IMG/VR virus record: IMGVR_UViG_3300034105_001128
Coordinates: 1-64,000 of that record
Reading direction: 5' to 3' (one strand)
Length of the DNA stretch: 64,000 nucleotides
Source: a virus
Program-made: the position numbers and the translations under genes
Notes under the pieces: generated by a model
The model's database searches: none
Seen by the model: only the letters and a program-made list of their open reading frames with translations
Told to the model about the DNA's origin: nothing
In this document: one piece after another, positions 1 to 64,000 of the stretch
Position numbering within the stretch: the stretch's first letter is position 1
How the letters are laid out: every line of letters starts with the position of its first letter

Positions 1-22
1 TCCTACAACAGAAAGGTAACAA

Positions 23-229
23 ATGATCATGTTCTACAATGGGTTCAATCTATTGATTGACATCCTTCTGGTCATCATCACATACAAGGTAGCACGCTAT
101 GTACTGATAACAAGAATCGCTGATTACTTCTATGATGAGGGACAAGATGACACCCTCGACCTGATTGACTCAGGTAAATTGTACAAGCAAGAGTGTGATG
201 GCAAAATGCTATGGACATACTCAGAGTGA
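23..229 (+). CDS. small membrane protein, unknown function
   Basis: 68 aa. Residues about 9-30 form one hydrophobic segment followed by basic residues, then an acidic soluble tail, which suggests a single-span inner-membrane protein. The ATG follows a GAAAGG ribosome site 7 bases upstream. The 3' end overlaps the WhiB-like gene by 19 bases, so the two are probably co-translated. I do not recognise the family. Confidence 0.6.
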   Translation: MIMFYNGFNLLIDILLVIITYKVARYVLITRIADYFYDEGQDDTLDLIDSGKLYKQECDGKMLWTYSE

Positions 230-483
230 GTGTCTATGATGGCACACAGTTGTGCGCTCAAGTTGATTCCGAGCTTTTCTTCCCTGAAGATCGGAAAGAA
301 TGGAAGTCAAACATAGCACAGGCTAAAACTATCTGTGCTCAATGCCCAATGTTCAAGGCTTGTGATGTCTATGCCAAATCATTCCCCGGACTCTATGGTG
401 TGTGGGCTGGTAAATGGTATGACGGAGCAGGCTTTGTATCTCAAGCCCCGTATGTAACAACTAACAGAAAGGTAGCAGCATAG
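211..483 (+). CDS. WhiB-like Fe-S transcription regulator (first of three)
   Basis: 90 aa, the usual WhiB length. Cys15 is followed by the typical SELFFP segment, then Cys42-x2-Cys45-x5-Cys51, the four ligands of the WhiB [4Fe-4S] cluster. The turn motif is GVWAG (63-67), close to the canonical G[VI]WGG. WhiB proteins bind the primary sigma factor and alter promoter use, and phage copies can redirect or repress host transcription. The basic C-terminal tail is short, so DNA contacts may be weak. The ATG at 211 has no clear Shine-Dalgarno; an in-frame GTG at 226 is an alternative that keeps all four cysteines. Overlaps the upstream membrane-protein gene. Confidence 0.88.
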   Translation: MDILRVSVYDGTQLCAQVDSELFFPEDRKEWKSNIAQAKTICAQCPMFKACDVYAKSFPGLYGVWAGKWYDGAGFVSQAPYVTTNRKVAA

Positions 484-641
484 TGGTACTAGATAATGGA
501 ACAACACTAGCCATAATGATTGCTTTACTGGGGTCAGTAACAGTCATGTGTCTATTCTGGAGAGAAAACATCAACCAACACAAACAAATCCGCGGCCTAC
601 AGGCAGCCTTACGTGACGAACGGAGAAAGAATGCGGGATAA
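483..641 (+). CDS. small membrane protein with GTG start
   Basis: 52 aa. The GTG shares its G with the TAG stop of the WhiB-like gene, and an AGAAAGG site lies 10 bases upstream. Residues about 8-24 are hydrophobic, followed by a charged helical tail. It contains copy 1 of the 12-base motif, read here as NQHKQ. The 3' end overlaps the next gene by 11 bases. Family not recognised; support comes from overlap coupling, the ribosome site and the coherent membrane-plus-tail composition. Confidence 0.55.
   Translation: MVLDNGTTLAIMIALLGSVTVMCLFWRENINQHKQIRGLQAALRDERRKNAG
575..586 (+). repeat. 12-base motif, copy 1
   Basis: CCAACACAAACA inside the small gene 483-641, read as (N)QHK(Q). Confidence 0.75.
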
Positions 642-777
642 AGATGCTCTTGCTAAGTTAAATGAAGTGAAAGCAGCGCAAGAAGAGTTACGTTCAATAA
701 TTGCTCAGTTACAAATAGATGTACACACAATCAAAGCACAACAATATCTACGTGATTGGAGTATCAATGGCAAATAA
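631..777 (+). CDS. short coiled-coil protein, unknown
   Basis: 48 aa. The ATG follows GGAGAAAGA. Residues 5-40 are a charged helix with leucine/isoleucine spacing typical of a coiled coil. It overlaps its neighbours on both sides (11 bases upstream, 11 downstream), as expected in a coupled operon. Function unknown; a partner of the preceding small membrane protein is possible but inferred only from adjacency. Confidence 0.55.
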   Translation: MRDKDALAKLNEVKAAQEELRSIIAQLQIDVHTIKAQQYLRDWSINGK

Positions 778-997
778 AGTTAAATCAGACGAAGAACTAA
801 GAGCAGCAGGTTACATGACACCTACTGAGTTTGTAGACAGGCTTGTGCCTGGACTCAAGCAATACCTCAAGCACAACTGGGGTGTTCACCCAGATGGCTT
901 GTATCATCCCGAAGATCTATTTTCCAACGCAGAGATCTATTTAGAAGTAGCCAGACATGTTGTTGGCGACTTCGGTGTTACACCACACAAAGAATAG
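767..997 (+). CDS. conserved-looking hypothetical protein
   Basis: 76 aa from the ATG at 767, chosen over an earlier ATG at 719 because TGGAG lies just upstream. Mixed charged and aromatic composition without a membrane segment. The segment at residues 15-45 (TPTEFVDRL, then HPDGLYHPEDLF) looks folded. No motif I can name. It is the last gene before a strong terminator at 1035-1079, so it closes the first transcription unit. Confidence 0.6.
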   Translation: MANKVKSDEELRAAGYMTPTEFVDRLVPGLKQYLKHNWGVHPDGLYHPEDLFSNAEIYLEVARHVVGDFGVTPHKE

Positions 998-1011
998 TCT
1001 TATGTGAGGGA

Positions 1012-1033
1012 GCCTAGTCATGCGGAACTAGGC
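1012..1033 (+). other. 7-bp hairpin ahead of terminator
   Basis: GCCTAGT (1012-1018) pairs perfectly with ACTAGGC (1027-1033) around an 8-base loop. It lies between the stop codon at 997 and the terminator stem and may protect the 3' end of the transcript. Confidence 0.5.
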
Positions 1034-1034
1034 G

Positions 1035-1079
1035 GGGTGGGGTTGAGAGTTTGAGGGAGCTCTCCCCCACCCTATTTTT
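1035..1079 (+). terminator. rho-independent terminator
   Basis: GGGTGGGG (1035-1042) pairs with CCCCACCC (1065-1072), extended inside by GAGAG/CTCTC, and is followed by TATTTTT. It ends the operon of genes 23-997, so the gene at 1433 needs its own promoter or readthrough. Confidence 0.75.
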
Positions 1080-1127
1080 CTATACGATGCGATAGTAACG
1101 TAACGCGTTACTATCGGATTGTATAGA
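1079..1127. repeat. long imperfect inverted repeat
   Basis: TCTATAC-GATG-CGATAGTAACG (1079-1100) faces CGTTACTATCG-GATT-GTATAGA (1106-1127). Eleven inner and seven outer pairs are perfect, interrupted by a 4-base internal loop around a 5-base centre. It has no following T-run. It could be a protein-binding palindrome, an origin element, or the 5' stem of an RNA leader. Confidence 0.7.
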
Positions 1128-1363
1128 CAATCCAAGGAACACTACTGGACCAATGAACAGGCGAGGAATGGAGGCTGCTAAGGCTCTGAACTAGGCATCC
1201 CTATGAGAATAGGTAACCCTACTGTAAGGCTGAACCCCCGGCCGGACCCTTAACACTCGATACAACTTCGTGGGTGTATCACTGTAATGGCTATGTACAG
1301 CGACCAAAAGAAATAGGTAGTGCCAACCAAAAGACACAGAGCATGTGGTCTATAAAACATGTA

Positions 1364-1375
1364 CCAACACAAACA
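1364..1375 (+). repeat. 12-base motif, copy 2
   Basis: CCAACACAAACA in the leader of gene 1433, just before the 10-bp hairpin. Confidence 0.8.
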
Positions 1376-1384
1376 CGCACCACA

Positions 1385-1408
1385 ATACACACCCGGCTGG
1401 GTGTGTAT
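1385..1408 (+). promoter_or_regulatory. 10-bp hairpin upstream of gene 1433
   Basis: ATACACACCC (1385-1394) pairs perfectly with GGGTGTGTAT (1399-1408) around a GGCT loop. It ends about 10 bases before the AAAAGGAGGG ribosome site, so it may stabilise the mRNA or act as a translational operator. Confidence 0.6.
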
Positions 1409-1432
1409 CCACGTACAAAAGGAGGGCCAGCA

Positions 1433-1873
1433 ATGGCTACAACTAAAGTAATCGCAACAACTTGGGCTAAGAAAGATCTAGTCGCTAAGTTAAAAGCAAC
1501 ACTCAAGCGTATGGACGCAGAGATAGTTGAGTGGGATAAAAACTACGCAACTATAGATAAGCGTCAAGAGGCTTGGGATAAGAAAGCTGAAGCATGGGCT
1601 AAAAAGAACATGTCTAAAGCAATTGACTTCGACTTCAATGCTGGAGGATACAGAGGACCCTATGTCTCTGTGTTCTTTAACGAAGCAACGTTCGAAGCAG
1701 CAATGGGTAAGCGCCCTGATCAAGGCCGTAAACCTCAATATAAAGACACTAACTATAACAACAATGTTAGTGAGTACGAACAGGTGGAAAATGCTATCGC
1801 TCTAATCGAAGGTGCAACTGATACTGAATTCAAGATCACTTCGTCTTCAACATGGGCATCATTCATCCGCTAA
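1433..1873 (+). CDS. helical N-terminal hypothetical protein
   Basis: 146 aa from the ATG at 1433, placed by AAAAGGAGGG 8 bases upstream; the open frame extends back to 1274 but covers leader hairpins. Residues 8-62 are a Lys/Glu/Trp-rich amphipathic helix (repeated WDKK, AWAKK), and the C-terminal half looks like a compact alpha/beta domain. It follows a long structured leader with its own hairpin, which suggests high or regulated expression. No family recognised. Confidence 0.65.
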   Translation: MATTKVIATTWAKKDLVAKLKATLKRMDAEIVEWDKNYATIDKRQEAWDKKAEAWAKKNMSKAIDFDFNAGGYRGPYVSVFFNEATFEAAMGKRPDQGRKPQYKDTNYNNNVSEYEQVENAIALIEGATDTEFKITSSSTWASFIR

Positions 1874-1908
1874 ACAACTTAATAACGCCTAGCGCGGTTG
1901 GTTTCTAT

Positions 1909-1932
1909 AGTTCTTCCTGAGGTAAAAGAACT
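1909..1932 (+). other. intergenic hairpin
   Basis: AGTTCTT (1909-1915) pairs with AAGAACT (1926-1932) around 10 bases, in the 116-base gap between genes 1433-1873 and 1990-2277. No T-run follows, so it is more likely an RNA-stability or regulatory element than a terminator. Confidence 0.4.
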
Positions 1933-1989
1933 CCTGTCCTGAGCATGACAAGGCTAAACTGCTCATTACTCATACCAGAAAGGATAGCA

Positions 1990-2277
1990 ATGGAACTAGA
2001 ACCATCAGACTTAGGCAAAGATGATGACCTAAGCCAGTTTAAAACTGTACCTGAACACAAGACCAACATACTTCCATTACGTTGGTTTGCTAACGCATGT
2101 AACCACATGTCTTCGCCTGTTCTATACAGGGCACTATGGCATGAAGACTCTGATGAATACTACTATGGAGAAATATCCAGAGTGGGTCGCATGTGGTGGA
2201 AGTTGTACAACTTAATAGACGCACCCTATCGTAAGTGGGGCACAAGTTATCGTATGATCTTTGACGATAATGACTGA
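1990..2277 (+). CDS. hypothetical protein
   Basis: 95 aa from the ATG at 1990, preceded by AGAAAGGA; the upstream in-frame ATG at 1945 has no ribosome site. Acidic N-terminus, then an aromatic-rich region (residues 45-90 with several Trp and Tyr, for example MWWKLYNL). It overlaps the next gene through ATGACTGA. Function not recognised. Confidence 0.6.
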   Translation: MELEPSDLGKDDDLSQFKTVPEHKTNILPLRWFANACNHMSSPVLYRALWHEDSDEYYYGEISRVGRMWWKLYNLIDAPYRKWGTSYRMIFDDND

Positions 2278-2512
2278 GCTAGTAGGTAAATACGTACAGA
2301 CTCCAGACGGAGTTCAGTATGTATGGCAAGAACAAGAAGTACCTTCCCCAACGTTTGACAACACGACAAGTAAACTACTATTCTTAATAGAAGCAGTGCT
2401 ATTTCATGGCTGCACCCGCAAAGAAGCATTGATGCTATGGGATGATGGCATCGATACGCTGTATGACAGCGTCTCAACACAAACAAACCAAGCCGAAAGG
2501 ATGGACAAGTAA
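2270..2512 (+). CDS. hypothetical protein
   Basis: 80 aa from the ATG at 2270, which overlaps the preceding stop by 8 bases; a TTG at 2261 is an alternative. The N-terminal 25 residues (GKYVQTPDGVQYVWQ) look like a small beta hairpin; the rest is helical. Motif copy 3 lies near the 3' end in the frame STQTN. No family recognised. Confidence 0.55.
   Translation: MTELVGKYVQTPDGVQYVWQEQEVPSPTFDNTTSKLLFLIEAVLFHGCTRKEALMLWDDGIDTLYDSVSTQTNQAERMDK
2474..2485 (+). repeat. 12-base motif, copy 3
   Basis: TCAACACAAACA (11 of 12) near the 3' end of gene 2270-2512. Confidence 0.7.
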
Positions 2513-2788
2513 ATGGCTACAAAATCAAAAGGTAATCGTAATGATAACCGACCAAATGGCAAGGCCGCCAAGAAGAATCCAGGCCCTGCTCAACCACCAA
2601 AGACTAACTTCGAACATATTAATGGACGAAGCCCTGCCAATGATGCCAAGCGTGAGGCTTGGAAGAAAGCAGGTGGTCGTTGGAATCACAAATCAATTCC
2701 ACATTGGAAGACTGGCAAAGTGTACCAACCATCAATCATCGCACCAGCATTTGATCCTGAGAAATTACAGGAACTATTAAATGCGTAA
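2513..2788 (+). CDS. basic, low-complexity N-terminal hypothetical protein
   Basis: 91 aa. Residues 1-35 are very basic and rich in Asn/Pro/Lys, resembling a disordered nucleic-acid-binding tail; residues 36-91 contain Trp/His-rich SIPHWKTGKVY. The ATG directly follows the TAA of the upstream gene, and AAAGGA lies about 13 bases upstream. Overlaps the next gene by 8 bases. Function unknown. Confidence 0.6.
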   Translation: MATKSKGNRNDNRPNGKAAKKNPGPAQPPKTNFEHINGRSPANDAKREAWKKAGGRWNHKSIPHWKTGKVYQPSIIAPAFDPEKLQELLNA

Positions 2789-3095
2789 GAAAAAAGTTAT
2801 CGCTGCTATTGAGCAGCAGATACTAGAAGAACATGCTGAACTACATGGCATTGAACAACAAAATGCCCGCGCATATTACAGTGGGATGATGGATGGCTTA
2901 GGCTTTGCGCTTAAGATGTTAAAGCCAACATCCTCTGTAATATCTCTCACAACTGTATGGTATACAGATGATGAGCCAACACAAACACTCGAACGGGACC
3001 GCGAACGTGTCATCGAGCTTCAATTTGTTGACATGGAGGACCCAGAGCCTGTAATCTGTTACGCAGGCTTATTTGAAACATCGGAGGCAGAATGA
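2781..3095 (+). CDS. hypothetical protein with helical N-terminus
   Basis: 104 aa, starting inside the previous stop (ATGCGTAA overlap). Residues 5-50 form a long helix ending in a glycine-rich GMMDGLGFALKML segment; the C-terminal half is beta-like and acidic. Motif copy 4 is coded as PTQT. It overlaps the next gene by 4 bases, so the genes from 2270 to 4319 form one overlapping chain. Confidence 0.6.
   Translation: MRKKKVIAAIEQQILEEHAELHGIEQQNARAYYSGMMDGLGFALKMLKPTSSVISLTTVWYTDDEPTQTLERDRERVIELQFVDMEDPEPVICYAGLFETSEAE
2976..2987 (+). repeat. 12-base motif, copy 4
   Basis: CCAACACAAACA inside gene 2781-3095, read as PTQT. Confidence 0.75.
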
Positions 3096-3829
3096 CATCC
3101 CGTATGTTCACATACGCTGAATGGGAAGCCTATTTAGCCAGTGGACGCAAAAAATACGAACGCACATTGTATGACCGTGAGTTACGTATACAACACGCCA
3201 ATAAATTCAAACGTGGCGGTGATATTCAAATAGTAATACCTTGGTTAAATCGTTTTCCACTTATTACTATTCATCCTGATGACACCATGACCTTAAATGG
3301 TGAGCAGGCAACCTCAATGTGGGGTCACCCATACAATCCATTAAAAGCACAAAGCACACGCTACACCTTGTGGAAATACTGCGGTATAGAAGTTGTTCAA
3401 CGCCAGTTCAAGTTTAGATTATTTGAACAAGACGCTGCATTGACTCCACCAAAAATACAAGGTTGTCGTACGTGTAAAAAAACTGGGCGTGTTGATGGGT
3501 GGTGTAATGGCAATACTTGTTGGGATGTAAATACAAATACAGGCATATGCCCTAAGCATCCTGATACAGCACTATCAGATGTGGAGAAACAACGAGGTAG
3601 ACACGCTATGTTGTGTGAACATAACGAGTTGTTAAGCCACAAAGTACCACGCGGATACGAATGCTACTCATGTAGTGGCACAGGCAAGCGTGACTATGGT
3701 AGCAAACGAGTTTCTTTACTTTGGGACGGTTCCCCAATCAAAGTAAAGGATAGAAAGATATACAAACAACCACTAACTGATCTAGAAAGGATCGTGGCTA
3801 GCTATGCTGGACCTACACCTACAGTATGA
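3092..3829 (+). CDS. zinc-knuckle protein of unknown function
   Basis: 245 aa. Two CxxC knuckles, CRTCKKTGR (about 130-138) and CYSCSGTGKR (about 192-201), resemble the CxxCxGxG repeats of DnaJ/rubredoxin-like zinc domains, with further Cys/His between them, so one or two zinc sites are likely. The N-terminal 120 residues are beta-rich without a known motif. The start overlaps the previous gene by 4 bases and the end overlaps the next by 26. A role in nucleic-acid binding or protein folding is possible but not shown. Confidence 0.65.
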   Translation: MTSRMFTYAEWEAYLASGRKKYERTLYDRELRIQHANKFKRGGDIQIVIPWLNRFPLITIHPDDTMTLNGEQATSMWGHPYNPLKAQSTRYTLWKYCGIEVVQRQFKFRLFEQDAALTPPKIQGCRTCKKTGRVDGWCNGNTCWDVNTNTGICPKHPDTALSDVEKQRGRHAMLCEHNELLSHKVPRGYECYSCSGTGKRDYGSKRVSLLWDGSPIKVKDRKIYKQPLTDLERIVASYAGPTPTV

Positions 3830-4319
3830 TCCAAACATCTCGCTCCGTAATCATATGACTCATGGTTTACCAGACCATAAGATTACAGGCGATATGTTAG
3901 CGGGGGGTTTGATGCCCACCACACTCATCGAGATAACTGAAAAGTCAGAGACTTTTCGTGATGCTGTGATTCATCACATGCTCACCGATGGGAGAATCAA
4001 TCAACCACAACAACAGCAAGCAATTGAATTGTTTGCTGCTGCCGTGTCAACTTGTCCCGATGACAATGAAACAATGCTACGTATTTATAGTGAATACTTA
4101 GCTGCACTTTCATACGCATGGGGAGAGACCGAAGTTGCAAAACGTGCGGTCTTACGCAACAAACCAGAAAAGGCGGGTAGATTTTTATCCACCGTGGCTA
4201 CCGCTTTAGATAAGCAGATGGACCACGAGGGTTTTAATACCTTGCTACATAACACAACATCATCAGCACCACACAGGTGGGAAATGCTAGAGTCCCCACA
4301 ACTATATCCAACAGTCTAA
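3804..4319 (+). CDS. helical protein, possibly DUF4192-like
   Basis: 171 aa, mostly alpha-helical. The segment LRIYSEYLAALSYAWGETEVAKRA recalls the C-terminal repeat of actinobacterial DUF4192 proteins, seen more clearly in the gene at 9313, but similarity is weak and I give it as a possibility only. AAAGGA lies about 15 bases before the ATG. Motif copy 5 begins immediately after its stop codon. Confidence 0.6.
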   Translation: MLDLHLQYDPNISLRNHMTHGLPDHKITGDMLAGGLMPTTLIEITEKSETFRDAVIHHMLTDGRINQPQQQQAIELFAAAVSTCPDDNETMLRIYSEYLAALSYAWGETEVAKRAVLRNKPEKAGRFLSTVATALDKQMDHEGFNTLLHNTTSSAPHRWEMLESPQLYPTV

Positions 4320-4331
4320 CCAACACAAACA
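4320..4331 (+). repeat. 12-base motif, copy 5
   Basis: CCAACACAAACA between a stop codon (4319) and the ribosome site of gene 4342. Confidence 0.8.
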
Positions 4332-4341
4332 AAGGAACCAC

Positions 4342-4662
4342 ATGTCAAAAAGTTGGACAAACGAAGGGCCTGATACTGAATCTTGGTTAAACAGTATCAC
4401 TACCGAAAAAGAAACCGTAGCTGATTTACTCAGTTGCGGTAACTGTGGTCGCCGTATACAACCAAGTCAAAAAAGCTTGGATGTGTACAACACACGGTAC
4501 AAAAGCTACGAACACTATCACGAAAGCTACGTAGGTTGTTATGAATCTACGCGGCCCAGCGGTAAGGTTCGCCTTGCGCACCGCTATAAGCCCTGGATGC
4601 AAAACGTATTAAGTGACGTTTATACTCCAGAGCCTACACACTGGACTAACTTAGATCAGTAA
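4342..4662 (+). CDS. CxxC hypothetical protein
   Basis: 106 aa. CGNC (about 32-35) plus Cys66 could hold a metal. The Tyr/His/Lys-rich middle (YKSYEHYHESYVGCYES) is unusual. The ATG follows motif copy 5 and AAAGGAACC. Its stop codon is buried in the first stem of the structured region that follows (4655-4706), so termination and RNA folding may interact. Confidence 0.6.
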   Translation: MSKSWTNEGPDTESWLNSITTEKETVADLLSCGNCGRRIQPSQKSLDVYNTRYKSYEHYHESYVGCYESTRPSGKVRLAHRYKPWMQNVLSDVYTPEPTHWTNLDQ

Positions 4663-4888
4663 TAAAGCGGGATGACTGTTGCGTCAGAAAACTTTATTTC
4701 ACTGATAAGTTAGTCCCCTAGTCTGGTTGGCTAAGCCAACCTCAAGCATACTTAACAGGTCTATACCAGAATAATTTAGACGCTCACGCGCTAGTAGTAC
4801 GAAGTAACTAGATGTATGGGAGATGAGAAGACAACGTGACGACCAGTTCAGTCCCTGTATGCAACGGGGGTAAGCCAACCAGACTACT
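4655..4888 (+). ncRNA. candidate structured RNA with alternative pairings
   Basis: A 245-base gap without an ORF contains nested complementarity. Stem 1: ATCAGT-AATAAAG (4655-4667) with CTTTATT-(TC)-ACTGAT (4692-4706), plus inner TGAC/GTCA. Stem 2: a 14-bp perfect long-range pairing, 4719-4732 with 4873-4886. Nested stem 3: GCATAC (4746-4751) with GTATGC (4857-4862), extended by AGG/CCT. The left arm of stem 2 can instead fold locally as GGTTGGC-TAA-GCCAACC (4725-4741), because TAAGCCAACC occurs twice (4732-4741, 4871-4880). The two folds exclude each other, as in a riboswitch or attenuator. No known RNA family recognised. Confidence 0.55.
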
Positions 4889-4907
4889 TAAATAGATTGG
4901 AGAGCAC

Positions 4908-5147
4908 ATGTGTTATGAATGTGATGATGACGACTCAATGCCAGACGAAGAGTTTAGTATCAACATGATTCCTGAAGAGGAACGTGAAGAGTTCTTAGAC
5001 TATGCTGTTGAGAAGTTCCATAAAGTTATAGAAAAAGCAGTACAGAATGACATCCTGTTTAATCTAATAACAGAATGGCCTGAACATAAGCAGGCCATGT
5101 TTACTTTCGCCACCATTATGGAAGATAAGCTTCTGGGTGACGATTAA
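4908..5147 (+). CDS. acidic helical hypothetical protein
   Basis: 79 aa and strongly acidic. CYEC at residues 2-5 with a following Asp run could bind a metal; the rest is an amphipathic helix. TTGGAGAGCAC precedes the ATG. It is the first gene after the structured RNA candidate, so it may be what that element controls. Acidic small phage proteins often inhibit host enzymes, but nothing here shows that directly. Confidence 0.6.
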   Translation: MCYECDDDDSMPDEEFSINMIPEEEREEFLDYAVEKFHKVIEKAVQNDILFNLITEWPEHKQAMFTFATIMEDKLLGDD

Positions 5148-5202
5148 TTTTCCTTACACAACGTAAGGGAACGATACCAATACCAGAGAAGGGGTATGAT
5201 AT

Positions 5203-6609
5203 ATGGATATCGCAATGTTCACTGAATCGTACGAACCAAACATGGGTAACAAGCGACGTCAAGTCCTTGTTGTTCCACATGATGGGGCTGTGCGTATCTA
5301 TTCTCGCTTGACTGATGGCACTAAAGGCCACAACAGCAAGTGGGAAGAGACTAACCTAGAAGATATCTCACAAGAGATATCAGACAAAGAAACATTGACA
5401 CGAACACCTGTTGGAGTGTATGTAACTCCAGCAGATAATCGTGCGATGGATTCAAAAGGTTATTCACCAGTGTTGGGTACCAAAGCATGCGACAAGCATG
5501 GTAGGGCAATGACAACAACAGATACCACACCAGTTGTAGATATCATCTGTGATTTCTACGAACAAGTCAATGTCGGAGACGACAGTCTGGAGAAATACGT
5601 GACGGATAACCGCTCAAGTACAGGCACTACAGTTCCTTTAGTAGTTGCTGTACCAACACAAACAATGGATGATCTAGTACCAGCACAATCGGCACCATCA
5701 TTCAATGTATCGTTAGCAACAGTTCCTCCAATGAAGTTGGCGGAACGTTATGTGCACCGTAAAGTATACGGTGTTGAAGACTTCAAAGCCTTTGACAAAG
5801 CACGATCTAACGGTATCAACGTTCTTATCTATGGCCCTACAGGTCCAGGTAAGACAACAGCTGTAGAAGCGTGGGCAGCAGCCCGCGGTCTACGTATGGC
5901 TACAGTATCAGGTAACGCATCTATGGAGTCTCGCCAGCTATTCGGTGGCTTCATTCCTGATGGCATCGGAGGTTATGGTTGGATCGATGGTCCAGTAACT
6001 GATGTTGTACGTAACGGTGGCGTCTTATTGCTCGATGAGATGAACTTCATCAGCCCTAAGATTTACACTACATTGTATCCGCTAACAGATGGTCGTCGAT
6101 GCATTACATTGCTCGATCACATGGGTGAAACAATCGTGGCACACAAAGACTTAACAATCTTTGCAACCATGAACCCAGACTACATCGGTACAACACCGCT
6201 TAACTTCGCTATGCGCAATCGTTTCGACATTCAATTGTCGTGGGATTACGATGACGCAGTAGAGGCTAAGCTAGTTTCATCTAAGGCTCTCTTGCTAGTA
6301 ACTAAGCAACTTCGTGCTGAAGCTGCTAAGGGTCAGTACGAGACACCAATCTCAACTAACATGCTCATCGAAGTTGAAGCGTTCATTAAGGATGCTGATC
6401 TTGGCTACGAGTTTGCGGTTGAGAACTTCATTGCTCACTTCAGTGCGGAGGAGCAAGCATCTGTTCGTCTAGTCTTCCAGACACACGAACACAACATCAA
6501 GACAGACTTCGGCATCGAAGTTCCAATAACAATGGAACAAGCTGCTACAGTAACTATTGATGAACAACTATCCCAATGGGTAGCAGCACGTCAACTACAA
6601 CCGAACTAA
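5203..6609 (+). CDS. MoxR/CobS-like AAA+ ATPase
   Basis: 468 aa. An N-terminal region of about 180 residues precedes an AAA+ module: Walker A GPTGPGKT (211-218), Walker B VLLLDE (274-279), sensor-1 ATMNPD (Asn324) and arginines at 338 and 340. MoxR/CobS ATPases form rings that remodel a partner carrying a VWA domain, and that partner is the next gene (12-base gap), so the two should act as one chaperone-like complex in the cytoplasm. CobS proper loads cobalt in B12 synthesis; the long N-terminal extension argues for a phage-specific role. AAGGGG precedes the ATG. Motif copy 6 lies inside (PTQT). Confidence 0.9.
   Translation: MDIAMFTESYEPNMGNKRRQVLVVPHDGAVRIYSRLTDGTKGHNSKWEETNLEDISQEISDKETLTRTPVGVYVTPADNRAMDSKGYSPVLGTKACDKHGRAMTTTDTTPVVDIICDFYEQVNVGDDSLEKYVTDNRSSTGTTVPLVVAVPTQTMDDLVPAQSAPSFNVSLATVPPMKLAERYVHRKVYGVEDFKAFDKARSNGINVLIYGPTGPGKTTAVEAWAAARGLRMATVSGNASMESRQLFGGFIPDGIGGYGWIDGPVTDVVRNGGVLLLDEMNFISPKIYTTLYPLTDGRRCITLLDHMGETIVAHKDLTIFATMNPDYIGTTPLNFAMRNRFDIQLSWDYDDAVEAKLVSSKALLLVTKQLRAEAAKGQYETPISTNMLIEVEAFIKDADLGYEFAVENFIAHFSAEEQASVRLVFQTHEHNIKTDFGIEVPITMEQAATVTIDEQLSQWVAARQLQPN
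5653..5664 (+). repeat. 12-base motif, copy 6
   Basis: CCAACACAAACA inside the AAA+ ATPase gene, read as PTQT. Confidence 0.75.
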
Positions 6610-6621
6610 GTTAGGAACCAT

Positions 6622-8496
6622 ATGTATAACGATGATTTATCATCCGAACCGTGGTACCAACAAGAACGTGATGAGGAATCTCAATTACGTTCTGTTAGGC
6701 TGAATGCTCTGTGCCGTGTGTACGAGCAAGCAGACCGTGTTCTAAGTGGTGACCCTGTGATTGTGAATGTTGTTACCGGAGGAAGCGCACCAGCGTGGTC
6801 CGATGGAGCATCTATCACATTCAATGCAGACGAGATCAATGACCTTGACTTGGAAGCATTGACACAGATCAACGGCCTGAACTATCACGAGTTGGCTCAC
6901 CATCTCTATACACCACGTCGTGGAACAACATTCATGAAGTGGGTTATGGAGAATCAATACTTAGAGGCTGCAAATATACTAGAGGATCAGCGTATCGAGA
7001 CTCTACTTACAGCACGCTATCCAAGTATCATTCCGTATCTAACAGCCACAGTTGCTAGGTGGCTAGGCAACACACCCGAGCATGCTATAGGTAACTATAT
7101 GCTGGTGCGTGGCCGTAGGTATCTTCCATTGGAAATCAGACAATCATTCAGAGATTTGTTTGCTTTCCCTGATTTACTACCAGCCATCGTAGATATTGTA
7201 GATCAGTATCGTACGCTGGCATTCCCACGTGACTATGAGAAAGCACAGAAACTCATCAAGCGGTTCAATGATGAGGTCTTAGGTAATCTTGACATGCCAC
7301 AACTACCACAAGGTATGAATGGCTGTACGTCACGTGATCCCATTACTAAAGGTCGTCCCGAACCTGGTAGAGCACAGGAGAAAGACGCAGCTAAAGGTTG
7401 CAACATGGGTACAGCTGAACCAATAGGTGGTGGTCGTAAGCCAAACCTTAAGCCCAACACAAACCCAACCGAAGGACAAAGCACGGCTGCGGTAAGTGCA
7501 CCGCAAACATCTAGTGAAGCACTTGACATGCGTGCTAGGAACCAGGAACAAAAACAACCTGGTAACTTATCAGCAGGCTCAGGTCATCACGAAAGTGTTG
7601 GCGGCATACCAGACAACGTCAAGGAAATGCTTGAGGATACCATCCAGACAGTGTTAGAACGTAAAGACGTTCAACAGGATGTTAAGACGAAGCAGAAAGT
7701 AATTGTCGGTGGTGATGGTAAGCATGATGACACAATCAAGTCAGGTAAGTTCGATATGACATCTGTTCCTAATGAATCAGTGTTGTTATATCGTAAATTT
7801 GCCCGTGAACTTGAGCGTCTTCGTGATGAATGCGAACCCGCATGGCATCGTGAGGAAGCTAGTGGTCGCCTAAACATGCAGCGTGTGTTTAGAGGCTGCG
7901 AGATTGATGAGGCCTTTGACCGTTGGGATGAAGGCAATGATGGTGCCGATGTAGAAGCGGTAATCATGATTGATCGTTCTGGCAGTATGGCTAGTGGTCA
8001 GAATGATCGCAGAGCATCTGAAGCATGTTGGACAATCAAGCGTGCACTTGAGCAAATTGGTGCGCCAGTCACAGTCTATGCCTTTGATGATAAGGCTGAG
8101 GTTGCGTACAAGCGTACAGAGCTAGCTCACCGTACACAATACAAGTTCATCTACGGCAATGGTGGTACTAATCCATATACCACCCTACTTGCTGCAGAGC
8201 AACTATTCATATCGTCACGACGCAAAAACAAAATGCTATTCATAGTTACTGACGGTGCGTTTGACGCATCCAAGAACGATGAAGTCATTGAGCGTATTGC
8301 TAAGCGTGGCGTACTCACAGCCATGACACTAATCATGGCTAATGATGATGCTCAGTACTACGAAGATCGTGGTATGACCGAGAAAGAATTCAGACATGGT
8401 GCTGAGATCTTTGGTCGCATCAACAATGCACGAGACCTATTGCCATTTGCCAAGGCAGTAGTAATGGGGGCAATCAAAAAGCGTGGCGGCCGTTAA
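6622..8496 (+). CDS. CobT-like protein with HExxH motif and VWA domain
   Basis: 624 aa. Residues about 80-130 hold HELAHH (89-94) and NILEDQRIE (118-126), the segments typical of CobT-like and putative metallopeptidase-VWA proteins. Residues 225-330 are a disordered Pro/Gly/Gln linker; residues 446-620 form a VWA domain with MIDAS DRSGS (451-455). The VWA domain should bind Mg and contact the AAA+ ring of the upstream gene. HExxH suggests a zinc site, but no protease activity is proven. Motif copy 7 lies in the linker in a third reading frame (KPNTNP), which argues the motif is selected as nucleic acid. Confidence 0.85.
   Translation: MYNDDLSSEPWYQQERDEESQLRSVRLNALCRVYEQADRVLSGDPVIVNVVTGGSAPAWSDGASITFNADEINDLDLEALTQINGLNYHELAHHLYTPRRGTTFMKWVMENQYLEAANILEDQRIETLLTARYPSIIPYLTATVARWLGNTPEHAIGNYMLVRGRRYLPLEIRQSFRDLFAFPDLLPAIVDIVDQYRTLAFPRDYEKAQKLIKRFNDEVLGNLDMPQLPQGMNGCTSRDPITKGRPEPGRAQEKDAAKGCNMGTAEPIGGGRKPNLKPNTNPTEGQSTAAVSAPQTSSEALDMRARNQEQKQPGNLSAGSGHHESVGGIPDNVKEMLEDTIQTVLERKDVQQDVKTKQKVIVGGDGKHDDTIKSGKFDMTSVPNESVLLYRKFARELERLRDECEPAWHREEASGRLNMQRVFRGCEIDEAFDRWDEGNDGADVEAVIMIDRSGSMASGQNDRRASEACWTIKRALEQIGAPVTVYAFDDKAEVAYKRTELAHRTQYKFIYGNGGTNPYTTLLAAEQLFISSRRKNKMLFIVTDGAFDASKNDEVIERIAKRGVLTAMTLIMANDDAQYYEDRGMTEKEFRHGAEIFGRINNARDLLPFAKAVVMGAIKKRGGR
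7454..7465 (+). repeat. 12-base motif, copy 7
   Basis: CCAACACAAACC (11 of 12) inside the CobT-like gene, in a different frame (PNTNP). Confidence 0.7.
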
Positions 8497-8497
8497 T

Positions 8498-8509
8498 CCA
8501 ACACAAACA
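8498..8509 (+). repeat. 12-base motif, copy 8
   Basis: CCAACACAAACA between stop codon 8496 and the ribosome site of gene 8521. Confidence 0.8.
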
Positions 8510-8520
8510 AGGGAGCAAAC

Positions 8521-8712
8521 ATGTACACAATATGGGATAGCCTAAACGAGGAGAACATCGAAATCTTTAATGATTACGACTCTGCTCAAATGTTCTTGTT
8601 ACACATCTCTGATGAGATACCTGATGGTGGTGCAAACCTAACCATTGAGCCTATCTCTACAGCACAGGAGTGGGCACAGAATAACTGCATCGTACTATCG
8701 GCGTTAGTATGA
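8521..8712 (+). CDS. small acidic hypothetical protein
   Basis: 63 aa, no Cys and no membrane segment; predicted alpha/beta. The ATG follows motif copy 8 and AAGGGAGC. The stop overlaps the next ATG by 4 bases. Function unknown. Confidence 0.6.
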   Translation: MYTIWDSLNEENIEIFNDYDSAQMFLLHISDEIPDGGANLTIEPISTAQEWAQNNCIVLSALV

Positions 8713-8861
8713 GTTTACGAGAAGATCGTCCTGACATATGGATGAGCGAAATGCTTAAACAACGTGAGGAAGAACGATACTCAGCAAACAAAGAAATAGT
8801 TAGGTCTTTACTAATCAAATATGAGGCTGAAGACCTAGTACCAATGCTATTGGAGGACTAA
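8709..8861 (+). CDS. small helical hypothetical protein
   Basis: 50 aa. Almost entirely charged helix (MLKQREEERYSANKEIV), overlapping upstream (ATGA) and downstream (TAATG) genes, which supports translation by coupling. No family recognised; a coiled-coil adaptor is possible. Confidence 0.55.
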   Translation: MSLREDRPDIWMSEMLKQREEERYSANKEIVRSLLIKYEAEDLVPMLLED

Positions 8862-9316
8862 TGGTTAATACATTCTTACCTTGGCCAGATATAACACGTA
8901 CAGCTAAATCCTTAGACAATAAGAGACTCGGCAAGCAACGCGTAGAAGCATTGCAGATTCTGAGGGCTAACTTGGGTCTAACTAGTGGATGGCGGAATCA
9001 CCCCGCAGCTGTGATGTGGCGCGGTCACGAAGGATATCTATACATGTACACGAATGCTATGTGCATGGAGTGGAGAAAGCGTGGCTACGAAGACAATGTA
9101 CAAGCACGTCTGCAAGAAATCTATGCGGAGCATGACCTACAAGGTTGGGACCCACCTTGGTGGTGGGGCAATGATGAGATCCATAAATCACATCGTTCTA
9201 ACCTAAAGCGTAAAGATCCGGTTTGGTACCGGTTTCGTGTACGTGGTGATCTTCCATACAAATGGCCTACACCAGACAAATTGTTTCGTGTAGTAATCAA
9301 AAAGGAGAAGAAATGA
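8861..9316 (+). CDS. Pyr_excise/MSMEG_6728-like protein
   Basis: 151 aa. The N-terminus TFLPWPDITRTAKSLDNKRL-GKQRVEALQIL, the central WRNHPAAVMWRGHEGYL and the HRSNLKRKDPVWYRF signature match the MSMEG_6728-type family grouped with pyrimidine-dimer DNA glycosylases. Family members are presumed to cut DNA at UV dimers, but this subgroup is poorly tested. For a phage of sunlit water, UV repair is a sensible role. The ATG overlaps the previous TAA (TAATG). Length matches the family. Confidence 0.75.
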   Translation: MVNTFLPWPDITRTAKSLDNKRLGKQRVEALQILRANLGLTSGWRNHPAAVMWRGHEGYLYMYTNAMCMEWRKRGYEDNVQARLQEIYAEHDLQGWDPPWWWGNDEIHKSHRSNLKRKDPVWYRFRVRGDLPYKWPTPDKLFRVVIKKEKK

Positions 9317-9795
9317 TAGTAACGCGTAAAGAAGCAGTTGAACTGATCTCAGGCATGCTCAACAATGACATCAACTTGGAAGGCGAAGAGCTTGAAAAAG
9401 TTATCTTTGCAGTCAATGAAGACATTCAAGTACGCGATTGGATGATGGGCCTACCAATCAAGTGGTCATTGGAAGAAAGCATCAAATTTATGCAATACAT
9501 GGCTGTGCACGCAACGGCGCAAGACTCAGTGCCGTTCGTTACGGTGCAGGCCATTTTCTATTATGAATTGGGTGAGGTAGATAAGGCAACCCAATGCCTT
9601 AATTACTCAATACATATGGACAGTGAGTACTCATTGGCTCTATTAGTTAAGCGGGTAATTGATGCTGGCTGGCCTCAAGGCTCATTTAAACCAATGCGAG
9701 ATTCTGTTCATCCAAAAATTGTTGCAGAATGCTTTAGTGAAGAAGGCCAGCAACCAATTCAAAAAGGAGACAAATCATGGCAACATACACAGTAA
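9313..9795 (+). CDS. DUF4192-like protein
   Basis: 160 aa from the ATG at 9313 (AAAGGAG upstream; overlaps the preceding gene by 4 bases). The order helix, VRDWMMG, then YYELGEVDKATQCLNYSI and YSLALLVKRVIDAGWP follows the C-terminal half of actinobacterial DUF4192 proteins, a tetratricopeptide-like fold of unknown function. Bacterial members are about twice as long, so this is a short version. It supports an actinobacterial host. Confidence 0.65.
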   Translation: MIVTRKEAVELISGMLNNDINLEGEELEKVIFAVNEDIQVRDWMMGLPIKWSLEESIKFMQYMAVHATAQDSVPFVTVQAIFYYELGEVDKATQCLNYSIHMDSEYSLALLVKRVIDAGWPQGSFKPMRDSVHPKIVAECFSEEGQQPIQKGDKSWQHTQ

Positions 9796-9971
9796 CAATC
9801 CATGATCACATAATCTATGACTATGTGATTGAGGCAGACAGCCGGCAGGAAGCTGAGGCACGAGCTGAAGAAAGCATCATGAATGAGGAGTCTCATCTAT
9901 GGCGCCAAGATATGGAAGCGGGTTGGACTGAAATTGGGGAAATCTATAACGATATGGATGAGGAAGTTTGA
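9777..9971 (+). CDS. small acidic alpha/beta protein
   Basis: 64 aa. Begins TYTVTIHDHIIYDYVIEADS and then has an Ala/Glu-rich helix (RQEAEARAEES), the beta-then-helix plan seen in many phage accessory proteins including the gene at 10982. AAAAAGGAGAC precedes the ATG, and the start overlaps the upstream gene by 19 bases. Its stop overlaps the -35 of the next promoter. Confidence 0.6.
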   Translation: MATYTVTIHDHIIYDYVIEADSRQEAEARAEESIMNEESHLWRQDMEAGWTEIGEIYNDMDEEV

Positions 9972-9996
9972 CCCAACACAAACAATCGGCTAGAAT
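9968..9996 (+). promoter_or_regulatory. sigma70-type promoter for gene 10017
   Basis: TTGACC (9968-9973), 17 bases, TAGAAT (9991-9996). Expected start near 10003, 14 bases before the ATG, leaving room for AAAGGAGAGG. Motif copy 9 forms most of the spacer, so a factor bound there could regulate this promoter. Confidence 0.55.
9973..9984 (+). repeat. 12-base motif, copy 9
   Basis: CCAACACAAACA within the spacer of the promoter at 9968-9996. Confidence 0.8.
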
Positions 9997-10016
9997 AGTA
10001 AAGGAGAGGTATATGT

Positions 10017-10217
10017 ATGGCTAATGATGATCTGTATGACCTAAGAATAGTACTTAGGGTAAAAGTTAAAAAATGGCGAATAGATGACCAGTCTAATGAA
10101 GCTAACTGGGAGTGGTCAACAAACGTATACGACAGAAACCTACAACAATGGATTAACATAGTTAATCTTAAGAGGCCCGGAGAAGACTCATACATCGAGT
10201 CTATTACGGAAATGTAA
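10017..10217 (+). CDS. small hypothetical protein
   Basis: 66 aa with a beta-rich composition (alternating hydrophobic residues, several Trp). AAAGGAGAGG precedes the ATG, and a promoter-like element lies at 9968-9996. It is followed directly by two tandem hairpins, so it may be a short, separately expressed unit. Not recognised. Confidence 0.6.
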   Translation: MANDDLYDLRIVLRVKVKKWRIDDQSNEANWEWSTNVYDRNLQQWINIVNLKRPGEDSYIESITEM

Positions 10218-10220
10218 AAA

Positions 10221-10284
10221 TCCCCCGGAGCGCAATCCGGGGGACTTGAGGGTGTGAACTCTGTTCTATGAGAGCTAACACCCT
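10221..10284 (+). terminator. tandem hairpins, possible terminator
   Basis: Hairpin 1: TCCCCCGGA (10221-10229) with TCCGGGGGA (10236-10244), nine perfect pairs. Hairpin 2: AGGGTGT (10249-10255) with ACACCCT (10278-10284), reinforced by CTCT/AGAG. Neither has a clean T-run, so this may be an attenuator or RNase barrier instead. Confidence 0.5.
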
Positions 10285-10315
10285 AATCATACACTAGAAG
10301 GGAGAATATTGTGAA

Positions 10316-10552
10316 ATGCAATTTGCAAATCTCAATATAAAAACTAAGGAGATACGAAAATTAGTGGATGCTTTGGAGGATGCGGGCCTAAACGTCAGCA
10401 TAACCAACGGTAAGCACCATGTAAAGGTCGTAAATCCCCAAACAAAACAGACAGTGTTCTTTGGGCCTCAATCATTGGGGGACCGTAGAGCATCCAAGAA
10501 TATACTAAGAGACCTTAAAAAAGTAGGGTTTCATGGCAATATCAACTCATAA
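10316..10552 (+). CDS. HicA-like dsRBD-fold protein
   Basis: 78 aa. The order helix (IRKLVDALEDAGLNV), strand with the conserved histidine (GKHHVKV), a PxGPQSLGDRRASKN-type loop, then helix (LRDLKKVGF) matches HicA/YcfA-like proteins, whose catalytic His cuts mRNA. No HicB-like antitoxin is obvious next door; the following genes have no HicB fold that I can see. It may be a solitary phage HicA used for host shut-off, or a non-toxic RNA-binding relative. Confidence 0.65.
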   Translation: MQFANLNIKTKEIRKLVDALEDAGLNVSITNGKHHVKVVNPQTKQTVFFGPQSLGDRRASKNILRDLKKVGFHGNINS

Positions 10553-10563
10553 GGAGCAAATAA

Positions 10564-10851
10564 ATGGCTAAAAAAGTAAGTAGTCTATTCAGTGCAAGTA
10601 TCGTTAAGAACCAAACAAAAGGTGGGGCATGGTTAGCAACTATTGTGCTAACGGATGAAGGCATAGATATACCATACGACTCATACCAAGCAGCCTGGGC
10701 TAATGCATCGGCTGCAAAACGATGGGTCAAAGAAGTGCTGTTAGCAACCACAACTCGTAAGTCTGTAAAAATGTTGCCTGGATCTGAACTAGACGCCAAG
10801 CAAAAGCCTGTTGTACTTTTAGGGGCGGTAACATTTAAGCGGGAGTCATGA
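10564..10851 (+). CDS. hypothetical protein, beta-rich
   Basis: 95 aa. Starts MAKKVSSLFSASIVKNQTKG, then WLATIVLTDEG and a helix (AWANASAAKRWVKE). A partner for the HicA-like protein is conceivable by position, since HicB antitoxins are about this size, but the HicB beta-sheet signature is not clear. AAGGAGC precedes the ATG. The stop overlaps the next gene by 4 bases. Confidence 0.6.
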   Translation: MAKKVSSLFSASIVKNQTKGGAWLATIVLTDEGIDIPYDSYQAAWANASAAKRWVKEVLLATTTRKSVKMLPGSELDAKQKPVVLLGAVTFKRES

Positions 10852-10982
10852 TGGATATGGAAACAGTAGGTCCTTTTAAAACAGTCAATGACTTAATGAA
10901 AGAACTTAATGAAAACAGTCCTGGTGGCTGTGATTGCGGAAACTGCAAGTGCAAAGATGAACCTACAGAAGGAGAAAGTTAA
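10848..10982 (+). CDS. Cys-cluster mini-protein
   Basis: 44 aa. The C-terminal half has CDCGNCKC, four cysteines in eight residues, probably binding zinc or another metal, flanked by acidic residues. Overlaps both neighbours (ATGA, TAATG). The GGGAG just before the ATG is a good ribosome site. Small Cys-cluster proteins recur across this genome (15427, 19525, 62455). Confidence 0.6.
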   Translation: MMDMETVGPFKTVNDLMKELNENSPGGCDCGNCKCKDEPTEGES

Positions 10983-11194
10983 TGCCTAAATACACAGTAA
11001 TGTTTTCTTCTGAAAGAAATGGTGAACTTAGTTTCACAGCAGAAGATGATCTCGATGCTGAAGACATATACGAAAACTTAATGACGGGACTTATATATTC
11101 AGATGATCTGGATGATGTCAGTGAGCGTGTAAATGATTCTGATTTACAGTTCTATGACCTTAGATCCCCGACAGGTAAGCTGCTAGCAGACTGA
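10982..11194 (+). CDS. small acidic alpha/beta protein
   Basis: 70 aa, strongly acidic. The first strand (YTVMFSSE) and following acidic helix resemble the plan of the gene at 9777. GAAGGAGAAAG precedes the ATG. It is the last gene of the left arm before the terminator at 11206. Function unknown. Confidence 0.6.
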   Translation: MPKYTVMFSSERNGELSFTAEDDLDAEDIYENLMTGLIYSDDLDDVSERVNDSDLQFYDLRSPTGKLLAD

Positions 11195-11205
11195 CCGCAA
11201 GCAAA

Positions 11206-11235
11206 TGGCCCCGGCTCTTAATTGAGTCGGGGCCA
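11206..11235. terminator. terminator between converging operons
   Basis: TGGCCCCGGCTC (11206-11217) pairs with GAGTCGGGGCCA (11224-11235), one G-U pair, six-base loop. Genes converge here from both sides; flanking AAA/TTTG tracts give modest U-runs in either direction. Confidence 0.7.
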
Positions 11236-11237
11236 AA

Positions 11238-11249
11238 TGTTTGTGTTGG
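11238..11249 (-). repeat. 12-base motif, copy 10 (inverted)
   Basis: The motif lies on the minus strand, 14 bases past the last minus-strand stop codon and 2 bases past the shared terminator stem. Confidence 0.75.
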
Positions 11250-11262
11250 GCGGGCGGTAAGT

Positions 11263-11409
11263 CTAGCCTTCTAGATCATCATCTTCTGAGATGTCATTTT
11301 CCAACTCATCTAATTCATCTTCATCGAAGTCAAAGTCTTCGAATCCGTCTTCCATGTCTTCTTCAAAATCTTCATCAAATAGGTCTGGATTGATTTCATT
11401 TTCAGTCAT
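11263..11409 (-). CDS. very acidic mini-protein after RNR
   Basis: 48 aa, roughly half Asp/Glu, with phenylalanines spaced through it (DLFDEDFEED, FEDFDFDED). The ATG overlaps the RNR stop by 8 bases and is preceded by AAAGGAGAAACC, a good ribosome site. The composition suggests a DNA mimic or a regulatory partner of the reductase; adjacency is the only functional hint. Confidence 0.65.
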   Translation of the reverse strand: MTENEINPDLFDEDFEEDMEDGFEDFDFDEDELDELENDISEDDDLEG

Positions 11410-13450
11410 TGGTTTCTCCTTTAGTGTTGTCTCTAATTAGTTTTACTTCGCATGCGTCTGTGGTGCAGTAGGCTTCACCAATTGCCTCTGTACCTAATCC
11501 CTCATAGACTCCTGTAAAGTCAATTGGGAATAGTGTCATTGTTCCGCTCTCATACTCTTCTTCGGTGCTTTGAGTGTAAGGCATTTGTGGGTAACTGGTT
11601 GGATCCATGGGCAAGAATGACACAGTTTTTAATTGTCCGTCGTACATATGGAGCGCAGTTCCAATGGCCTTTGCTTCACTCTCAGGGTCAAAACTAATAG
11701 TCACAGACACAGAATTGTCTGACCAATAGCGTTGAGCTGTAGCTGCAAGTGCCATCTTTTCATAGATAGATACTTCTCTCTCTGATCTTAGAGAGTTAGA
11801 CTTCACGGGAAAGAATACCACCGATGTTGTAGCTGGCGATTCAGATGCGGGCTCTACCCGGTAGTTTGCCATCTTAAAGAGTGGCAACATTGGGTCGCTA
11901 TTCCCAAAGCGAATAGTTCTAAGGAAATACTTACCGCCTGGTGTCCAATGTACGCCAGGTGACTCTCCTGCCAGAATAGATACAGTGCCGGAAGGCTTTA
12001 CAGTGGTAGTTTTAATCGACTCGCGGATACCAAGCCATTCTGAGTATGACTTATCGTATGCCTGAACAGTCTTGTATCCCTCGTCCATCCAATTACGCAA
12101 TACCGGCAACCCACGTAGGTCTGCAAAATTTGCCACACCTGACATAGATGTTCCAATGCGACGGTTACGCTGCATGATTGCGTTGGTCTCTTCCCAGTGA
12201 GTTGGGAGAAGGGTTACAGTCTTAGCATAGAGATAGGCAAACTTAAGGGTTCGCTTGTAGTCGTCCAGGCTGTCGTGACGATTGAGATAGGTCTCTACCA
12301 AAGTACAGCATTCCATTGATTCCAATGACTGTTCTGCGCAAGGATTATACCCGGCTGCACGCCAGTCTTTGTTGTTTTCAGGATCTGCTAGTCTTCCGTA
12401 CTTACGAGTTACGTCCATCCAGACTACGCCAGGCTCACCGTTACGGGCTATACCGTCAATGATCTTAGAGAGATCTGTACCCACACTTGCCTCAACTGAG
12501 TTATTTGACATCCAGCCCCAACCCGGAGCGGCCGGATCGTAGCTATTGCGCTCAGGAAATACTTCGACATTCTTTAAGTTGAGAAACTCATCATCTTCAA
12601 TACGACCAATTAGTAGCTCAGCTGAACGTCGTACGTTACCGGATACTACGCATACACCAATAAGATTACCAATATCTGCAATGTCGCGGCGTGTTAGTTT
12701 TTCTCCTGCACGGCCATCAAAGATCTTAGAGACATAGTTGTGTAGTTTGATTAGTGGGTCGGCTCCTGCGGCTGTTCCTCCGAAGGTTTTGATTGGCGTG
12801 CCTTCTGGTCTAATTTCTTCGTAACGAAATACTGGAGCCTTTGTATCTGGTCGTAGGTAAGCATTGATGAGAGCGGATGTGGATTCGACCCATCCTTCTC
12901 GGGTGTCTGGGATGACATATTCGTCGCCTTTCTGTGGTTCATAGATTGTAAAGTCTTTATCTGCGCCCTTGTCGTCAAATCCAACTCCCACTCCCAGCAT
13001 AGAGGCCTCCATTAGGAAGGCAAATGGTTTAGCTGGATCGAGCTTGGTCATTGAGTTTGTAGATACAAAAGAACAATTCTGAAGTGCTGCAGAGTTTCTC
13101 TGAATGTTAATAAGGGGTGTTCCCATCATCCAAAGTCCACGGCCAGGTGGTGTCCACTTCAATTGGAATAGGCGATCAAATGCCTCTTTGGCTGAAGCAG
13201 CGGCTTTTGAGTCTGACCAAGGAAGACGTTGAGATTTAGCGTGGTCCTTTTGTAGGGAATACATGCCGTTGATTACACGCTCACATACATCTACCCAAGT
13301 CTCCTTGGTTCCATCCTCTTTAAGACGAGAGTAGGTTCTAAGAAAGATAATCTCACCTACTGCATTGCCGGCAGCATCTTTATACCCCCATGGAACTGGC
13401 TTTCCCCGATATGAATTTACGTATTCTTCTGTCAACTTGAATGAAAACAA
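11402..13450 (-). CDS. nrdJ: class II (B12-dependent) ribonucleotide reductase
   Basis: 682 aa, monomeric RTPR type. All catalytic residues known from the Lactobacillus leichmannii enzyme are present with matching spacing: Cys126, NPCAE with Cys371 and Glu373, Cys382 (11 after Cys371, as C408/C419), and the C-terminal redox pair Cys662/Cys667 (five apart, as C731/C736). It converts ribonucleotides to deoxyribonucleotides using adenosylcobalamin, without oxygen, for phage DNA synthesis. The first codon is TTG, with GAGAGAG just upstream; no ATG lies near. Actinobacteriophages commonly carry this enzyme class. It heads a short unit with the acidic mini-protein. Confidence 0.92.
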   Translation of the reverse strand: MFSFKLTEEYVNSYRGKPVPWGYKDAAGNAVGEIIFLRTYSRLKEDGTKETWVDVCERVINGMYSLQKDHAKSQRLPWSDSKAAASAKEAFDRLFQLKWTPPGRGLWMMGTPLINIQRNSAALQNCSFVSTNSMTKLDPAKPFAFLMEASMLGVGVGFDDKGADKDFTIYEPQKGDEYVIPDTREGWVESTSALINAYLRPDTKAPVFRYEEIRPEGTPIKTFGGTAAGADPLIKLHNYVSKIFDGRAGEKLTRRDIADIGNLIGVCVVSGNVRRSAELLIGRIEDDEFLNLKNVEVFPERNSYDPAAPGWGWMSNNSVEASVGTDLSKIIDGIARNGEPGVVWMDVTRKYGRLADPENNKDWRAAGYNPCAEQSLESMECCTLVETYLNRHDSLDDYKRTLKFAYLYAKTVTLLPTHWEETNAIMQRNRRIGTSMSGVANFADLRGLPVLRNWMDEGYKTVQAYDKSYSEWLGIRESIKTTTVKPSGTVSILAGESPGVHWTPGGKYFLRTIRFGNSDPMLPLFKMANYRVEPASESPATTSVVFFPVKSNSLRSEREVSIYEKMALAATAQRYWSDNSVSVTISFDPESEAKAIGTALHMYDGQLKTVSFLPMDPTSYPQMPYTQSTEEEYESGTMTLFPIDFTGVYEGLGTEAIGEAYCTTDACEVKLIRDNTKGETND

Positions 13451-13492
13451 GATACTCTCTCTTTTCTGTTAATTGGTTACTGTTATCAGGTA

Positions 13493-14962
13493 CTAGCCTT
13501 CTAAATTGTCACTAATAATTCTACTGGATTCTGCCTCAGTAAGTCCAATTTCCGGGACTCTTGCACGCTCTCCAAAGAGTTGGGATAAGACTCCCCCAGA
13601 GGTTTGACGCTCCACGGTCATCCGGACGAACTCTTTATTCTCTTCTAATTTTTTAACTTCCCCTATGATCTTAAAGAGTCTGTCAATCTCTTGACCCGTG
13701 TTTGGATCGGGGTACCCGCCGTTTAATTCTTCTGCAAATCTAGCAAAACCTACTCTAGCGGCCTGCATTTCGATAATTGCGTTCAATAATCCCTTTAGTT
13801 GCTCTTTGGTATTAATCTCAACCGGTAGATTAAACGCACAAGAATTGTTAGGTTTGAACGCAGGGCAGTTGCTCGCAACGAAGCAAGTATTGCATTGACG
13901 AAAGGAAGTAGTGGTGCTTGTTAATACCGGAGCATCCCTAATTACGTCTCTTCCAGTATCATCTTTCTCAATAATTGTCTTACTTGTAACGCCAAAAACA
14001 GGCAAAGTTCTGATCTCTTCAGGGTCTCTAGGCTTGAAATCTTTCCGCACCTCTACCCCTCTGTTATCAGGTGCCAAGCCCCTAGTTTCCGCAGAACCTG
14101 CGCTATCTAATTCATCACTGTTATCAGATAACTTCTCTTGTGAGTATTTTTTATTCAACGAATTCTCCAGCTGCAGGTAGGACCAAATGGCGAGGCGAGT
14201 TACCTCATTACTATCATCATTAATAATCTTTTCAAAGTCTAGTCCGGCCCTCTCGATGATCGCCTTGTAGCGAGGACGAGCTTGGTCTTTCTGCTTCTTC
14301 TGATAGCGGACCAGTCTAGTGCCATCCCAGACAATTGTCTCACCTCTCATCATTGGACTTAACCAAGATAATGAACTCGCTGTAGCCAATGGGACCTGGC
14401 GTAGGTTGTCCGGCTTAGCGCACGCTATGCCATGGAACTGAAGGTCAGGGAATTGGCTTAATAGGGCCCTGGAGCGGGCTGAGAGACTCGTATCGTCTTC
14501 CAGTGACTCTCCGAGTAGCCCAACGTTGTTGTACTGCTCAGCAAGACCAAATAGGGCAGTGTGCCCAAGATCTTGGTGCCAAACAACTGAAAACTTATCT
14601 AAACCAAAGTCCTCACCAAAAGTGCGACGTTGATGATTAATCCAGTTTTGTCCCATGGCCCTAGCGTCTACCTCTGTGGCCAGGGTAATCCTATCCTCAT
14701 TGAGAACAAGCCAATCCTGGTAGGAAGCCGTATACTCTTCGATCTCACGCTCTGTCATTTCTAGATCGTTGATCTGATGCCCGCCACCATCTATGTAGAT
14801 CTTGATGTCATCCGGGAAACGTTCAGCTAATAAATAGTCTTTGGTCTTTGGGAGACCACGCTTGACTAGTCTGAAGTAGTTAATGCTGATGTGTTTAGCT
14901 CCGGCAGCTGCCAGAAGGTTTCTATGTGAGGGTACCTCTCCGCCCATGAAGACTATGTTCAT
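13493..14962 (-). CDS. TGT-like TIM-barrel protein with C-terminal Cys cluster (tentative)
   Basis: 489 aa. Residues 1-250 follow the plan of phage proteins related to tRNA-guanine transglycosylase/DpdA: an N-terminal MGGEVPSHRNLL strand-helix, KIYIDGGG, TEVDARAMG, VWHQDLG, VGLLGES, HGIACAKPD, then a SSLSWLSPM segment. This is fold-level resemblance; the usual catalytic Asp context (DSGAF) reads IDGGG here. Residues 270-350 are a hydrophilic linker; residues about 355-380 hold CNTC and a CPAF..NNSC pair, a likely zinc or Fe-S site; the rest is helical. It could modify DNA or RNA bases, but no preQ0-synthesis genes are in the window. Starts ATGA-overlapped with the HAD-like gene. Confidence 0.5.
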   Translation of the reverse strand: MNIVFMGGEVPSHRNLLAAAGAKHISINYFRLVKRGLPKTKDYLLAERFPDDIKIYIDGGGHQINDLEMTEREIEEYTASYQDWLVLNEDRITLATEVDARAMGQNWINHQRRTFGEDFGLDKFSVVWHQDLGHTALFGLAEQYNNVGLLGESLEDDTSLSARSRALLSQFPDLQFHGIACAKPDNLRQVPLATASSLSWLSPMMRGETIVWDGTRLVRYQKKQKDQARPRYKAIIERAGLDFEKIINDDSNEVTRLAIWSYLQLENSLNKKYSQEKLSDNSDELDSAGSAETRGLAPDNRGVEVRKDFKPRDPEEIRTLPVFGVTSKTIIEKDDTGRDVIRDAPVLTSTTTSFRQCNTCFVASNCPAFKPNNSCAFNLPVEINTKEQLKGLLNAIIEMQAARVGFARFAEELNGGYPDPNTGQEIDRLFKIIGEVKKLEENKEFVRMTVERQTSGGVLSQLFGERARVPEIGLTEAESSRIISDNLEG

Positions 14963-15423
14963 TCGTAGCGGTTAACCCTACTTCCAAGGTGGGCGTCTAG
15001 AAGAGCTAGCTTTTGTTTTTCTACCTCATTTTTTAGATCGTCCCACGGTTTTACTTGGCGGGATGTTCGAACAAACCTAGGTGAAGCAAACATGATTACA
15101 GGCACTCCCAAAGATAATGCCTCTGCACATCGGTCTGCATCTGGATCTACAAATAGCTCGACGCGTCCTTTAGATCTAGCTATAGCTAGCTGGCGGGACC
15201 GTAAGTCTTGGCCCTCAAAGAAGTACCTATCATCATAGATATCACCGTAACCAATAATTAGGTTGGCACGTAGCCAGTGCTCTGTCTGATCATGTGTAAG
15301 ATCTGAAGCAATAACAACCCTGTAGTGCTCTGAAAGAATTCTGTACAGCTTTACACCTTCTGGAATTGGATCTCCAGTTTCCGTTTTTAATACGCCTTCT
15401 AGTGCAACAAGTGCTGTAGCCAA
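14959..15423 (-). CDS. HAD-like protein with degenerate motif I
   Basis: 154 aa. The layout follows HAD hydrolases: ALVALEGVL where the nucleophile DxDGT would be, ASDLTHDQTEHWL for motif II, and FVDPDADRCAEALSLGVPV for motif IV. The catalytic first Asp is missing (ALE), so it may bind rather than cleave nucleotides. TTG start with GGAGG 8 bases upstream. Overlaps the TGT-like gene by 4 bases, implying a joint role. Alternative: an unrelated Rossmann-like protein. Confidence 0.6.
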   Translation of the reverse strand: MATALVALEGVLKTETGDPIPEGVKLYRILSEHYRVVIASDLTHDQTEHWLRANLIIGYGDIYDDRYFFEGQDLRSRQLAIARSKGRVELFVDPDADRCAEALSLGVPVIMFASPRFVRTSRQVKPWDDLKNEVEKQKLALLDAHLGSRVNRYE

Positions 15424-15426
15424 TTT

Positions 15427-15528
15427 TTAATCCTCCGGGGTTCCTTGTCTTGCGCAAATACATTTACAATCATCTATCTCACACACAGTGTAATCCATCG
15501 TGTGTTTACACTTTATGCAACTAACCAC
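15427..15528 (-). CDS. 33-aa zinc-finger mini-protein
   Basis: GTG start at 15528, eight bases after AGGAG, overlapping the stop of the upstream gene. The sequence holds C4-x2-C7, His9, C16, C21, C23 and C25, enough for one zinc site in a minimal knuckle. The TAA sits just before the TTG of the HAD-like gene, so the gene fits exactly between two longer genes. Function unknown. Confidence 0.6.
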   Translation of the reverse strand: MVSCIKCKHTMDYTVCEIDDCKCICARQGTPED

Positions 15529-16438
15529 GCAAAGTTCTCCTGATCAATGTAGATGCATCAGGTAATTCTACACCGTATACGTTCTTTTGTAAACCGGCAT
15601 CTTGGGCTGCTTTATGGTCTTTAATAGTCTTTAATGCTTGTATTACACCGGAACGTTTCCCAGCTTGCCATCGATAGTTGTTAAAATCAGAATATCCTGA
15701 ACCAACGGCACTGAATGCAATTTTTCTACCGCCGTGAATGTCATCAAAATGAGCAATTGCCTGTTCTGCAGCTAATTGCATTTTTGTTTCTGCGTTACGG
15801 CGATGTGCAGGATTGGTTGCGTTACGTACTTCTGATAACGCTGAAGAATAACGATTTATTAAATCTTTTGCATTAGCCTCGTCACGCATAGTTCTTTGTT
15901 CCCAAGCACGACTATAAGGGGGTTGTGGGTTTACATCAGGCTTGACTGTCCATGAGTCTGTTGTAAGATCATAGGCAGCGTATGGATTAATGTCCCTAAT
16001 ATTTGACTGTGGATTTACGTAGTATGTTAGTTCATACCCTTCCCAATTACGGGTGTTAGGCATAAGCTCAGCGCTGAATCCTTCGTTAAATGTCTGTGCA
16101 ATTTCTTTATCGGAATACCCAGCAAATTCTGGATTGTCCTGTCTAAACTTAATGTAGTCGATACCAATTAAACAATCAAGGTCACCTGGCTGTCTTGCGG
16201 CTGCCCATTGGTAAGATACGCCGGAACCAGCTAACCAAACATGTGTCCAGGTATTTGGACTAGTATAGTTCTTACCTAAGTAGTCAAAGAGCATAGAGAG
16301 TACACCAGTGCGTACCCAAGGTAGAAGCTGCTGTTCTTGAAATAACTTTGGATCTAATTCTGAAGACGGCTCACTAAAATAGGAAGTAGACCCCGGAGTG
16401 ATCTCCGGGGCCTCATAGTCAAAGTTTTCAAAATTCAT
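15521..16438 (-). CDS. nucleotidyltransferase-like protein
   Basis: 305 aa. WLAGSGVSYQWAAARQPGDL-DCLIGIDY (about 68-96) matches the GS-x(n)-DxD helical turn and metal-binding aspartates of the Pol-beta-like nucleotidyltransferase fold. Such enzymes add nucleotides to RNA, proteins or antibiotics. The C-terminal 150 residues are helical and basic. It stands at the head of a run that includes the HAD-like and TGT-like genes. No ATG alternatives; AAAGAATAGGCGT precedes the start weakly. Confidence 0.65.
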   Translation of the reverse strand: MNFENFDYEAPEITPGSTSYFSEPSSELDPKLFQEQQLLPWVRTGVLSMLFDYLGKNYTSPNTWTHVWLAGSGVSYQWAAARQPGDLDCLIGIDYIKFRQDNPEFAGYSDKEIAQTFNEGFSAELMPNTRNWEGYELTYYVNPQSNIRDINPYAAYDLTTDSWTVKPDVNPQPPYSRAWEQRTMRDEANAKDLINRYSSALSEVRNATNPAHRRNAETKMQLAAEQAIAHFDDIHGGRKIAFSAVGSGYSDFNNYRWQAGKRSGVIQALKTIKDHKAAQDAGLQKNVYGVELPDASTLIRRTLRG

Positions 16439-16492
16439 ACGCCTATTCTTTCATCCTAGTCGTGCTTACGTCTCGGCTTGAAGCATATAAAT

Positions 16493-16786
16493 TTACTTAG
16501 ATGCTGTTGAATCTCCCTGATTTGCTGCGTCTGCCTCTGGCTTCATGCCAGAAAGCTTAATTGCCACGTATTCTGCGGCGGACTGTGCTTGTAGATCAAT
16601 TAGGATTTCTGAGACATATCGGCGCACTTCTAGAAGTGTAGCCTCGCGCTCTACCGGAATTGCTAGAACGGATGTATTACGCTCTACAAATACATTTCCG
16701 CCCTTGTCAACAACTACTGCAAAGCCAAACGCAAGTTCTGGGATTGCAGGTGTTGTTTCGTCTTGTGGTGTTGTTTCTTTTGACAT
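16493..16786 (-). CDS. hypothetical protein with disordered ends
   Basis: 97 aa. Thr/Pro-rich N-terminus (1-17), then a beta strand pair (FGFAVVVDKGGNVFVERN) and a helix (LLEVRRYVSEILIDLQAQ), ending in a low-complexity tail. The plan resembles small actinophage virion or tail-completion proteins, but I cannot name it. GGAAAC precedes the ATG. Confidence 0.6.
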   Translation of the reverse strand: MSKETTPQDETTPAIPELAFGFAVVVDKGGNVFVERNTSVLAIPVEREATLLEVRRYVSEILIDLQAQSAAEYVAIKLSGMKPEADAANQGDSTASK

Positions 16787-16793
16787 GTTTCCT

Positions 16794-17375
16794 CTATTCG
16801 TATAGGCCCATTTTTTTACGATTTTGTTCTACCACATAGGTTTTTGCTGGACAAAAGTCACACAAGTATACCTTTGTGCCACCTGATTTTGCCGCGCTCT
16901 CTAAACCTAATTCTTTTCTTGCGTCTGCCGTGCTCTTAGGTATAAGTCGTTTGCTCTCGCTCTTCCAGTCATAGCAACCCTCTACAGGTCGCAAATGCAG
17001 GTTAAAACACTTCATCGCATCATCAAAAAATGTTGCCTTGGTAGTGTAGTAATCTGGGTCAATATCAGCAAGACCACCACCTACTTTATTTCGTAGATTC
17101 TCAACAACTTGCTTACGTACTTCAGGACGAGAGTATAACTTAACGCCAATTTTAGATAGAAAACCATTGTGCGGAATTCCAGCGGATTCATGTCGGTCTA
17201 CTAATACCTGTAGTGTGACGTCATCATCTGGGTGCCCCTCAAAGTCTGGGAGTTCTTCGATGGTTTTACAGTTGTAACAGTACAGCAGACGAATCTTAGG
17301 ACCTTCATCCTTGATCTCTGTGTAAGTGCCCTCATCGGCAGGCTGTGCGCCTCCGCCTAAAATAGGGATAGTCAT
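16794..17375 (-). CDS. CxxC zinc-ribbon hypothetical protein
   Basis: 193 aa. CYNC (33-36) near the N-terminus and CDFC (about 172-175) near the C-terminus can form one zinc ribbon bridging the chain ends, a common plan in phage DNA-binding proteins. The middle is helical. GGAGGAGC precedes the ATG, and a good promoter lies at 17405-17434. Function unknown. Confidence 0.65.
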   Translation of the reverse strand: MTIPILGGGAQPADEGTYTEIKDEGPKIRLLYCYNCKTIEELPDFEGHPDDDVTLQVLVDRHESAGIPHNGFLSKIGVKLYSRPEVRKQVVENLRNKVGGGLADIDPDYYTTKATFFDDAMKCFNLHLRPVEGCYDWKSESKRLIPKSTADARKELGLESAAKSGGTKVYLCDFCPAKTYVVEQNRKKMGLYE

Positions 17376-17404
17376 ATAGCTCCTCCAAATTGTCTTCTGT
17401 TATA

Positions 17405-17434
17405 ATTATAGCGGATAATCTCCGCAAGTGCTAA
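17405..17434 (-). promoter_or_regulatory. promoter with palindrome in the spacer
   Basis: On the minus strand: TTAGCA (17434-17429), 18 bases, TATAAT (17410-17405). The spacer carries GCGGA-TAATC-TCCGC (17411-17425, plus strand), a possible operator. It would drive genes 17375 to 11263. The -35 overlaps the stop codon of the upstream gene. Confidence 0.55.
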
Positions 17435-18210
17435 TCGCCGCGAGCAGCCCGGCCCATGCCCCAGTTAAGATACTTTAAACGTTCACTTTCATCTGTCATA
17501 CCTAATTTATTAGCCATGTAATGATATCCAGACATTTCTAGCTTTCCTCCACCAATTTTTACGGCATGTAAAACTGCTTTGTGGGCAATATCAACTTTAG
17601 AATCATGTTCTGGGCCTTGATTGCGCCCACCTGATTCGGCAGCAAGATTAATAGTATCTTCAACAGGATTTGAGTTTAATATTGCATCGGCCTGCTCTTG
17701 AATAGTCTTACTTTTACCAGTTACCTTTTTTTTATCAGTTAAGGTAGCGTCTGTAAGTTTAGTTTCTCCACGTACCGGGCGACCACGGCCTTGTACAATT
17801 GGGGCAACTCCACCACCCTCATGAACATCTTTTGCGGCGTTAGCACGTGCAAGAGCTGCGGCAATTGCGTCAGCTGCACGAATATCACTATTTCCTTTAG
17901 AATCATTCCCTATCATCATAGGGGTACCATGTGACTCAGGATCGAAGTTTTCCCGTGCAAAGTGAACATTGCAATAATTTCTATGCTCAGATTCACCATG
18001 AAATTTTACACGAATGTTTGCTGGGTGGCGTTGACGACCCACTTTACATACTTGTGGGTCCGTATTTTTACCAACATCTTTATAGTTTTGTAGGCTTTGA
18101 AATGGCGGCACAACATAATCACCAGTCATCTTGTCTACAACAGTAGACTCTTTTTTCTCAGGATTATTTGTAGTAGTGCTATTTTCTAAATTAAGATCGT
18201 CTTTCGCCAT
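17431..18210 (-). CDS. hypothetical protein, disordered N-terminus
   Basis: 259 aa. The first 60 residues are low-complexity; residues about 60-90 contain Cys and His (VCKVGRQRHPAN, HRNYCNVHF) that could bind zinc; the C-terminal domain (HKAVLHAVKIGGGKLEMSGY) is helical. It belongs to a run of unrecognised hydrophilic proteins between 16.5 and 21.5 kb that overlap head to tail. A virion-internal or ejected role is possible but inferred only from composition. Confidence 0.6.
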   Translation of the reverse strand: MAKDDLNLENSTTTNNPEKKESTVVDKMTGDYVVPPFQSLQNYKDVGKNTDPQVCKVGRQRHPANIRVKFHGESEHRNYCNVHFARENFDPESHGTPMMIGNDSKGNSDIRAADAIAAALARANAAKDVHEGGGVAPIVQGRGRPVRGETKLTDATLTDKKKVTGKSKTIQEQADAILNSNPVEDTINLAAESGGRNQGPEHDSKVDIAHKAVLHAVKIGGGKLEMSGYHYMANKLGMTDESERLKYLNWGMGRAARGD

Positions 18211-18212
18211 GG

Positions 18213-18392
18213 TTATTTACCTTTGCGTAGATTGTCTGCGTTCTTCCTAAGTTCTTTGTTATCACGAATGCCGGTAGTACCTGTGGTTTCATCGTCATCT
18301 TGAATGCCGCTAGCCGCTATATTTTTTCTAATTTCTTCAGCAGAAACTACTCCTGTACGGCGAAATGAAGCATTTCTTCCATCTTTATTCAT
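18213..18392 (-). CDS. 59-aa basic hypothetical protein
   Basis: Starts ATGAATAAAGATGG with AAAAGGGC upstream; overlaps the upstream gene by 8 bases. Basic, Asn/Arg-rich, with a central acidic Thr-rich patch. No motif recognised. Its fit between neighbours supports it. Confidence 0.55.
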   Translation of the reverse strand: MNKDGRNASFRRTGVVSAEEIRKNIAASGIQDDDETTGTTGIRDNKELRKNADNLRKGK

Positions 18393-18726
18393 TGATGCCC
18401 TTTTTTCTTTCCATAAAATCTGCCATAGAAACTACGTTCTCTGGTAAATGCTCCGTAACACCTGTCTCAAAATGTTCAGGTCGTGTCTGTGTTTGAGGCG
18501 ATTGAACTATGTTCGCGTCTTCATTTGAGGCTGGATCTAAACCTAAATAGGTAGATACTTTGCCTTCCCAAGAACCAAGTTTAGCTCTAGGTTCTTTGGG
18601 AGCAGCCAAATCTTTTTTAATAGGATCTATATAGGTTTGTTTAACGTGATCTACTAATTTAGTTTTTGCGTCAGCAATATTCTTTCTTTGCTGCATATAA
18701 CGTTTAGCAGACCCTTTTTTACCCAT
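18385..18726 (-). CDS. basic helical hypothetical protein
   Basis: 113 aa from the ATG at 18726, directly after the upstream TAA; an upstream TTG at 18768 has no ribosome site. The N-terminal 50 residues are a basic helix (KRYMQQRKNIADAKTK), the C-terminus disordered. Part of the overlapping unknown block. Confidence 0.55.
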   Translation of the reverse strand: MGKKGSAKRYMQQRKNIADAKTKLVDHVKQTYIDPIKKDLAAPKEPRAKLGSWEGKVSTYLGLDPASNEDANIVQSPQTQTRPEHFETGVTEHLPENVVSMADFMERKKGINE

Positions 18727-18727
18727 C

Positions 18728-19009
18728 TTAGTAGCTTGCGCCCATTTGATTGTTCTCAATGTCTGCAACAGGCATTGAAGAACGTGGCTTTGAGCTTGCG
18801 CCCATTTTGCCTGGCTCTACTTTGTTAGGTGTCTCTTGGTCAATAAACCCATAGTTTTGGAATGGGTGTAGTCCACGACGGTTAGCTAAAGTTATATCGT
18901 CACCAGTGCCTGAAGCAACAGTTGTGTTAGGGCGTACCTTGCGGTACTTGCCATCTGTTGATCCTTCTGATAAGCTTGAATTAAGTGAACCTGATTCGTT
19001 AACTGACAT
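18728..19009 (-). CDS. disordered hypothetical protein
   Basis: 93 aa, rich in Ser, Gly and Asn. GKYRKVRPNT resembles GGKAAYKVRP of the 19344 gene, suggesting a shared short motif in this block. The ATG overlaps the neighbouring stop (TAATG). Not recognised. Confidence 0.55.
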   Translation of the reverse strand: MSVNESGSLNSSLSEGSTDGKYRKVRPNTTVASGTGDDITLANRRGLHPFQNYGFIDQETPNKVEPGKMGASSKPRSSMPVADIENNQMGASY

Positions 19010-19344
19010 TATTTTTTCTCCCAGGTGGTTGCTGAACGAATGCCGTTATTGGCACCAGGCTTGGAGTTTGCATCTAGTTTCTTTCCTGCGTTACGTAAAG
19101 CGTCTTTTCGAGGTAAGCGTTCGCCAGATGCAGCACGACCTGCGTCACCGTATTGGGCCTCATATTTAACATCGGTACGGTCGAGCTCATTTTGGTACTT
19201 CTCTTCCGTAGTAGATTGTGGACCTGCATCACGAAGTGTGCCTGACTTTGCCATTGCGGTAATTTGCGCAACAGTATCTGATCCTCCTCCGGCACGTGAA
19301 GCATTTACTTGCTTACGGTCACGAACATAACTTAATAGTCCCAT
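19009..19344 (-). CDS. disordered, charged hypothetical protein
   Basis: 111 aa, Gly/Ala/Lys/Arg-rich with no hydrophobic core, likely unstructured. Starts at a TAATG overlap with the gene upstream. Membership in the 16-21 kb block is its only functional clue. Confidence 0.55.
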   Translation of the reverse strand: MGLLSYVRDRKQVNASRAGGGSDTVAQITAMAKSGTLRDAGPQSTTEEKYQNELDRTDVKYEAQYGDAGRAASGERLPRKDALRNAGKKLDANSKPGANNGIRSATTWEKK

Positions 19345-19493
19345 TATTTCTTACCAGCTTTCTTTTTAGGTCCTGTCTTATTTGAAGATTTTTTGAGCAT
19401 TTCTTCTCTAGCCTTTTGTTCTGCAGTCTTTACCTTTAAAGGCCTTACTTTGTAGGCAGCTTTACCGCCATCTGGGTTTTTAAGTGTACTCAT
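19344..19493 (-). CDS. 49-aa lysine-rich protein
   Basis: KNPDGGKAAYKVRPLKVK followed by a Lys/Glu helix and a Lys-rich end (GPKKKAGKK). Preceded by GGGAGAT; its TAA overlaps the next ATG. A nucleic-acid-binding tail is likely from charge alone. Confidence 0.55.
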   Translation of the reverse strand: MSTLKNPDGGKAAYKVRPLKVKTAEQKAREEMLKKSSNKTGPKKKAGKK

Positions 19494-19524
19494 ATATAAA
19501 TTATCTCCCTATTTCCTTAGAATG

Positions 19525-19686
19525 TCAAGCCATACCGCGTTTAGCGTGGTATGTATATTTAGCGTTTCTACAGTCTGGGCATAGCCCATTATGTGAATAG
19601 ATAGCCTCAAGTGGGGTTAAGAAATGCCCACACTTTGGGCAAAGGGTGCTACCTTCGTATACAGTCTCAGTATTAATATCTTCCAT
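19525..19686 (-). CDS. 53-aa zinc-ribbon protein
   Basis: CPKC (16-19) and CPDC (36-39), spaced 16 apart, form a classical zinc ribbon, followed by a basic tail (YHAKRG). The ATG overlaps the upstream stop by one base (TAATG). Such mini-ribbons often bind nucleic acid or a polymerase; the target is unknown. Confidence 0.65.
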   Translation of the reverse strand: MEDINTETVYEGSTLCPKCGHFLTPLEAIYSHNGLCPDCRNAKYTYHAKRGMA

Positions 19687-20045
19687 TACCAAATACTTTC
19701 AGACATATTACGAGCTGTTCCTGTGTAGGAACCCTTTTCTCCGGTAAAGTCTACACGCTCTGGTTGGAATTGGCTGTTTACATCCATTACATCTAAAATA
19801 CCAAGCTCACGAGTTCGGTAGCCAAATCGTGGCGGGAATAGATTTACTTGGGGTAAGGGTGGTCGAACAAGATCTGGAATTAAAGATGCAGGTATAGTTG
19901 CAGACTTTAATGCTCGAGCCATAAATGCTTCTTGAGGATTAGAGAATGGCCCCATGTAATCATAACGAAGTAGCGATGGTTCTGGATCTTCGCTTACAAT
20001 CCCACGGCCCTTACTATGATCATAGACTCCATCTTGATTCATCAT
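19686..20045 (-). CDS. hypothetical protein, Pro-rich
   Basis: 119 aa, with an aromatic/Pro-rich middle (PPLPQVNLFPPRFGYRTREL). ATG at 20045 overlaps the upstream stop by 4 bases. No family recognised. Confidence 0.55.
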   Translation of the reverse strand: MMNQDGVYDHSKGRGIVSEDPEPSLLRYDYMGPFSNPQEAFMARALKSATIPASLIPDLVRPPLPQVNLFPPRFGYRTRELGILDVMDVNSQFQPERVDFTGEKGSYTGTARNMSESIW

Positions 20046-20755
20046 GGACGAGTACGACCACGTCTAGCTGAGGGGAGTCCTGGTCCTTCTCCTACAGGAA
20101 CAAGATTTCCACTTCTACGTGCACCTTCTAAACTAGAACCAAAAGATGTTCCAGAAGTTGCCTCGCCTGTGGGCATAACACGACCATGTGGTGCGTACTC
20201 CATTCGAAGATGAATGTCTTTATGTCCTGGATGATCTTGGTTCCACAAGTGTCCTGGATTTTCACCGTTGTTACGGCGTCCCTGAATACTTTCGCGTTCT
20301 TGCGCTAATTCACCTGAAAGTTTTTTATGCATGCCGCCCCATCTAACTTGGGCCGCATCTTTTGCAGATTTATCTTTTCCAACTTTTAATAGGCTAGCTA
20401 AATGATTTACAACGTGCTCTTTACTATACCATGTGCGTGTTGTATCTCGTGCACCTTGACCCTTGTGTTCAATAAACTGTGGGATTGCAGAGTATGAAAC
20501 TCCTTTAGAGTTATTTGGACCAATACCAAAAATATTTCCTACTTCATGGTTAGACATAAGTCCTATACCATTGTGGTCTAAAGGTACTCCTTTAGCAAAT
20601 GATGGCCTATCACCAAGTGTCCATGGTCGTGGGAACTGAGTATCCCCATCAGAAGGGGCAGCTGGAGCAGGAATAATAGGTGCAGCGGCTTCAATATCTG
20701 CCCACGGAGTTAACTCACGATTTCTACTGCGTCTTTGATTTACTTCGTCTGCCAT
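20042..20755 (-). CDS. hypothetical protein with helical centre
   Basis: 237 aa from the ATG at 20755, which overlaps the previous TAA (TAATGG); an ATG three codons earlier is an alternative. The N-terminal 90 residues are Pro-rich; the centre (WYSKEHVVNHLASLLKVGK) is helical; the C-terminus is a basic Gly/Arg tail. Unknown. Confidence 0.6.
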   Translation of the reverse strand: MADEVNQRRSRNRELTPWADIEAAAPIIPAPAAPSDGDTQFPRPWTLGDRPSFAKGVPLDHNGIGLMSNHEVGNIFGIGPNNSKGVSYSAIPQFIEHKGQGARDTTRTWYSKEHVVNHLASLLKVGKDKSAKDAAQVRWGGMHKKLSGELAQERESIQGRRNNGENPGHLWNQDHPGHKDIHLRMEYAPHGRVMPTGEATSGTSFGSSLEGARRSGNLVPVGEGPGLPSARRGRTRP

Positions 20756-21291
20756 TATTTCCACCTAGGTTTCAAATGCTGAAAGTATTGTGCTGTACGG
20801 GGATTAAATTCTGCGGGTATGTTAGCTGATACATCAGCCTTACCATCGTTAACAAGGTGCGGTGCGGGCACCAACTCTTGATCTGGGGCATAACGCGCTG
20901 TGATCATAACTAATGATCCATCATTATCTATTTGCTTAAACATCTTAGGGTTTACGCGACGATCTGGTTCTAAACCTTCAGGCCACATATACTGTGCTGG
21001 ATCAATACGCTCACCTTTGTGGACACCACGTTGATATGCACGCTGGTTCTGTCTATTCTTTAATGAGTCCAGTACTGTATCTGTACCGTTACCCTTATCA
21101 TCACGACGTGAACGAATGGTTCCTAAATAACCATCTGGATATTCTGCTTGGGGAGCACGGCCTACACCTAAACGGGCAAAGTCCATACCGCTACGTGGAA
21201 CGATGGGAGTACCGCCACCACCTGTGGTGGTGTACGCTCCGATATAACCGCTAGCACCTAGGTACTGCCAGTTTTGATGTGACTGAGGCAT
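20755..21291 (-). CDS. hypothetical protein, glycine-rich N-terminus
   Basis: 178 aa. The first 30 residues are Gly/Tyr/Thr-rich (GYIGAYTTTGGGGTP), then basic; the C-terminal half has MITARYAPDQELVPAPHLV. Overlaps the next gene by one base. Not recognised; part of the unknown block. Confidence 0.6.
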   Translation of the reverse strand: MPQSHQNWQYLGASGYIGAYTTTGGGGTPIVPRSGMDFARLGVGRAPQAEYPDGYLGTIRSRRDDKGNGTDTVLDSLKNRQNQRAYQRGVHKGERIDPAQYMWPEGLEPDRRVNPKMFKQIDNDGSLVMITARYAPDQELVPAPHLVNDGKADVSANIPAEFNPRTAQYFQHLKPRWK

Positions 21292-21293
21292 AG

Positions 21294-21524
21294 TTAAGCA
21301 ATCCTATCAGAAACTATATGCTTTCCCAAAATATTCATGTGAATGCTATCTCCCACAGGCTGATTGCAATGCCCACAGTTACCGCCTGAAGTTTTAGAAA
21401 TATCAGGTACAAAATCACTTACAACTCTTTTAACAGTGTCTGCGTGTTCTGGACCAAAAGGTTTGGAACGTGAGGCATCACCTTTACGGTTAGGGTCATT
21501 AGATCTATCATTAGCCATGACCAC
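21294..21524 (-). CDS. CxxC hypothetical protein
   Basis: 76 aa from GTG (AGGG six bases upstream); the ATG at 21518 is an alternative. GNCGHC with later His residues could bind zinc. Disordered basic N-terminus. First gene of the 16-21 kb block. Confidence 0.55.
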   Translation of the reverse strand: MVMANDRSNDPNRKGDASRSKPFGPEHADTVKRVVSDFVPDISKTSGGNCGHCNQPVGDSIHMNILGKHIVSDRIA

Positions 21525-21541
21525 ATAATACCCTGAAATGC

Positions 21542-21566
21542 AAAAAACCGGAGGGTGTACCTCCGG
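21542..21566 (-). terminator. rho-independent terminator after holin-like gene
   Basis: On the minus strand CCGGAGG pairs with CCTCCGG (21548-21554/21560-21566), followed by TTTTTTG. Confidence 0.75.
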
Positions 21567-21587
21567 CCTTTTACATCTTAAACTAAA

Positions 21588-21782
21588 TTACTTTGAGGCC
21601 CCAATACCAATGGACTTATCCTTTGGGTTAACAGCCTTAGCCAGTGGACCCACCAGACCGGCAATAAATGCGTTAAGCAGGGTCTTTGGATCTGTAATGC
21701 CGCTCATATACAGGGCTGCTACAGCTGCTGCTGAAGCGCGAAGATAAGAACCAAGTGCGTTTTGCAATGTTTTGATGTCCAT
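21588..21782 (-). CDS. holin-like small membrane protein
   Basis: 64 aa. Helical YLRASAAAVAALYMSG, then ITDPKTLLNAFIAGLVGPLAKAVNPKD: the TDPK turn and NPKD end match a family annotated as holin in actinobacteriophages. One or two membrane passes. It would pore the membrane to release the endolysin, though the CHAP gene lies 4.5 kb away on the other strand. AAGGAGAAAC precedes the ATG; promoter at 21827-21855. Confidence 0.6.
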   Translation of the reverse strand: MDIKTLQNALGSYLRASAAAVAALYMSGITDPKTLLNAFIAGLVGPLAKAVNPKDKSIGIGASK

Positions 21783-21826
21783 GTTTCTCCTTGTTAGATA
21801 TGTACCCTTTTAAGGGCCTATTAATT

Positions 21827-21855
21827 ATTATATACGAAAAGCTAAGCGGACGCAA
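21827..21855 (-). promoter_or_regulatory. promoter-like element for holin-like gene
   Basis: On the minus strand: TTGCGT (21855-21850), 17 bases, TATAAT (21832-21827). The -10 is perfect, the -35 weak. It overlaps the end of the glycosyltransferase gene. Confidence 0.45.
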
Positions 21856-22495
21856 CTCCAAGATCACGCATTAATTCATTGTAGGCTACACGCTTTCCAT
21901 AGTAATCCACCTCAAAAGTATCGTCAAAAGCTGACTTAAACTCCTGTGAATGAAGAGCGGCGTTAAAGTCCCTACATACCGTATCACTTGCGGAAGCTTG
22001 TTCAACAAACCGCGTTAAGGGACAAGGCCAGTTATTTAAATCACCAGTTAAATAGTCTTCATCTTTTAGATTTTTTATAATTATTTCAAGATTTTTTGAG
22101 TTTTTACCCACAGCATAATTACAATTATTATACTTAAGATGACCTGGTTGAGAAGCTGCTAAAAGGTCATGGTCACACTGTAAGATATCAAACGCGTAGT
22201 CTAAAGGAGACTTACATACAGAGTCCATATCCGCATACACCCCACCATATTTATAGGTTACTAAGTATCTCCATATATCTCCTTGAGTTATAGGAGCTAA
22301 TTTCTCATAATGGGTGTACAGAACAGGATCTTCTGTTTTTACAAATTCTGCCCTGTCTATATGATTAACGTACTTATACTGCCAGGTTGGATTTAGATTT
22401 ATCCAAGTCTGTGTTACTTGCTTTAAATGTTTTGGTAATTCTTCGTACAGGTAATTATGTGTTTGCCAGATTATCTTAGGGACATCTTTAGGCAT
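21842..22495 (-). CDS. GT32-like glycosyltransferase (DXD type)
   Basis: 217 aa. PKIIWQTH (6-13) opens the fold; GDIWRYLVTYKYGGVYADMDS holds the DXD metal/sugar-nucleotide site (DMD); NYAVG and later segments match the Gly_transf_sug/OCH1-like family. It would transfer a sugar onto a glycan or protein. Phage use includes glycosylation of virion proteins or modification of the host surface to block superinfection. Length is close to the single-domain family minimum. Sits between a holin-like and a membrane/coiled-coil gene. Confidence 0.85.
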   Translation of the reverse strand: MPKDVPKIIWQTHNYLYEELPKHLKQVTQTWINLNPTWQYKYVNHIDRAEFVKTEDPVLYTHYEKLAPITQGDIWRYLVTYKYGGVYADMDSVCKSPLDYAFDILQCDHDLLAASQPGHLKYNNCNYAVGKNSKNLEIIIKNLKDEDYLTGDLNNWPCPLTRFVEQASASDTVCRDFNAALHSQEFKSAFDDTFEVDYYGKRVAYNELMRDLGVASA

Positions 22496-22502
22496 AATAA
22501 AA

Positions 22503-22775
22503 TTACTTTGACTTAGCGATGTAATCTAAAAGAATGTCATACATGCGATCTAGTTTTTCTTTCATAGCTTTATGATCTTCTTTCATTTGCTTGCGACTTG
22601 CATCTGCTTCAGTAATACGATTCTCAAGTCTTGAAATTTGGTCTTTCATTGATGAGCCTGAATTAGGCTTGAGTTCGCTTAAATAGTGTTTTACAAGAAA
22701 TTTAATCCCGCCTGCCATAATACCAACTATGGTTAAAACACTTAACAGCAATGCTGCCCAGTCTTGTACGGTCAT
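22503..22775 (-). CDS. membrane-anchored coiled-coil protein
   Basis: 90 aa from the ATG at 22775 (CCGGAGCTTAC upstream; an earlier in-frame ATG lacks a ribosome site). Residues 6-28 span the membrane (LLLSVLTIVGIMAGGIKFLV); residues 40-88 are a coiled coil (ISRLENRITEADASRKQMKE). This plan is seen in XhlA-like and DUF2746-like phage proteins near lysis genes. An accessory lysis role is likely. Confidence 0.6.
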   Translation of the reverse strand: MTVQDWAALLLSVLTIVGIMAGGIKFLVKHYLSELKPNSGSSMKDQISRLENRITEADASRKQMKEDHKAMKEKLDRMYDILLDYIAKSK

Positions 22776-22794
22776 GTAAGCTCCGGTAGTTGTG

Positions 22795-22825
22795 GTGACA
22801 ATGTGTAAACTATGCCGCATAGAAT
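22795..22825 (+). promoter_or_regulatory. promoter-like element for the plus-strand island
   Basis: GTGACA (22795-22800), 19 bases, TAGAAT (22820-22825). The predicted start near 22832 gives a leader of about 42 bases that includes AAGGAG before the TTG at 22874. The spacer is long, so confidence is moderate. Confidence 0.4.
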
Positions 22826-22873
22826 ACACCTTGTAATGCTAAACTATGAGCATAGTAAGAAGGAGATCATTGA

Positions 22874-25579
22874 TTGAATAGAAAATTAAGAATATTTGCA
22901 GCCTTCCTGATATCAACAGGATGGCTTTTTGCTGTACCTACCGAAGCGCATGCAGTAGAAGGCTTGACTGCCCAAGTGTATAATGTACAAGGCCAAAATA
23001 ATGCCCCCTATATTCCTCAAGGGGCATCTCCAATATTAACAATAAATGTTCCAAATATCAACTTTCAATGGGGCTCTGGTAGTGTTCTTGGTGGACCATC
23101 AGAAGACGTTATAGTTAGATTTACTGGATCAATTCTTAGTAACACGACTCAAAATATATCATTTTTAGCAACAGCAGACGATGGAACAAGGATCTACATT
23201 GATGGTGCTTTGATAGCAGATGATTGGTTTGACAAAGGTGGTGGGGGAACTACAAGCTCTCCAGTAGCCTTTACAGCAGGAGTCCCAAAGACCATAGAGT
23301 TAATGTACTACGAAAATGGTGGAGGAGCAAATGTATTCTTACATTGGGATCAATCTGGGTCTATGGATATTATTCCGGCAGAAGCATTTACTTCACAGGC
23401 AGCACCAGTAGTAAAAACTATAGGTGCTCCAAGAAATCTTACAGTAACAGATGGGGCTACCGCAACAGTATTAACTTGGGATGCCCCAGATACTGGTAAT
23501 ACTCAGCCAGAAAGATACGCGATAGGGCTTAACACTCAAGGACAAAATGGTTGGGGTATTGCTACTGGAAATGTTGGTGGCCCAAATTCTTTAAGTACCA
23601 CAATAACAATTGAGCATTCACTACTTGAAAGCTTAATGCCAAGTGGAACTATCTGGTCATTTCATATTAGATCAGATAATGATACATTAGCGGTTTACTC
23701 TGAAATATCTAATGTTGTAACTCTTAAAATTGGAAAGACTGCAGAAGAACTTGCTGCAGAGCAGGCAGCAGCTGAGGCCGCAATTGCAGCCGCTACTGCA
23801 GAAGTGGCACGACTAGCTGAAGTAGCGAGATTAGCTGAAGTAGCAAGACTAGCTGAAGTAGCGAGACTAGCAGAAGAAGCAAGGCTTGCTGAGGTAGCGA
23901 GATTAGCAGAGATAGCAAGATTAGCCGAAGTGGCTAGACTTCAAGCAGAAGCAGCAGCACTGTTAGCAGCGCAGCAAGAAGAGGCAAGAATTGCAGCCGC
24001 TACAGCAGAGGCTGCTCGTCTTGCTGAAGTTGCTAGACTTGCAGAGGTAGCAAGATTAGCAGAAGTTGAAAGGCTCGCAGAGATTGCTAGAGTAGCAGAA
24101 GCGGCAAGATTGGCAGAGATAGCGAGACTTGCCGAAGAGGCTAGACTTGCTGAGGTTGCAAGATTAGCGGAAGCAGAGAGAGTTGAGGCCGAAAGAATTG
24201 CAGCTGCTACCGCTGAGGTTGCACGATTGGCTGAGATAGCTAGACTCGCTGAAGTTGCCAGGTTAGCAGAGGTCGAAAGACTTGCCGAGATAGCAAGACT
24301 TGCAGAAGCTGCGAGATTAGTTGAAGTCGCTAGAGTAGCAGAAGAGGCCAGACTTGCAGAAGTTGCTAGACTGGCAGAAGCTGAAAGACTCGAAGCTGAA
24401 AGAATAGCAGCAGTGACTGAAGCTGCTCGTGTAGCAGCCGAAGCAGAAGCTGCCCGTATAGCCGCTGAGGTTGAAGCCGCAAGAATAGCGGCAGAGGTAG
24501 CAGCAAAAGCGGAAGCCGACAGAATTGCTGCAGAAGAAGCTGCAAGAGAAGAAGCAAGAATTAAAGCAGAGGCCGAGGCAAAAGCCGAGGCAGAGCGCAT
24601 CGCAGCTGAGATTGAAGCAGCAAGAATTCAAGCAGAGATAGAAGCCAAGGCCGAGGCAGACCGTATTGCAGCGGAGGTTGCAGCAGCGGAGGCAAAGGCA
24701 GAAGCCGAGGCAAAGGCTGAAGCTGATCGTATAGCGGCAGAGGCAGCAGCTAAGGCTGAAGAAGAAAGATTAGCAGCAGAAGCCAAGGCCAAGGCCGAGG
24801 CAGAAGAAGCGGCAGCTAAAGCAGAAGCTAAGGCCAAAGCTGAAGCAGAGGCAAAAGCAGCTGAAGAGGCTCGCTTAAAGGCAGAGGCTGAGGCTAAGGC
24901 CAAGGCAGAAGCTGACAGACTTGCTGCTGAAGCAGCCGCTAAGGCAGAAGCTGATCGTTTAGCAGCCGAAGCTGCTGCCAAAGCAAAAGCAGAGGCCGAT
25001 AAGGCTGCAGCTGAGGCTGCTGCTAAAGCAGAATCTGAAAGACTAGCAGCTGAGAAAGCTGCTGCTGAAAAGGCTGCTCTAGAAGAGGCTGCTAAAGCCG
25101 GAACTCTTACAGAAGCTCAGAAGGAAGTTGTTGTAGAGCAGCTTATATCTGATTTACAGCCTGGAGAATCCGTATCTGCTGAGGCTATACAGGCTGCTGG
25201 CATCGAATATAAGGATCTTCCTGCTGAGACTCCTGTCGAGGTTAGGCAGGATGAAAACGGTAATGAAGTTATAATTACAGCAGACGTTGCTGCAGCCCTC
25301 GTATTACTAGAGAACCCTGCGGAATTAATTGGCGAATTATTTAGTGACCCTGGTCAAGCCCTTCAAGCACTCGGCAGTATCGGTGCTGATATGTCTACAG
25401 AAGAACGTGAAGAAGCAACTGAAATGGTTGTTGCTACAGTAATTGCAGCCGGAGCTGCAATGAACGCTGTATCAGCCGCAGGTGGAACTACATCCGGTGG
25501 ATCTACAGGTGGTGGGGGCGGAGGAGGAGGCGGTGGCGCCTCTGGTGAGTCAAAAGGAATAAGGAGACGTAAACCTTGA
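22874..25579 (+). CDS. secreted PA14-FN3 protein with long helical stalk and C-terminal anchor
   Basis: 901 aa. Signal peptide 1-27 with AHA cleavage site; PA14-like beta domain 30-175 ([25 protein letters not shown]), probably sugar-binding; fibronectin-III-like domain 183-287; then about 450 residues of Ala/Glu/Arg/Lys helix with a six-residue ARLAEV period, organised in two longer repeats of about 70 residues. A short conserved-looking domain follows, then a hydrophobic [15 protein letters not shown] segment, a Gly run and a basic RRRKP end: a likely C-terminal membrane anchor. It is made as a secreted precursor, so it acts on the host surface rather than as a plain tail fibre. TTG start with AAGGAG nine bases upstream. 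Confidence 0.8.
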
Positions 25580-25746
25580 GAGTATTAAGAGATATGGTTG
25601 ACCAACTATGGACATTGTTAGGCATGTTTATTGCCTGGGTTGTCCTTGATGGATCTGCAAAGACTATTGTTGGCTATGCAATCATGGGCACATTATTTGC
25701 CTGGGCAGTTACTTACCCCCTTCGTAACCCAAAGGACGAAGAATGA
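25576..25746 (+). CDS. small two-span membrane protein (holin candidate)
   Basis: 56 aa from a TTG overlapping the stop of the stalk gene; AAGGAG lies nine bases upstream. Two hydrophobic spans (about 11-27 and 32-47) joined by a short DGSAKT turn, with a charged C-terminal end, the class II holin plan. Overlaps the lipoprotein gene by 4 bases. Position before lipoprotein and endolysin supports a lysis role. Confidence 0.6.
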
Positions 25747-25949
25747 AAAAAATTGGATATATACTAGCTGCTTTGTTGTTGGCTAGCTCATTAACAAGCT
25801 GTGGGTATAGTGGATTCTTCAGATATCCTTGCCAAGACCCAAAAAACTGGGAAACAGCTGAATGTAAACCACCTATTTGTACCGCAAGTCAGACTTGTCC
25901 TGTAGACTTAGTCAAGACCACTCAACCAGAAGGAACACCAAATGTTTAA
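25743..25949 (+). CDS. small lipoprotein of the lysis cassette
   Basis: 68 aa. A lipobox LTSC ends an N-terminal signal (cysteine 20), so the mature protein is lipid-anchored outside. The following RYPCQDPKNWETAECKPPIC has paired cysteines and resembles small lipoproteins found next to lysis genes in aquatic phages. Rz1-like or inhibitory roles are conceivable; in a Gram-positive host an Rz spanin would have no outer membrane to fuse. Confidence 0.7.
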   Translation: MKKIGYILAALLLASSLTSCGYSGFFRYPCQDPKNWETAECKPPICTASQTCPVDLVKTTQPEGTPNV

Positions 25950-26352
25950 AGAAAAGCTAACACCACAAGATCTAGATGCTAGATTAAAGTTTATTCTAGG
26001 TATCACATTAGGAACCATCCTATTATGTACATCCCTTGGCATTCTTTACGGCCTTTTATTTGTAACACAGCCAATCGGCGCACAATCAGAGAATGACAAG
26101 ATGTTCTTCAATGTTCTTGGAAGCATTGCTACTTTTATTACAGGTACCCTTGCTGGTATCTTAATTGGTCAATCTGGTGCTAAAGATGTTATGGCAGCAC
26201 AGTTGTCAAACAAAGAGATGGATGCTAAGAACACACAAGCTGACAAAAAGCTTGAGGCAGAAATTGATGCTACAGCAGCACGTCTTGCAGCAAAGCCAGA
26301 TGGTGCAACTCCAGAAATACAGCCAGTTGATACAGATTGGGATAAAGAATAA
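25942..26352 (+). CDS. two-span membrane protein with helical tail
   Basis: 136 aa. Two membrane spans (about 18-42 and 58-80), then a charged helical tail (KNTQADKKLEAEIDATAARL). AGAAGGAACACC precedes the ATG, and both ends overlap neighbours. Proteins of this plan accompany endolysins in aquatic phages; holin or antiholin activity is plausible but unproven. Confidence 0.65.
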   Translation: MFKEKLTPQDLDARLKFILGITLGTILLCTSLGILYGLLFVTQPIGAQSENDKMFFNVLGSIATFITGTLAGILIGQSGAKDVMAAQLSNKEMDAKNTQADKKLEAEIDATAARLAAKPDGATPEIQPVDTDWDKE

Positions 26353-26912
26353 TGGCAGACCAGGGAACAGCAGAACGCCTTATTGAAGTTGCTAAGGCAG
26401 AACTAGGAACTATTGAAGGTCCTAAAGACAATGAAACAAAGTACGGTAAGTACACTAAAGCTAACTTCCAACCATGGTGTGGAAGCTTTATTAACTGGTG
26501 TGCAAACGAAGCTGGGGTAAAAGTACCTAACACTGTTTACACTCCAGGTGGAGCGCAGGCATTTAAGAAGGCTGGTCAATGGATTGATGGCGACATCGCA
26601 GATCCAGAACCAGGCGATATCGTTTACTTTGATTTCCCATCAGACGGTGTAGATCGTATCTCTCACGTAGGTATTGTTGTAAAAGACAATGAAGACGGAA
26701 CTGTCTGGTGTATTGAAGGAAACACATCTTCTAAGAAGTCTGGAAGCCAACGAAATGGCGGAGAAGTTTGCAAACAACTTCGTGCTTTTAAGAAGAACAA
26801 GGCTGGAGTAATGATTTCTATTGTTGGCTTTGGTCGCCCTAAGTTTAAGAAAGCTGCTACTGCTGTCAGCCCAGCTGCCACTACAGTTAAGTGCCCTACT
26901 TGCGGTAAGTAA
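26352..26912 (+). CDS. CHAP-domain endolysin
   Basis: 186 aa. CHAP cysteine peptidase/amidase: catalytic Cys43 in PWCGSFINWC, His105 in ISHVGIV, and a following acidic/asparagine residue in EGNTSS. It should cut peptide bonds in peptidoglycan to free progeny. The short C-terminus ends CPTCGK, a possible zinc pair rather than a wall-binding domain. No signal peptide, so release needs a holin, of which three candidates are nearby. Last gene of the plus-strand island; strong terminator follows. Confidence 0.9.
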   Translation: MADQGTAERLIEVAKAELGTIEGPKDNETKYGKYTKANFQPWCGSFINWCANEAGVKVPNTVYTPGGAQAFKKAGQWIDGDIADPEPGDIVYFDFPSDGVDRISHVGIVVKDNEDGTVWCIEGNTSSKKSGSQRNGGEVCKQLRAFKKNKAGVMISIVGFGRPKFKKAATAVSPAATTVKCPTCGK

Positions 26913-26923
26913 TTACAAATAAG

Positions 26924-26950
26924 AAAGCCCCCCAATTACGGGGGGCTTTT
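26924..26950. terminator. bidirectional terminator
   Basis: GCCCCCC (26927-26933) pairs with GGGGGGC (26940-26946), flanked by AAA and TTTTTT. It serves the endolysin from the left and the metallophosphoesterase from the right. Confidence 0.85.
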
Positions 26951-26953
26951 TTA

Positions 26954-28108
26954 TTATAGTAAATTTCCTAGTTTATCTACCGTAGAGTGAATCTCTTGAC
27001 CACGATACATTGTCTTACCCTTGTGGATGTGGACCTGATCAAAGTGGAAGCTATCATCGTCACCTTCTTTAAAAAAGATAACGCTTACGCCTTGCTGCCA
27101 GTTTTCAAAATACTGGAGAGCTTGGCCTTTAACGTCCACCCCACCTTTGACAGAAGGGACGGCCCCATCAACTCGGCAAAGGCATCCAGGGCTAAACGAG
27201 ACGCTTTTGATGGCCTGGTCACGATCAAAGACAGTTTTACTTTGTTGTTCCATACGATGAGTATGACCAAAGAGTGTTGAAATATTAGGATTCGAGTTAG
27301 CGTACTGAGCAGCAGTAGAGCCACTAGCGTTAGCGCGATCTCCATGCATAGCACGAAGACGCTTGTTGATCCAATGTGCTGCAGCAGGATATCCATCAAT
27401 AAACTCCACCCCAAGTTCGTCACAACGCAATAAGTTTTGTAAGCTTAGCACAGGCCAAGCTTCTGGCATATTTGCTACTTTAACGCCATAAGCAGCGGCA
27501 GCATTAGTATTAATGAAACGGCTAAGGCGCTTGTCATGATTGCCTTCAAGTAAAATAATTCTGGCTTCGGATCCTCCGTTAGCTCTTTGTTCAGCAAGAA
27601 AACGATGGCCACGATTAATAGCAAGCTGAGCAGTATGAGCAAAGTTAGTTTCCTGTTCGTATGTTCCATACATAGGTAGATCTAGGAAATCTCCTAGATT
27701 AATAATTTGAGCAAGAGGGTGACCGTGGTCCAAACCTACGATTTGTAGCGCTACATCCATAGCAGCTTCATCGTGGAATGGATCCAAGGCCCCATCTTCA
27801 TACTTGCGATAACCGATTTGTGGATCAGGTAATGCAACCGCAACCTTCCAGTCGCTGCTGATCAGAGATGGTGTACGAACCTTTGGCTGTACTATTACGG
27901 GCTCTGCATGCTGCACTGGTTGCCAGGTTGGGCCTTCACCCCATTTAGGAGAAAGGATAATCTTAGTGTCGTCTGGGTTGTTAGATAAACTAACTTTGCT
28001 AACCTTACCGACGTCTTCTGCGGTTAGCCCATTGTTCTTTAATAGTTTTTCAATTGAGTTTAATGCTGAGTCTGCTTTAGCATTATTGTATGCATCTTCT
28101 AGTGACAT
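26954..28108 (-). CDS. metallophosphoesterase (Mre11/calcineurin-like)
   Basis: 384 aa. All dinuclear-metal motifs are present: DPQIG, GDFLD, GNHDKR, a later HGD and GHTHR. The N-terminal 60 residues are helical and the next gene upstream is HTH-like. In actinophages this family is usually annotated as Mre11-like or DNA phosphoesterase; substrates range from DNA ends to cyclic nucleotides, so the reaction is not certain. It ends the replication block. Overlaps the upstream gene by 10 bases. Confidence 0.85.
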   Translation of the reverse strand: MSLEDAYNNAKADSALNSIEKLLKNNGLTAEDVGKVSKVSLSNNPDDTKIILSPKWGEGPTWQPVQHAEPVIVQPKVRTPSLISSDWKVAVALPDPQIGYRKYEDGALDPFHDEAAMDVALQIVGLDHGHPLAQIINLGDFLDLPMYGTYEQETNFAHTAQLAINRGHRFLAEQRANGGSEARIILLEGNHDKRLSRFINTNAAAAYGVKVANMPEAWPVLSLQNLLRCDELGVEFIDGYPAAAHWINKRLRAMHGDRANASGSTAAQYANSNPNISTLFGHTHRMEQQSKTVFDRDQAIKSVSFSPGCLCRVDGAVPSVKGGVDVKGQALQYFENWQQGVSVIFFKEGDDDSFHFDQVHIHKGKTMYRGQEIHSTVDKLGNLL

Positions 28109-28338
28109 GAACAGTTCCCATTTCTGTGCTCTTTGAGCGACGTTATACCGAATGTTGCACCTGCAGATTTGTACAGCGTATGAAGACTTCTAGTTGAGAA
28201 GTCATCATCATTTAAAGAATTTTCAAATGCAGTTAGGTTCTTTTCGTCAAGGGAAACAGCCCAAGCTCCAACCACACACTTACCCGCTACATTGGGGTTT
28301 TTTTCTTTTGCCTCTGAATACAAAGCATCTAAACTCAT
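28099..28338 (-). CDS. small HTH-like protein with terminal CxCH
   Basis: 79 aa. VVGAWAVSLDEKNLTAFENSL, then FSTRSLHTLYKSAGATFGITSLKEHR resembles a helix-turn-helix, with CSCH as the final residues. Actinophage relatives are labelled HTH proteins and often sit at nuclease or terminase genes. It is the first gene after the promoter at 28390-28419, with the 16-bp leader hairpin between. TTGGAGGCGCA precedes the ATG. Confidence 0.65.
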   Translation of the reverse strand: MSLDALYSEAKEKNPNVAGKCVVGAWAVSLDEKNLTAFENSLNDDDFSTRSLHTLYKSAGATFGITSLKEHRNGNCSCH

Positions 28339-28352
28339 TGCGCCTCCAAACT

Positions 28353-28390
28353 TAATAATAGAGGCCTAGGTGAATAGGCCTCTATTATTA
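28353..28390 (-). promoter_or_regulatory. 16-bp leader hairpin
   Basis: TAATAATAGAGGCCTA (28353-28368) pairs perfectly with TAGGCCTCTATTATTA (28375-28390) around GGTGAA. It begins almost exactly at the expected transcript start of the promoter at 28390, so it would cap the 5' end of that mRNA; it may also slow readthrough from upstream. Confidence 0.65.
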
Positions 28391-28419
28391 TTATAGTACA
28401 TTTTAGTAAGAAGTGCCAA
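28390..28419 (-). promoter_or_regulatory. sigma70-type promoter for genes 28338 and 26954
   Basis: On the minus strand: TTGGCA (28419-28414), 18 bases, TATAAT (28395-28390). Five of six -35 bases and all -10 bases fit. Expected start near 28383. The -35 lies inside the end of gene 28403-28762. Confidence 0.65.
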
Positions 28420-28762
28420 TTCCTTGATCAAAGCTTTGTGTGCTTCGAACAACGGATGGTGAAACAATGCGACCATTAGCCTGTGTCAAACCTGCTGCTG
28501 GATCTGTTGCCTTTGTGTATCGCGCTTTAATTGAATACGCCGCACTGTTACGTTCTCCACCTGGGGCAGCTGGCACGTTTGGACGTGAAACTTTTGTCCC
28601 TGGGGCGGTTGGGTCTCCAGCTGCAGTGTTCTTCTTAGGAATAAGAGTACCTGATGCTGGTGAAGCTGACGGAGAAGAAAACTTAACTCCTTCTTTGCCC
28701 ATTGGTGTACGGCCTTGTGCTGCCATACCCGCTAGAGCTGCGTCTTGATCTGATTTTGCCAT
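28403..28762 (-). CDS. Pro/Ala/Ser-rich hypothetical protein
   Basis: 119 aa, low-complexity (SSPSASPASGTLIPKKN, NVPAAPGGERN), probably disordered. The ATG is weakly preceded by GTACTAAC. Similar in composition to the unknown 16-21 kb block. Function unknown. Confidence 0.5.
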   Translation of the reverse strand: MAKSDQDAALAGMAAQGRTPMGKEGVKFSSPSASPASGTLIPKKNTAAGDPTAPGTKVSRPNVPAAPGGERNSAAYSIKARYTKATDPAAGLTQANGRIVSPSVVRSTQSFDQGIGTSY

Positions 28763-28806
28763 TGTTAGTACCTAACTGTTAGAGATCTCTTGGCATAAAT
28801 AATATA

Positions 28807-29088
28807 TTAGTTTACGGTAATAGTAAAGACAATCGCAGAAATAGATCCATCTCTGGACTCTACTGTAGCGAATCCAGGCCTACACGTAAGATCTAAGCCA
28901 CGTGGAGCCACGTAACCTCGAGCTATAGCGATAGCCTTTACTGCCTGGTTTACGGCTGAAGCGCCTACTGCACGTAATTTGACCTGTGGAGTCTCATATA
29001 GTGCGTGGGCAATTGCTGAGCCAACGGATTGTGCGTTAGATCCAGCGCTTACACGCAGGAACTTTTCTTCATTTTCTTTTTCATTCAC
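28807..29088 (-). CDS. SpoVS-family protein
   Basis: 93 aa. LRVSAGSNAQSVGSAIAHAL, ALNQ-type SAVNQAVKAIAIARGYVAP and DLTCRPGFATVE match stage V sporulation protein S (Alba-like nucleic-acid-binding fold) over almost the full length. In Bacillus SpoVS affects spore-coat assembly and septation; outside sporulators its role is unclear, probably DNA or RNA binding. A phage copy in a non-sporulating actinobacterial setting is notable. Confidence 0.85.
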   Translation of the reverse strand: MNEKENEEKFLRVSAGSNAQSVGSAIAHALYETPQVKLRAVGASAVNQAVKAIAIARGYVAPRGLDLTCRPGFATVESRDGSISAIVFTITVN

Positions 29089-29129
29089 GAGTTGTAGTCC
29101 TTAGTTTTATGCCCACCTAAGAGACTATA

Positions 29130-29477
29130 TTACGGTGTATCTCCATATCCCGCTGCCCTAAGTAAAGAAACAAAATCCTCTAGTCTAAGGAGGGTTACCC
29201 ACTCCCCAATAGAAGCCTCTCCCTGCCCGTTTAAGCGTAGTACAGCTACAGGTAGATCTTTCCCGTTATGTCGCTCTTTTAACTGCTTTATAACGGCACT
29301 GGGGTTAAAATCTTTACGGGCTTTTACTTCCCAATCAATTCCGATTGTTCCAGTAACATCAGTACCGCTGCGACCAGCACCAGTGCTCTCAGCAAATGGA
29401 AACCCATTTTCTGCCAAATAGTTTGCAACAACTTTTTGTGATCTGTATCCACGATGTTTCCTACTCTGACTAGGCAT
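29130..29477 (-). CDS. PDDEXK-type resolvase-like nuclease
   Basis: 115 aa. The pattern ESTGAGRSGTDVTGTIG-IDWEVKAR supplies the D...ExK catalytic residues of the PD-(D/E)xK fold, as in Hjc-like and VRR-like phage nucleases. It is probably a Holliday-junction or structure-specific nuclease. A second small PDDEXK protein is at 31150, so the roles may be split. Overlaps the next gene by one base. Confidence 0.65.
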   Translation of the reverse strand: MPSQSRKHRGYRSQKVVANYLAENGFPFAESTGAGRSGTDVTGTIGIDWEVKARKDFNPSAVIKQLKERHNGKDLPVAVLRLNGQGEASIGEWVTLLRLEDFVSLLRAAGYGDTP

Positions 29478-29959
29478 TATGTGTTAAACCTCCGAGTTCT
29501 TGACCGCATACCTCCACCATCAGAGGTGCGGCGTGTGAGCTCACGAGATACTAATTGTGAGTCTCTCTCAACATTGAGAGTGCGTGTTTCAATTAGCTTA
29601 CGAAAAGCATACTTTACATCTAGCTCATGCTGTAAATCTTGGATCTCTTTACTAGCCGCAATCTGTGCCTTAATTAAAGTAATTCGATCACCCTTTGCGC
29701 CAGTCCAGTTGCTCAGCATACTAGACGCCTCAGCGTTATCTAATGTGCGCTGTGCCTCACGTTCATTAATAATAGCGATAGCCTGGGCACCAGCAAGATG
29801 GTCGTTCCACTGAGTAAACTGTACAAATAGGTCCATAAGGCCTTCGTCGTCTAGCTCAGTAATATCCCTAGGTAAATTTGGTATGTCGTATTCAGGTTTA
29901 GCGGTTAAAGAAAAACCTAATTCATTTACTGCCGCTAAGACATCTCTGCTAATACTCAC
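29477..29959 (-). CDS. helical hypothetical protein in nuclease block
   Basis: 160 aa from the GTG at 29959, chosen because AGGAGG lies four bases upstream and it overlaps the Cas4-like stop (GTGA). A long helical centre (KAQIAASKEIQDLQHELDVK) suggests a coiled coil. Between two nucleases, so a recombination accessory is likely. No family recognised. Confidence 0.6.
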   Translation of the reverse strand: MSISRDVLAAVNELGFSLTAKPEYDIPNLPRDITELDDEGLMDLFVQFTQWNDHLAGAQAIAIINEREAQRTLDNAEASSMLSNWTGAKGDRITLIKAQIAASKEIQDLQHELDVKYAFRKLIETRTLNVERDSQLVSRELTRRTSDGGGMRSRTRRFNT

Positions 29960-30831
29960 TTTGCCTCCTGAAATGGTGCGCAACGCTTACAGCCTACTGC
30001 AGGATCTGTGCTGCAGACCGGTGGTCGTTTATTATTTACTGCCCAAGCTACGTCTAAAGCCCTGTCAAAGATATCTTTAGTAAACTCTGGGTTGTATTGT
30101 ACTACGAATTCTTTGTACTCTTGGTTAGCCTTAAGCTCATAAATAAACACAATCTCTTTTGGAGCAGACTCAAACAGCCCCTCTTCAACCATTAGGTGAC
30201 AAAGATGTAGGTATACCTGCCCCTGTAGCTGATGGGAACGAAAAGGTGTTTTAATATTCTTCCATGCTTTTTCTACGTTGTCGTCTGCTTGTGCCATAAT
30301 AGCCGGGGCATCCATGCGGATACCTCCAGAACCAATTGACTTAATTTCAATTAAGCAGTCTTCTCCTAAACCCTTAATCCAACCATCAGCGTGACCACGG
30401 ATCATATGCTTATCGCTACGCAGAGAAACCTCTGCGTATTCTTTATTTACAAGTCCTTGAAGATCTTTAGATGTAGCCCAGGTATAATCCTTAGTTATAG
30501 GGTTGTACCACTTACCATATAGAACACCCATATCGTTAAACCACTTCTGCCATTTAGCATGAATTGTGTGGCCTTCAGCAAAGATAGATGCAAGGCGAGC
30601 CGGGGTCTTGTCACGAGTCTCTACGTAGTTACCATTAACAGCATGGTATTGCGCAAGTGCGCACCAATCATCTTTAATGATATCAGACGGATGAATATAA
30701 CTCATGTCACGATCATCAAATGGGCGAGTTAACACGTGGCGCTCTACAGCACCCATAAGTCGGGTTGTTCTTTTCTTTGTTTCTAAGAATGCTTTTAAAT
30801 CCTTACTAGCAATGGTTTTAGGTGTTGCCAT
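29956..30831 (-). CDS. Cas4/RecB-like Fe-S exonuclease
   Basis: 291 aa. RGHADGWIKG...CLIEIKS (about 150-175) carries the D and ExK of the PD-(D/E)xK nuclease core. Cys57 near the N-terminus and C273, C281, C284 at the C-terminus have the spacing of the [4Fe-4S] clasp in Cas4 and AddB. It should resect DNA in phage recombination with the RecA-like protein three genes upstream. There is no CRISPR array, so a CRISPR role is not implied. Confidence 0.82.
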   Translation of the reverse strand: MATPKTIASKDLKAFLETKKRTTRLMGAVERHVLTRPFDDRDMSYIHPSDIIKDDWCALAQYHAVNGNYVETRDKTPARLASIFAEGHTIHAKWQKWFNDMGVLYGKWYNPITKDYTWATSKDLQGLVNKEYAEVSLRSDKHMIRGHADGWIKGLGEDCLIEIKSIGSGGIRMDAPAIMAQADDNVEKAWKNIKTPFRSHQLQGQVYLHLCHLMVEEGLFESAPKEIVFIYELKANQEYKEFVVQYNPEFTKDIFDRALDVAWAVNNKRPPVCSTDPAVGCKRCAPFQEAK

Positions 30832-31150
30832 ACTTTCTGCCCTCTTTCTCTAACCACTCTTCTAAGGTTGTGCCTTTTTTCTTATACTTGCGTTGGGCTG
30901 CATTTCTTTCTCTATGCGACATTCCGCCAAAGATTCCGTGAAGCTCATTATTAATTATAGCCTCTTTAAGGCACTCTTGTCTAACCGGGCATGCCGGCCT
31001 ACCGTCTTTACCTAAACAGATTGCTTTAGCTTTGTCAGCTATGGGCTTATACAAAGCCTTATCTCGTGGAGGAAAAAATATCTCTGTGTCTTCTCCCTGA
31101 CACTTGGCTTCATATCTCCAGGTCCATGCTGGATCATCGCTATATCGCAT
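30818..31150 (-). CDS. WhiB-like Fe-S regulator (second)
   Basis: 110 aa. Cys17 with EIFFPPRD, then Cys45, CPVRQEC (54, 60) and GIFGGMSHRER, the turn and basic region of canonical WhiB proteins; the basic C-terminal tail (RKYKKKG) could contact DNA. This is the most canonical of the three copies. There is an insertion between the second and third cysteines (CLGKDGRPAC), also common in phage WhiBs. Placed inside the recombination block. Confidence 0.9.
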   Translation of the reverse strand: MRYSDDPAWTWRYEAKCQGEDTEIFFPPRDKALYKPIADKAKAICLGKDGRPACPVRQECLKEAIINNELHGIFGGMSHRERNAAQRKYKKKGTTLEEWLEKEGRKYGNT

Positions 31151-31467
31151 TACTCACCTTTTATTAAATTACGTAATTCAAAGAAATCCTCCTCTAATAG
31201 AACGACGTAATTCTCACCATCAAGGTGCAACCCTAGAACAGGCATACGACTGTCTAGAATTGCTTCAGTTGTAATCTTTTTTAAAACCTCTGACTTAATA
31301 GTCACAGATTTTTTACCGGTCCACTTATGCTCAATAAGGAGTTCGTCATCTCTAACGTCACCCTTACGTGACCAAAAAGCCCCGGAGGCAGCGCTGCGCT
31401 GGCCACCTGTAATCTTTTGCAATCGTTTTTCATGCTTTAACGATTGTTTTTGTCCTTCACTCTTCAT
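31150..31467 (-). CDS. Hjc-like resolvase (PDDEXK)
   Basis: 105 aa. SRKGDVRDDELLIEHKWTGK holds D and ExK catalytic residues; the following helix and LGLHLDGENYVVLLEEDF match small phage Holliday-junction resolvases. Position just downstream of the RecA-like recombinase fits. Overlaps both neighbours. Confidence 0.7.
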   Translation of the reverse strand: MKSEGQKQSLKHEKRLQKITGGQRSAASGAFWSRKGDVRDDELLIEHKWTGKKSVTIKSEVLKKITTEAILDSRMPVLGLHLDGENYVVLLEEDFFELRNLIKGE

Positions 31468-32515
31468 CTGTGCTTAGCATTAGGACTGGAGCAGACTTTA
31501 ACGTATCCATTACGGCAGTAGTCAGTTCAGTTCTTAACTCAATCTCTTCACGAAGTGAATCAATGAGGGCTTGAGCCCCCTGCCACTTACGGTCACCGTA
31601 ATACATCCAGCCACCACGACGATCTACAATTCCGTTAAGGATGGATAGGGCAACGATTTCTTTACCAGAATCATAACCCCCAGCATCAACTGGTCCTCCA
31701 TCAGAGAAGTAGAAGTCGAGGTAGGCTGTCTGCTGTGGAGGATAGGTCTTGTTCTTAATTGTGCGGACTCGGATTGTTTGCCCCACACGGCGCTTATCCT
31801 GTCCAGTGCCCACCTCTAGCCATTCATCGCGCTTTATTTCGCAACGAACGCTATACGCATAATCTTTACCAAGACCACCCGGTGTAGTACGAGGATCGCC
31901 GTGCATGACGCCAATCTTCATACGGTATTGATTAATCATCATGCCCAATACAGGGCGCTCTGATTCAATCAAATCTCTTTTAGTTGCTGATGCTACTTTT
32001 CGGAAGAATTTGTTGGTGATGAGTGCTCCTCGTCCAACAGTAAATTCATCCATTTCTTTCTCATCCTCTGCTCCAGGTACGAGGGCAGGTAGACTGTCAA
32101 TAACAACCATATCAACAGCTTTACTTTCCATGAATTTAATAACTGCTTCATACGCATTCTCCATACTGTTAGTTTCTACAAGAATAACTCGCTCAGTTAT
32201 AACGCCACAGAGCTCGGCGTATTTTGCATCGAAATCTTCTGCAGCAATCCACACTGCAGTAAAGTCTGGGTTTACTTTTTGGTTGGCGGCAATAGTTCTT
32301 AGAGCGATAGCTGTCTTACCATGTGATGCCTCGCCTACTAGTTCTACCCAACGATTCATAGGCCATCCACCACCTAGAACAACGTCTAGTGTTAGAGAAC
32401 CTGATGTGACACGTTGTGTAGCAACAACGTTATTGGCAGCAACTACTGTGTTTGCCCCGTACTTTTTATTTAGTTGGGCGACTACCTTTAGTGCGTCTGA
32501 ATTAATAACTGCCAT
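31457..32515 (-). CDS. RecA/UvsX-like recombinase
   Basis: 352 aa. Walker A GEASHGKT (about 61-68), VVIDSLPALVP (Walker B) and an MINQYRMKIG segment equal to RecA motif region; the overall order matches RecA-like phage recombinases. It would pair and exchange DNA strands for repair and recombination-primed replication. Full length; a C-terminal acidic end is typical. Overlaps the resolvase by 11 bases. Confidence 0.88.
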   Translation of the reverse strand: MAVINSDALKVVAQLNKKYGANTVVAANNVVATQRVTSGSLTLDVVLGGGWPMNRWVELVGEASHGKTAIALRTIAANQKVNPDFTAVWIAAEDFDAKYAELCGVITERVILVETNSMENAYEAVIKFMESKAVDMVVIDSLPALVPGAEDEKEMDEFTVGRGALITNKFFRKVASATKRDLIESERPVLGMMINQYRMKIGVMHGDPRTTPGGLGKDYAYSVRCEIKRDEWLEVGTGQDKRRVGQTIRVRTIKNKTYPPQQTAYLDFYFSDGGPVDAGGYDSGKEIVALSILNGIVDRRGGWMYYGDRKWQGAQALIDSLREEIELRTELTTAVMDTLKSAPVLMLSTDEE

Positions 32516-32904
32516 TATCCGATCCTATCTACGATTATGTTGGGGTTAAAACCTGATGTTCCTACTTGTTTTGCTGCAACTGTTGGTCCTGAACTTTGAC
32601 TTGGAAGCCCTGTTCCAGTCCCTGATTGTACCAGTGGATACCCACAGTCATAACAACGTTTTGCAGTGTTGCTTCCTGGGGATGACATATAGTTTCCTGA
32701 ATAACAGCCTGGACATGTTTCAGTGCTTCTAGAGCTAGCGGCTTTGCTCACTAACTGATCTTGAGCAGCATCGTAATCAACACGTACGGTTGGTTGATTA
32801 ACTGTTGCCCTGTACACGTTACTCGGCGCGGGACCTGTAGCAGGTGTAGAACTTTGAGTAGGCTTGTTATTTAATTTATTTGCCCACCAGTCATTGTTTG
32901 CCAT
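32515..32904 (-). CDS. zinc-ribbon hypothetical protein
   Basis: 129 aa from the ATG at 32904 (TGGAGCAAACA upstream; a second ATG four codons earlier is possible). A Pro/Ser/Thr-rich N-terminus precedes CPGC (about 65-68) and CYDCG (about 84-88), a zinc ribbon. The ATG overlaps the upstream gene by 14 bases. Acts perhaps as a DNA-binding adaptor for the recombinase; not recognised. Confidence 0.6.
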   Translation of the reverse strand: MANNDWWANKLNNKPTQSSTPATGPAPSNVYRATVNQPTVRVDYDAAQDQLVSKAASSRSTETCPGCYSGNYMSSPGSNTAKRCYDCGYPLVQSGTGTGLPSQSSGPTVAAKQVGTSGFNPNIIVDRIG

Positions 32905-33334
32905 TGTTTGCTCCATTTAGTTCAATTAACTCTAAGTTAAATAAGGTAGATACGCAAGAAAGTGAAGAGGATAATGCAACTAACCTAAACAATCTTTGAA
33001 GCGTTTCTGCGTCTTCCATAAAGTTTTCTTCTATTTGATTGTCTTCTAGCAAGTACGCAGCAACTGCAATTTTAGATGCTATATCTGCATGCGAGTCGAT
33101 AAGCGGAAGCAGCCTAGAAAATCGTTGTAAACGTTTTTCACTTGCTTGTTCTTCCATGTCAGCTACTTCGTCAGATATTGGGGGTAAGCCCATAGCGTTA
33201 GCTATGTCTTCTGCAGGCATGAGCATAGTATCATAAATTACTTGACGCATCAAAATAGGCAAAGAAACACTCAGCACCTTATCTGAATCACTAATTGACA
33301 CTCGTACTTTGTTTTTCTTTTTACGTCCAAACAT
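32891..33334 (-). CDS. helical hypothetical protein next to polymerase
   Basis: 147 aa from the ATG at 33334 overlapping the polymerase stop (TAATG). Basic N-terminus (FGRKKKNKVRV), the rest helical and acidic. Location between polymerase and recombinase suggests a replication accessory, but I recognise no family. Confidence 0.6.
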   Translation of the reverse strand: MFGRKKKNKVRVSISDSDKVLSVSLPILMRQVIYDTMLMPAEDIANAMGLPPISDEVADMEEQASEKRLQRFSRLLPLIDSHADIASKIAVAAYLLEDNQIEENFMEDAETLQRLFRLVALSSSLSCVSTLFNLELIELNGANNGKQ

Positions 33335-35310
33335 TATTTGGCGTCTCCCCATCGAGTAACCGTCGTAATATCCGCCAACATTGGGATATTAAGAGCGTTG
33401 ATTCCTTCCATAGCCTCACGAATCGCTGCCTCTGTTTCCCCAATAAGATCATTGGGAGTGACAGTAACTAATTCGTCATGGATCGTAAGAATTAGGTTTG
33501 ACCCGTCAGGAATCATTTTGTGTGCCCTAATCATAGCAAGCTTTATGAGATCTGCCGAAGACCCCTGAATAACCGTATTAAACGCCTGGCGTTCTGCCCT
33601 GGCACGTTCCCAAATCACAGAAGATCTAAGATCTGGCAGGTATCTACGGCGATTCATGTAGGTAAGGGCATATGGAACTGGGCCACGATTGCGGCTCTCC
33701 TGAATAACCCTCTTCTTGTATCGAGCTACAGAGGGGAACTTAGCAATAAACCCGTCTAGGAGTTCTCTAGCCTCATTGACAGAACAGCCGATAGAATCAG
33801 CAATCTTATCTGGACCTACACCGTATGCTAAAGATAGCACCAATTGCTTACCGGCTTTACGGTCTACCCCCATAGTAGTACCTACAGTTGTATAGATGTC
33901 CTCACCATTCATGTAGGCAGTACACATAATGCGGTCCTCACTAAAGGATGCAATAACACGTGGTTCAATCTGAGAGTAGTCAGCCACCACTAATGAGTGG
34001 CCTTCTGGTGCAACGAAAAGATTTCTAATCGCTTTACCATTTACAGTATGCGGAGCAGGCACATTCTGTAAATTAGGGTTGCGACTAGAAAATCTTCCCG
34101 TCTCTGCACCATATTGAATAAAGTCCGTGTGGATACGGCCATCAAGAAGTAGGCTCTTCTTTGCAACAGTCTTTGACTTACCAAGGAGCGTACGTGTAAT
34201 ATCCCCACCTAAATAGGGAATCACATAAGTTGTTAACAACTTATTTAGATCAGAATAATTGAGGAGCGCATCTACAAGAGCATCTTTTCCCGCAAACATT
34301 TTTAGTGCGGGTTCTGATACCGAATAGTCAGATACCGTTGATGGGGTGCCGGAATCCATGCGCTTCTCGCCGGCTGGTGTTAAAACTTTAGGGCGTAATC
34401 CACGTCCGCCTTCTTTTTTGCCTAAGAACAAAAGCTTTTGTTTTTCAGGAATACTGTTAATGTTAAAGGCTTTACCGGCAAGCTTATAGATCTCGCCCTT
34501 AGTTGTTTCTAATTGAACCTCTAAGTTGTCTTTTAACTTCTCTAGTTCAGAAACGTCAATGTCTGCGCCACGTAGCTCCATGTTGCAGATAACATCTAAT
34601 ACATCCATCTCTAAGTTAAATACTCCACGAAGCTTATCAGTGTCTAGTTGTTTAGAGTATTTAATCCAAAGCTTCCAGGTCCATTCTGCATCTAGTGCAG
34701 CGTAGGTTGCAACCTCTTCAAAGCTATATACCTCTACTTCTTTACCTACACCCTTCACCATCTCGTACCCAAACTCACGCTTAAGGCAATCATCTAGGCC
34801 AAGGTTATTACGATTTTGTGTGTTAAGAATAAACGCAGCATTAAGAGTACATGCGTATGGTTGTGCAGGTAAGGCGCCAAGATACTTGGTTACGCTCTGT
34901 AAATCGAACTTTAGGTTATGACCAATCTTAACCTTGTCGCTTGCAAATAGTGGGCGAAGTGCCTTAAACACTTCACCACGTGTTAACTGTTCAGGGCCTT
35001 CTGTAAAGATCTTCTTAGCTTTGCGCTCATCTTTACTATAGTCTGAGGGACGTAGTGGAAGGCCCTTAATGATACGGTCTTGTGCAGAAGGTAGCAAAGG
35101 ATATTCTGTTGTTACATATTCACCATTTGGGTGACCCATAGGAATAACATCTACGCGGTCGTACGTAGCAAAAGCAATCCACATAACAATATTTTGGCGT
35201 GGATCTCCGCGGTGGTCACCTACTGTTTCAACATCGTATACAAATGAGTCTACTTTATCGTAGGCAGAAATCATCTCTGCTAACTGGTCAAGTGTGGTAA
35301 CTATATTCAT
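33334..35310 (-). CDS. polA: family A DNA polymerase (3'-5' exo plus polymerase)
   Basis: 658 aa from the ATG at 35310 (TTTAGGAGAGCA upstream). Exonuclease motifs: DVE (26-28), GHNLKFDLQS and YAALDAEWTW. Polymerase motif A DYSQIEPR, motif B RKAGKQLVLSLAYG, motif C HDE. There is no 5'-nuclease domain. The residue equal to E. coli Phe762 is Leu492 here, so this is a Leu762-type viral PolA; such variants are linked to slower, more accurate synthesis. It should replicate the phage genome with the helicase, primase and SSB in this block. Confidence 0.93.
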   Translation of the reverse strand: MNIVTTLDQLAEMISAYDKVDSFVYDVETVGDHRGDPRQNIVMWIAFATYDRVDVIPMGHPNGEYVTTEYPLLPSAQDRIIKGLPLRPSDYSKDERKAKKIFTEGPEQLTRGEVFKALRPLFASDKVKIGHNLKFDLQSVTKYLGALPAQPYACTLNAAFILNTQNRNNLGLDDCLKREFGYEMVKGVGKEVEVYSFEEVATYAALDAEWTWKLWIKYSKQLDTDKLRGVFNLEMDVLDVICNMELRGADIDVSELEKLKDNLEVQLETTKGEIYKLAGKAFNINSIPEKQKLLFLGKKEGGRGLRPKVLTPAGEKRMDSGTPSTVSDYSVSEPALKMFAGKDALVDALLNYSDLNKLLTTYVIPYLGGDITRTLLGKSKTVAKKSLLLDGRIHTDFIQYGAETGRFSSRNPNLQNVPAPHTVNGKAIRNLFVAPEGHSLVVADYSQIEPRVIASFSEDRIMCTAYMNGEDIYTTVGTTMGVDRKAGKQLVLSLAYGVGPDKIADSIGCSVNEARELLDGFIAKFPSVARYKKRVIQESRNRGPVPYALTYMNRRRYLPDLRSSVIWERARAERQAFNTVIQGSSADLIKLAMIRAHKMIPDGSNLILTIHDELVTVTPNDLIGETEAAIREAMEGINALNIPMLADITTVTRWGDAK

Positions 35311-35328
35311 TGCTCTCCTAAAGTTAAT

Positions 35329-35371
35329 GTGAGGGGCCCGTAGAAAGGAGGTCAAAAACCGGGCCCCTCAC
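35329..35371. promoter_or_regulatory. 12-bp hairpin between SSB and polymerase
   Basis: GTGAGGGGCCCG (35329-35340) pairs perfectly with CGGGCCCCTCAC (35360-35371) around 19 bases. No T-run follows on the minus strand. It may partly terminate or act as an RNase barrier, raising SSB over polymerase levels. Confidence 0.55.
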
Positions 35372-35383
35372 TTGATGGGTTAT

Positions 35384-36073
35384 TTAGTTAGCTGACGCAA
35401 TTTCACGAGCAATCTCAGCCAATTCAGCCTTGGTGGACGTATGGAGAGCGTCTGGTCCAAGTGGCTTCATAGTCTTGATTAACTCAGCGGCAGCAACAGG
35501 ATCAATTTCCCATTCCTCAGCAAGGTCACGTTCCTTCACAGGAACAATTGAGTAAGAAGTCTTTGTCCCCTGACCAGACTTACTTACTGCCCAATATAGG
35601 TCAGCGCGATTAAGTGGGCCTGTCTTCGTATTTGAAGCAAGCTTTTCAAGCTGACCGCATAAGCGAACCCCGACAACCATTAACTGGAGTTGTGGATCCT
35701 CATCAGAAAGATTAAGGACGGTAAAGGCAAACTTTGGATCCGGCTTGCTACCTACAGCAATTAGTGGATCGTCTTCACCAATACTAATGAATGACTTTTT
35801 ACCTGGACGGTTTACCCAATGCTGCATAAATGCCATTGGTTCGTCTGAGATAAATTTAATAAGTTGGACATCTTCGTCAAAACGGAAATCCGTTGCGAAT
35901 GCCTTTGTAGACTTGGCTACGGCAGTCTTTGCTGCCTTCCAGCCTGTCTGAATGACAGATGAGCGTTCTGGAACTTCGTTCTCATCTTCTTGGACAAATA
36001 GATCTTCATCTGCTGGTGCAGCGTATGAATCTACGTTTGGAACTGGCTTTGATATTTTTAACGATGTGCTCAT
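35384..36073 (-). CDS. SSB-like single-strand DNA-binding protein
   Basis: 229 aa. W-K-A-A-K-T-A-V core start, then FRFDEDVQLIKFISDEPMAF, HWVNRPGKKSFISIG and a beta-rich middle fit the ssDNA-binding protein class of actinophages (not the E. coli type). The acidic N-terminus (DEDLFVQEDENEVPE) is unusual in that SSB acidic tails are normally C-terminal. GAAAGGATGCGCC precedes the ATG. A 6-bp AGATTC/GAATCT hairpin lies upstream (36106-36121). Confidence 0.7.
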   Translation of the reverse strand: MSTSLKISKPVPNVDSYAAPADEDLFVQEDENEVPERSSVIQTGWKAAKTAVAKSTKAFATDFRFDEDVQLIKFISDEPMAFMQHWVNRPGKKSFISIGEDDPLIAVGSKPDPKFAFTVLNLSDEDPQLQLMVVGVRLCGQLEKLASNTKTGPLNRADLYWAVSKSGQGTKTSYSIVPVKERDLAEEWEIDPVAAAELIKTMKPLGPDALHTSTKAELAEIAREIASAN

Positions 36074-36134
36074 GGCGCATCCTTTCGGTAGTTGGCTGAT
36101 AGCTGAGATTCGGTTGAATCTTTACGCTAGGTAG

Positions 36135-36602
36135 TTAGTTAGTTTCTTGCTCATGGATTTTCTTCCATGTTTCCATCAGTTCAATTGATAGATCATGGTG
36201 TTTATTCCAATCAATCCTGGGAACATCAATCAGTCCCCGAGACTCAAAGCTTGCAACAGTTGCTTCGATAATTGTTTTACTGTACATCCGCCATCCGGGC
36301 TTCTTTACACCTTTAACAATTATTGACTTTAGGCGATAGGGTGCACGTGGTATAAAACCTTTTCGTTCCCAAAGCCTCAAAGTAACTATCGGTCTGCCTA
36401 ATGCGAGACACAATGACCCCGCACTATATAATTCTACCACGTTTCCATTAGGTAGAGTTTTTACCTGAGGATTCTCATCCCAGGAACCTTCTTGTATTAC
36501 TTTTTTAGGTTTAGCATTTGGATTTACGGCACGACGCTTTTTCTTAGAGCCTGGATAATAATCATCCAAACTCTTAAATAAGTTGTCTACCTGATCTGTC
36601 AT
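36135..36602 (-). CDS. MerR-like helix-turn-helix protein
   Basis: 155 aa. YSAGSLCLALGRPIVTLRLW-ERKGFIPRAPYRL is a MerR-type winged helix (helix, turn, ERKGFIP wing). A basic N-terminus (SKKKRRAVNPNAKPKK) precedes it. It is unlikely to be a metal sensor since no Cys sensor region exists; a DNA-binding regulator or replication accessory is likelier. Preceded by a GGGATGAC site weakly. Confidence 0.7.
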   Translation of the reverse strand: MTDQVDNLFKSLDDYYPGSKKKRRAVNPNAKPKKVIQEGSWDENPQVKTLPNGNVVELYSAGSLCLALGRPIVTLRLWERKGFIPRAPYRLKSIIVKGVKKPGWRMYSKTIIEATVASFESRGLIDVPRIDWNKHHDLSIELMETWKKIHEQETN

Positions 36603-36610
36603 GTCATCCC

Positions 36611-37039
36611 TTATTTTATGTAGAACGCGTATGAAACTTTCTTAGTAAACATAGCATCAATATCTTCTTCTGCTAAAAGACCTTCGTATAGGCAAGCCAT
36701 TACTTCTGCTTCATCTAGCATAGGGATCATCTTATAGCAACGCTCTGACAAACCTTTTTCACTAAGAATAGTGTTTGCTGAGTCTTCGTTAAGTGATTGA
36801 GATACTTTGCGCTGACGTTGTAGAGATGTAACCCCATCTACCTCAAAAGGTAGTGTAAGCCAAATATGGCCTTTTTCGTCTGGCTCACCCTCTTCGTCAA
36901 CAATGTCTGAAAGCTCGGCCTGAATTGATGACCGCTCTTTATCCATATCGGCAATGCGACGCTTTAATGCTACAAAGCTCGCAACCTTATTCATAAAGGT
37001 GTTGTTCTGTGGATCTTCTTTTTCTATAACTTTAGGCAT
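36611..37039 (-). CDS. coiled-coil hypothetical protein
   Basis: 142 aa. Residues 14-48 are a coiled coil (MNKVASFVALKRRIADMDKE), followed by a beta region (GHIWLTLPFEVDG) and a helical end. GGAGGGAAAAAC precedes the ATG. Actinophage proteins of this plan flank polymerase/SSB genes, but none I can name. Confidence 0.6.
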   Translation of the reverse strand: MPKVIEKEDPQNNTFMNKVASFVALKRRIADMDKERSSIQAELSDIVDEEGEPDEKGHIWLTLPFEVDGVTSLQRQRKVSQSLNEDSANTILSEKGLSERCYKMIPMLDEAEVMACLYEGLLAEEDIDAMFTKKVSYAFYIK

Positions 37040-37071
37040 ATGTTTTTCCCTCCGTTATATATTTTAGCCGA

Positions 37072-37230
37072 TTATTCGACAGAACGCAAATCGTTAATAT
37101 ACGCCTCTAAGGCCTTAATAATGACATCTGTGACGGTACGACCCTCAGAGAAAGCTTTGGCTTTAACGGCCTCCCAGAGGTCGCTAGAGACACGTATGGT
37201 ACGTGTAGGGGTCTTAGGTGCATTAGGCAT
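37072..37230 (-). CDS. ribbon-helix-helix DNA-binding protein
   Basis: 52 aa. TRTIRVSSDLWEAVKAKAFS-EGRTVTDVIIKALEAYI is a complete Arc/MetJ-type RHH: one strand (RTIRVS) and two helices around a GRTVT turn. Expected to dimerise and bind a short operator, giving local repression. No Shine-Dalgarno; TAGAAT ends six bases before the ATG, so the message may be leaderless. Lies between the coiled-coil gene and the SNF2-like helicase. Confidence 0.75.
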   Translation of the reverse strand: MPNAPKTPTRTIRVSSDLWEAVKAKAFSEGRTVTDVIIKALEAYINDLRSVE

Positions 37231-37236
37231 AGAAAT

Positions 37237-37242
37237 ATTCTA
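37237..37242 (-). promoter_or_regulatory. -10 element for leaderless RHH gene
   Basis: TAGAAT on the minus strand, six bases before the ATG at 37230. The -35 region (CATTTT at 17 bases) is poor, so this is tentative. Confidence 0.35.
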
Positions 37243-38823
37243 TACCGAAATCTCTTCTAAAAATGCCCTAAGTGTCCCAACAGTCAAGTTAACGCCACCC
37301 TCTGTATTTATGCCTTCACCATCAATTATTGCATTAGCTACGGCCATCTTCTGCACCAGCATTGCGTGCTGACGCTCTTCGATAGACCCCTGCATTAAGA
37401 AGTCTTGAATAACAATTGAAGGCCAAGTACTAGAGGCCCTTCGTATACGCCCATTACGTTGTAGCGCCAAACCTGCGTTCCACGGAAGGTCGTAATTAAT
37501 AAGTAGGTTAGCCTGAGGGAGATCCACGCCATAGCCACCGGCGTCAGAACTAATAAGTATACGGCAACTTGGGTCAGTTTGGAAAGTGACTTTAGCAATC
37601 TCTTTAGCTTTAGCATCTAGTTCTCCAGTATAAATTTGTGGTGAATACTTTTCAAGACTTTTTTCAAGTAGCCTAACCATGTGAACATAGCTAGTGAAAA
37701 TAACAATTTTGTTTCCTTCATAACTATCTAAAAACTCAGAAACATATTTCTCAAGGGCTGTTGCTTTAGGATGCGCTTTAAGAGGAGCAAGCTTACCGCC
37801 TTCATCTAAATCATTTATATATTTAGACCCGGCGTCGTTGTCTTTACGGTATTTGCCTGCAGAGTTAGACAGTAGGGCGGGAGCATCGCAAAGCATTCTT
37901 AATGCCGTTAACTTAGACATAATCTTGCCCTTCATAGCATTTGCGGCATCGTTTTGGTTTTCTCCAGAGTAGTGGGAAAACAAATCAAATGAGCTACCAA
38001 AATCATCTATAGCATTATCTAAATCGTCTAGTATCTCTCTAACAATCTGTCTATACAGAACTGCTCCTGCACGGTCAAACTCCACCAAGATAGGCTCTGC
38101 AAAAATTGTATCCGGTAAGTAGGGTGCAACATCTGGATCTTGTTGACGTTTGCGTACAGACGCGGTTGCTAAAGTCTTAGCTAATGTAGAAAGATTTCTA
38201 TATTTTTCTACTCCACCAAAGTGATTACGCACAATAAAAGTCTTATCAAATAAATCAAATCTTCCTAATACTTTAGGATCGATAAACTGCATAATGCTGT
38301 ACAGTTCTTCAGGCTTACCGTTTTCAATAGGTGTGCCTGTCAGAGCAAACTTAACTGGGCTAGTAAGTTTCTTTACTTGCTTTGATCGTTTTGATCTGAA
38401 GCTTTTGATAGCTGTCGCTTCGTCGCACACCACGAATCCTCGTGCAAGGTGCTGGACATAGTCCCAGTCGTTAACCACCTGCTCATAGTTGAGAATGACA
38501 TAATCAGTGAGCGAATGCCCCCAGTCGGCCGCCTCAGTGTACTGGAGCGCTCTTTGTTTTGGCGTTCCATCAATGACCACAACGTTTGCAGCGTCATCTG
38601 TAAATTTCCTAATCTGTTCTGCCCACTGATACTTCAATGAGGATAGGCAAACAATAATACCAGGTTCAGTTATCTTTCCAAGGTCTTTAAGCTCTTCAAG
38701 TGCAGCAATAGTCAGGACAGTTTTACCCAAGCCAAGGTCGTAGGCCACAAGCATCTTCTTGCGGTCTACCATAGCCTCTACAGCCTCTACCTGGTAGGGA
38801 AGAAGGGTCCCGGTGAAGGTCAT
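37240..38823 (-). CDS. SNF2/DEAH-type DNA helicase
   Basis: 527 aa. Motif I DLGLGKT, motif II DEAT, motif III ALTGTP, and later motifs V (SSDAGGYGVDL) and VI (QRNGRIRR) in a SNF2-like layout. Such phage enzymes translocate on dsDNA and remodel forks or recombination intermediates; T4 UvsW is a functional analogue, though not a close match. Overlaps the membrane-protein gene by 4 bases. Confidence 0.87.
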   Translation of the reverse strand: MTFTGTLLPYQVEAVEAMVDRKKMLVAYDLGLGKTVLTIAALEELKDLGKITEPGIIVCLSSLKYQWAEQIRKFTDDAANVVVIDGTPKQRALQYTEAADWGHSLTDYVILNYEQVVNDWDYVQHLARGFVVCDEATAIKSFRSKRSKQVKKLTSPVKFALTGTPIENGKPEELYSIMQFIDPKVLGRFDLFDKTFIVRNHFGGVEKYRNLSTLAKTLATASVRKRQQDPDVAPYLPDTIFAEPILVEFDRAGAVLYRQIVREILDDLDNAIDDFGSSFDLFSHYSGENQNDAANAMKGKIMSKLTALRMLCDAPALLSNSAGKYRKDNDAGSKYINDLDEGGKLAPLKAHPKATALEKYVSEFLDSYEGNKIVIFTSYVHMVRLLEKSLEKYSPQIYTGELDAKAKEIAKVTFQTDPSCRILISSDAGGYGVDLPQANLLINYDLPWNAGLALQRNGRIRRASSTWPSIVIQDFLMQGSIEERQHAMLVQKMAVANAIIDGEGINTEGGVNLTVGTLRAFLEEISV

Positions 38824-39032
38824 GCGTCACGTCTCCAACGTAAAAATGATTTGATGTAGACGACTGTGTATGCAACAGCTGCAAATATAAATCCGTATTG
38901 ATCAGTGGTCACTGCGTAGATAATCCACAAGCATTCGTTGAATATGAGCCATAACCATGCCCATTTCTTTTTACGACCTACAAAGTAGATACCTGTAACG
39001 CCAATTGTTGCCAATACATATGACCACATCAT
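38820..39032 (-). CDS. PnuC-like small membrane protein
   Basis: 70 aa, three membrane spans (about 5-20, 23-40, 45-62). YVLATIGVTGIYFVGRKKKW, WLIFNECLWIIYAV and a terminal RWRRDA follow short phage proteins related to the PnuC nicotinamide-riboside transporter family, which would raise NAD precursors. It is far shorter than bacterial PnuC, so function is uncertain. Overlaps the dNMP kinase by 4 bases. Confidence 0.6.
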   Translation of the reverse strand: MMWSYVLATIGVTGIYFVGRKKKWAWLWLIFNECLWIIYAVTTDQYGFIFAAVAYTVVYIKSFLRWRRDA

Positions 39033-39565
39033 ACTAATCCGTTCATTCTTGTCTTAATCATTAACTCTAAATTTTCTAAAGTACCATTGTTAGCAAAGAT
39101 CTGATCTACTTGGTAACCATCCATATCACGCTCTGATACGTGACCATTTACTGCACCAACTCCCATACGCTTTATGCGCCACAGCTGTGCTTCTGGAAAT
39201 GACTTTAGATAATCAGCTTCGTTTGTAAAACGAACATCTGTTACTACTACCTTGTCCCATGGTTTGTGAGGTCCCAAAGCCTGCTTAACCCAAAAGCCTT
39301 CGCCAAATACCTTGCGAGCACCAACCCCAAGATCTTGCAGTAAGCGCCGTACTTCCGGGAACGCTGTCTTTGCAACGTCCCAACCATATGCATCAATAAC
39401 GCCCTGAAGTCTATAATCACCATCTTTAACTGCAGGGTTCATTTCATAAAGAAGTTTGCGAATAGGGTCTGCAAATGCTACGCGTTCAAACCCGTAGTGA
39501 TCTACAAGAACCTTAGCTACGGTGTCTTTGCCTGACTGTGCGTACCCTGTTAGTCCAATAATCAT
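39029..39565 (-). CDS. deoxynucleoside monophosphate kinase
   Basis: 178 aa. P-loop GYAQSGKDT at residues 7-15, FADPIRKLL and VVVTDVRFTNEAD fit T4 gp1-like dNMP kinases, which phosphorylate dNMPs to dNDPs for DNA synthesis. With the RNR it completes part of a nucleotide-supply set. Overlaps the primase gene by 4 bases. Confidence 0.88.
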   Translation of the reverse strand: MIIGLTGYAQSGKDTVAKVLVDHYGFERVAFADPIRKLLYEMNPAVKDGDYRLQGVIDAYGWDVAKTAFPEVRRLLQDLGVGARKVFGEGFWVKQALGPHKPWDKVVVTDVRFTNEADYLKSFPEAQLWRIKRMGVGAVNGHVSERDMDGYQVDQIFANNGTLENLELMIKTRMNGLV

Positions 39566-40533
39566 GCGTATGCCGCCTCCCCAAACACTGAATGTTTTGC
39601 CTTCTCTATACCTATTATAACCTGTTCTTCAGTCATATCGCCAATGTCTTTTACATCCCCGTCATACTTAAAGAAGAAGCACTCCAACCCCTCTTTCTTA
39701 GTACGCTCAAGCATGTCCTTGGATGCTTTCTTGCCGGCTGGGTCAATCTTTGGGTTATCAAAGGCAATGATCAACTTATCTGCACGCCGCATAAGATCAA
39801 CCTGATCTTGACTGATAGCTGCACCAAAAGTTGAGACGCCTCCCTCTATTCCCAAAGATGAGAGTCTTATAACGTCCAAAGGAGACTCCACTATGATCAT
39901 AGTTCCACCAGACCAAACATCTAACCCAAACAAAGTTTTAGACTTTTGCACTCCGGTAGGTCTGTTACGAAAGTAACGATTAACTTGTCCCTTTTCCTGC
40001 CACCCCATAAGCTTGTTTGTATCAGGTTGACGAATAGGTGTGATCCAGCCCTGCTGTTTTGCATCCCACTTAACAGAGTGCTTGATGCAAGCCTCTGCCG
40101 TTAGACCCCTAGCAGATAAAGCCCAATCTGGTGGTAGGCTGTCGAAAATCGACAGACGTGCCTCACTCATCTCTACAGGTCTTTCAATGGGGACATAAGA
40201 GTTCTTGGCTTCTTCTAGTTGCTTTGCCAATAACTCAAAGTTAACCTCAATATTTTGACGCAGCCATGATTTAGCTGCGTCAAAATCAAGGCGTCCCCAT
40301 TCGGTAAGGAACTCATTAATCTCTGCAACAAGAGTAATAAGAGTTCCGCGGTATCCACAAGAGAAGCAGTGGTGTACACCGGTTTCGCAGTTCATTGACC
40401 ATGAGGGGTTAGAGTCTGGTCGCCCAGTTCTTTCTAAGTGCATAGGGCATAGACCAAGCAACTCACTGTTGCGTTGGTTGACCTCTATGCCTAGCCTTAG
40501 TAAAGCAATCTCTACATCGCCCTCACGGTACAT
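39562..40533 (-). CDS. DnaG-like primase (zinc finger and Toprim)
   Basis: 323 aa. The CHC2-type zinc finger C29-x2-H32 and C56-x2-C59 binds ssDNA; the Toprim part has IIVESPLDVIRL (catalytic Glu) and IIAFDNPKIDPAG (DxD-like, here DNP). It should lay RNA primers for lagging-strand synthesis. Compact compared with bacterial DnaG (about 600 aa), as phage primases are; a separate DnaB-like helicase lies nearby. Confidence 0.87.
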   Translation of the reverse strand: MYREGDVEIALLRLGIEVNQRNSELLGLCPMHLERTGRPDSNPSWSMNCETGVHHCFSCGYRGTLITLVAEINEFLTEWGRLDFDAAKSWLRQNIEVNFELLAKQLEEAKNSYVPIERPVEMSEARLSIFDSLPPDWALSARGLTAEACIKHSVKWDAKQQGWITPIRQPDTNKLMGWQEKGQVNRYFRNRPTGVQKSKTLFGLDVWSGGTMIIVESPLDVIRLSSLGIEGGVSTFGAAISQDQVDLMRRADKLIIAFDNPKIDPAGKKASKDMLERTKKEGLECFFFKYDGDVKDIGDMTEEQVIIGIEKAKHSVFGEAAYA

Positions 40534-40534
40534 A

Positions 40535-40741
40535 CTATTCCTCTTCTACAGGTCGATCATCCATCATTACATAATCCTCTGGCATATCTACCAAAGTAGG
40601 TGCTGTAGCCATAGAACCACAGTCTGCACATTCCATATCTAGGAAGTACATAGAGATTTCATAATCTTGGAACATGCACTTTACATTCCATACTTGTGAT
40701 CCACAAGCACAAATGTGTGTAGGCTCACCGCGAAGATCCAT
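40535..40741 (-). CDS. small zinc-ribbon protein
   Basis: 68 aa. CAC (11-13) and CADCG (about 38-42) give a zinc ribbon; acidic C-terminus. It sits between the primase and the third WhiB-like gene. No family named. Confidence 0.65.
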   Translation of the reverse strand: MDLRGEPTHICACGSQVWNVKCMFQDYEISMYFLDMECADCGSMATAPTLVDMPEDYVMMDDRPVEEE

Positions 40742-40761
40742 AGCGTTTTTGTAATCTGGTT

Positions 40762-41028
40762 TTAATTCTGTGATGTGTTTAATTTTCTTAACCTCTTCCG
40801 ATCATGTGGGGTTGTTCCCGCCCAAATCCCATCTAGGTTTGGGTATTGCATTGCGTACTTAAGGCAAGAGTCCTTAATCCAACAGTCTTCGCATACTTTT
40901 CTAGCCTCATCAATTATGAGCGGATCTTTATAATCCGGTGGAAAGAATAAGTCTGGATCCGCATCTAGACAAAGTTGGGTTCCGTTAAAAGGATTGAATT
41001 GGCTGGCCAAAAGATCCATATTCTTCAA
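40762..41028 (-). CDS. WhiB-like Fe-S regulator (third)
   Basis: About 88 aa from a TTG at 41028, chosen because AAGGAGG lies five bases upstream; the ATG at 41019 is the alternative. LCLDADPDLFFPPDY, then CEDCWIKDSC (Cys-x2-Cys-x5-Cys) and GIWAG complete the four-Cys WhiB pattern; a basic end (HDRKRLRKL) may bind DNA. The 5' end overlaps the helicase gene by about 44 bases. Similar GIWAG/GVWAG turns link it to the copy at 211. Confidence 0.88.
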   Translation of the reverse strand: MKNMDLLASQFNPFNGTQLCLDADPDLFFPPDYKDPLIIDEARKVCEDCWIKDSCLKYAMQYPNLDGIWAGTTPHDRKRLRKLNTSQN

Positions 41029-42229
41029 AACGTCCTCCTTCCCAATCCCAAAGCAAATCGCTTGTTGCTGGACCGCAGTTACGGCTAGCAACAATACGAA
41101 GTTCACGGGAGGAGTCGTCTTCTTCATCTTGCTTCTGCAATCCAAGAATCACATCTGAGTCCTGAAAGAAAGAGGAAGAATAACCGATAGAGTCAGCAGA
41201 CACTTGGCGCTTCTTCATCTTCCACAATAGGACCTGAGTTGAGATGACGATTGGAATATTTTGTTTTTGCGCTAAGCGCTTTAGGTTACGAGTAATGCTA
41301 GTCAATGCCTGTGGAGTATTTGACTCCCCACTTGCCTCATCAACCATAAGGTACACGCCGTCTACAAAGACAATGTCCGGCTTGATCTTTTCAATCTTTG
41401 CAGCAAGACCGGTAACTGTCATAGCTGAACTTGAGTCGGTAAGATAGAACTTGTGCATATCTTGCATTCGCTCTAGCGTTTCTTTGTAACGGCGTTCTTC
41501 ATCGGGATGTAACTTTCCACGAATAAGCCGTGAGTGTGCAATCTTAGAGCGCATAGCATCGTGACGATGTTGCTGCTCAATGTTGCTCATCTCAAATGAC
41601 TGGAACATCGGTACGTACCCATCTTCGTGCACGTTAACTGCAACCTGCATAGCAAGTACTGACTTACCTGTCTTAGGAGGGGCAATGATAGTAATAAGCT
41701 GTCCTGGCTGTAGTCCAGCCGTTGCCTCGTCAATAGTGCGGAACCCTGTACGGTAACCAAGCAGGCCACCGTCTCTGGTCTTTATGGACATGTACTCTTC
41801 AAAACGATTGTTAGTATCTTTTGTAAGATCAACGTCGCTGGTTTGTCCGGCACCCTCGTCGTAGATAGTTGCTACGCCATGGCTCATCTCAGCAATAGCG
41901 GCATCGTGATTGCCGGAAGCAATAAACTCCGCAGCGCTTTGTACAACCTCAATTGCTTTTTGACGTCTACGGTATTCAACTAACTGGTCAACTAAATACT
42001 CTAGCGAGTCCTCTACCGCCAACAACCTGTATGTAGGAAAGTTATCCTTAACCGTTACTGCGCTAGGTACCTCTTGATACTTTGTCCAGTGAGTACGAAT
42101 AAACTTCCAAAGGGTACGGTTCTCTTCAACAAAGAACCAGTTATCTTCTACACCAGCTTCTAGGGCAGGGACAAGCTCACGAGTACGAACTACCCGAGAT
42201 ATGAGACGCTCTTCGTTATCTGCTGCCAT
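40985..42229 (-). CDS. DnaB-like replicative helicase
   Basis: 414 aa. Walker A APPKTGKS, QSFEMSNIEQQ, DIVFVDGVYLM (Walker B) and an STQVL-like sensor in the RecA-fold C-terminal half; the N-terminal 110 residues resemble the DnaB N-domain. Forms a hexamer that unwinds the fork; loaded by the DnaC-like protein at 42934. Overlaps its upstream neighbour by 14 bases. Confidence 0.85.
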   Translation of the reverse strand: MAADNEERLISRVVRTRELVPALEAGVEDNWFFVEENRTLWKFIRTHWTKYQEVPSAVTVKDNFPTYRLLAVEDSLEYLVDQLVEYRRRQKAIEVVQSAAEFIASGNHDAAIAEMSHGVATIYDEGAGQTSDVDLTKDTNNRFEEYMSIKTRDGGLLGYRTGFRTIDEATAGLQPGQLITIIAPPKTGKSVLAMQVAVNVHEDGYVPMFQSFEMSNIEQQHRHDAMRSKIAHSRLIRGKLHPDEERRYKETLERMQDMHKFYLTDSSSAMTVTGLAAKIEKIKPDIVFVDGVYLMVDEASGESNTPQALTSITRNLKRLAQKQNIPIVISTQVLLWKMKKRQVSADSIGYSSSFFQDSDVILGLQKQDEEDDSSRELRIVASRNCGPATSDLLWDWEGGRFEEYGSFGQPIQSF

Positions 42230-42635
42230 TTATTAATGCCCCTAAATCTAAATACCAATGTCCATAACGTAACCCACGCTCTGGTATATCAATAACGTTC
42301 TTTACTTCTGGACGATACGGTAACTCCGCAACAAGATCTGCAACTACGTTATATGCCCTTGCATAATTAAATGGGTTGGTACCTAGATTATCTAGATCTT
42401 CCAACACGCCATCCATCTCTTCTTGAGAATACTCGAACCCTACTAATTCTAGTCTGAAACTGTACTTTTCAGCAAATCGCCAAAATTGGGATAGAGCTTG
42501 CCGATTGTACGTAACTTCTTCCGAAGCGACCGGTATACCAAGTACCTTAGTAATCTTGGGCCTGCGATCCAAAATACAGTCAAGAGTAACCAGCACACGA
42601 AAAGGAATTTCATTTGATATATCGCCCCCGCGCAT
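42216..42635 (-). CDS. hypothetical protein of the replication block
   Basis: 139 aa. FRVLVTLDCILDRRPKITK, then WRFAEKYSFRLELVG and LDNLGTNPFNYARAYNV. The shape resembles hypothetical actinophage proteins near helicases, possibly a HAD- or PIN-like fold, but the catalytic Asp pattern is not clear. No strong ribosome site. Unknown. Confidence 0.6.
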   Translation of the reverse strand: MRGGDISNEIPFRVLVTLDCILDRRPKITKVLGIPVASEEVTYNRQALSQFWRFAEKYSFRLELVGFEYSQEEMDGVLEDLDNLGTNPFNYARAYNVVADLVAELPYRPEVKNVIDIPERGLRYGHWYLDLGALINGSR

Positions 42636-42637
42636 CT

Positions 42638-42922
42638 CTAAACGATCTCTATTTTTCCGTATTTAACTAGGAAGGGCCTAAATAGTTTAGGATCTAAACT
42701 AGCTAAGCTGGCTTCTTGTTCTGAAGCCTTCTTTGAAACCTCGACTGGATAGATACCGTTGTTTTCGTTTCTACGAATACTAACAAAACGAGTATGCTTA
42801 CAGATATTACGTTCTCTAAATGCAGCACAGTCACAACGAAGTTTTGCGTTGTCTAGATTTGTGGCAACTTCGTGCACACCAGTTTCAGAAAGAAAAAGTT
42901 GCGTTGCTTGCCATTCGCTCAT
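42638..42922 (-). CDS. SWIM-type zinc-finger protein
   Basis: 94 aa from the ATG at 42922 (AAAGAGGACACA upstream). CDC-x(n)-CKH in LRCDCAAFRERNICKH-TRFV fits the CxCx(n)CxH SWIM zinc finger, known from transposases, plant regulators and Sws1-like recombination proteins. It may help recruit DNA or recombination factors; target unknown. Located between the helicase loader and gene 42216. Confidence 0.65.
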   Translation of the reverse strand: MSEWQATQLFLSETGVHEVATNLDNAKLRCDCAAFRERNICKHTRFVSIRRNENNGIYPVEVSKKASEQEASLASLDPKLFRPFLVKYGKIEIV

Positions 42923-42933
42923 TGTGTCCTCTT

Positions 42934-43611
42934 TCATTTTCGTCTATCCCCTTTCAAAGCTTTTACTTTAACAGGAACAAATGCCTCAAGAGCAAAGCTT
43001 CCCATAGGTTCTCCATAAACTCCGCCCCAATTCTCTAACTCAACGTTTGTAGTTACGATAGTTGGTAGGCCTGCGTTAAATCTTGAACGAAGTAAGGCGT
43101 CAAATGTATTCTCCGCCCAACCAGAAGTTGTTCGGTACTCTTTGCCAAGATCATCCAAAACAAACACTCTTACGTTATTCATTCTATCCGAGTCACCGTA
43201 TATGCTGTCAAGTAGCAACTGATCAGCTTCGTTTTCCTCAGACCATAGCGATTTCTGTAAGCGCAAAAGCTTTGGATAGTCCATAAATGCCCCAATTCGA
43301 TTTGGGAGCGTTCCTGGGGTACCCAAGACTTCTCCTGGAATACCTCTAATAAGGCTCTGGAGGGCCGTAGAGGCGAGAGTAGTCTTTCCGTGACCTGGAT
43401 TACCCACCAGCATGATCCCGAGTCCGCAAAATGGATCCCCTGCCTTTTGGATGATCTCACCATTGACCACTCGTTCAACCCACTGACGAACTTTTTCAAC
43501 TGCTGGGCTTTGCTCAAGATCTGAGAACTCCCACCCTATGGTTTTCATTGGGAGACCGGCCTGTAGGATTTGCCTGCGCACACTTGGCGCCAATGCAGAT
43601 AAATCGTACAT
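42934..43611 (-). CDS. DnaC/IstB-like helicase loader ATPase
   Basis: 225 aa. Walker A GNPGHGKT, Walker B VFVLDDLG, sensor 1 TTN in a DnaC/IstB-like AAA+ fold. Expected to load the DnaB-like helicase at the phage origin. GAGGAGAATAA precedes the ATG; ends 12 bases after the start of the SWIM gene region. Confidence 0.8.
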   Translation of the reverse strand: MYDLSALAPSVRRQILQAGLPMKTIGWEFSDLEQSPAVEKVRQWVERVVNGEIIQKAGDPFCGLGIMLVGNPGHGKTTLASTALQSLIRGIPGEVLGTPGTLPNRIGAFMDYPKLLRLQKSLWSEENEADQLLLDSIYGDSDRMNNVRVFVLDDLGKEYRTTSGWAENTFDALLRSRFNAGLPTIVTTNVELENWGGVYGEPMGSFALEAFVPVKVKALKGDRRK

Positions 43612-44520
43612 TTATTCTCCTCCGAGTAGTCTCAACATCTTTTCTTCGTGTGCCGCATAATCAACTGCTACTTCATCTGACACTGGTCTAGTTACAATTC
43701 CGTGAACTGTTGGGTAGTAGCCAAAGAATCGTTGCCACAACGGCTTTCCAATCCCTGCGTCATGTAAAGACCTAGGATCACCGAAGAACATTCTCATAGC
43801 CTTTAGAATTGCTACACGCTCTGTGCCTTCTGCAACCTGCTTGTTAACCCAAGTCGCTACGTACTTGCCGTTAACTTGAGAGGGCACACCTGGGGCTGCC
43901 TTTTGAACTAAGTCGTAGAACTCTGCGACAAGGTCATTGGTTGACCACAGTTCTTCTGGAGTATTGACCCTATCTCGACTGTCATGTTGGGCTTTAACTG
44001 GTTTCTTGTACTTGGCGTTAAGTCGAGCCTGACGATCATCGATCTTTCCAACAGTGCCGACTGATTCTTCTTCCGGAGCAATTCCAAAGCGCTTGCGCTT
44101 AGGTTTTTCTTCTCCATCAAGATTCCATGCCATCTTCTCCTCCTCAAGGGGCGCAGCCCCTATAGATAATAATCCGTTAGGATTATTATCTATATTAGTA
44201 CTAGTGATATAACTACTAGCTGTATAGCTGTCTATGTATAGAACGCCTGATATTCCGTCGTCGGTAGAAAGCATCTTAATTGCCTCATCCGTGAATTTTA
44301 GATTAGTTCTCCACTGGCCGTTTACATTTACCCGGACAGATTTAATGTAGCGCAAATCCTTCAATTCGGACATTGCACTTCGAATAGCGTCCCGACCTTC
44401 AGGGACTTCTTTATTTTCCCAGAGTTCATCCGCCGATATGACTCGGCCCTTTGTGACATAGTAGTAGAACAGGGATCTAGCCCTGAGAGATAGCTTTGGG
44501 TTTATAATAGGTTTTAACAT
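43612..44520 (-). CDS. winged-helix replication initiator-like protein
   Basis: 302 aa from the ATG at 44520 (AAGGAGGGTTAC upstream). Residues 8-85 read as a winged helix (LRARSLFYYYVTKGRVISAD, then RSAMSELKDLRYIKSVRV), the middle is a charged linker, and the C-terminus (WSTNDLVAEFYDLVQKAAPG) is DnaD-like. In this position, before DnaC- and DnaB-like genes, it is likely the origin-binding initiator. A promoter lies at 44540-44569. Confidence 0.7.
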   Translation of the reverse strand: MLKPIINPKLSLRARSLFYYYVTKGRVISADELWENKEVPEGRDAIRSAMSELKDLRYIKSVRVNVNGQWRTNLKFTDEAIKMLSTDDGISGVLYIDSYTASSYITSTNIDNNPNGLLSIGAAPLEEEKMAWNLDGEEKPKRKRFGIAPEEESVGTVGKIDDRQARLNAKYKKPVKAQHDSRDRVNTPEELWSTNDLVAEFYDLVQKAAPGVPSQVNGKYVATWVNKQVAEGTERVAILKAMRMFFGDPRSLHDAGIGKPLWQRFFGYYPTVHGIVTRPVSDEVAVDYAAHEEKMLRLLGGE

Positions 44521-44539
44521 GTAACCCTCCTTATAAACT

Positions 44540-44569
44540 ATTCTATAGCTTAGCCACCTTGTTTGGCAA
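44540..44569 (-). promoter_or_regulatory. promoter for the replication block
   Basis: On the minus strand: TTGCCA (44569-44564), 18 bases, TAGAAT (44545-44540). Expected start near 44533 with AAGGAGG directly after. The -10 overlaps the stop of the small membrane gene. Confidence 0.6.
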
Positions 44570-44818
44570 ACCGCGACGTTCTCTAAGCGTAGGCCCACTA
44601 AAAATTTGCTCTACTAAAAGAGAAAGGGTTAACCCAATAAAAGCAGTTGCTAAAGAATAGACAACAAGATACGATAACTTCGTATCAAGATTGTAACAGG
44701 CAAGGATTGAAATAGCAAATGCCACTAAACCACGCCATTTACCAATAGGCTTATAAAGCCCCTCAACAGCAGTTAAAATACAAGCTGTCGCTAATCCCGA
44801 AATAATAACTATGCCCAT
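44543..44818 (-). CDS. small membrane protein, probably leaderless
   Basis: 91 aa from the ATG at 44818. Three hydrophobic stretches (about 2-18, 30-45, 52-72) and a basic C-terminus (LRERRGLPNKVAKL). No Shine-Dalgarno; a near-consensus promoter ends seven bases before the ATG, so the mRNA probably starts at the ATG, a mode common in actinobacteria. It marks the boundary between tail and replication genes. Function unknown; early regulatory membrane proteins are possible. Confidence 0.65.
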   Translation of the reverse strand: MGIVIISGLATACILTAVEGLYKPIGKWRGLVAFAISILACYNLDTKLSYLVVYSLATAFIGLTLSLLVEQIFSGPTLRERRGLPNKVAKL

Positions 44819-44825
44819 AGATATC

Positions 44826-44854
44826 ATTCTACTGTCTAAATACTACGTTGTCAA
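44826..44854 (-). promoter_or_regulatory. near-consensus promoter of leaderless gene
   Basis: On the minus strand: TTGACA (44854-44849), 17 bases, TAGAAT (44831-44826), ATG at 44818. The best match to sigma70 consensus in the window. It overlaps the 3' end of the adhesin gene. Confidence 0.7.
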
Positions 44855-47800
44855 CGTGGAAGGCGTTGCTCGCGCCGTATGTTGTCGGAGTTGATTTTAT
44901 GGTAATTCTTGCATATGCTGCGCCGGCAATACTGCTTACGGCGTAAGTGTCTGCAATATATGCCCACCTAGTTGTTAAAGTAACTGCTGTTGTTTTAGTC
45001 TTTGTGTACATAGGGGTACCAAAACCTGAACTAGTTGAATAATTATTAGCATCATAAAAATCAACAGTTAATATGTAGTTCCCAGCAGCTGAAACTGAAG
45101 CCACTGGTCGAACAGCTGCAGAAGCATAATAGCCGCCATTAGATGTAATTGGTATCGCCTCAGAAACAATCCCATAAGTTTTATCCCCAGAAGAGCCGGC
45201 AGTAGTAACTACAGCGTAAGCTTGTCCAGAAACAGTATTGTAATTAAATATAGATCCAGTTGTTACGTTACGACTTAAGGTAGAATTAGACGCCGTCCAA
45301 TTTCCCAAAGAAGCCTCAAAAGAGTTATTTGGAATAAGGGATTTTTCTATATCAGTGTATGGATGTGTGGGGACGCCTGTTTTAATCGCCCAAGATGAGC
45401 CATGCATAGCGTAGTCCCCTAAACTTGCACGAAGTCTAGAAATTTTAATATCGTAGTTGTGAAAATAGGTTGACTTGCCTGAATCTCGTGCTTCCGATTG
45501 TGTAGCTAAAATATTTTTAGCAGAGTTTGTGGGATTAACTAAAGTAGTTGTTTCAGAATCGTTAAGTATATATTGAGAAGGTATGCGTCCGTACTCTACT
45601 TGTACGCCATCAATATGCACATAAGTAGCTGTAGTTTCAGAAACAGATATAGTAAATGTACCTGTTGTTGCCCCCGACGTTAATTTATATGTGCCAGAAA
45701 TTCTAGTCCAACCATCCCCGCTTGCAGGCAATGTATAGCTAGAGTTACCAATAGAGTAAGTAATAGCGGTAGAAGATGGACGTCGAACATATGCAGAAAC
45801 AACTATGTCTTCTCCGCCTTTAGCTACTTCTTTAAGATAGTATGTTCCTGTAATAGTAGTGCTTGTAGTAAACGCTACTTTTCCAAAATAAGAGTTGTAT
45901 AGTGGTTCAAGACCACTATCGGAAGCTGTTCTTGTAAGCGTTCCAGTAGAGGTCCAGTCAGTAGTATTTGTTTCAAACCCATGATTATGCATATAGTTAA
46001 ATCTATTTTTTATTTCCCACTTGCAATCATTTGGAGAATAATACTGTTGTACTACTGGATTTGCAGGTGTTACTCCACTAAGTCCATTAAAATACGGAGA
46101 AATCTCAGAGCCTTCCTCTAACATAGCGCCGTCTACCCAGTACTCATCATTAGCTAAGTTATCGCTAAAATAAATAGAGACTTTAGCACAAGGTGCTACA
46201 GAATCTTGCGAAACTGGTGGTGATAAGAAAGTCACGCTTATTTGATTTTTTGTTGTGGTTGACAACGTAATTTCGTCAGAATCAGAGTAGTTAACTAGTG
46301 CTGCGTAGTATGCGCCATTAGCATCAGTTAATACTTGTGCCTGTTCTTCTAGAGTTGCTTTGTTTGAAAATTCAATTCTAATGCGTGCTTTTCTAGTAGC
46401 GGATCCCAACACATATGCACTAGCGGTGTATGCGGTGCTTGGATCAACAGGTACCCAATCTGATATAAGCGCAGAATTTCCGTTAGCTGTTGATTTTAAC
46501 TTAAGGCATTTTGTTCCGTGTGCAATAGCGGCAGTTTTTGTGCTATCTTCAATAGCAGACCCATTAAAAGGTTCCCAACCATGTATGCCATTTTCAAAAC
46601 TGCCGTTTGGCATAAAGTTTTGTTTTTCTCCGTGCACATGGATATTTACTCTCCGAGGGTCTTGATACACAAACCTATGTTCAAGTTCAGTAAATTGGCA
46701 CAGGTCAATTGCGTACCGGCTAGATGACGCAGATGATGGTGTAATAGTAATTTTTACTTTAGCAAATTTAGCTTTAGGGTGAGATACAATTCCACTGCTA
46801 TCTGTAGCAGTAAACTCTTTCCAAGACGTAGTTGTTGTTAGAGAGGGTCCACCAGAAGTTGCGGCCAATAGAGTACCATACATGTCATAGAACTCAATTG
46901 TTGACGTGATCGTAGCAGCATTGTCTCTATGAAGTATGTTTCCTCTAAAGAAATACTTAGTATTTGGCTTAACAGGTACGCCGTATAGGGTTACGTTGTT
47001 GCCGCTTCCAGGCAAGCTAAGTGTAACTGCGGAAGTTGAGGCTGTTGTTAATTGCCCAAAACCAGACAATTTTGGTAATGTAGTAAGTTCCCAAAGAGTT
47101 TGAGACAAGCTTGGGGGTGAAAGGGATTCTGCGTCAAATGTTTTTTGCGCTAGCGTACCGCTTGATGCAGACCATCTACCAAGTGATTCTTCAAAAGAAG
47201 CGTCATTATAGTCTAACAGTAAGTTATGGCCTACTCTAATATCATTTCCCCAATGCGTTAGGGCCGTAGTAAATGTGGCAAAAGCTGTACTCGTACCTTT
47301 ATGTGAATGTACCATATTGCCAACACTTGATAGGCTTCTATGATACGTATCTCCCAAAGCAGGTTCAAATGGAAAATTAAAGTCTGAAATTTTATATTTA
47401 AGGACGGAGTTAGGGGTGTAAATTCTATTGTTTACGTTTCCTAAAAGAAAAGCTTCTAATCTAAATTTGTCGTAAACGAAAGAAAACACACTTAGCATTT
47501 TATAAAACGTATTGTCTTCGTTTTCTCCTACCGCTTCTCCGGTACTGTAGTCTGTAACGTTTAGCCATGCTTTAGGTAGCCAATTTGACACCTTCTGTAG
47601 GCTGCTGTCCTCTGAAATGTTTAGGGCATAAGAAGACCCACAGGATATCCATTTAGTTCCGGTAAATACCCAAAGAGAGTAGCAGTACTCGCCAGTAAAA
47701 GGATCAGTAATTAAATCTGTATACCCACTAGTAATTGTTGAGTACAAGCCGCCAGCTAAATAGGTGCCTTTATAAGGGTCGTCAATATTTCCAACTGCAC

Positions 47801-47987
47801 TCCTAACTAGTTTCCAATGGGTTAGCGGACCATCATTTGGATCAGGGTTAATAATCCCCCAAGAAACGGCAATTTCATTATAGTTGTATGCCCAAGCTTC
47901 AATACCAGAGTTGTAGTAGACACCTACGGCTGAAGTCTCACCATATCTAAAACCAGAGCCGTACCTACTTGTGCCATATTTAGCCAT
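44829..47987 (-). CDS. tail adhesin with carbohydrate-binding-like domains
   Basis: 1052 aa. An FN3-like domain (about 28-125) opens it; residues 150-240 hold a baseplate-attachment-like segment (FYKMLSVFSFVYDKFRLEAFLLG). Then come four CBM4/9-like beta sandwiches, each starting with an N-x2-x2-SFE or GFE-type signature: LLLDYNDASFEESLGRW, NFMPNGSFENGIHGW, NYMHNHGFETNTTDW, SLIPNNSFEASLGNW. Likely the receptor-binding or side-fibre protein that binds host glycans. Last structural gene of the tail block. Confidence 0.7.
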   Translation of the reverse strand: MAKYGTSRYGSGFRYGETSAVGVYYNSGIEAWAYNYNEIAVSWGIINPDPNDGPLTHWKLVRSAVGNIDDPYKGTYLAGGLYSTITSGYTDLITDPFTGEYCYSLWVFTGTKWISCGSSYALNISEDSSLQKVSNWLPKAWLNVTDYSTGEAVGENEDNTFYKMLSVFSFVYDKFRLEAFLLGNVNNRIYTPNSVLKYKISDFNFPFEPALGDTYHRSLSSVGNMVHSHKGTSTAFATFTTALTHWGNDIRVGHNLLLDYNDASFEESLGRWSASSGTLAQKTFDAESLSPPSLSQTLWELTTLPKLSGFGQLTTASTSAVTLSLPGSGNNVTLYGVPVKPNTKYFFRGNILHRDNAATITSTIEFYDMYGTLLAATSGGPSLTTTTSWKEFTATDSSGIVSHPKAKFAKVKITITPSSASSSRYAIDLCQFTELEHRFVYQDPRRVNIHVHGEKQNFMPNGSFENGIHGWEPFNGSAIEDSTKTAAIAHGTKCLKLKSTANGNSALISDWVPVDPSTAYTASAYVLGSATRKARIRIEFSNKATLEEQAQVLTDANGAYYAALVNYSDSDEITLSTTTKNQISVTFLSPPVSQDSVAPCAKVSIYFSDNLANDEYWVDGAMLEEGSEISPYFNGLSGVTPANPVVQQYYSPNDCKWEIKNRFNYMHNHGFETNTTDWTSTGTLTRTASDSGLEPLYNSYFGKVAFTTSTTITGTYYLKEVAKGGEDIVVSAYVRRPSSTAITYSIGNSSYTLPASGDGWTRISGTYKLTSGATTGTFTISVSETTATYVHIDGVQVEYGRIPSQYILNDSETTTLVNPTNSAKNILATQSEARDSGKSTYFHNYDIKISRLRASLGDYAMHGSSWAIKTGVPTHPYTDIEKSLIPNNSFEASLGNWTASNSTLSRNVTTGSIFNYNTVSGQAYAVVTTAGSSGDKTYGIVSEAIPITSNGGYYASAAVRPVASVSAAGNYILTVDFYDANNYSTSSGFGTPMYTKTKTTAVTLTTRWAYIADTYAVSSIAGAAYARITIKSTPTTYGASNAFHVDNVVFRQ

Positions 47988-47995
47988 TTATTTTC

Positions 47996-49795
47996 CTACT
48001 CAATTCCTCCGTTAATAACTGATGTCAAATTTGACGCAGTTAAAAACGGAATTTGAGAATCAGATAAAACAATAGTTCCTGCACTACTGCCATCATCTGT
48101 ATTAAGCTTGTTAATAACTACCGATAAAATTCCTGGAATATTTTGAATCTCTGCTGTCACAAGAGACAAAGGAATACTATCACCAAAAGTATTATTATTA
48201 TAATGGAACATTCCGTCTAACCCAAGCATTGCCTGATAAACAGCAAGTTTGATATCGGCCTGCTTATACGCAGGGTCAATAGTTGCAGTATATTTTAAGT
48301 AAATTGGTACGTATGAGGGTGGAAGCACATTTAGAGATATTCCCGCTGGAATTTTATCAGCAAAGTATTTTGTTATTTCAGAAGCAATAGAGTTCCAAGT
48401 ATTCGTAAGTGCTGGGCTTGAGGCGGTTGCTGTTTTAATTGCTAAGCCCGTACGACCGTCAGCAGTTGCTGTAACCCAAGTACCAGTAGCTGCATTAGTT
48501 ACTGTGAAGGTAAGGTCGGTAGGAACAGAGGCGACAGTTACCTCAGAAAGATTGTACGCTGTTAAATACATGCCGGAAATAGTTATTACGTCTCCAACAG
48601 AAAGTCCGTGTGGACTAAGTGTTTTACATGTGTAGGTTACAGTAGTTCCGTTACCTGAAGCAGACTCAATATTTTTAACTTGTGGGTAGCCTGGGGCAGG
48701 GGTCAAATCGTTTGGTCCTTGAATGTATAGGTTTACTAAGGAGTAAACATTAGACGACGCTTTTGCTTTACCTACCTGAGAAACCATAAGAGCAAGATCT
48801 GCGTAATCTTGGAGCGTGACCGCACGTTTTCTTGTGCCAATTGCGGCCTTTACTTTTTTACGCAATTGCTCAAAAGTGTCTGCGTCTGCCCCACCAGAAG
48901 AAGGCAAAGAGTTAGTTACCTCTATATAGGTAGGTACCTGAATATCAAGATTTCCGGGAATAAAAGTAACTTCGCTAATAAGAAGTGACTTAATATTGCC
49001 GGCAGCACCAACACTTGATTTGTAAACCGCGCTAATAAGTTGGTTTGCCGCAGGAATGGAACCATTAATTCCATCCCCAAACACAACGCTTACAAAACCT
49101 TCAGCGTCTCGTACAACTGTAAAGACCTTATCTGTTGGTCCGTACTCTAATAGGTTGTCTACATAAGACCATGAACTAAAGGCTGTTCCTTGACCCACGT
49201 ATACTGTTAACGACTTATTAACTAAGCCGTAGTCATAGATTAAAAATGTTTGGTCCTCTGACCCATCAGAAGTGCCTAGATTTGCAGGTAAAGCCTTATT
49301 GTAGTTACTATCAATTTGGTCAGGACGGTCGGTGTTTACCGTTTTTCCTTCCTCACACAGTAGCGTTATGCTTGCTCCTGGGGCTAACGCTGTAGCAGCC
49401 TCTAAAGTTTCAAAGTAAACTTGTGAGAATGGGCCGTATGAAAGGGGGGCAATAACTTGAGTACTAATTGGAATATCATATGAAGTAGTTGTAGAACTAT
49501 TTGTAAAAGTTACGTACACGGTAGAAGGTGTTGGTCCAGACACTACATAGTCATAGAGGTTAGCAAAAGTTAATAAAGTATCAGTTTTAATAGCTGTATC
49601 AATAGAAGTTTCATTTGCAATGCGGTCAAGGTAGTGCGACATGATATCCCCCATGTACGCAAATGATTCAACTAGTACGTTTCCTAGGTCAGAGTAGTCT
49701 GTAGGGTCCCAGTTAGTATTGGTCCTAGCCTTAATTAAATTAATTAAATCTGCTTTTAAAGCAGCAAAATCTCTAGAAGTGTAGTCAATTTCCAT
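47996..49795 (-). CDS. baseplate J/gp6-like wedge protein
   Basis: 599 aa. The N-terminal YTSRDFAALKADLINLIKA, YSDLGNVLVESFAYMGD and later GDGINGSIPAANQ, RKRAVTLQDYADLAL match baseplate wedge J-type proteins. Residues about 379-448 carry an inserted Ig-like beta domain (VGDVITISGM ... FTVTNAATG) also found twice in the sheath. Connects the hub to the tail fibres. Overlap-free, 3 bases from the gp25-like gene. Confidence 0.88.
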   Translation of the reverse strand: MEIDYTSRDFAALKADLINLIKARTNTNWDPTDYSDLGNVLVESFAYMGDIMSHYLDRIANETSIDTAIKTDTLLTFANLYDYVVSGPTPSTVYVTFTNSSTTTSYDIPISTQVIAPLSYGPFSQVYFETLEAATALAPGASITLLCEEGKTVNTDRPDQIDSNYNKALPANLGTSDGSEDQTFLIYDYGLVNKSLTVYVGQGTAFSSWSYVDNLLEYGPTDKVFTVVRDAEGFVSVVFGDGINGSIPAANQLISAVYKSSVGAAGNIKSLLISEVTFIPGNLDIQVPTYIEVTNSLPSSGGADADTFEQLRKKVKAAIGTRKRAVTLQDYADLALMVSQVGKAKASSNVYSLVNLYIQGPNDLTPAPGYPQVKNIESASGNGTTVTYTCKTLSPHGLSVGDVITISGMYLTAYNLSEVTVASVPTDLTFTVTNAATGTWVTATADGRTGLAIKTATASSPALTNTWNSIASEITKYFADKIPAGISLNVLPPSYVPIYLKYTATIDPAYKQADIKLAVYQAMLGLDGMFHYNNNTFGDSIPLSLVTAEIQNIPGILSVVINKLNTDDGSSAGTIVLSDSQIPFLTASNLTSVINGGIE

Positions 49796-49798
49796 TTT

Positions 49799-50188
49799 TT
49801 ACCTCGTAACCAATCCGTCGTAATTAAATGTTGCCGTGTTAATTTTCATAGTTGCTATTGTATTATCTGGTAATTTTAGGTATAGATTTACGTACACTAT
49901 TCCTGAGTACTCATCTCCAGAAAGCTCTACTTTTTCTACAGATAGGTCTGGGAGCCACCTACGTACTGCGTTAGATATGGCAATAGGTATTGCTCTACGA
50001 TAGTTGTTTTCATTTTCAAACAGGGTAGTGGACCAGTCTGTGCCGTATTCTGGAAGCATAGGTCTTTGTCCAACATTTGTTGACAAAAGAGTAACTACCC
50101 TATCTAAATACAGTTTAGTTGCTGTTTGGGCACTTGCAACAACCCCATTTGTATCTAAAGTGTATGGATAACTAATCGAAGAACTCAT
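49799..50188 (-). CDS. gp25/GPW-like baseplate wedge protein
   Basis: 129 aa from the ATG at 50188 (ATGA overlap with the spike gene). GQRPMLPEYGTDWSTTLFEN and AIRRW-like AVRRWLPDLSVEKV are signatures of the gp25 family, which nucleates the sheath at the baseplate and shares the sheath handshake fold. Length is typical. Confidence 0.87.
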   Translation of the reverse strand: MSSSISYPYTLDTNGVVASAQTATKLYLDRVVTLLSTNVGQRPMLPEYGTDWSTTLFENENNYRRAIPIAISNAVRRWLPDLSVEKVELSGDEYSGIVYVNLYLKLPDNTIATMKINTATFNYDGLVTR

Positions 50189-50814
50189 GACTGTACTCCA
50201 ATCCAAACAGGGTATTCAAGAAGGCCGGCCTCAAAAACAACCCAAACCATTTGTCCTTCCACAGGTACGGACCTATGAAAGGTATGTTCAGGAACTAGGT
50301 CGCCTTTTGAGCCAACAGTTGTGCCTACTCCAAGCCCGCTAGCAGCAGTATACTTACTATTTTCCTTAGAGTCTGTGGTAGCGCTTGGAGAATTTGCAAC
50401 AATAGTGGCGTTATTTTTGCTAACAGTTTTTTGTTTAGTAACTGCTACATGTTGGTGGTTTAGCTGTTGATTGCCTGGAGACTTTGCCACTATTGTAAGG
50501 GCAGGAACAGTCTCTGTATCCCCTCTAGAGTCTGTTACAGATACAGGGGTTGTAGTTAACATAGCGGCAAGGGCAGCAACATTATGGGGCTCGTGATCTG
50601 GGTGGTATGACGAATCTGTAATAGGTAGGCAGGCTTTAGCCCAGTTAGATACTTCCGTACCTGAGGGCATAAACACTTTAACTTTTATTCTATTTTTGCC
50701 TGTAGGATCTAGGCCGGCAGATACCTGGGCAGAATAGATACCATAAAACCTAGATCTTCCTTGCGGATCGTGGTTAAAGGTATTCTCATCAAGGCCGTAA
50801 TTATCAAAACTCAT
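50185..50814 (-). CDS. baseplate spike-type OB-fold protein
   Basis: 209 aa. FYGIYSAQVSAGLDPTGKNRIKVKVF, WAKACLPI and VEGQMVWVVFEAGLLEYPVWIG fit the gpV/gp5 N-terminal OB domain that plugs the tail tube. No C-terminal needle helix is visible, so the tip may be another protein. Overlaps both neighbours by 4 bases. Confidence 0.78.
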   Translation of the reverse strand: MSFDNYGLDENTFNHDPQGRSRFYGIYSAQVSAGLDPTGKNRIKVKVFMPSGTEVSNWAKACLPITDSSYHPDHEPHNVAALAAMLTTTPVSVTDSRGDTETVPALTIVAKSPGNQQLNHQHVAVTKQKTVSKNNATIVANSPSATTDSKENSKYTAASGLGVGTTVGSKGDLVPEHTFHRSVPVEGQMVWVVFEAGLLEYPVWIGVQS

Positions 50815-51422
50815 TTTACAATTCTCCCACTACTTGTAGCTACCCATTTTACAGGGTTTTTTATAGAAATCAAATTAGGATAGTAATCTAAAAATTTGGT
50901 TGCGCCGTAGACGCTTGGAACATCTGTCACAGAGGTTGAAGTATAGGCTGTGGGCATAACTGTCTTAGTTGGAATGAGTTCTGAGGAGTTTGGGGACAGA
51001 GAGAACTCAGATAGAACAGTTGCATACCCAACTAAAGACTGTCCTGACAGCTCTGATTGAATATCTCTAGTTGCTGCGCGAGTAGCTGCAGTAGGGTCTA
51101 CATCCCCAATTATATCTGTACCAACCTCTAAGTTTAAAAAATAATCCGAAGGGCGGCCACCAAATACGTGGACAACAGAAAGAACGGTCCAATATCCAGA
51201 CAGACCGTTAGGTAGTCCGTCTAAATAGATAGGGTCGTATGGCTTGATAGAGGGGTGGCCAACAACTGATACCTGAGCCCTATGTTGATATCTATGTGAC
51301 TTTTTATAGGAATCCGCAATTTGTTTAGCGTCTGTTTGACTAGTAGCTACTTCGTGCACGTGATATTTTTTAAATCCTGCTTTAGTTGTTGCAGTGGACT
51401 TATTATTCGAAAAAACTGTCAT
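50811..51422 (-). CDS. hub protein, C-terminal part (gpD-like)
   Basis: 203 aa. HVHEVATSQTDAKQIADSYKKSHRYQHRAQVSVVGHPSIKPYDPI is a typical C-terminal half of gpD/VgrG-like hub proteins (ring of the tube base). The missing N-terminal half is the next gene upstream, so the hub is split over two overlapping genes. Confidence 0.7.
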   Translation of the reverse strand: MTVFSNNKSTATTKAGFKKYHVHEVATSQTDAKQIADSYKKSHRYQHRAQVSVVGHPSIKPYDPIYLDGLPNGLSGYWTVLSVVHVFGGRPSDYFLNLEVGTDIIGDVDPTAATRAATRDIQSELSGQSLVGYATVLSEFSLSPNSSELIPTKTVMPTAYTSTSVTDVPSVYGATKFLDYYPNLISIKNPVKWVATSSGRIVK

Positions 51423-52270
51423 GATAAGAAGAACCCTTCATTAGGAACAACTACTCCGCTAACAAGGTTATCATCTACAATGTTTTGATGTGTTGACTGA
51501 GCAACAATTCCATTAGCAGTGTTTACCGCAGTAATTACACGATCAACTCTTCCACCGGCTTCTGGTGCGTAATCACTAAGCATAGGGCTCCAGCTAATTA
51601 TGGTTCCAAGTACCTTAAGCTCACGTGGAGCTTGGCCGTCTTCTTCAGTAGATACATAAAAAAAGTAAGGGGCAGACTTTTTCTTTTCTGAATAAATCTT
51701 ATCTTTTGACACAAAGAAAATAGTAGTGTTATCTGTAACTAAGGCAAAACCAGTTTGTTTTGCCAAGCTCCTGATAACCTGCCAATCACTTTGCCCTGCC
51801 TGAACAACACTGGGGCGTGTTCTAGGATGGCGTTGAGTGACTGTTGCAAGACCATGTTTGTTTGCAATCTTTGTGACAACCTGATCAGCAGTAACATCCT
51901 TATAGATTTTTTGATTAGTATCTTTAAGGTAATACGTAGCCCCTACACAAACAATATCTGTGTTTCCACCTTGCCAGGTGTTTGGCTGCTCTACATGCCT
52001 AATATATCCATACCAAGTTTCTTTAATTTTTTTTGATCTAAATGTAAACCTAACCGGGTCTCCAGATATTAAGCCTGTTTTTTTATTGCTCGGGTGGCCC
52101 TTAAAATGCAGAACAAGTCTGTCATGTTCTTCGGGATTTCTATATAGTTCTGCACCAATTAGTGCCATAGTCATATCAGGTGCTTTTGTAAACTCTACTG
52201 TAAAAGAAGAATCTATAGATCCTTCTTGCCAAATAAATGGTCTATTTGACGGAGAATTAGCTGTTTCCAT
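51419..52270 (-). CDS. hub protein, N-terminal part (gpD-like)
   Basis: 283 aa. SSFTVEFTKAPDMTMALIGAEL, ITGDPVRF-like LISGDPVRFTFRSKKIKETW, YLKDTNQKIYKDVTADQVVTKIANKHGL and a SDWQVIRSLAKQTGFAL segment match the first two domains of gpD-like hub proteins. Overlaps the downstream half by 4 bases. Two subunits would assemble into one trimeric hub. Confidence 0.75.
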   Translation of the reverse strand: METANSPSNRPFIWQEGSIDSSFTVEFTKAPDMTMALIGAELYRNPEEHDRLVLHFKGHPSNKKTGLISGDPVRFTFRSKKIKETWYGYIRHVEQPNTWQGGNTDIVCVGATYYLKDTNQKIYKDVTADQVVTKIANKHGLATVTQRHPRTRPSVVQAGQSDWQVIRSLAKQTGFALVTDNTTIFFVSKDKIYSEKKKSAPYFFYVSTEEDGQAPRELKVLGTIISWSPMLSDYAPEAGGRVDRVITAVNTANGIVAQSTHQNIVDDNLVSGVVVPNEGFFLS

Positions 52271-52541
52271 AAGGGACCCTAATCACTGTTCCGGCAGCGA
52301 TATTAAATGGGTCATCAATTTCTGGATTAATTTCCATAATTTCCCACCAATATTTTGAACCTAATCCGTAAGCCTGAGCTAGAATAGCTATTGCATCTCC
52401 ATCCGCCCACGTATACTCTACATACTGTACTTTTTTAGAAGTTGGAAAAGCACGGTAAACAGATACGGTAGGGTTACCCGTATATTTATGAGCAGTCTGT
52501 GATAGCGGACCATCGTAATATCGTGAAACTCTTTCAATCAT
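52257..52541 (-). CDS. LysM-containing baseplate protein
   Basis: 94 aa. YTWADGDAIAILAQAYGLGSKYWWEIMEIN followed by IAAGTVIRVPYG is a single LysM domain in the gpX/gp53 style, which bridges tube and wedge rather than binding peptidoglycan. Overlaps the hub gene by 14 bases. Confidence 0.8.
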   Translation of the reverse strand: MIERVSRYYDGPLSQTAHKYTGNPTVSVYRAFPTSKKVQYVEYTWADGDAIAILAQAYGLGSKYWWEIMEINPEIDDPFNIAAGTVIRVPYGNS

Positions 52542-52553
52542 GATTATCCTTTC

Positions 52554-54509
52554 TTATGGTTTCGGTGTTTCAGGAGTGCCTGCAGGAGCAATGCCGCCCA
52601 TAGTACCAATAGACTGGATTCCCGTTTCTCCCTCTACGTTAAATTGGGCAGGGTAACGAGTAAAGTCAACAGAAACAACTGTAAGCATAGGAACCATATT
52701 TAGATCAAAAATTTTATGGGTAACATTGAGTCCAGTTACAGAACCAAAATACCTTAAATTTGGTCCTAAGTACATCCACAATGGGATACCAGTAATATAG
52801 CCAATATCCGAGCTTCTACGATATTCTTTGTGCCCAATATTAGCGCCGTAGTTTTCATCAAGCAGCATGGTGTTTTCTTCTGGATCTCCGTTTAAACAAC
52901 GGTATAAAAACTCTAAATCGTATTCAGTTCCTCGGTTTAAAAGTCCATAACGTTCTTCCTCTTGTAGCGGTCTTCCATACGCAGCGGTTTCATCCCTCTT
53001 TGCAGCAGCCATATTTAAATAACTTAGGTCGCTAATCCTACTTATTAAAAGCTCAACTTTAACAGTTTGATTACCAGTAAGAGAAGTTGCAGAGTCTTTT
53101 GAGCCAAACGTCCAGTCAATTGAATTATTGCCACTAGTGCTATAGCCAATAACTTCTGGGTTGTACATAAATCTAAAGCCCCATTGCTTTGCTTTTGCCT
53201 TTGAGCCAGTGCCTAAAGATAATGCGCTATGGTTCATTACTGATGCAGAAAGTTTGTCTTGGAATATGCGGCCGCGTTCTAGGCGACCGTCATCACCTAT
53301 AAACTTATATTTACCGTTTAGCTTTGCAAATTCGTCAGAATTAAATGGTTGACCTTTTGAATCTAATGCAACTCCCGCACGTAAGCCAAAAGGTATGCTC
53401 TTGCTAGCAACGTGTGGTGGTGGATTCCATCTTTGAGCATCACCTGGTGGAAATACTTGCGTTGGTTTGTCCGGTGTGTTTGCTGGATTCGAATCTAATT
53501 TGTCTCCACACTGTCCAAGCTGAGCATCGTATAACTTTTTTTCCATTTGCCGTAAGTTTGTTGGGCTTTTTTTAAAACTTGTATAGGTACCAGAATAATC
53601 TGAGCCCTTAACAATTGTTTTACCGTCAATACTAGAAGTTATATAGGAATAGACTATCTTATTGCTAGTTCCAGTCTTTGTTCCAACTTTAAACCCAATC
53701 CATTGCTTGTTGCAAAGATCGTAAACATACTGGTACTTAAGCTGGCTTGTTTTAACAGTAGTATACGCCCCAGTTCTTTCTGTAAGCTTAGCCTTAAACT
53801 GATCTGGAAGATCAGGGATTTCTCTTGCTTTTCTTACATAAATTTGTGGGTTTAGGCCACCAAGAGTTACTTCTCCAGAATAGGCGGCACTTTCCTTATC
53901 AACTTGGATTCTTATAGCGCCGGGAGTAGGTCGATAGGCAACTTTATCGGGGAAGATGTCTGCCTTTACGGTAAATGGTGGGTCAAATGTAGCTTTAGTA
54001 GCACTTGTAACTGTAAGAGTAAACCAAAAATTTACACTTTGATTTTCTGTATCTGAATTTGGAGAAGTTTGCTGGTTTGCAGTAATCCCGCTAAAACCAC
54101 GATCTTTCTTTTTATCAAGTTGAACTTTACCAATGTCTAAGGTTGAGGCAGTCGGAATAATTTTTACGTTCTGTACGCATGCCTCATTTAACCAATAATA
54201 TGTAGATACGTTAGTATCTGTATCAGTTTTTTTAAGATAAAATCTTAATGTATATCTATACTTATTCCATCGTGTTGCACGAATTTGGGTAGCGTACGGG
54301 CCCGCAGCCGAAGGTGGTGCGGTGTATATACCATACGTATCTGGTGCGGTCTGTTCCCCTAAACGTTGCTCAAGGTGGGTATTAATATACTGACCAAACT
54401 GCGTAGCTAAAATAGTATCGTTGTACGAGCCTCCTGAGTTTATCTCATTTTGCGTAATAAACGATGTCTCTACCTGTACAGTGTAGAAATAATTATAGGA
54501 AAATGCCAT
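52554..54509 (-). CDS. baseplate/tail protein, large
   Basis: 651 aa. N-terminal 200 residues are beta-rich (FYLKKTDTDTNVSTYYWLN); the C-terminal 230 (WGFRFMYNPEVIGYSTSG, LLNRGTEYDLEFLYRCLNG, FDLNMVPMLTVVSVDFTRYP) look like a gpX/tube-initiator region. Between the tape measure and LysM genes, so likely a hub- or tube-initiating protein. No secure family name. Confidence 0.6.
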   Translation of the reverse strand: MAFSYNYFYTVQVETSFITQNEINSGGSYNDTILATQFGQYINTHLEQRLGEQTAPDTYGIYTAPPSAAGPYATQIRATRWNKYRYTLRFYLKKTDTDTNVSTYYWLNEACVQNVKIIPTASTLDIGKVQLDKKKDRGFSGITANQQTSPNSDTENQSVNFWFTLTVTSATKATFDPPFTVKADIFPDKVAYRPTPGAIRIQVDKESAAYSGEVTLGGLNPQIYVRKAREIPDLPDQFKAKLTERTGAYTTVKTSQLKYQYVYDLCNKQWIGFKVGTKTGTSNKIVYSYITSSIDGKTIVKGSDYSGTYTSFKKSPTNLRQMEKKLYDAQLGQCGDKLDSNPANTPDKPTQVFPPGDAQRWNPPPHVASKSIPFGLRAGVALDSKGQPFNSDEFAKLNGKYKFIGDDGRLERGRIFQDKLSASVMNHSALSLGTGSKAKAKQWGFRFMYNPEVIGYSTSGNNSIDWTFGSKDSATSLTGNQTVKVELLISRISDLSYLNMAAAKRDETAAYGRPLQEEERYGLLNRGTEYDLEFLYRCLNGDPEENTMLLDENYGANIGHKEYRRSSDIGYITGIPLWMYLGPNLRYFGSVTGLNVTHKIFDLNMVPMLTVVSVDFTRYPAQFNVEGETGIQSIGTMGGIAPAGTPETPKP

Positions 54510-57406
54510 TATAGACTACTCGCAATCTTACGTAGTGTTGCATCTTTTCTCAATTTTTCTCCAACTAGCTTGACTAAACGTTCTGCCTCTTGAATACTTC
54601 CCTGTGCAATGTTTACCTTCATATCAAGGTTAATTGTAACATTGCTATTTGAATTTACAGTAGCGCTGCTACTGCCGCCTCCGCCGTGATTTGAGCTAGT
54701 TCCTGCACCAGGAGCACCTACGTTCATACCATTGCTAGCTTCTCCACCCACGCGTGCTTCCAAAGCAACAGCATCTGCTTGTTTTAGGTGCTTCATGTAA
54801 GCTCCGGTATTATAACTAGACCAAGCGCTCCAGTTATTACCTTTTTGACTCATGTGGGCCGCTATACCAGCATTAGTACTTGGGTTAAACAAATCTTGAT
54901 TGCTTCTGAGGTTAAACTTTTTACGCCTAGCTGGTCCGAGGCTGCCCAGCATATTAATTTGATACAGTCCGTAAGACTCATCGCCGGTTTTAGTGTTGCC
55001 ATTAAATGCGTTGGATCTACCGCCGGATTCAGCAATAGCAATTGCGTATGCAGTTTTTAGCGCATCTCCTTTAAATCCCTTAGATGAAATTAACTTTATA
55101 AGGTCTTTTTTACTACCTGTAATATTGCCGTCATATTTGCCGCCAGGAAGTTGAGCCAGAACATCGTCAGTTTTCTTTCCAAATACTTTTTCAAGATCAT
55201 CATAAGATACTGGCTTTCCGTCTACAATGGTTTGTCCAAAAGCTGCTAAAATACTTGGGGAGGCATAAGAACTAGAGCTCCAGCCAGCCTTTTTAGTTTT
55301 AAAAACCCTTGACGCAGCCTCATTTAAGCTTGATAGTACTTGAGGAACTCCCTTACGTTTTTTAAACCAATCTCTAGGGTTGTACTGGACTCCTTTTTCA
55401 TCTAATGTTTCAAAGTGAAGGTGTGCGCCACGAGAGTTTCCTCGACCAGGATCTTTTGCGCCACCACCAGACTTACCAATAACTTGTCCGGCTTTTACTT
55501 GTTGTCTGCTAGTTACAAGAATAGAGCGTAAGTGAGCATATCGGCTAGAAGTTCCGTCAAGGTGTTTTATATCTACGTAGCTTCCATAACCATTTGGATC
55601 ATTACCTATTCTTGATACTTTTCCTTCTGAGGCTGCAGTAATAGGTGTTCCAGAAGGTGTTGCTAAGTCTATTCCGCGGTGGTTTGAACTAATTCTTTGT
55701 CCTTGTTTTGCAGCCCTTGCTGCCGCGCCAGGACGAGGGCCAAACTCTGAAGACACAGGTGTTGCTGAAGGAACAGGCCACATATGATTTGCGCCAGCAG
55801 TTTCTGCTTTCGGAGTTGAGGCATGACCAATGTTCATTCCATTGCTGGATTCTCCACCTATCGAACCAAATAGCTGACCAAGTGCGTTACCGCCACCGGC
55901 AAGAAGCGCACCTATAATTGCACCAGGGGCAGCAGCAACACCAAATCCTGCAGCTCCTACAGCAGCACCACCAGCTGCACCTATTCCAGCAGATTTAAGT
56001 ACAGAGCCCCAGTCAAAGCCGCCTTTCTTTTTAGCGTCTTTGTAACCACCAAATGCAGACATTGCGGCACCAACAACTGGAAGGGCTTTACCCGCTACGC
56101 CTAAAAATCTTCCTGCTGAAGAAAGTGCTGGACCTGCCTTAGATAGTAACGACCCTCCCTTAGTTGCGGCCGTACCTAGTGCAGGTAGTACTGCTTTAGC
56201 ACCTCCGCCACCTAAAAATTTAGATAGTAGTTTGTATTGGAGGAATGAAGAACCTAAACTTGCAACAGTACTTCCAGCTGTTGCAATGGCGCCTCCGGTG
56301 TTTCCCGAGTTAGGCAGAGTTTGTAAAATTCCTTTGAGGGTCATTAACCCATCATTAATTGGTCCAAGAAGATCTGCCATTGCACTAAAGCCATCATTAA
56401 CTGCTGCGGTAGTTCTTGTAGCTACGTTGTAACCACCTACTAGACCTTCTTCAGTTGCAGCTAGTTTTCTAGCCTCACTGGTGTTGTATCTAAAATTAGA
56501 ACGAACAGGGGAGCTTTTATCAACGCCCATAAGATCCAACATCTTATTTGGATCTTTGCTGTTCATTGCACCAGAGTACTTTTTAGCAGACCCTGCTTTT
56601 GCTCTAGCACGAAGACCTGACTGCAATTGCTGCATCAAGGCTTGGTCCCCATTTGTTAGGGTAAGGAGAGTTTGATAAGACTTAGATCCTGGGTTATAAA
56701 GTAGGTCTGCTTCTTCTGCGGTAATCTGTCGTCCACGATATAAAAAACGATACACATCGTTAACAATTTGGGAAATTGGCTTTAAGTTTCCTTTATCATC
56801 ACGAATACGTACGCCCATGCGCAAAAAGCTCATGCCGTTCATTCCAGCAACAGATGCGGCAGCAGCTTCGTTTGACATACCTGATTGTGCGCTTAGCCCA
56901 GCCATTTGGCTCATAATGTTACTTGAAGTTTTGGATCCTGCGCCATACCCGCCACCATACATCAAAGACATCTGTGCCATGACAGGTGACATAGCGCTTG
57001 TAGCTCCGCCACCTACCTGTTTGTTTGCCTGTAAGATAGCTTGTCGTGAAGACATTCCGGCCATGCCAGCGTAAGAATCTGCGCCAATGCGTTGAGTAAC
57101 AGCAGCCATGGTATTTGGGGCCATGCTCATATATGTAGAGCCAGCTGCAAACCCTACAGCCGCACCTACTTGGGCCCGGGTAAACCCACCACCCATACCA
57201 ATTTTACCGCCGCCAGATTTGCCACCCAAGTTGTCGGTTGTGTCTTTAACACTGTCCGCCATCTTGTCCCATTGCGAAGCAATGCCGTCCATGTACTTTG
57301 ATACTTTTTCAAATAACTTTAGTAGATTTTTTCCAAAGTCGTCAAAGCTAGCGTCGTTGCCCGCTACGCTACCAAACCCTGGGTCGCCATCTGTTGCGAC
57401 TCCCAA
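54509..57406 (-). CDS. tape measure protein with M23 and lytic transglycosylase domains
   Basis: 965 aa. N-terminal helical/Gly-rich part with membrane-like segments (470-510, GAAGGAAVGAAGFGVAAAP). Peptidase M23 domain about 545-690: H576-x3-D580 and HLHF (662-665). Soluble lytic transglycosylase-like domain about 765-885: AIAESGG with catalytic Glu794, SYGLYQIN. Two wall hydrolases should let the tail pass the peptidoglycan of a Gram-positive host. TTG start at 57406 without a clear ribosome site. Tail length should scale with this gene. Confidence 0.87.
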   Translation of the reverse strand: MGVATDGDPGFGSVAGNDASFDDFGKNLLKLFEKVSKYMDGIASQWDKMADSVKDTTDNLGGKSGGGKIGMGGGFTRAQVGAAVGFAAGSTYMSMAPNTMAAVTQRIGADSYAGMAGMSSRQAILQANKQVGGGATSAMSPVMAQMSLMYGGGYGAGSKTSSNIMSQMAGLSAQSGMSNEAAAASVAGMNGMSFLRMGVRIRDDKGNLKPISQIVNDVYRFLYRGRQITAEEADLLYNPGSKSYQTLLTLTNGDQALMQQLQSGLRARAKAGSAKKYSGAMNSKDPNKMLDLMGVDKSSPVRSNFRYNTSEARKLAATEEGLVGGYNVATRTTAAVNDGFSAMADLLGPINDGLMTLKGILQTLPNSGNTGGAIATAGSTVASLGSSFLQYKLLSKFLGGGGAKAVLPALGTAATKGGSLLSKAGPALSSAGRFLGVAGKALPVVGAAMSAFGGYKDAKKKGGFDWGSVLKSAGIGAAGGAAVGAAGFGVAAAPGAIIGALLAGGGNALGQLFGSIGGESSNGMNIGHASTPKAETAGANHMWPVPSATPVSSEFGPRPGAAARAAKQGQRISSNHRGIDLATPSGTPITAASEGKVSRIGNDPNGYGSYVDIKHLDGTSSRYAHLRSILVTSRQQVKAGQVIGKSGGGAKDPGRGNSRGAHLHFETLDEKGVQYNPRDWFKKRKGVPQVLSSLNEAASRVFKTKKAGWSSSSYASPSILAAFGQTIVDGKPVSYDDLEKVFGKKTDDVLAQLPGGKYDGNITGSKKDLIKLISSKGFKGDALKTAYAIAIAESGGRSNAFNGNTKTGDESYGLYQINMLGSLGPARRKKFNLRSNQDLFNPSTNAGIAAHMSQKGNNWSAWSSYNTGAYMKHLKQADAVALEARVGGEASNGMNVGAPGAGTSSNHGGGGSSSATVNSNSNVTINLDMKVNIAQGSIQEAERLVKLVGEKLRKDATLRKIASSL

Positions 57407-57423
57407 ATTTTCGGCTATTTAAA

Positions 57424-57573
57424 TCACCGCCTTAACCTGTTAGTTCCTTTTTCAAGCCAATTAATTCGTTCCCTATAAGTAAGGGAACGAATCTCTGTAA
57501 GTGTCCACCCGGGGTACATCTGCGTTAGCAGCTCGTACATCCCAAGCAACACTGTGTAGTCAGTCTCACTCCC
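57424..57573 (-). CDS. frameshift-extended tail chaperone part (T-like ORF)
   Basis: 49 residues in the +1 frame, from GGG at 57573 to TGA at 57424: GSETDYTVLLGMYELLTQMY then PGWTLTEIRSLTYRERINWL. The frame opens at 57591 after a TAA and overlaps the end of the chaperone gene. At CTC TTT CGG GAG TGA, the P-site tRNA-Phe can slip from TTT to TTC, giving a 321-residue fusion. The position, between tube and tape measure, is that of the G/GT frameshift product in many tailed phages. An internal GTG (57552) or ATG (57540) start is the alternative. Confidence 0.6.
   Translation of the reverse strand, partial: GSETDYTVLLGMYELLTQMYPGWTLTEIRSLTYRERINWLEKGTNRLRR
57464..57492 (-). other. 11-bp hairpin in the frameshift ORF
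   Basis: ATTCGTTCCCT (57464-57474) pairs perfectly with AGGGAACGAAT (57482-57492) around 7 bases. It lies about 80 bases downstream of the slip site, too far to be a classic stimulator; it may separate translation of chaperone and tape measure. Confidence 0.5.
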
Positions 57574-58390
57574 GAAAGAGATCTGCCAGGGTTAGTGGCA
57601 GTGGCACCTCCGAGCCGCAAGACGTACATTCTTTTTTAATTTGGCTAAGTTGTGGTCCAGGGTTACGGTTTGTGATTTCTTCAAGGATCGTTCTACGATC
57701 CTTCATTCCTAAGTTTCTAACGACTTCTGGGTCAATTATTTCTTCCCCATTAATTGCTAAAACTGTGCTCTTTAACAGAACTGTGTCTAATTCTGCCATA
57801 GTTTTATTTACAGAGTCTACGATTGCTCGTTGTGTTCCACCCTTAGGGAGTGTCACTACAACTGTGCCAACTTTACACTTTACTGTAAATTCTCTATCTC
57901 CCTCTAATTTCTTAATCTTTACGTCTTTATCTAGATCAATAACAAATGTTTGGTCATTGTCACACGTAGGGCATTTACCGGGCCCAACAGTTACTTCTGT
58001 ACCAAATGTTACTTTTCTAATAGCTAGTAGCAATAGTTCTCTGTCTCCAGCAAACATTGCGTCTAGTAGGTCTTTTGTTGCTTTTTCTTCACCAATTTTA
58101 ACAGTAGCTCTTTCTAAAATATTTAAAAGGGCTTTTCCAGTGTCATTGATCTTAGAGATGGCTTCTTCATCGATTCCATTAAGCTCTCTAACCTCAGCAG
58201 TAGTAATCAAGCCTTCAAAGGGGTCATACAGACCCCCGGCTAGTTCTACTGATGTATCAGGAGGCAATGTAATTTTAGGCGCTTCCGCCTTAACCATTGC
58301 CTCCTGCTCACCAAGAGCCATAGCATCTGCTGCTAGCTTATTAGCCAAATCAGGATTTGTACCCGCATTTATAACCGTATTATTAGACAT
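57566..58390 (-). CDS. tail assembly chaperone/gp26-like protein
   Basis: 274 aa. N-terminal 50 residues disordered; then GLYDPFEGLITTAEVRELNG and a CPTC...CTSC pair (about 142-145 and 257-260) forming a zinc ribbon seen in T4-like baseplate/chaperone proteins. Position after the tube and before the tape measure points to the G chaperone that coats the tape measure. The stop overlaps a +1 ORF (see frameshift). Confidence 0.72.
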   Translation of the reverse strand: MSNNTVINAGTNPDLANKLAADAMALGEQEAMVKAEAPKITLPPDTSVELAGGLYDPFEGLITTAEVRELNGIDEEAISKINDTGKALLNILERATVKIGEEKATKDLLDAMFAGDRELLLLAIRKVTFGTEVTVGPGKCPTCDNDQTFVIDLDKDVKIKKLEGDREFTVKCKVGTVVVTLPKGGTQRAIVDSVNKTMAELDTVLLKSTVLAINGEEIIDPEVVRNLGMKDRRTILEEITNRNPGPQLSQIKKECTSCGSEVPLPLTLADLFRE

Positions 58391-58410
58391 ATTGTAGTTT
58401 CCTTATATTA

Positions 58411-59085
58411 TTAGAATGTTTGGTTTGTGTCAAAAGTAGTAGGTGCTGTTCCTTCTACTGTGTAATCCTTTGCGTAACGAACATCCCAACCTTCATGAAC
58501 TACAGTCATTTCTTCCACCATAAGGGTGTTAGAACCTGCGTCTAGTCCACTGTAAGAAAGTGATGTGATCCAAGCATTATACACCTTAAAGCGAAGTGAT
58601 GTATGTTGGTCATATGGGGTGTTGGCATCCTGTGTTGTGGATGCGCTTCCCTTATATGCCGCTGGGTTTGGATGGCTAAGGACCTGAATTGTTATGTTGC
58701 AACGGAAGTTAGATCCAACGCCACCAGTTGCTGTAGGTGTAAGAACTGAGAATAGCTTCTTCATCCATAGAGAGTTGTCGTTTAGACCAAGTGCTACACC
58801 CTTAGAGAATGTAATAGGTGTGAACGATGATTGACCAGGTAACTGGTGCATGTTTGTGTTGTAGCCGCCTTCGCGGTATGCAATAGATTCTGTAGAAACT
58901 GTTAGGCCAGACATGGATACAAACCCAAGCTTTCCAAAGTTTTTACCAAAATCTGCTGCGGTGATTTTTACACCATCTCCTGTTGGCTCAAAAGTTACTA
59001 CGAACTTAAAGTTACGAACTGGATCGGTGAGCATCTGACTAAGTGTATTTACCACTGCTGAGTTAGTTGGTGCGGGTGTTGTCAT
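58411..59085 (-). CDS. tail tube protein (gp19-like)
   Basis: 224 aa. DPVRNFKFVVTFEPTG, FVSMSGLTVSTESIAYREGG and SLSYSGLDAGSNTLMVEEMT are signatures of the gp19/Hcp tube fold. Hexameric rings stack inside the sheath to carry DNA. AAGGAGATATAAAAA precedes the ATG. Length typical. Confidence 0.88.
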   Translation of the reverse strand: MTTPAPTNSAVVNTLSQMLTDPVRNFKFVVTFEPTGDGVKITAADFGKNFGKLGFVSMSGLTVSTESIAYREGGYNTNMHQLPGQSSFTPITFSKGVALGLNDNSLWMKKLFSVLTPTATGGVGSNFRCNITIQVLSHPNPAAYKGSASTTQDANTPYDQHTSLRFKVYNAWITSLSYSGLDAGSNTLMVEEMTVVHEGWDVRYAKDYTVEGTAPTTFDTNQTF

Positions 59086-59099
59086 TTTTTATATCTCCT

Positions 59100-61082
59100 T
59101 TACGCTGATGCGTTTCCGGTTAGTTGTCCAAGCTTAATGACAACGAACTCTGCTGGGTATTCTAATGCGACGCCAACTTCAATGTTAACTCGGCCGGCTT
59201 GCATATCGGCAAAGCTAGTTGTAGTTTCGTCAACTGTTACAAAGAAAGCTTGGGTCTGGCTATTGCCACGAAGTCCGCCTTCTGACCAATATCCTAAAAG
59301 GAAATTGTTAAGCACTGTATGAAGACGACGCCACAAGAAAGTGTCGTTGTTCTCAAATACTGCAAATGCTGATAGATCTGTTAATTGAGTCGTAATGTAC
59401 TGCAATGAACGTCTAACATTGATATAGCGATTGTTAGGTGTGTTATCTAGTGTGCGTCCACCCATAACAACAATGCCGGCGCCAGGGACGTTACGGATTG
59501 CGTTAATTGGATTACCGCGAGTGTTTAGCTCATCAAGCTCAGCATTTGTAAACAAATGCTCAGTTGATACTGCAAGTGCGATAGAATTTCCAAGACCGGC
59601 TGGAGTCTTAAAGACGCCACGGCTTGCGTCTGTAGCTAGGTACTGACCTACCATGATAGCACCAGGAGCCTGAGCACGTGTTACGCCAGGGATCTTGTTA
59701 GTATCAGGAATGTTTATCCAAGGGTAATACGCTGCAGTAATGTACTCTGCGCCAGGTCCGGCTGCTGCTGTAGCGTCTACTGAATCTTTAGCTGCTGTTG
59801 CTGATAGGCCTGATGGAGTATCAACTACAACAAATGAGTCTTGTCGTGAAAGCGCATAACTCATTGCGTCACCATGAATCAATGAAGTGTTTGTTTCGTC
59901 ATACGCAGCGTCTGCTGCGTAGATAACTAGAGGATTTTGAATTGGATCAAATGAAGTCCATACCGCGCCGTACTGCGCACGTGTTGGTGTGGAACCATTA
60001 GCTCCACCAGCAAGTGCTGTTGGAGAAGTAGCTGTTGTGTAAGGTGTCTTTGTGACATCTAGTCCAGTAGCTGGGATATTGATTACTCCAGAACTTGAGT
60101 TGATTACTGAACGGAAAAAGTACTTATCAGTAGTGCTCATGCTTAGATCTGTCCAAGACTCCACAAGAGTTGTAACTCCGGTAGGAGAGGTGTAATAGAC
60201 GTTAAGTCCAAAACGTGTTGAAACTCCGGCAGGAACTACTTGAACAGAATAGCTTTGTGACCAAGCACCAGCACTAAGTGCGTTAACAGCAAATACTTGG
60301 GCTGGGTTAATAACTACAGTAGCTGTAGCTGTGGCTCCTGTTACTGCAGTACCTGTAGCGGCACTTGTAATAGTAAACTGAGTAGCTGAGCGAGTAACGA
60401 TTGTAGCATTTGTGATATTAAATGTTGATGTAGAAAGGCCAGTAATAGATACTGTCTGTCCTACTGTAAAGCTGTTTGACGCTGTATAAGTGATTTTAGC
60501 GCTTACAGCTGTAGCTGTAGCTGTAGCTCCAGTAACCGCTGTACCTGTTGCCGCGTTAGTTACAGTAAATGTTGATGAAGTTGCTGTAGCAATTGTTACT
60601 GCAGATAAGTTAAAAGCAGTTGTAGACAAGCCTGAGATGCTTACTGACTGTCCTGCTTCAAATGTGTTAGTTGCTGTGTAAGTAACTGTTCCACTAGCTG
60701 CAGATGCAGCTGTAACAGTAGCTGTTGTTGCTTGAGCAGTTGCTGCAGTGACTGTAGCAACCACATTTGATGCTGTTGCTGAGTCATTAACAGATACTGT
60801 TCCGACAAGAGCGTTGTCACCTAGAACACGACGTACATATAGATTGCGGCCACCATTAGCATAAAAGTTATAGGCAGCCCAAGTTGTTGGGTAGGAATCG
60901 TTTAATCCACCAAATGTCTTTACAAAATCGCTCCAGCTTGAAACCAACACTGGCGCTGCAGATGGACCCTGTGCTAAAGCACCGGTCATTGCACCTACAG
61001 CGTTGCTTGTATCAGGCAACTGAATAGTTTGTGGTAAAGCCACTTCTTGAACATAGACTCCCGGGCGACTGTATGTTGCCAT
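59100..61082 (-). CDS. tail sheath protein with two inserted Ig-like domains
   Basis: 660 aa. N-terminal RPGVYVQEVALPQ and C-terminal segments (VMGGRTL, NVRRSLQYITTQL, VEVGVALEYPAEFVVIKL) define the contractile sheath. Residues about 128-192 and 193-256 are tandem copies of an Ig-like domain (FNLSAVTIATATSSTFTVTN / FNITNATIVTRSATQFTITS). They interrupt the normal handshake region and should project from the tail surface. AAGGAGTAAACCC precedes the ATG. Confidence 0.92.
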   Translation of the reverse strand: MATYSRPGVYVQEVALPQTIQLPDTSNAVGAMTGALAQGPSAAPVLVSSWSDFVKTFGGLNDSYPTTWAAYNFYANGGRNLYVRRVLGDNALVGTVSVNDSATASNVVATVTAATAQATTATVTAASAASGTVTYTATNTFEAGQSVSISGLSTTAFNLSAVTIATATSSTFTVTNAATGTAVTGATATATAVSAKITYTASNSFTVGQTVSITGLSTSTFNITNATIVTRSATQFTITSAATGTAVTGATATATVVINPAQVFAVNALSAGAWSQSYSVQVVPAGVSTRFGLNVYYTSPTGVTTLVESWTDLSMSTTDKYFFRSVINSSSGVINIPATGLDVTKTPYTTATSPTALAGGANGSTPTRAQYGAVWTSFDPIQNPLVIYAADAAYDETNTSLIHGDAMSYALSRQDSFVVVDTPSGLSATAAKDSVDATAAAGPGAEYITAAYYPWINIPDTNKIPGVTRAQAPGAIMVGQYLATDASRGVFKTPAGLGNSIALAVSTEHLFTNAELDELNTRGNPINAIRNVPGAGIVVMGGRTLDNTPNNRYINVRRSLQYITTQLTDLSAFAVFENNDTFLWRRLHTVLNNFLLGYWSEGGLRGNSQTQAFFVTVDETTTSFADMQAGRVNIEVGVALEYPAEFVVIKLGQLTGNASA

Positions 61083-61126
61083 TTGGGTTTACTCCTTAGG
61101 GTTAGGTTGTTTTCTTAGTGTAGGTA

Positions 61127-61741
61127 TTATGACGATATTGTGGGGAGATTATACATTTCTGTATGCATAGTTATTGTAGGGTCTTGAGTTACCGTGTACA
61201 CCTGAGCAAGTAGATCAGGGAATATCTCGGCACTTATCTTTATATTATAGACATTGCTGAATAGGCGCTTGCCGCCTTCAGTGGTATCTCTTTTTGAGAA
61301 CCCCAACATATCCAGACGACGGGCTGTGCCGTCTTCAGGAATATCGAGTTGCCCAAATCTAAATGGCAATCTGCCTACGCTAAATAAAGCCGCAGCAATT
61401 TGCCGGTCATGACGTGGTTGACGTGCCCAAGTAGAGACTTGATAGTACAGGTCAACTGGGGTTGGAAAGTTAGTTATTTTGTTAATGCGGCCATCTACCG
61501 CAGTTACGCCAAGACCTTCTGGGATGTACGTAAGTTGAACTGCGCCTTGGTGAGCCCTAGTGGTATCTTCACGCACAGAGATAAGGTCAATAGTAATATA
61601 TGGGTAGGTCTGCTGACGAATTTCTTTGTCAGGCTGACCGTAGTATACGGCAACAGGGCGTGCAGAATTACCTGCATCAGACACTGTAATGCCTTGTAGC
61701 ATAGTCTTAAGGGCGGCGTCTTCATTGATTAAAAATGGCAT
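61127..61741 (-). CDS. tail terminator/sheath-completion-like protein
   Basis: 204 aa. VAVYYGQPDKEIRQQTYPYITID, YYQVSTWARQPRHDRQIAAAL and a FPDLLAQVYTVTQD end suggest a neck or tail-terminator fold. Position just before the sheath supports it. Overlaps the upstream gene by 1 base. Confidence 0.65.
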   Translation of the reverse strand: MPFLINEDAALKTMLQGITVSDAGNSARPVAVYYGQPDKEIRQQTYPYITIDLISVREDTTRAHQGAVQLTYIPEGLGVTAVDGRINKITNFPTPVDLYYQVSTWARQPRHDRQIAAALFSVGRLPFRFGQLDIPEDGTARRLDMLGFSKRDTTEGGKRLFSNVYNIKISAEIFPDLLAQVYTVTQDPTITMHTEMYNLPTISS

Positions 61742-62019
61742 TATCGATGCTCCAACATAAAGTTACGGAGCATACCTAGTCCGCCACTTGCACGGTTGTC
61801 ATTTTCTAAAGTAGATACTTCATCTTTAACAGCATCAGGAATGATGATAGGGTGGTGGCCATCTTCGTATTTGACCTTTAATTGCTTAATTATCTCAATT
61901 GGCCAAGTAGAGTTTTCTTCTGCATACTTGTGCAGTTCTTTGGTATACGGCTTTACAGCCTGCTTCTTTTTGTACTCTAGGTACCTATGTAGTTCGTCTA
62001 GAACTGATGGCTCACGCAT
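61741..62019 (-). CDS. neck-region hypothetical protein
   Basis: 92 aa from the ATG at 62019 (ATGCGTGA overlap with the upstream stop). Helical (DELHRYLEYKKKQAVKPYTKE) with a His-rich turn GHHPIIIPD. Between small membrane and terminator genes. Unnamed. Confidence 0.6.
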   Translation of the reverse strand: MREPSVLDELHRYLEYKKKQAVKPYTKELHKYAEENSTWPIEIIKQLKVKYEDGHHPIIIPDAVKDEVSTLENDNRASGGLGMLRNFMLEHR

Positions 62020-62173
62020 TTTTACCGAGCCAATTCGCAATGATATAGCCTGCAACTAAACCAGCGATAACTTTCTTACCGCCATCATTGTTTAGATTAG
62101 AAACACCACGAATGAACTCTTGTTTATCGGCATCAGTCTCCTGACGGAGCAGCCGTTGAGCTAAATAAATCAT
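62012..62173 (-). CDS. small membrane-like protein
   Basis: 53 aa from the ATG at 62173, placed by GGAGGAATTG; an upstream ATG at 62245 lacks a site and overlaps a terminator's tail. VIAGLVAGYIIANWLG is a single membrane helix; the N-terminal half is charged. Function unknown. Confidence 0.6.
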   Translation of the reverse strand: MIYLAQRLLRQETDADKQEFIRGVSNLNNDGGKKVIAGLVAGYIIANWLGKNA

Positions 62174-62249
62174 CAATTCCTCCATAGGAAGGCGCAGGTT
62201 ATTGCAAGCAGGGTTCCGGATTTCTCCGGCGTTAATAGCAATCATAAAC

Positions 62250-62272
62250 GAAAAAACCCCCTTACGGGGGTT
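62250..62272 (-). terminator. rho-independent terminator
   Basis: On the minus strand AACCCCC pairs with GGGGGTT (62255-62261/62266-62272), followed by TTTTTTCG. It ends the unit containing genes 62279 and 62455, so genes to its left need readthrough or another promoter. Confidence 0.75.
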
Positions 62273-62278
62273 AAATCG

Positions 62279-62455
62279 CTACTTCTTTTTAATCTTCTTA
62301 ATGATCTTTTTGTCCATCTTAGCGTCATCCTCTTGGGATTTAGGCTTGCGGTGTTTTTCATCCGCCTTCTTAAACTTCTTCTTTTGAGCCGGGGTTAGAC
62401 CCTTCATGTCCTTGGCATCCTGCTTCTTGTCGGACTTCTCGGTGTACTTAGCCAC
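62279..62455 (-). CDS. 58-aa lysine-rich protein
   Basis: GTG start shared with the previous TAG (TAGTG). About 40 percent Lys (KKQDAKDMKGL, KKKFKKADEKHRK), ending IIKKIKKK. Likely nucleic-acid-binding, perhaps packaged with DNA. AGAAAGAC is a weak ribosome site; coupling is likely. Confidence 0.55.
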   Translation of the reverse strand: MAKYTEKSDKKQDAKDMKGLTPAQKKKFKKADEKHRKPKSQEDDAKMDKKIIKKIKKK

Positions 62456-62598
62456 TACATGCCAGTCTTTCTATTCATAGAGGTCTTCTTTGTTGGGGCT
62501 TTCTTTACATCTTTCTTAATCATCTTACCCTTATGAGGGCCTTTGCCATACTTTGGGTGAGTCTTATCTTTTTGCCCACAGCCGCATGTAGCGCACAT
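62455..62598 (-). CDS. 47-aa Cys-rich basic protein
   Basis: CATCGCG (Cys2, 5 and 7) then a Lys-rich tail (KMIKKDVKKAPTKK). AAAGGTAAGAAATA precedes the ATG. The Cys trio may bind zinc; the tail binds nucleic acid. Unknown. Confidence 0.55.
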   Translation of the reverse strand: MCATCGCGQKDKTHPKYGKGPHKGKMIKKDVKKAPTKKTSMNRKTGM

Positions 62599-62622
62599 TA
62601 TTTCTTACCTTTCGTTTGGTTA

Positions 62623-63204
62623 TTATAGAGTAGTTTCATCAAAAGCGCGGTAATTTGCATAGCGTTGGAACTGGCTGTCATTAACTAGCTCTTCGGCATT
62701 GACCTGCTCACAGCTAATCTGAACTAGAGTATATTTGTCCTTAATAATACCCTGAAGGCTTATTTGTGTTGGGCTAAACACTTGGTTCCTAAATACGATA
62801 CGATCCCGCAGATAGGCATCTGGATTAACCTCTATAGTAGATAGCTGGCGGGCGTTAGAAGCATTTGCGCCATAAAAATTAAGGTGGTTTTGAACCACAT
62901 CTACGTTAATAGTAACTGTCATTATATCTGTGTTATAGAAACCACGGTCATTTTGAACAGATACGCCTTGCTGTATACGTGCGTTAACCACAGGTATTGT
63001 AAATGGGGTTTTCCATTTACGACCACCAGATATGGAAGATGAGCCAACATCGTATATAGGATCTAGTTGACTACTAGCTGAGTCATAGATCCACCAGTCG
63101 ACGTTAGTACCGACAGTCTGTACAAGTTCAGCTGTAGTACCAGAAACGCTTGATCCGCGTTCGTACTGTATGTTGAACCGACCCTCTTTGTTGTCTCCCC
63201 GCAT
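62623..63204 (-). CDS. neck/head-completion-like structural protein
   Basis: 193 aa, beta-rich, no Cys except one, no motif I can name. SISGGRKWKTPFTIPVVNARIQQG and VFSPTQISLQGIIKDKYTLVQI look like a virion protein. In the tail-to-head junction part of the cluster. Low naming confidence. Confidence 0.6.
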   Translation of the reverse strand: MRGDNKEGRFNIQYERGSSVSGTTAELVQTVGTNVDWWIYDSASSQLDPIYDVGSSSISGGRKWKTPFTIPVVNARIQQGVSVQNDRGFYNTDIMTVTINVDVVQNHLNFYGANASNARQLSTIEVNPDAYLRDRIVFRNQVFSPTQISLQGIIKDKYTLVQISCEQVNAEELVNDSQFQRYANYRAFDETTL

Positions 63205-63208
63205 AGGT

Positions 63209-63448
63209 TTACTCCGTAGGTGTAGTTGGTTCTAAGATCCTTGAAAATGCTTTTGTATCTGGGTTATAGGTATCTCCAGGAAACACCATCTTGTTCTCAT
63301 TAAAGAGATCTGTAACGTCTACTGTTACTGGATCGCTTAAAAATATAGCGCCTAAACGATCATCTGTATGTAGGACGTCTACCACTTGATTATCAATAAC
63401 AAAAGCTATTTTAACTGGTGGGGTTGCTGGCTGTTGGTTTGTTGTCAT
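63209..63448 (-). CDS. small virion-associated hypothetical protein
   Basis: 79 aa. VKIAFVIDNQVVDVLHTDDRLGAIFLSDP and GDTYNPDTKAFSR resemble a common small protein of T4-like and aquatic phages whose role is unknown. Overlaps the next gene by 4 bases. Confidence 0.65.
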   Translation of the reverse strand: MTTNQQPATPPVKIAFVIDNQVVDVLHTDDRLGAIFLSDPVTVDVTDLFNENKMVFPGDTYNPDTKAFSRILEPTTPTE

Positions 63449-63687
63449 TGTTCTTCCTTATAAGAGACTCGGACTTGTTCCCATTTGTGTAGTGGACATG
63501 ATGCATTTGGTAGCTTTGTCTTTGCCGACATGAAGCAACCACATTCTTTACAGTTTCCTGTAGGCAATAGCTCTGGACATGCTTTGCAAATAGCATAGCG
63601 ATCCGCGGCCACTGTTTCAGGAACTCTACCAAGATTTTTATTAAAAAGGTCCCACGGACGTGCAGGACGGTCGTACGGATCAGCCAT
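63445..63687 (-). CDS. Cys-rich zinc protein near structural genes
   Basis: 80 aa. RVPETVAADRYAICKACPEL-LPTGNCKECGCFM has five cysteines arranged as C-x2-C ... C-x2-C-x-C, then SCPLHKW, matching a small zinc-binding family widespread in T4-like phages (DUF6171-like). GGGAGATATACC precedes the ATG. Function unknown. Confidence 0.7.
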   Translation of the reverse strand: MADPYDRPARPWDLFNKNLGRVPETVAADRYAICKACPELLPTGNCKECGCFMSAKTKLPNASCPLHKWEQVRVSYKEEQ

Positions 63688-63708
63688 GGTATATCTCCCT
63701 CGTTAATA

Positions 63709-64000
63709 CTATTCTACCACGTTTTGCAAGTCTAACGGAATCGAATTAAAGTTATCTACTGTACTAGCTTGATTGGCTGTTCCCGAGTACGCCTTTATAA
63801 TACCGAAGCCGTTACCCTTAGTCCCTGTGTTTGTTGCGGTAACGGCCCCCAAAGAGGTAGAGCCATTATATGGGGTAACTGTTGCTGTGTTGCCCTCTGT
63901 AGACACTTGAATACTTGTAGGCTGAGAAGCCAACGCGCTTGAGGTGCTAGAAACCGTGTAGGCAGTACCACTGGCAGTAGAGTAGATAATTTGTAAATAA
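63709..64000 (-). CDS. structural protein, 3' end only
   Basis: The frame is open from its stop at 63709 to the window edge, so only about the last 97 residues are seen (partial). Thr/Ser/Gly-rich beta composition (VSTEGNTATVTPYNG, GFGIIKAYSGTANQ) fits a virion surface or fibre protein. The TTG at 63933 is not needed as a start because the frame continues upstream. Confidence 0.6.
   Translation of the reverse strand, partial: YLQIIYSTASGTAYTVSSTSSALASQPTSIQVSTEGNTATVTPYNGSTSLGAVTATNTGTKGNGFGIIKAYSGTANQASTVDNFNSIPLDLQNVVE

Follow-up and report, generated by a model that had tools for sequence, protein, structure and literature searches.

What does a 12-nucleotide sequence, CCAACACAAACA, do when it recurs along one part of a phage genome, both between genes and inside them? 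Within the left-hand part (575-11249) of the window, the whole 64-kb stretch of DNA that was analysed, there are eight exact and two one-mismatch copies, all of them located at the starts given in an earlier note made from the letters alone. The 12-mer is asymmetric and composed of A and C only. The copies and their associated features are:

575..586, plus strand: exact copy, within small ORF 483-641, frame QHK
1364..1375, plus strand: exact copy, in the gap ahead of a gene starting near 1434
2474..2485, plus strand: one-mismatch copy TCAACACAAACA, within ORF 2261-2512, encoding STQT
2976..2987, plus strand: exact copy, within ORF 2781-3095, encoding PTQT
4320..4331, plus strand: exact copy, abutting the stop codon of ORF 3804-4319
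5653..5664, plus strand: exact copy, within the linker-coding part of the MoxR-type AAA ATPase gene 5203-6609
7454..7465, plus strand: one-mismatch copy CCAACACAAACC, within the linker-coding part of the VWA (CobT-like) gene 6622-8496
8498..8509, plus strand: exact copy, immediately 3' of the VWA stop codon
9973..9984, plus strand: exact copy, within a predicted promoter spacer
9968..9996, plus strand: predicted sigma70-like promoter TTGACC-N17-TAGAAT, enclosing the 9973 copy and kept in relatives
11207..11234, minus strand: GC-rich terminator-like hairpin, 3 bases past the inverted copy in the leftward reading
11238..11249, minus strand: inverted exact copy at the end of the leftward operon, sense for that operon
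36138..36602, minus strand: MerR-like winged-helix DNA-binding protein, a putative reading factor

Copy number, orientation and spacing

With up to one mismatch allowed, the 64-kb window holds 14 matches to CCAACACAAACA against 0.46 expected, in agreement with the earlier statement that far less than one was to be expected. Matches never exceeded three in 100 dinucleotide shuffles of the window, which rules out a chance count, the outcome that the earlier note had named as speaking against the motif, and every 12-mer stayed at three copies or fewer in 60 windows generated by a second-order Markov model. It had also been claimed that the array lies left of 11.25 kb, with one near match to the right; this stands for the exact copies in the window, whereas the right-hand one-mismatch copies are four (43155, 51942, 58851 and 62761). 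The full record (76,241 bases) carries an additional exact copy at 72557 on the minus strand, beyond the window. Checked against the ORF coordinates, the copies inside genes are indeed read in three frames, as QHK at 575, (S/P)TQT at 2474, 2976 and 5653, and PNTN at 7454. The inverted copy is indeed found at the change of gene direction, the rightward genes stopping at 11194 and the leftward block starting there. That first reading did not mention the even spacing, the hairpin by the inverted copy, the promoter at 9973, or the pairs and antisense arrays of distant relatives.

It is also evident that the sites belong to one arm. Practically every copy in the relative G006, a near-complete genome of 100 kb, falls within an 11-kb rightward arm, and in G000 the sites are confined to the rightward arm except for the 72557 copy. 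This is the sole arm transcribed opposite to the remaining genome, and its gene content is hypervariable. Among the 152 non-redundant sites in the window's clade, 136 are on the plus strand, sense in the rightward arm, and 16 are on the minus strand. The spacing of copies has a median of 1.21 kb and a coefficient of variation of 0.17-0.35, compared with about 0.85 for random placement; it is even in all 19 contigs (P ≤ 0.003 each), and the window's spacing stays regular when gene starts picked at random are the reference (P = 0.0005). ORFs contain 72 of the 136 plus sites, and the gap sites mostly abut stop codons, with a stop-to-site distance of 1 in 18 of 55. A 12-nt C-rich, T-poor tract follows the sites on the 3' side, and the 5' side shows no preference. 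RNA accessibility around the sites is not selected (0.762 versus 0.754 with shuffled flanks), and single sites show no selection for flanking structure.

Conservation among related phages

Among the repeated oligomers of this arm, CCAACACAAACA or a variant close to it ranks first in nearly all related phage contigs found (54-99% identity), and the comparison with relatives that had been proposed earlier found the motif retained at homologous places. The copy just 3' of the VWA gene is also seen in the distant relative L108 (at 10275). More distant groups have CCAACATAAACA, CCGACACAAACA, CCAACCCAAACA or CCAAGGCAAACA in place of CCAACACAAACA. The copy inside the MoxR gene is written CCA-ACA-CAA-ACA in 41 of 44 homologues, and 2 more deviate at base 1 only; the single homologue that has lost this copy has CCGACACAAACA a few codons downstream in a different frame. 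Codon conservation in this copy is 1.0/1.0/0.98/1.0, compared with 0.60-0.71 for identical residues elsewhere, and the copy ranks best among 133 four-codon windows. Because these codons are near-invariant while identical residues elsewhere vary in codon use, selection acts at the nucleotide level (DNA or RNA) and not on the protein, as the earlier note had argued.

In several other distant relatives, the copies occur as divergent pairs that form long covarying hairpins between genes. The inner stems of these paired elements are perfectly complementary within a pair and variable between elements, the outer ends are conserved, and many of the elements adjoin a DnaA-box-like TTATCCACA. The nine copies of another distant relative, L119, are antisense to genes; because of this array and the divergent pairs, a set orientation towards transcription does not hold for all relatives. 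Distant relatives also carry a composite TGTTTGTGTTGR-CCCACCCACCC immediately 3' of terminators.

The phages form a freshwater family, probably with actinobacterial hosts. No related copy of the motif was found in the bacterial genomes searched; a search of 84,980 genomes for terminase relatives returned none and assigned no host, and a near-identity search of isolated phages gave no match. No repeated motif of this kind turned up in the Gordonia and Brevibacterium isolates that carry MoxR-VWA genes, only repeats of Asp/Glu codons; Streptomyces phage BRock, which is distantly related and shares the layout, likewise shows none in its rightward arm. A literature search for the 12-mer returned only unrelated papers in which it is an incidental short sequence. 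No curated Rfam family matches the sites; one copy precedes a tRNA and lies outside it.

Predicted promoter, terminator-like hairpins and a candidate reading factor

The 9973-type copy lies inside a predicted TTGACc-N17/18-TAnanT promoter in 14 relatives, and in 19.5 kb of G006, searched on either strand, this is the sole sigma70-like promoter exceeding the cut-off. At 14 of the 16 minus sites (independent cases), a strong terminator-like hairpin (-15 kcal/mol or lower) comes directly after the site, compared with 1% of control stretches. A general promoter role was rejected because copies precede terminators and because, over the sites as a whole, -10 elements show no excess at any fixed distance; only the 9973 site has one.

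By analogy with known stoperators, we put at roughly 45% the probability that the 12-mer serves the accessory arm of an actinophage that looks lytic as a directional transcription stop or insulator. The asymmetric site would be occupied by a protein specific for its sequence, most likely one that the phage encodes, and RNA polymerase arriving from the CC end would be blocked. The site at 9973-9984, in the promoter spacer, would act as an operator, and the minus-strand site at 11238 would reinforce the intrinsic terminator at the convergent end, so that the long leftward operon would be kept out of the rightward arm. With a spacing of about 1.2 kb, each transcript would soon reach a site, and the arm could thus be silenced or switched, and its expression timed, as a whole. 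The sense orientation, the copy at the putative operator and the hairpins after minus sites support this reading, and so do the even spacing, the near-invariant MoxR codons, the confinement to one arm in G006, the lineage-specific motif sequences, the orientation dependence of known stoperators and the lack of selected RNA accessibility. The L119 antisense array and the divergent pairs count against it, as do the complementary inner stems of the pairs, which reading by a protein only leaves unexplained, the failure to recognise a repressor or integrase among the proteins looked up, and the lack of a related copy in the bacterial genomes searched.

The MerR-like protein may be the factor that reads the 12-mer. 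It is found in nearly all relatives searched. Where a repressor of the cluster A type (HTH plus stoperator domain) was looked for, none was recognised, and only this protein and WhiB proved universal. An alignment-based model of it (mean pLDDT 84.8) matches MerR-type domains only, and weakly. Its gene sits among replication genes. The winged-helix region varies between deep lineages that have a common motif, and co-variation therefore neither favours nor rules out this protein as the reading factor. None of the proteins looked up could be recognised as an immunity repressor, and inspection of the gene lists by eye showed no integrase.

Alternative explanations and known systems

Conservation of a PTQT-like linker peptide, or chance and base composition, has a negligible probability: gene copies often encode PTQT, but the use of all three frames, the many gap copies, the near-invariant codons and the simulations, with 12-mers at three copies or fewer, refute it. 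It is possible, though somewhat unlikely, that the signal is read in RNA, where CCAACACAAACA and its C-rich tail would occur each 1.2 kb of the sense transcript and would be used, by an RNA-binding protein or nuclease of phage or host, for the processing, protection or timing of the polycistronic mRNA. The A/C-only composition, the sense orientation within the rightward arm, the abutting stop codons, the one-sided 3' tract, the covarying hairpins and a copy in L096 that lies 7 nt 5' of a tRNA gene are consistent with this, but single sites show neither selected accessibility nor flanking structure, the L119 array is antisense only, and the 9973 copy falls outside the RNA that its predicted promoter would yield. 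The C-rich, T-poor tract, the sites preceding terminator hairpins and the distant composite directly 3' of terminators could also point to host Rho/NusG-type machinery that would itself recognise motif and tract, the two acting as a rut-like site or a strong factor-dependent pause with no need of a phage protein. We consider this unlikely; known rut sites are all far less specific than an exact 12-mer, and ribosomes would shield the RNA at sites within translated genes.

Two further explanations place the function in DNA. An organiser not aimed at transcription, serving for example replication, the handling of head-on conflicts, partition or compaction, would suit an evenly spaced array in the single oppositely transcribed arm, a MerR-like gene among replication genes and the DnaA-box-like sequence by many paired elements; strict sense orientation and placement at promoter and terminators indicate transcription instead, origin-like clustering is absent, and this role appears quite unlikely. 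Very unlikely is a recombination boundary that delimits exchangeable gene cassettes (attC-like, uptake-sequence-like or a hotspot). One site per 1.2 kb or so, the intergenic inverted pairs of distant relatives, whose inner stems vary, and the hypervariable arm favour such a boundary, but alignment breaks within 15 bases of sites are only slightly enriched (3.8% versus 2.5%), and the best-conserved copy lies in the interior of MoxR instead of at a boundary.

Stoperators of cluster A mycobacteriophages are 13-bp asymmetric repressor sites (PMC9283540, PMC6550527) whose orientation matches transcription, reversal removing the effect (PMC9283540), and whose consensus varies among related phages (PMC6550527). 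The earlier comparison with them holds in form: a short asymmetric motif is dispersed in about ten or more copies, one within a (here predicted) promoter and the others in operon gaps or genes; it is oriented with transcription in the window's clade, although not in L119 or the paired group; and its sequence is lineage-specific, like the stoperator consensuses. Unlike stoperators, which are genome-wide in a temperate phage, the array keeps to a single arm of 11-12 kb, roughly half of its non-redundant sites are intragenic with an even spacing of about 1.2 kb, it is tied to terminator hairpins and, distantly, to hairpin pairs or antisense arrays, the motif sequence is unrelated, and a repressor or integrase was not found here. 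The start-associated sequences of cluster K, GGGATAGGAGCCC, sit immediately 5' of start codons, some with inverted-repeat extensions (PMC3203893). They too are dispersed asymmetric 12-13-mers, largely in one orientation and kept as linked genes change, but the motif here is CCAACACAAACA, and the analogy drawn in the earlier note fails because the copies trail stop codons or sit in genes. The DUS/USS of Neisseria and Haemophilus are short non-palindromic motifs at about 1 per kb, single in genes and in inverted hairpin pairs at gene ends. The density, the intragenic singles and the hairpin pairs are alike; the present motif differs in its restriction to one phage arm, its strong sense bias in the window's clade and its lack of a known uptake role. 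Integron attC sites have conserved outer ends and variable inner stems in arrays of gene units of about 1 kb. The paired group alone resembles them in outer ends, inner stems and a ~1-kb array, whereas the outer 12-mer is unlike the core boxes, intragenic singles are unpaired and no integron integrase was seen.

We tentatively propose, at less than even odds, a new type of array, in which an oriented 12-bp signal cuts an arm into stretches of about 1.2 kb, and is kept even within conserved genes by exact codon choice. Its reader would be a DNA-binding protein universal to these phages, or else a host factor, and the signal would serve both conditional stop and insulation with no lysogenic immunity involved; among distant relatives it would form the base of long hairpins that part single-gene units. 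If this is true, stoperator-like control, known in temperate mycobacteriophages, reaches uncultured, apparently lytic freshwater phages, and the spacing rule and in-gene placement are features without counterpart in known stoperators. For phages still beyond cultivation, the motif offers a way into gene control from sequence, and its natural variant sites and candidate reading factors are suited to studying the one-way stopping of RNA polymerase by a bound protein.

Copy number, conservation and form of the motif

The ten copies of CCAACACAAACA described in the earlier note were all recovered between positions 575 and 11249, eight of them exact and two with one mismatch; the first nine are plus-strand copies and the tenth is a minus-strand copy. 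With up to one mismatch allowed, 14 occurrences were found in the 64 kb vs. 0.46 expected by chance, and the count also stands out against shuffled sequence (at most 3 per shuffle in 100 shuffles). Second-order Markov windows contain at most 3 copies of any 12-mer. A further exact copy is located at 72557 on the minus strand in the full 76,241-base record.

It is also evident that the motif is kept at homologous places. Loci of related phages, collected via their VWA and MoxR proteins (54-99% identity), share CCAACACAAACA, usually as the top-ranking repeated 10-12-mer. The copies keep their strand and, for the most part, their positions, and each array also has an inverted copy where the genes converge. 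Five related contigs (L049-L051 and L054-L055) are down to about three copies. Lineage variants were found in the contigs L019 (CCAACATAAACA), L020 (CCGACACAAACA), L106, L107 and others (CCAACCCAAACA), and L024, a phage with 31% VWA identity (CCAAGGCAAACA). Among 44 MoxR homologs, the codons CCA ACA CAA ACA of the internal copy are intact in 41, and 2 more deviate at the first base only (TCA). When only sequences carrying the majority residue are compared, codon identity at these positions reaches 1.0, 1.0, 0.98, and 1.0, the highest of 133 four-codon windows (runner-up 0.84); the same amino acids at other MoxR positions have a mean of 0.60-0.71. The single homolog without the motif carries CCGACACAAACA a few codons downstream in another reading frame. 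The near-invariant codons and this frame-shifted replacement therefore bear out the proposal that selection acts on the nucleotide sequence and not on the peptide.

The core, [CT]C[AG]ACA[CT]AAAC[A] in 136 non-redundant plus-strand sites, has a sharp 5′ edge and is followed on its 3′ side by a 12-base C-rich, T-poor tract (C, 36% vs. 21%; T, 14% vs. 23%). About half of the plus-strand sites are within ORFs, in all three frames, and the others mostly lie directly after a stop codon. The median spacing is 1210 bases (5-95% range, 690-1798), with a coefficient of variation of 0.17-0.35 vs. ~0.85 for random placement. Spacing is even in all 19 contigs tested (p<=0.003), which share ancestry, and in the window it is more regular than in random gene-start sets (p=0.0005). 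Some lineages have an additional site midway in the 1.8-kb gap left by MoxR and VWA. In contig L096, 7 bases separate one copy (4835-4846) from a downstream tRNA-Met gene (4854-4928).

Promoter, terminator hairpins and genome layout

The copy at 9973 occupies the spacer of a predicted promoter, TTGACC-N17-TAGAAT, and 14 relatives share this layout, including the motif in the spacer. In 19.5 kb of G006, a near-complete 100-kb relative, the motif-containing promoter is the only sigma70-like one above the cut-off on either strand. A few bases after the inverted copy in the window comes a GC-rich hairpin, at which the leftward operon would terminate. Hairpins of −15 kcal/mol or stronger occur in the next 40 bases of 14 of 16 non-redundant minus-strand copies vs. 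1% of control stretches. Plus-strand copies overall show no clear enrichment for hairpins of this strength; a few precede one (L013, L016, L040, L043, L045, and L100), as does a variant plus-strand motif in record G016 at 61564.

Almost every gene in G006 is leftward, except for one rightward arm of ~12 kb containing MoxR, VWA, WhiB, and many small genes, and essentially all motif copies fall within this arm (46.9-58.1 kb). The window's record encodes WhiB, MoxR-VWA, ribonucleotide reductase, and a queuine tRNA-ribosyltransferase-like gene. Its WhiB genes and its closest annotated isolates, which are Gordonia, Brevibacterium, and Streptomyces phages, point to freshwater Actinobacteria as the probable host; direct assignment through bacterial genomes found no host. 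Both the window (30821-31150 and 211-483) and G006 have one WhiB-type regulator per transcription arm. A small HicA-like protein (10316-10552, weak match) is kept in most relatives, with no evident HicB partner. Two long gaps without convincing genes (998-1433 and 4663-4907) interrupt the arm, in which genes are elsewhere tightly packed. Inverted repeats are present in these gaps, and structured RNAs may be encoded there; an Rfam search of both gave no match.

Paired and antisense copies in distant relatives

In phages with MoxR only ~36% identical, the same motif is found as divergent pairs, ~50-145 bases across and spaced ~1.2 kb, each located after one gene's terminator and before the upstream region of the following gene. 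In many of these phages, the two copies of a pair close a long hairpin; its inner stem is fully complementary, with a sequence unrelated between elements. In IMG/VR, a scan for such pairs gave 20 stretches, and the 84,980 bacterial and archaeal genomes searched gave none.

Positions of hairpins between single-gene units of distant relatives (12-bp outer arms conserved, complementary inner stems unrelated)
L108: 4086-4147 and 5277-5344
L107: 1522-1601 and 3953-4036
L128-L147

These hairpins often adjoin TTATCCACA repeats, which are DnaA-box-like. In contig L119, nine copies are antisense, after plus-strand terminators. Orientation is thus uniform within a lineage but not across all lineages. 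Most single-gene units in the L119 intergenic regions (3601-9493) carry, ahead of the start codon, a terminator, the antisense motif, CCCACCCACCC, a CRP-like palindrome (TGTGA-N6-TCACA-like), and a repeated AGGGTGTAGGT. Upstream regions in the paired-motif phages L117, L113, and L108 have phage-specific repeated promoter-side words (CTGAGAGTTAY, GGGTTGTTATAA, and TTATAACGATTNGATAACAA), common to the single-gene units of each phage.

Possible function of the motif

No paper reporting the motif as a phage element was found in a literature search. Of the two analogies raised in the earlier note, that with the start-associated sequences of cluster K mycobacteriophages failed: the motif is not such a sequence (PMC3203893). 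That with cluster A stoperators holds in part. Stoperators are asymmetric sites of 13 bp that lie in promoters and gaps; their orientation follows transcription, they lose activity on reversal (PMC9283540), and their consensus varies between phages (PMC6550527). They are thought to act as directional transcription stops, and the array appears to work as a stoperator array does. We do not class it as one, however, because unlike a stoperator array it is limited to one arm, its orientation fails in distant relatives, and no repressor or integrase was recognized among the proteins looked up.

Among the conserved proteins, a MerR-like winged-helix protein (36138-36602) is a candidate for the factor recognizing the motif. 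It is present in 26 of the 30 records searched, the other four being fragments of 20-68 kb; its structure model is confident, and a fold search gives only weak likeness to MerR-type domains.

The motif is best explained as a directional transcription-stop or insulator site, because the copies are oriented, evenly spread, and placed in a promoter spacer, in operon gaps, and before terminator hairpins. A signal at the RNA level is a less probable explanation. In the window's clade the motif is oriented with transcription; in L119 and the paired group, on this reading, the same site would act between single-gene units, stopping transcription that is antisense or reads through.

Follow-up and report, generated by a model that had tools for sequence, protein, structure and literature searches.

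Retron non-coding RNAs (msr-msd) have paired ends (a1/a2) with a variable region inside, and precede an operon in the same orientation. In Y RNAs, including YrlA, a long stem is formed by the ends of the RNA, and the Ro60 protein (Rsr) contains a VWA domain. Adenovirus VA RNA is a rod of ~160 nt with a terminal stem, variable between viral types. The GOLLD, ROOL and OLE RNAs are several hundred nucleotides long. GOLLD is, by its name, partly lake-derived (PMC2864571, PMC12286853).

We analyzed a 64,000-nucleotide stretch of DNA (the window), taken from a virus record of 76,241 bases, and describe here an RNA element named RNA-1. An initial annotation had proposed a structured RNA at 4655-4888; compensatory changes and a held-out covariance model bear out the structured RNA, while its extent is narrowed to ~168 bases. 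The Rfam search that this annotation had proposed gave no family for RNA-1, with no match above the gathering threshold among the 4227 families of Rfam 15 in the window and a single 13.5-bit chance match on the other strand in a permissive search of 4600-4940. ARAGORN identified no tRNA or tmRNA in the window. RNA-1 thus appears to be a previously unlisted family, having neither an Rfam match nor a description in the open literature searched.

Genomic setting and architecture of RNA-1

RNA-1 follows the stop codon of one phage gene and precedes an operon encoding an acidic mini-protein, an AAA+ ATPase and a VWA-domain protein, the gene order that had been read initially (Table 1). The tail sheath protein is similar to that of Streptomyces phage BRock and the AAA+ protein to those of Gordonia and Brevibacterium phages, which makes an actinobacterial contractile-tail phage the likely source of the window. 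The label "freshwater" for these phages rests on our interpretation of the metagenome contigs as being of lake and sediment type. No relatives of the AAA+ protein were found in a scan of the bacterial and archaeal genome collection, and no type-A RNA (the interior type of the window, see below) in the scanned bacterial genomes.

Only two relatives of the upstream ORF were found, and other genes occupy the same place elsewhere. The acidic mini-protein has no PHROG or Pfam match, and its structure model (three helices, pLDDT 76) does not itself provide a functional lead. The VWA protein has a counterpart annotated as CobT-like in an isolate phage. In the isolates DalanDe, Cantare, Hanem and GMA6, a large gene comes after the AAA+ gene (where it has a name, this is CobT-like or VWA), and there is no comparable gap directly upstream of AAA+. 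Within the operon, the gap between the acidic and AAA+ genes (5148-5202) contains, besides a hairpin (UUUUCCUUAC/GUAAGGGAA), the element AUACC..GGGGUA adjoining the AAA+ start, both present in relatives too. A string, (C)CAACACAAACA, is repeated on the plus strand of the window (positions 576, 1365, 2475, 2977, 4321, 5654, 8499 and 9974), often right after a stop codon and ahead of the next gene; possibly, it is a phage expression signal.

Table 1. Coordinates of RNA-1, its helices and the flanking features in the window
Feature	Position	Strand	Remarks
Upstream ORF	4342..4662	+	106 aa; no confident family
Upstream RNA hairpin	4643..4716	+	CGGGA-hairpin-GAAAA motif; overlaps stop of ORF 4342-4662
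Whole RNA-1	4719..4886	+	168 nt bulged rod; held-out covariance model, one copy per record, type-A fold
P1 closing helix, 5' arm	4719..4732	+	pairs with 4873-4886
P2, 5' strand GCC	4735..4737	+	pairs with GGU 4869-4871, beyond AA / A internal loop
Exchangeable interior	4738..4868	+	type A in window; about five types in relatives
P3, 5' strand GCA.ACU.AAC	4746..4756	+	pairs with 4846-4858
P3, 3' strand GUU.AGU.(CCC bulge).UGU	4846..4858	+	pairs with 4746-4756
P2, 3' strand GGU	4869..4871	+	pairs with GCC 4735-4737
P1 closing helix, 3' arm	4873..4886	+	pairs with 4719-4732
Acidic mini-protein	4908..5147	+	79 aa; first gene 3' of RNA-1
AAA+ ATPase	5203..6609	+	AAA_5, CobS/MoxR-like
VWA-domain protein	6622..8496	+	presumed AAA+ partner

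The perfect 14-bp stem noticed initially is located exactly as given and forms the closing helix P1. P1 is paired in 100% of cells in the 22 aligned sequences, with compensatory changes at most pairs, and P2 is paired in 22/22 (variants GCU/AGU, GCU/AGC, ACC/GGU and GCC/GGC). In type A, P3 shows double changes of the A-U/G-C and U-A/C-G kinds, and in other types it was recognised by eye (for example, GUUAU/AUAAC in L009). The inner GCATAC/GTATGC stem proposed earlier does not hold, as it is intact in the window only (1/22); GCA is the only part of GCATAC in the conserved rod, where it is paired with UGU at 4856-4858. A 3' hairpin, P5 (CCC-UG-loop-CA-NY-GGG, 4853-4868), has 88% of cells paired, is intact in 11/22 sequences and excludes some of the rod pairings with which it competes. 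The partners of the GGG run, CCC at 4853-4855 or CUC at 4741-4743, are mutually exclusive, and each is partly supported.

The gap had been described as free of ORFs, which is correct for the plus strand; on the minus strand there is one 59-aa TTG ORF (4699-4878). In most relatives, however, the minus frames are interrupted by stops. Against dinucleotide shuffles, the core at 4719-4886 has the better fold (z -3.3, 1/200 shuffles as good), as, more weakly, has the wider gap (z -2.1). Since the minus-strand fold of the core is nearly as stable as that of the plus strand, fold energy alone does not identify the strand, which is given by the G-U pattern.

Selection for pairing and exchange of the interior

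Searches with the AAA+ protein gave 39, then 60 viral loci, and the loci of the clade nearest to the window have an RNA with matching ends just upstream of the acidic gene. RNA-1 is present in 22 other related viral contigs, in a constant slot and in one copy per searched record, and its presence requires one change on the AAA+ tree. Near-exact pattern scans gave two chance matches and one further real locus (L124), which was found by the RNA-pattern scan alone and is likewise upstream of acidic and AAA+ genes. The alignment (plain MAFFT) comprises 22 distinct sequences, the window and 21 contigs, L124 having been found separately; a 95-nt short form of RNA-1 in L035, which the covariance models missed, was excluded.

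In the closing helix P1+P2, 350 of 350 cells are paired and 13 of the 17 pairs have double changes, while sliding the 3' strand by 1-3 columns as a control leaves 12-46% of cells paired. The alignment thus shows selection to maintain pairing in both P1 and P2. The helix contains 27 G-U and 0 A-C cells; therefore, the plus-strand RNA, in the gene direction, is the selected form. The same pattern, the covarying arms, and the single copy per record, confined to one slot and always in the gene direction, argue against a DNA element (a cruciform, a replication origin or the terminal inverted repeats of a mobile element), which could account for a perfect inverted repeat with a variable inside, and which we consider the least credible of the alternatives.

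The fold of type A, the commonest type (10 sequences), has 47 pairs with 97% of cells paired and double changes at 22/47, a count that leans toward the fold, chiefly in the short inner helices, because the structure was predicted from the same alignment. A covariance model built from type A only recovered 12/12 of the non-A RNA-1 loci searched (E 6e-16 to 2e-6), with no other match in 334 kb, and when 42 records were searched with the all-type model, 22 gave a single copy each, in every case in this slot. The covariance analysis suggested in the initial annotation therefore came out in favor of a structured RNA, and covariation within type A shows that the interior itself is structured.

The clearest replacement is seen between L014 and L019, whose flanks are 97-100% identical over ~1 kb on each side and whose interiors are unrelated, the elements of 146 and 168 nt both being enclosed by the same closing stem. 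Wholesale replacement of the interior occurs between phages in which the adjoining genes are 98-100% identical. The contigs behind L015 (the L014 locus) and L019 are mosaic elsewhere too, with many other modules differing. Of seven small differences inspected between them, only the RNA interior is a structured noncoding cassette; most of the others are coding changes or insertions.

In the 21 sequences with full flanks, interiors of the same type are 67-93% identical (mean 0.81), those of different types 58-75% (mean 0.67) and shuffled ones ~0.61, and some same-type pairs have flanks only 0.62-0.74 identical. The identity of the interiors shows no relation to that of AAA+ (Spearman 0.07), compared with 0.51-0.71 for the flanking regions and a weak 0.36 for the P1 arms. 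On the AAA+ tree, the interior type requires 12 changes against a shuffled-label mean of 11.0, for a small sample of about five types in 22 sequences with labels partly assigned by eye (L013 and L037 are least certain). These comparisons show that interiors of about five types have been exchanged among the phages without regard to either flank.

The conservation within types also bears on a simpler role for RNA-1, that of an insulator or mRNA-stability or processing element in which P1 alone matters by blocking read-through ribosomes or nucleases, the interior being filler. Such a role would agree with P1 and P2 being the most constrained parts, and with the tight fit of RNA-1 between the stop codon and the next Shine-Dalgarno sequence. 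However, filler would decay, and the interiors keep their within-type identity even where the flanks have diverged, as well as having compensatory changes of their own; we regard this explanation as improbable.

Embedding in the message and candidate roles

The distance from the end of P1 to the ATG of the acidic gene is 17-26 nt in 22/22 sequences, with the Shine-Dalgarno sequence in between; in L012 and L014, P1 begins within ~ten bases of the upstream stop codon, and no intrinsic terminator (a hairpin with a T-run) was found between RNA-1 and the acidic gene in the window. From these observations RNA-1 lies embedded in the mRNA and, judged by its sequence context, belongs to a longer message, at least at the stage of transcription. 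The stand-alone phage ncRNA considered initially is thus borne out only in part, since RNA-1 lies within an mRNA between a stop codon and the next ATG. In fold computations, the Shine-Dalgarno sequence is unpaired at 0.80 with RNA-1 and 0.81 without it, a pattern that is that of an insulated domain rather than of a translation switch.

One reading offered in the initial annotation, a switch (riboswitch or attenuator) that alternates between two mutually exclusive folds, started from GGTTGGC-TAA-GCCAACC (4725-4741) and the duplicated TAAGCCAACC. Both sequences are present, the local GGUUGGC-UAA-GCCAACC hairpin is possible in the window and 86% of its cells pair across the relatives, but the hairpin is intact in 5/22 sequences, its middle pair is broken in 13/22, no double change occurs, and forcing it costs 9.3 kcal/mol. 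Where the 5' arm of P1 is mutated (L017, L012, L022, L033 and L004), the far arm compensates and the local arm does not. The local arm is partly complementary because the conserved AAGCCNACCUC strand forms P2 (GCC/GGU, covarying). An expression platform is also lacking, as the Shine-Dalgarno sequence is not sequestered and there is no terminator-like site before the ATG in the window, and we find a switch of this kind very hard to credit.

A cis-regulatory leader in the broader sense, in which RNA-1 responds to a ligand, a protein or temperature and thereby regulates the operon at the level of translation or transcription, is the main rival. RNA-1 immediately precedes the same operon in every case, in its orientation and at the short distance given above (22/22), and more distant relatives carry other candidate structured RNAs in the slot, all of which would suit a leader. 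On the other hand, there is no conserved alternative fold, Shine-Dalgarno access is unaltered by the fold, and no terminator-like hairpin with a T-run separates RNA and gene in the window; a fixed ligand pocket should moreover preserve the core, yet the interior is replaced beside nearly identical genes. Weakened by this replacement and by the free Shine-Dalgarno sequence, the leader is in our view rather unlikely.

We favor, with a probability of about one half, an autonomous insulated RNA domain in a polycistronic mRNA, the interior of which is an exchangeable specificity module. Structure, strand, embedding and exchange are shown here by sequence, while we infer action in trans, release and target. 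Ahead of the acidic, AAA+ and VWA genes, the plus-strand RNA-1 folds into a long bulged rod that P1 closes. P1 would hold the domain in its fold and isolate it from the surrounding message, and it may also act as a handle for processing. The exchanged interior could then be directed against something variable outside the operon, a host factor, host defence or a resident phage being candidate targets, so that RNA-1 would behave like a decoy or immunity RNA. On the comparative evidence, we read RNA-1 as horizontally exchanged and probably acting through its interior. Against the module reading it can be held that the 5'-leader position and strand in 22/22 also suit a cis-regulatory element, that the sample of types is small and partly defined by eye, that the P1 arms follow the AAA+ phylogeny only weakly (0.36), and that these phages are mosaic throughout, because of which swapping alone is no proof of selection for diversity.

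More tentatively, it can be speculated that the locus holds RNA "alleles", with a constant base-paired P1/P2 frame in the operon mRNA and differently folded interiors recombined under diversifying selection, as the RNA equivalent of a swappable gene for immunity or anti-defence, acting together with or beside an AAA+/VWA machine; we think this possible rather than likely. If the interiors are specificity modules, a phage RNA locus would be evolving like an immunity gene, and a structured RNA would be tied to the phage AAA+/VWA (CobS/CobT-like) pair, the role of which is poorly understood. The natural swap between L014 and L019 offers ready-made matched constructs.

Neighbouring RNAs and comparison with known systems

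The separate stem placed initially at 4655-4706 exists, but its arms are really 4643-4667 and 4692-4716 (25 nt, 76% complementary), and it therefore overlaps the stop codon of the upstream ORF. This hairpin is a separate RNA element, because CGGGA-hairpin-GAAAA occurs elsewhere in other contigs. The small motif ACGGAG-gCGGGA-(4-5 bp hairpin)-GAAAA-CUCC-(CU)-CGU is found on the plus strand about once in most scanned contigs (the window at 4643-4716, L002-L007, L088, L092, L097, L104 and others). It lies beside RNA-1, beside unrelated RNAs or 1-4 kb upstream, and has no Rfam match in the window.

A second RNA of ~190 nt, RNA-2, occupies the same slot in a neighbouring clade, upstream of the acidic or AAA+ gene (L018, L025, L029, L034, L038, L040, L072, L074, L078, L081 and others). 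By eye, its closing stem varies in sequence with pairing kept (for example, GCACACAAC/GUUGUGUGC in L038), including swaps of GCAC/GUGC to AUAC/GUAU or GUAG/CUAC. RNA-2 has a near-constant AAGAA/GUAA internal loop, is often followed by a strong hairpin, and in L029 and L040 differs in one hairpin with the remainder near-identical. The RNA-1 covariance models gave no match to RNA-2; the strings AUACUUGAU..ACCC.AG and CAGUCCCU, recognised by eye, are common to both, and common descent of RNA-1 and RNA-2 is suggested from sequence.

Further candidate structures are found in the slot in more distant relatives. In L026, L027 and L031, no acidic gene was detected upstream of AAA+, and a stretch of several hundred nucleotides with no evident gene harbours a pair of candidate RNAs, of which one has ACAGAGGCgaGCGUGGG/CCCACGCCCUCUGU as its closing stem. 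L091, L106, L107 and perhaps L092 and L093 carry, immediately before the AAA+ start, tRNA-like mini-domains with an acceptor-like stem (GUGCUA/UAGCAC) around a T-arm (GACAAGUUCGAUUCUUGUC), which ARAGORN did not call. The loop GUCUGnnAUCGG or a near-match caps long leader-region hairpins in L091, L092, L093, L104 and L106.

Compared with known systems, RNA-1 is similar to retron ncRNA in size, paired ends, variable interior and a position ahead of an operon with which it shares the strand; unlike at a retron, the reverse transcriptase (PF00078) is absent from the 16 records searched, with control genomes positive. The OMEGA RNA of TnpB was likewise rejected, the TnpB/Cas12f-like nuclease (PF07282) being absent from 16 records. 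With Y RNA, RNA-1 shares a long stem formed by the ends and a VWA protein encoded nearby; it differs in that Ro60/TROVE (PF05731) is absent from 18 records (control positive), and its VWA protein follows AAA+ and is CobT-like. The approximate size, the rod with a terminal stem and the variability between types recall adenovirus VA RNA, an analogy only; the viruses and hosts are unrelated. From GOLLD, ROOL and OLE, RNA-1 differs in its length of ~168 nt, its position between two ORFs, its exchanged interior and the lack of an Rfam match. With these and other candidate structured RNAs of bacterial, phage and metagenomic origin, it shares the character of a long, conserved and covarying ncRNA of unassigned function that was found by comparison (PMC2864571, PMC12286853).
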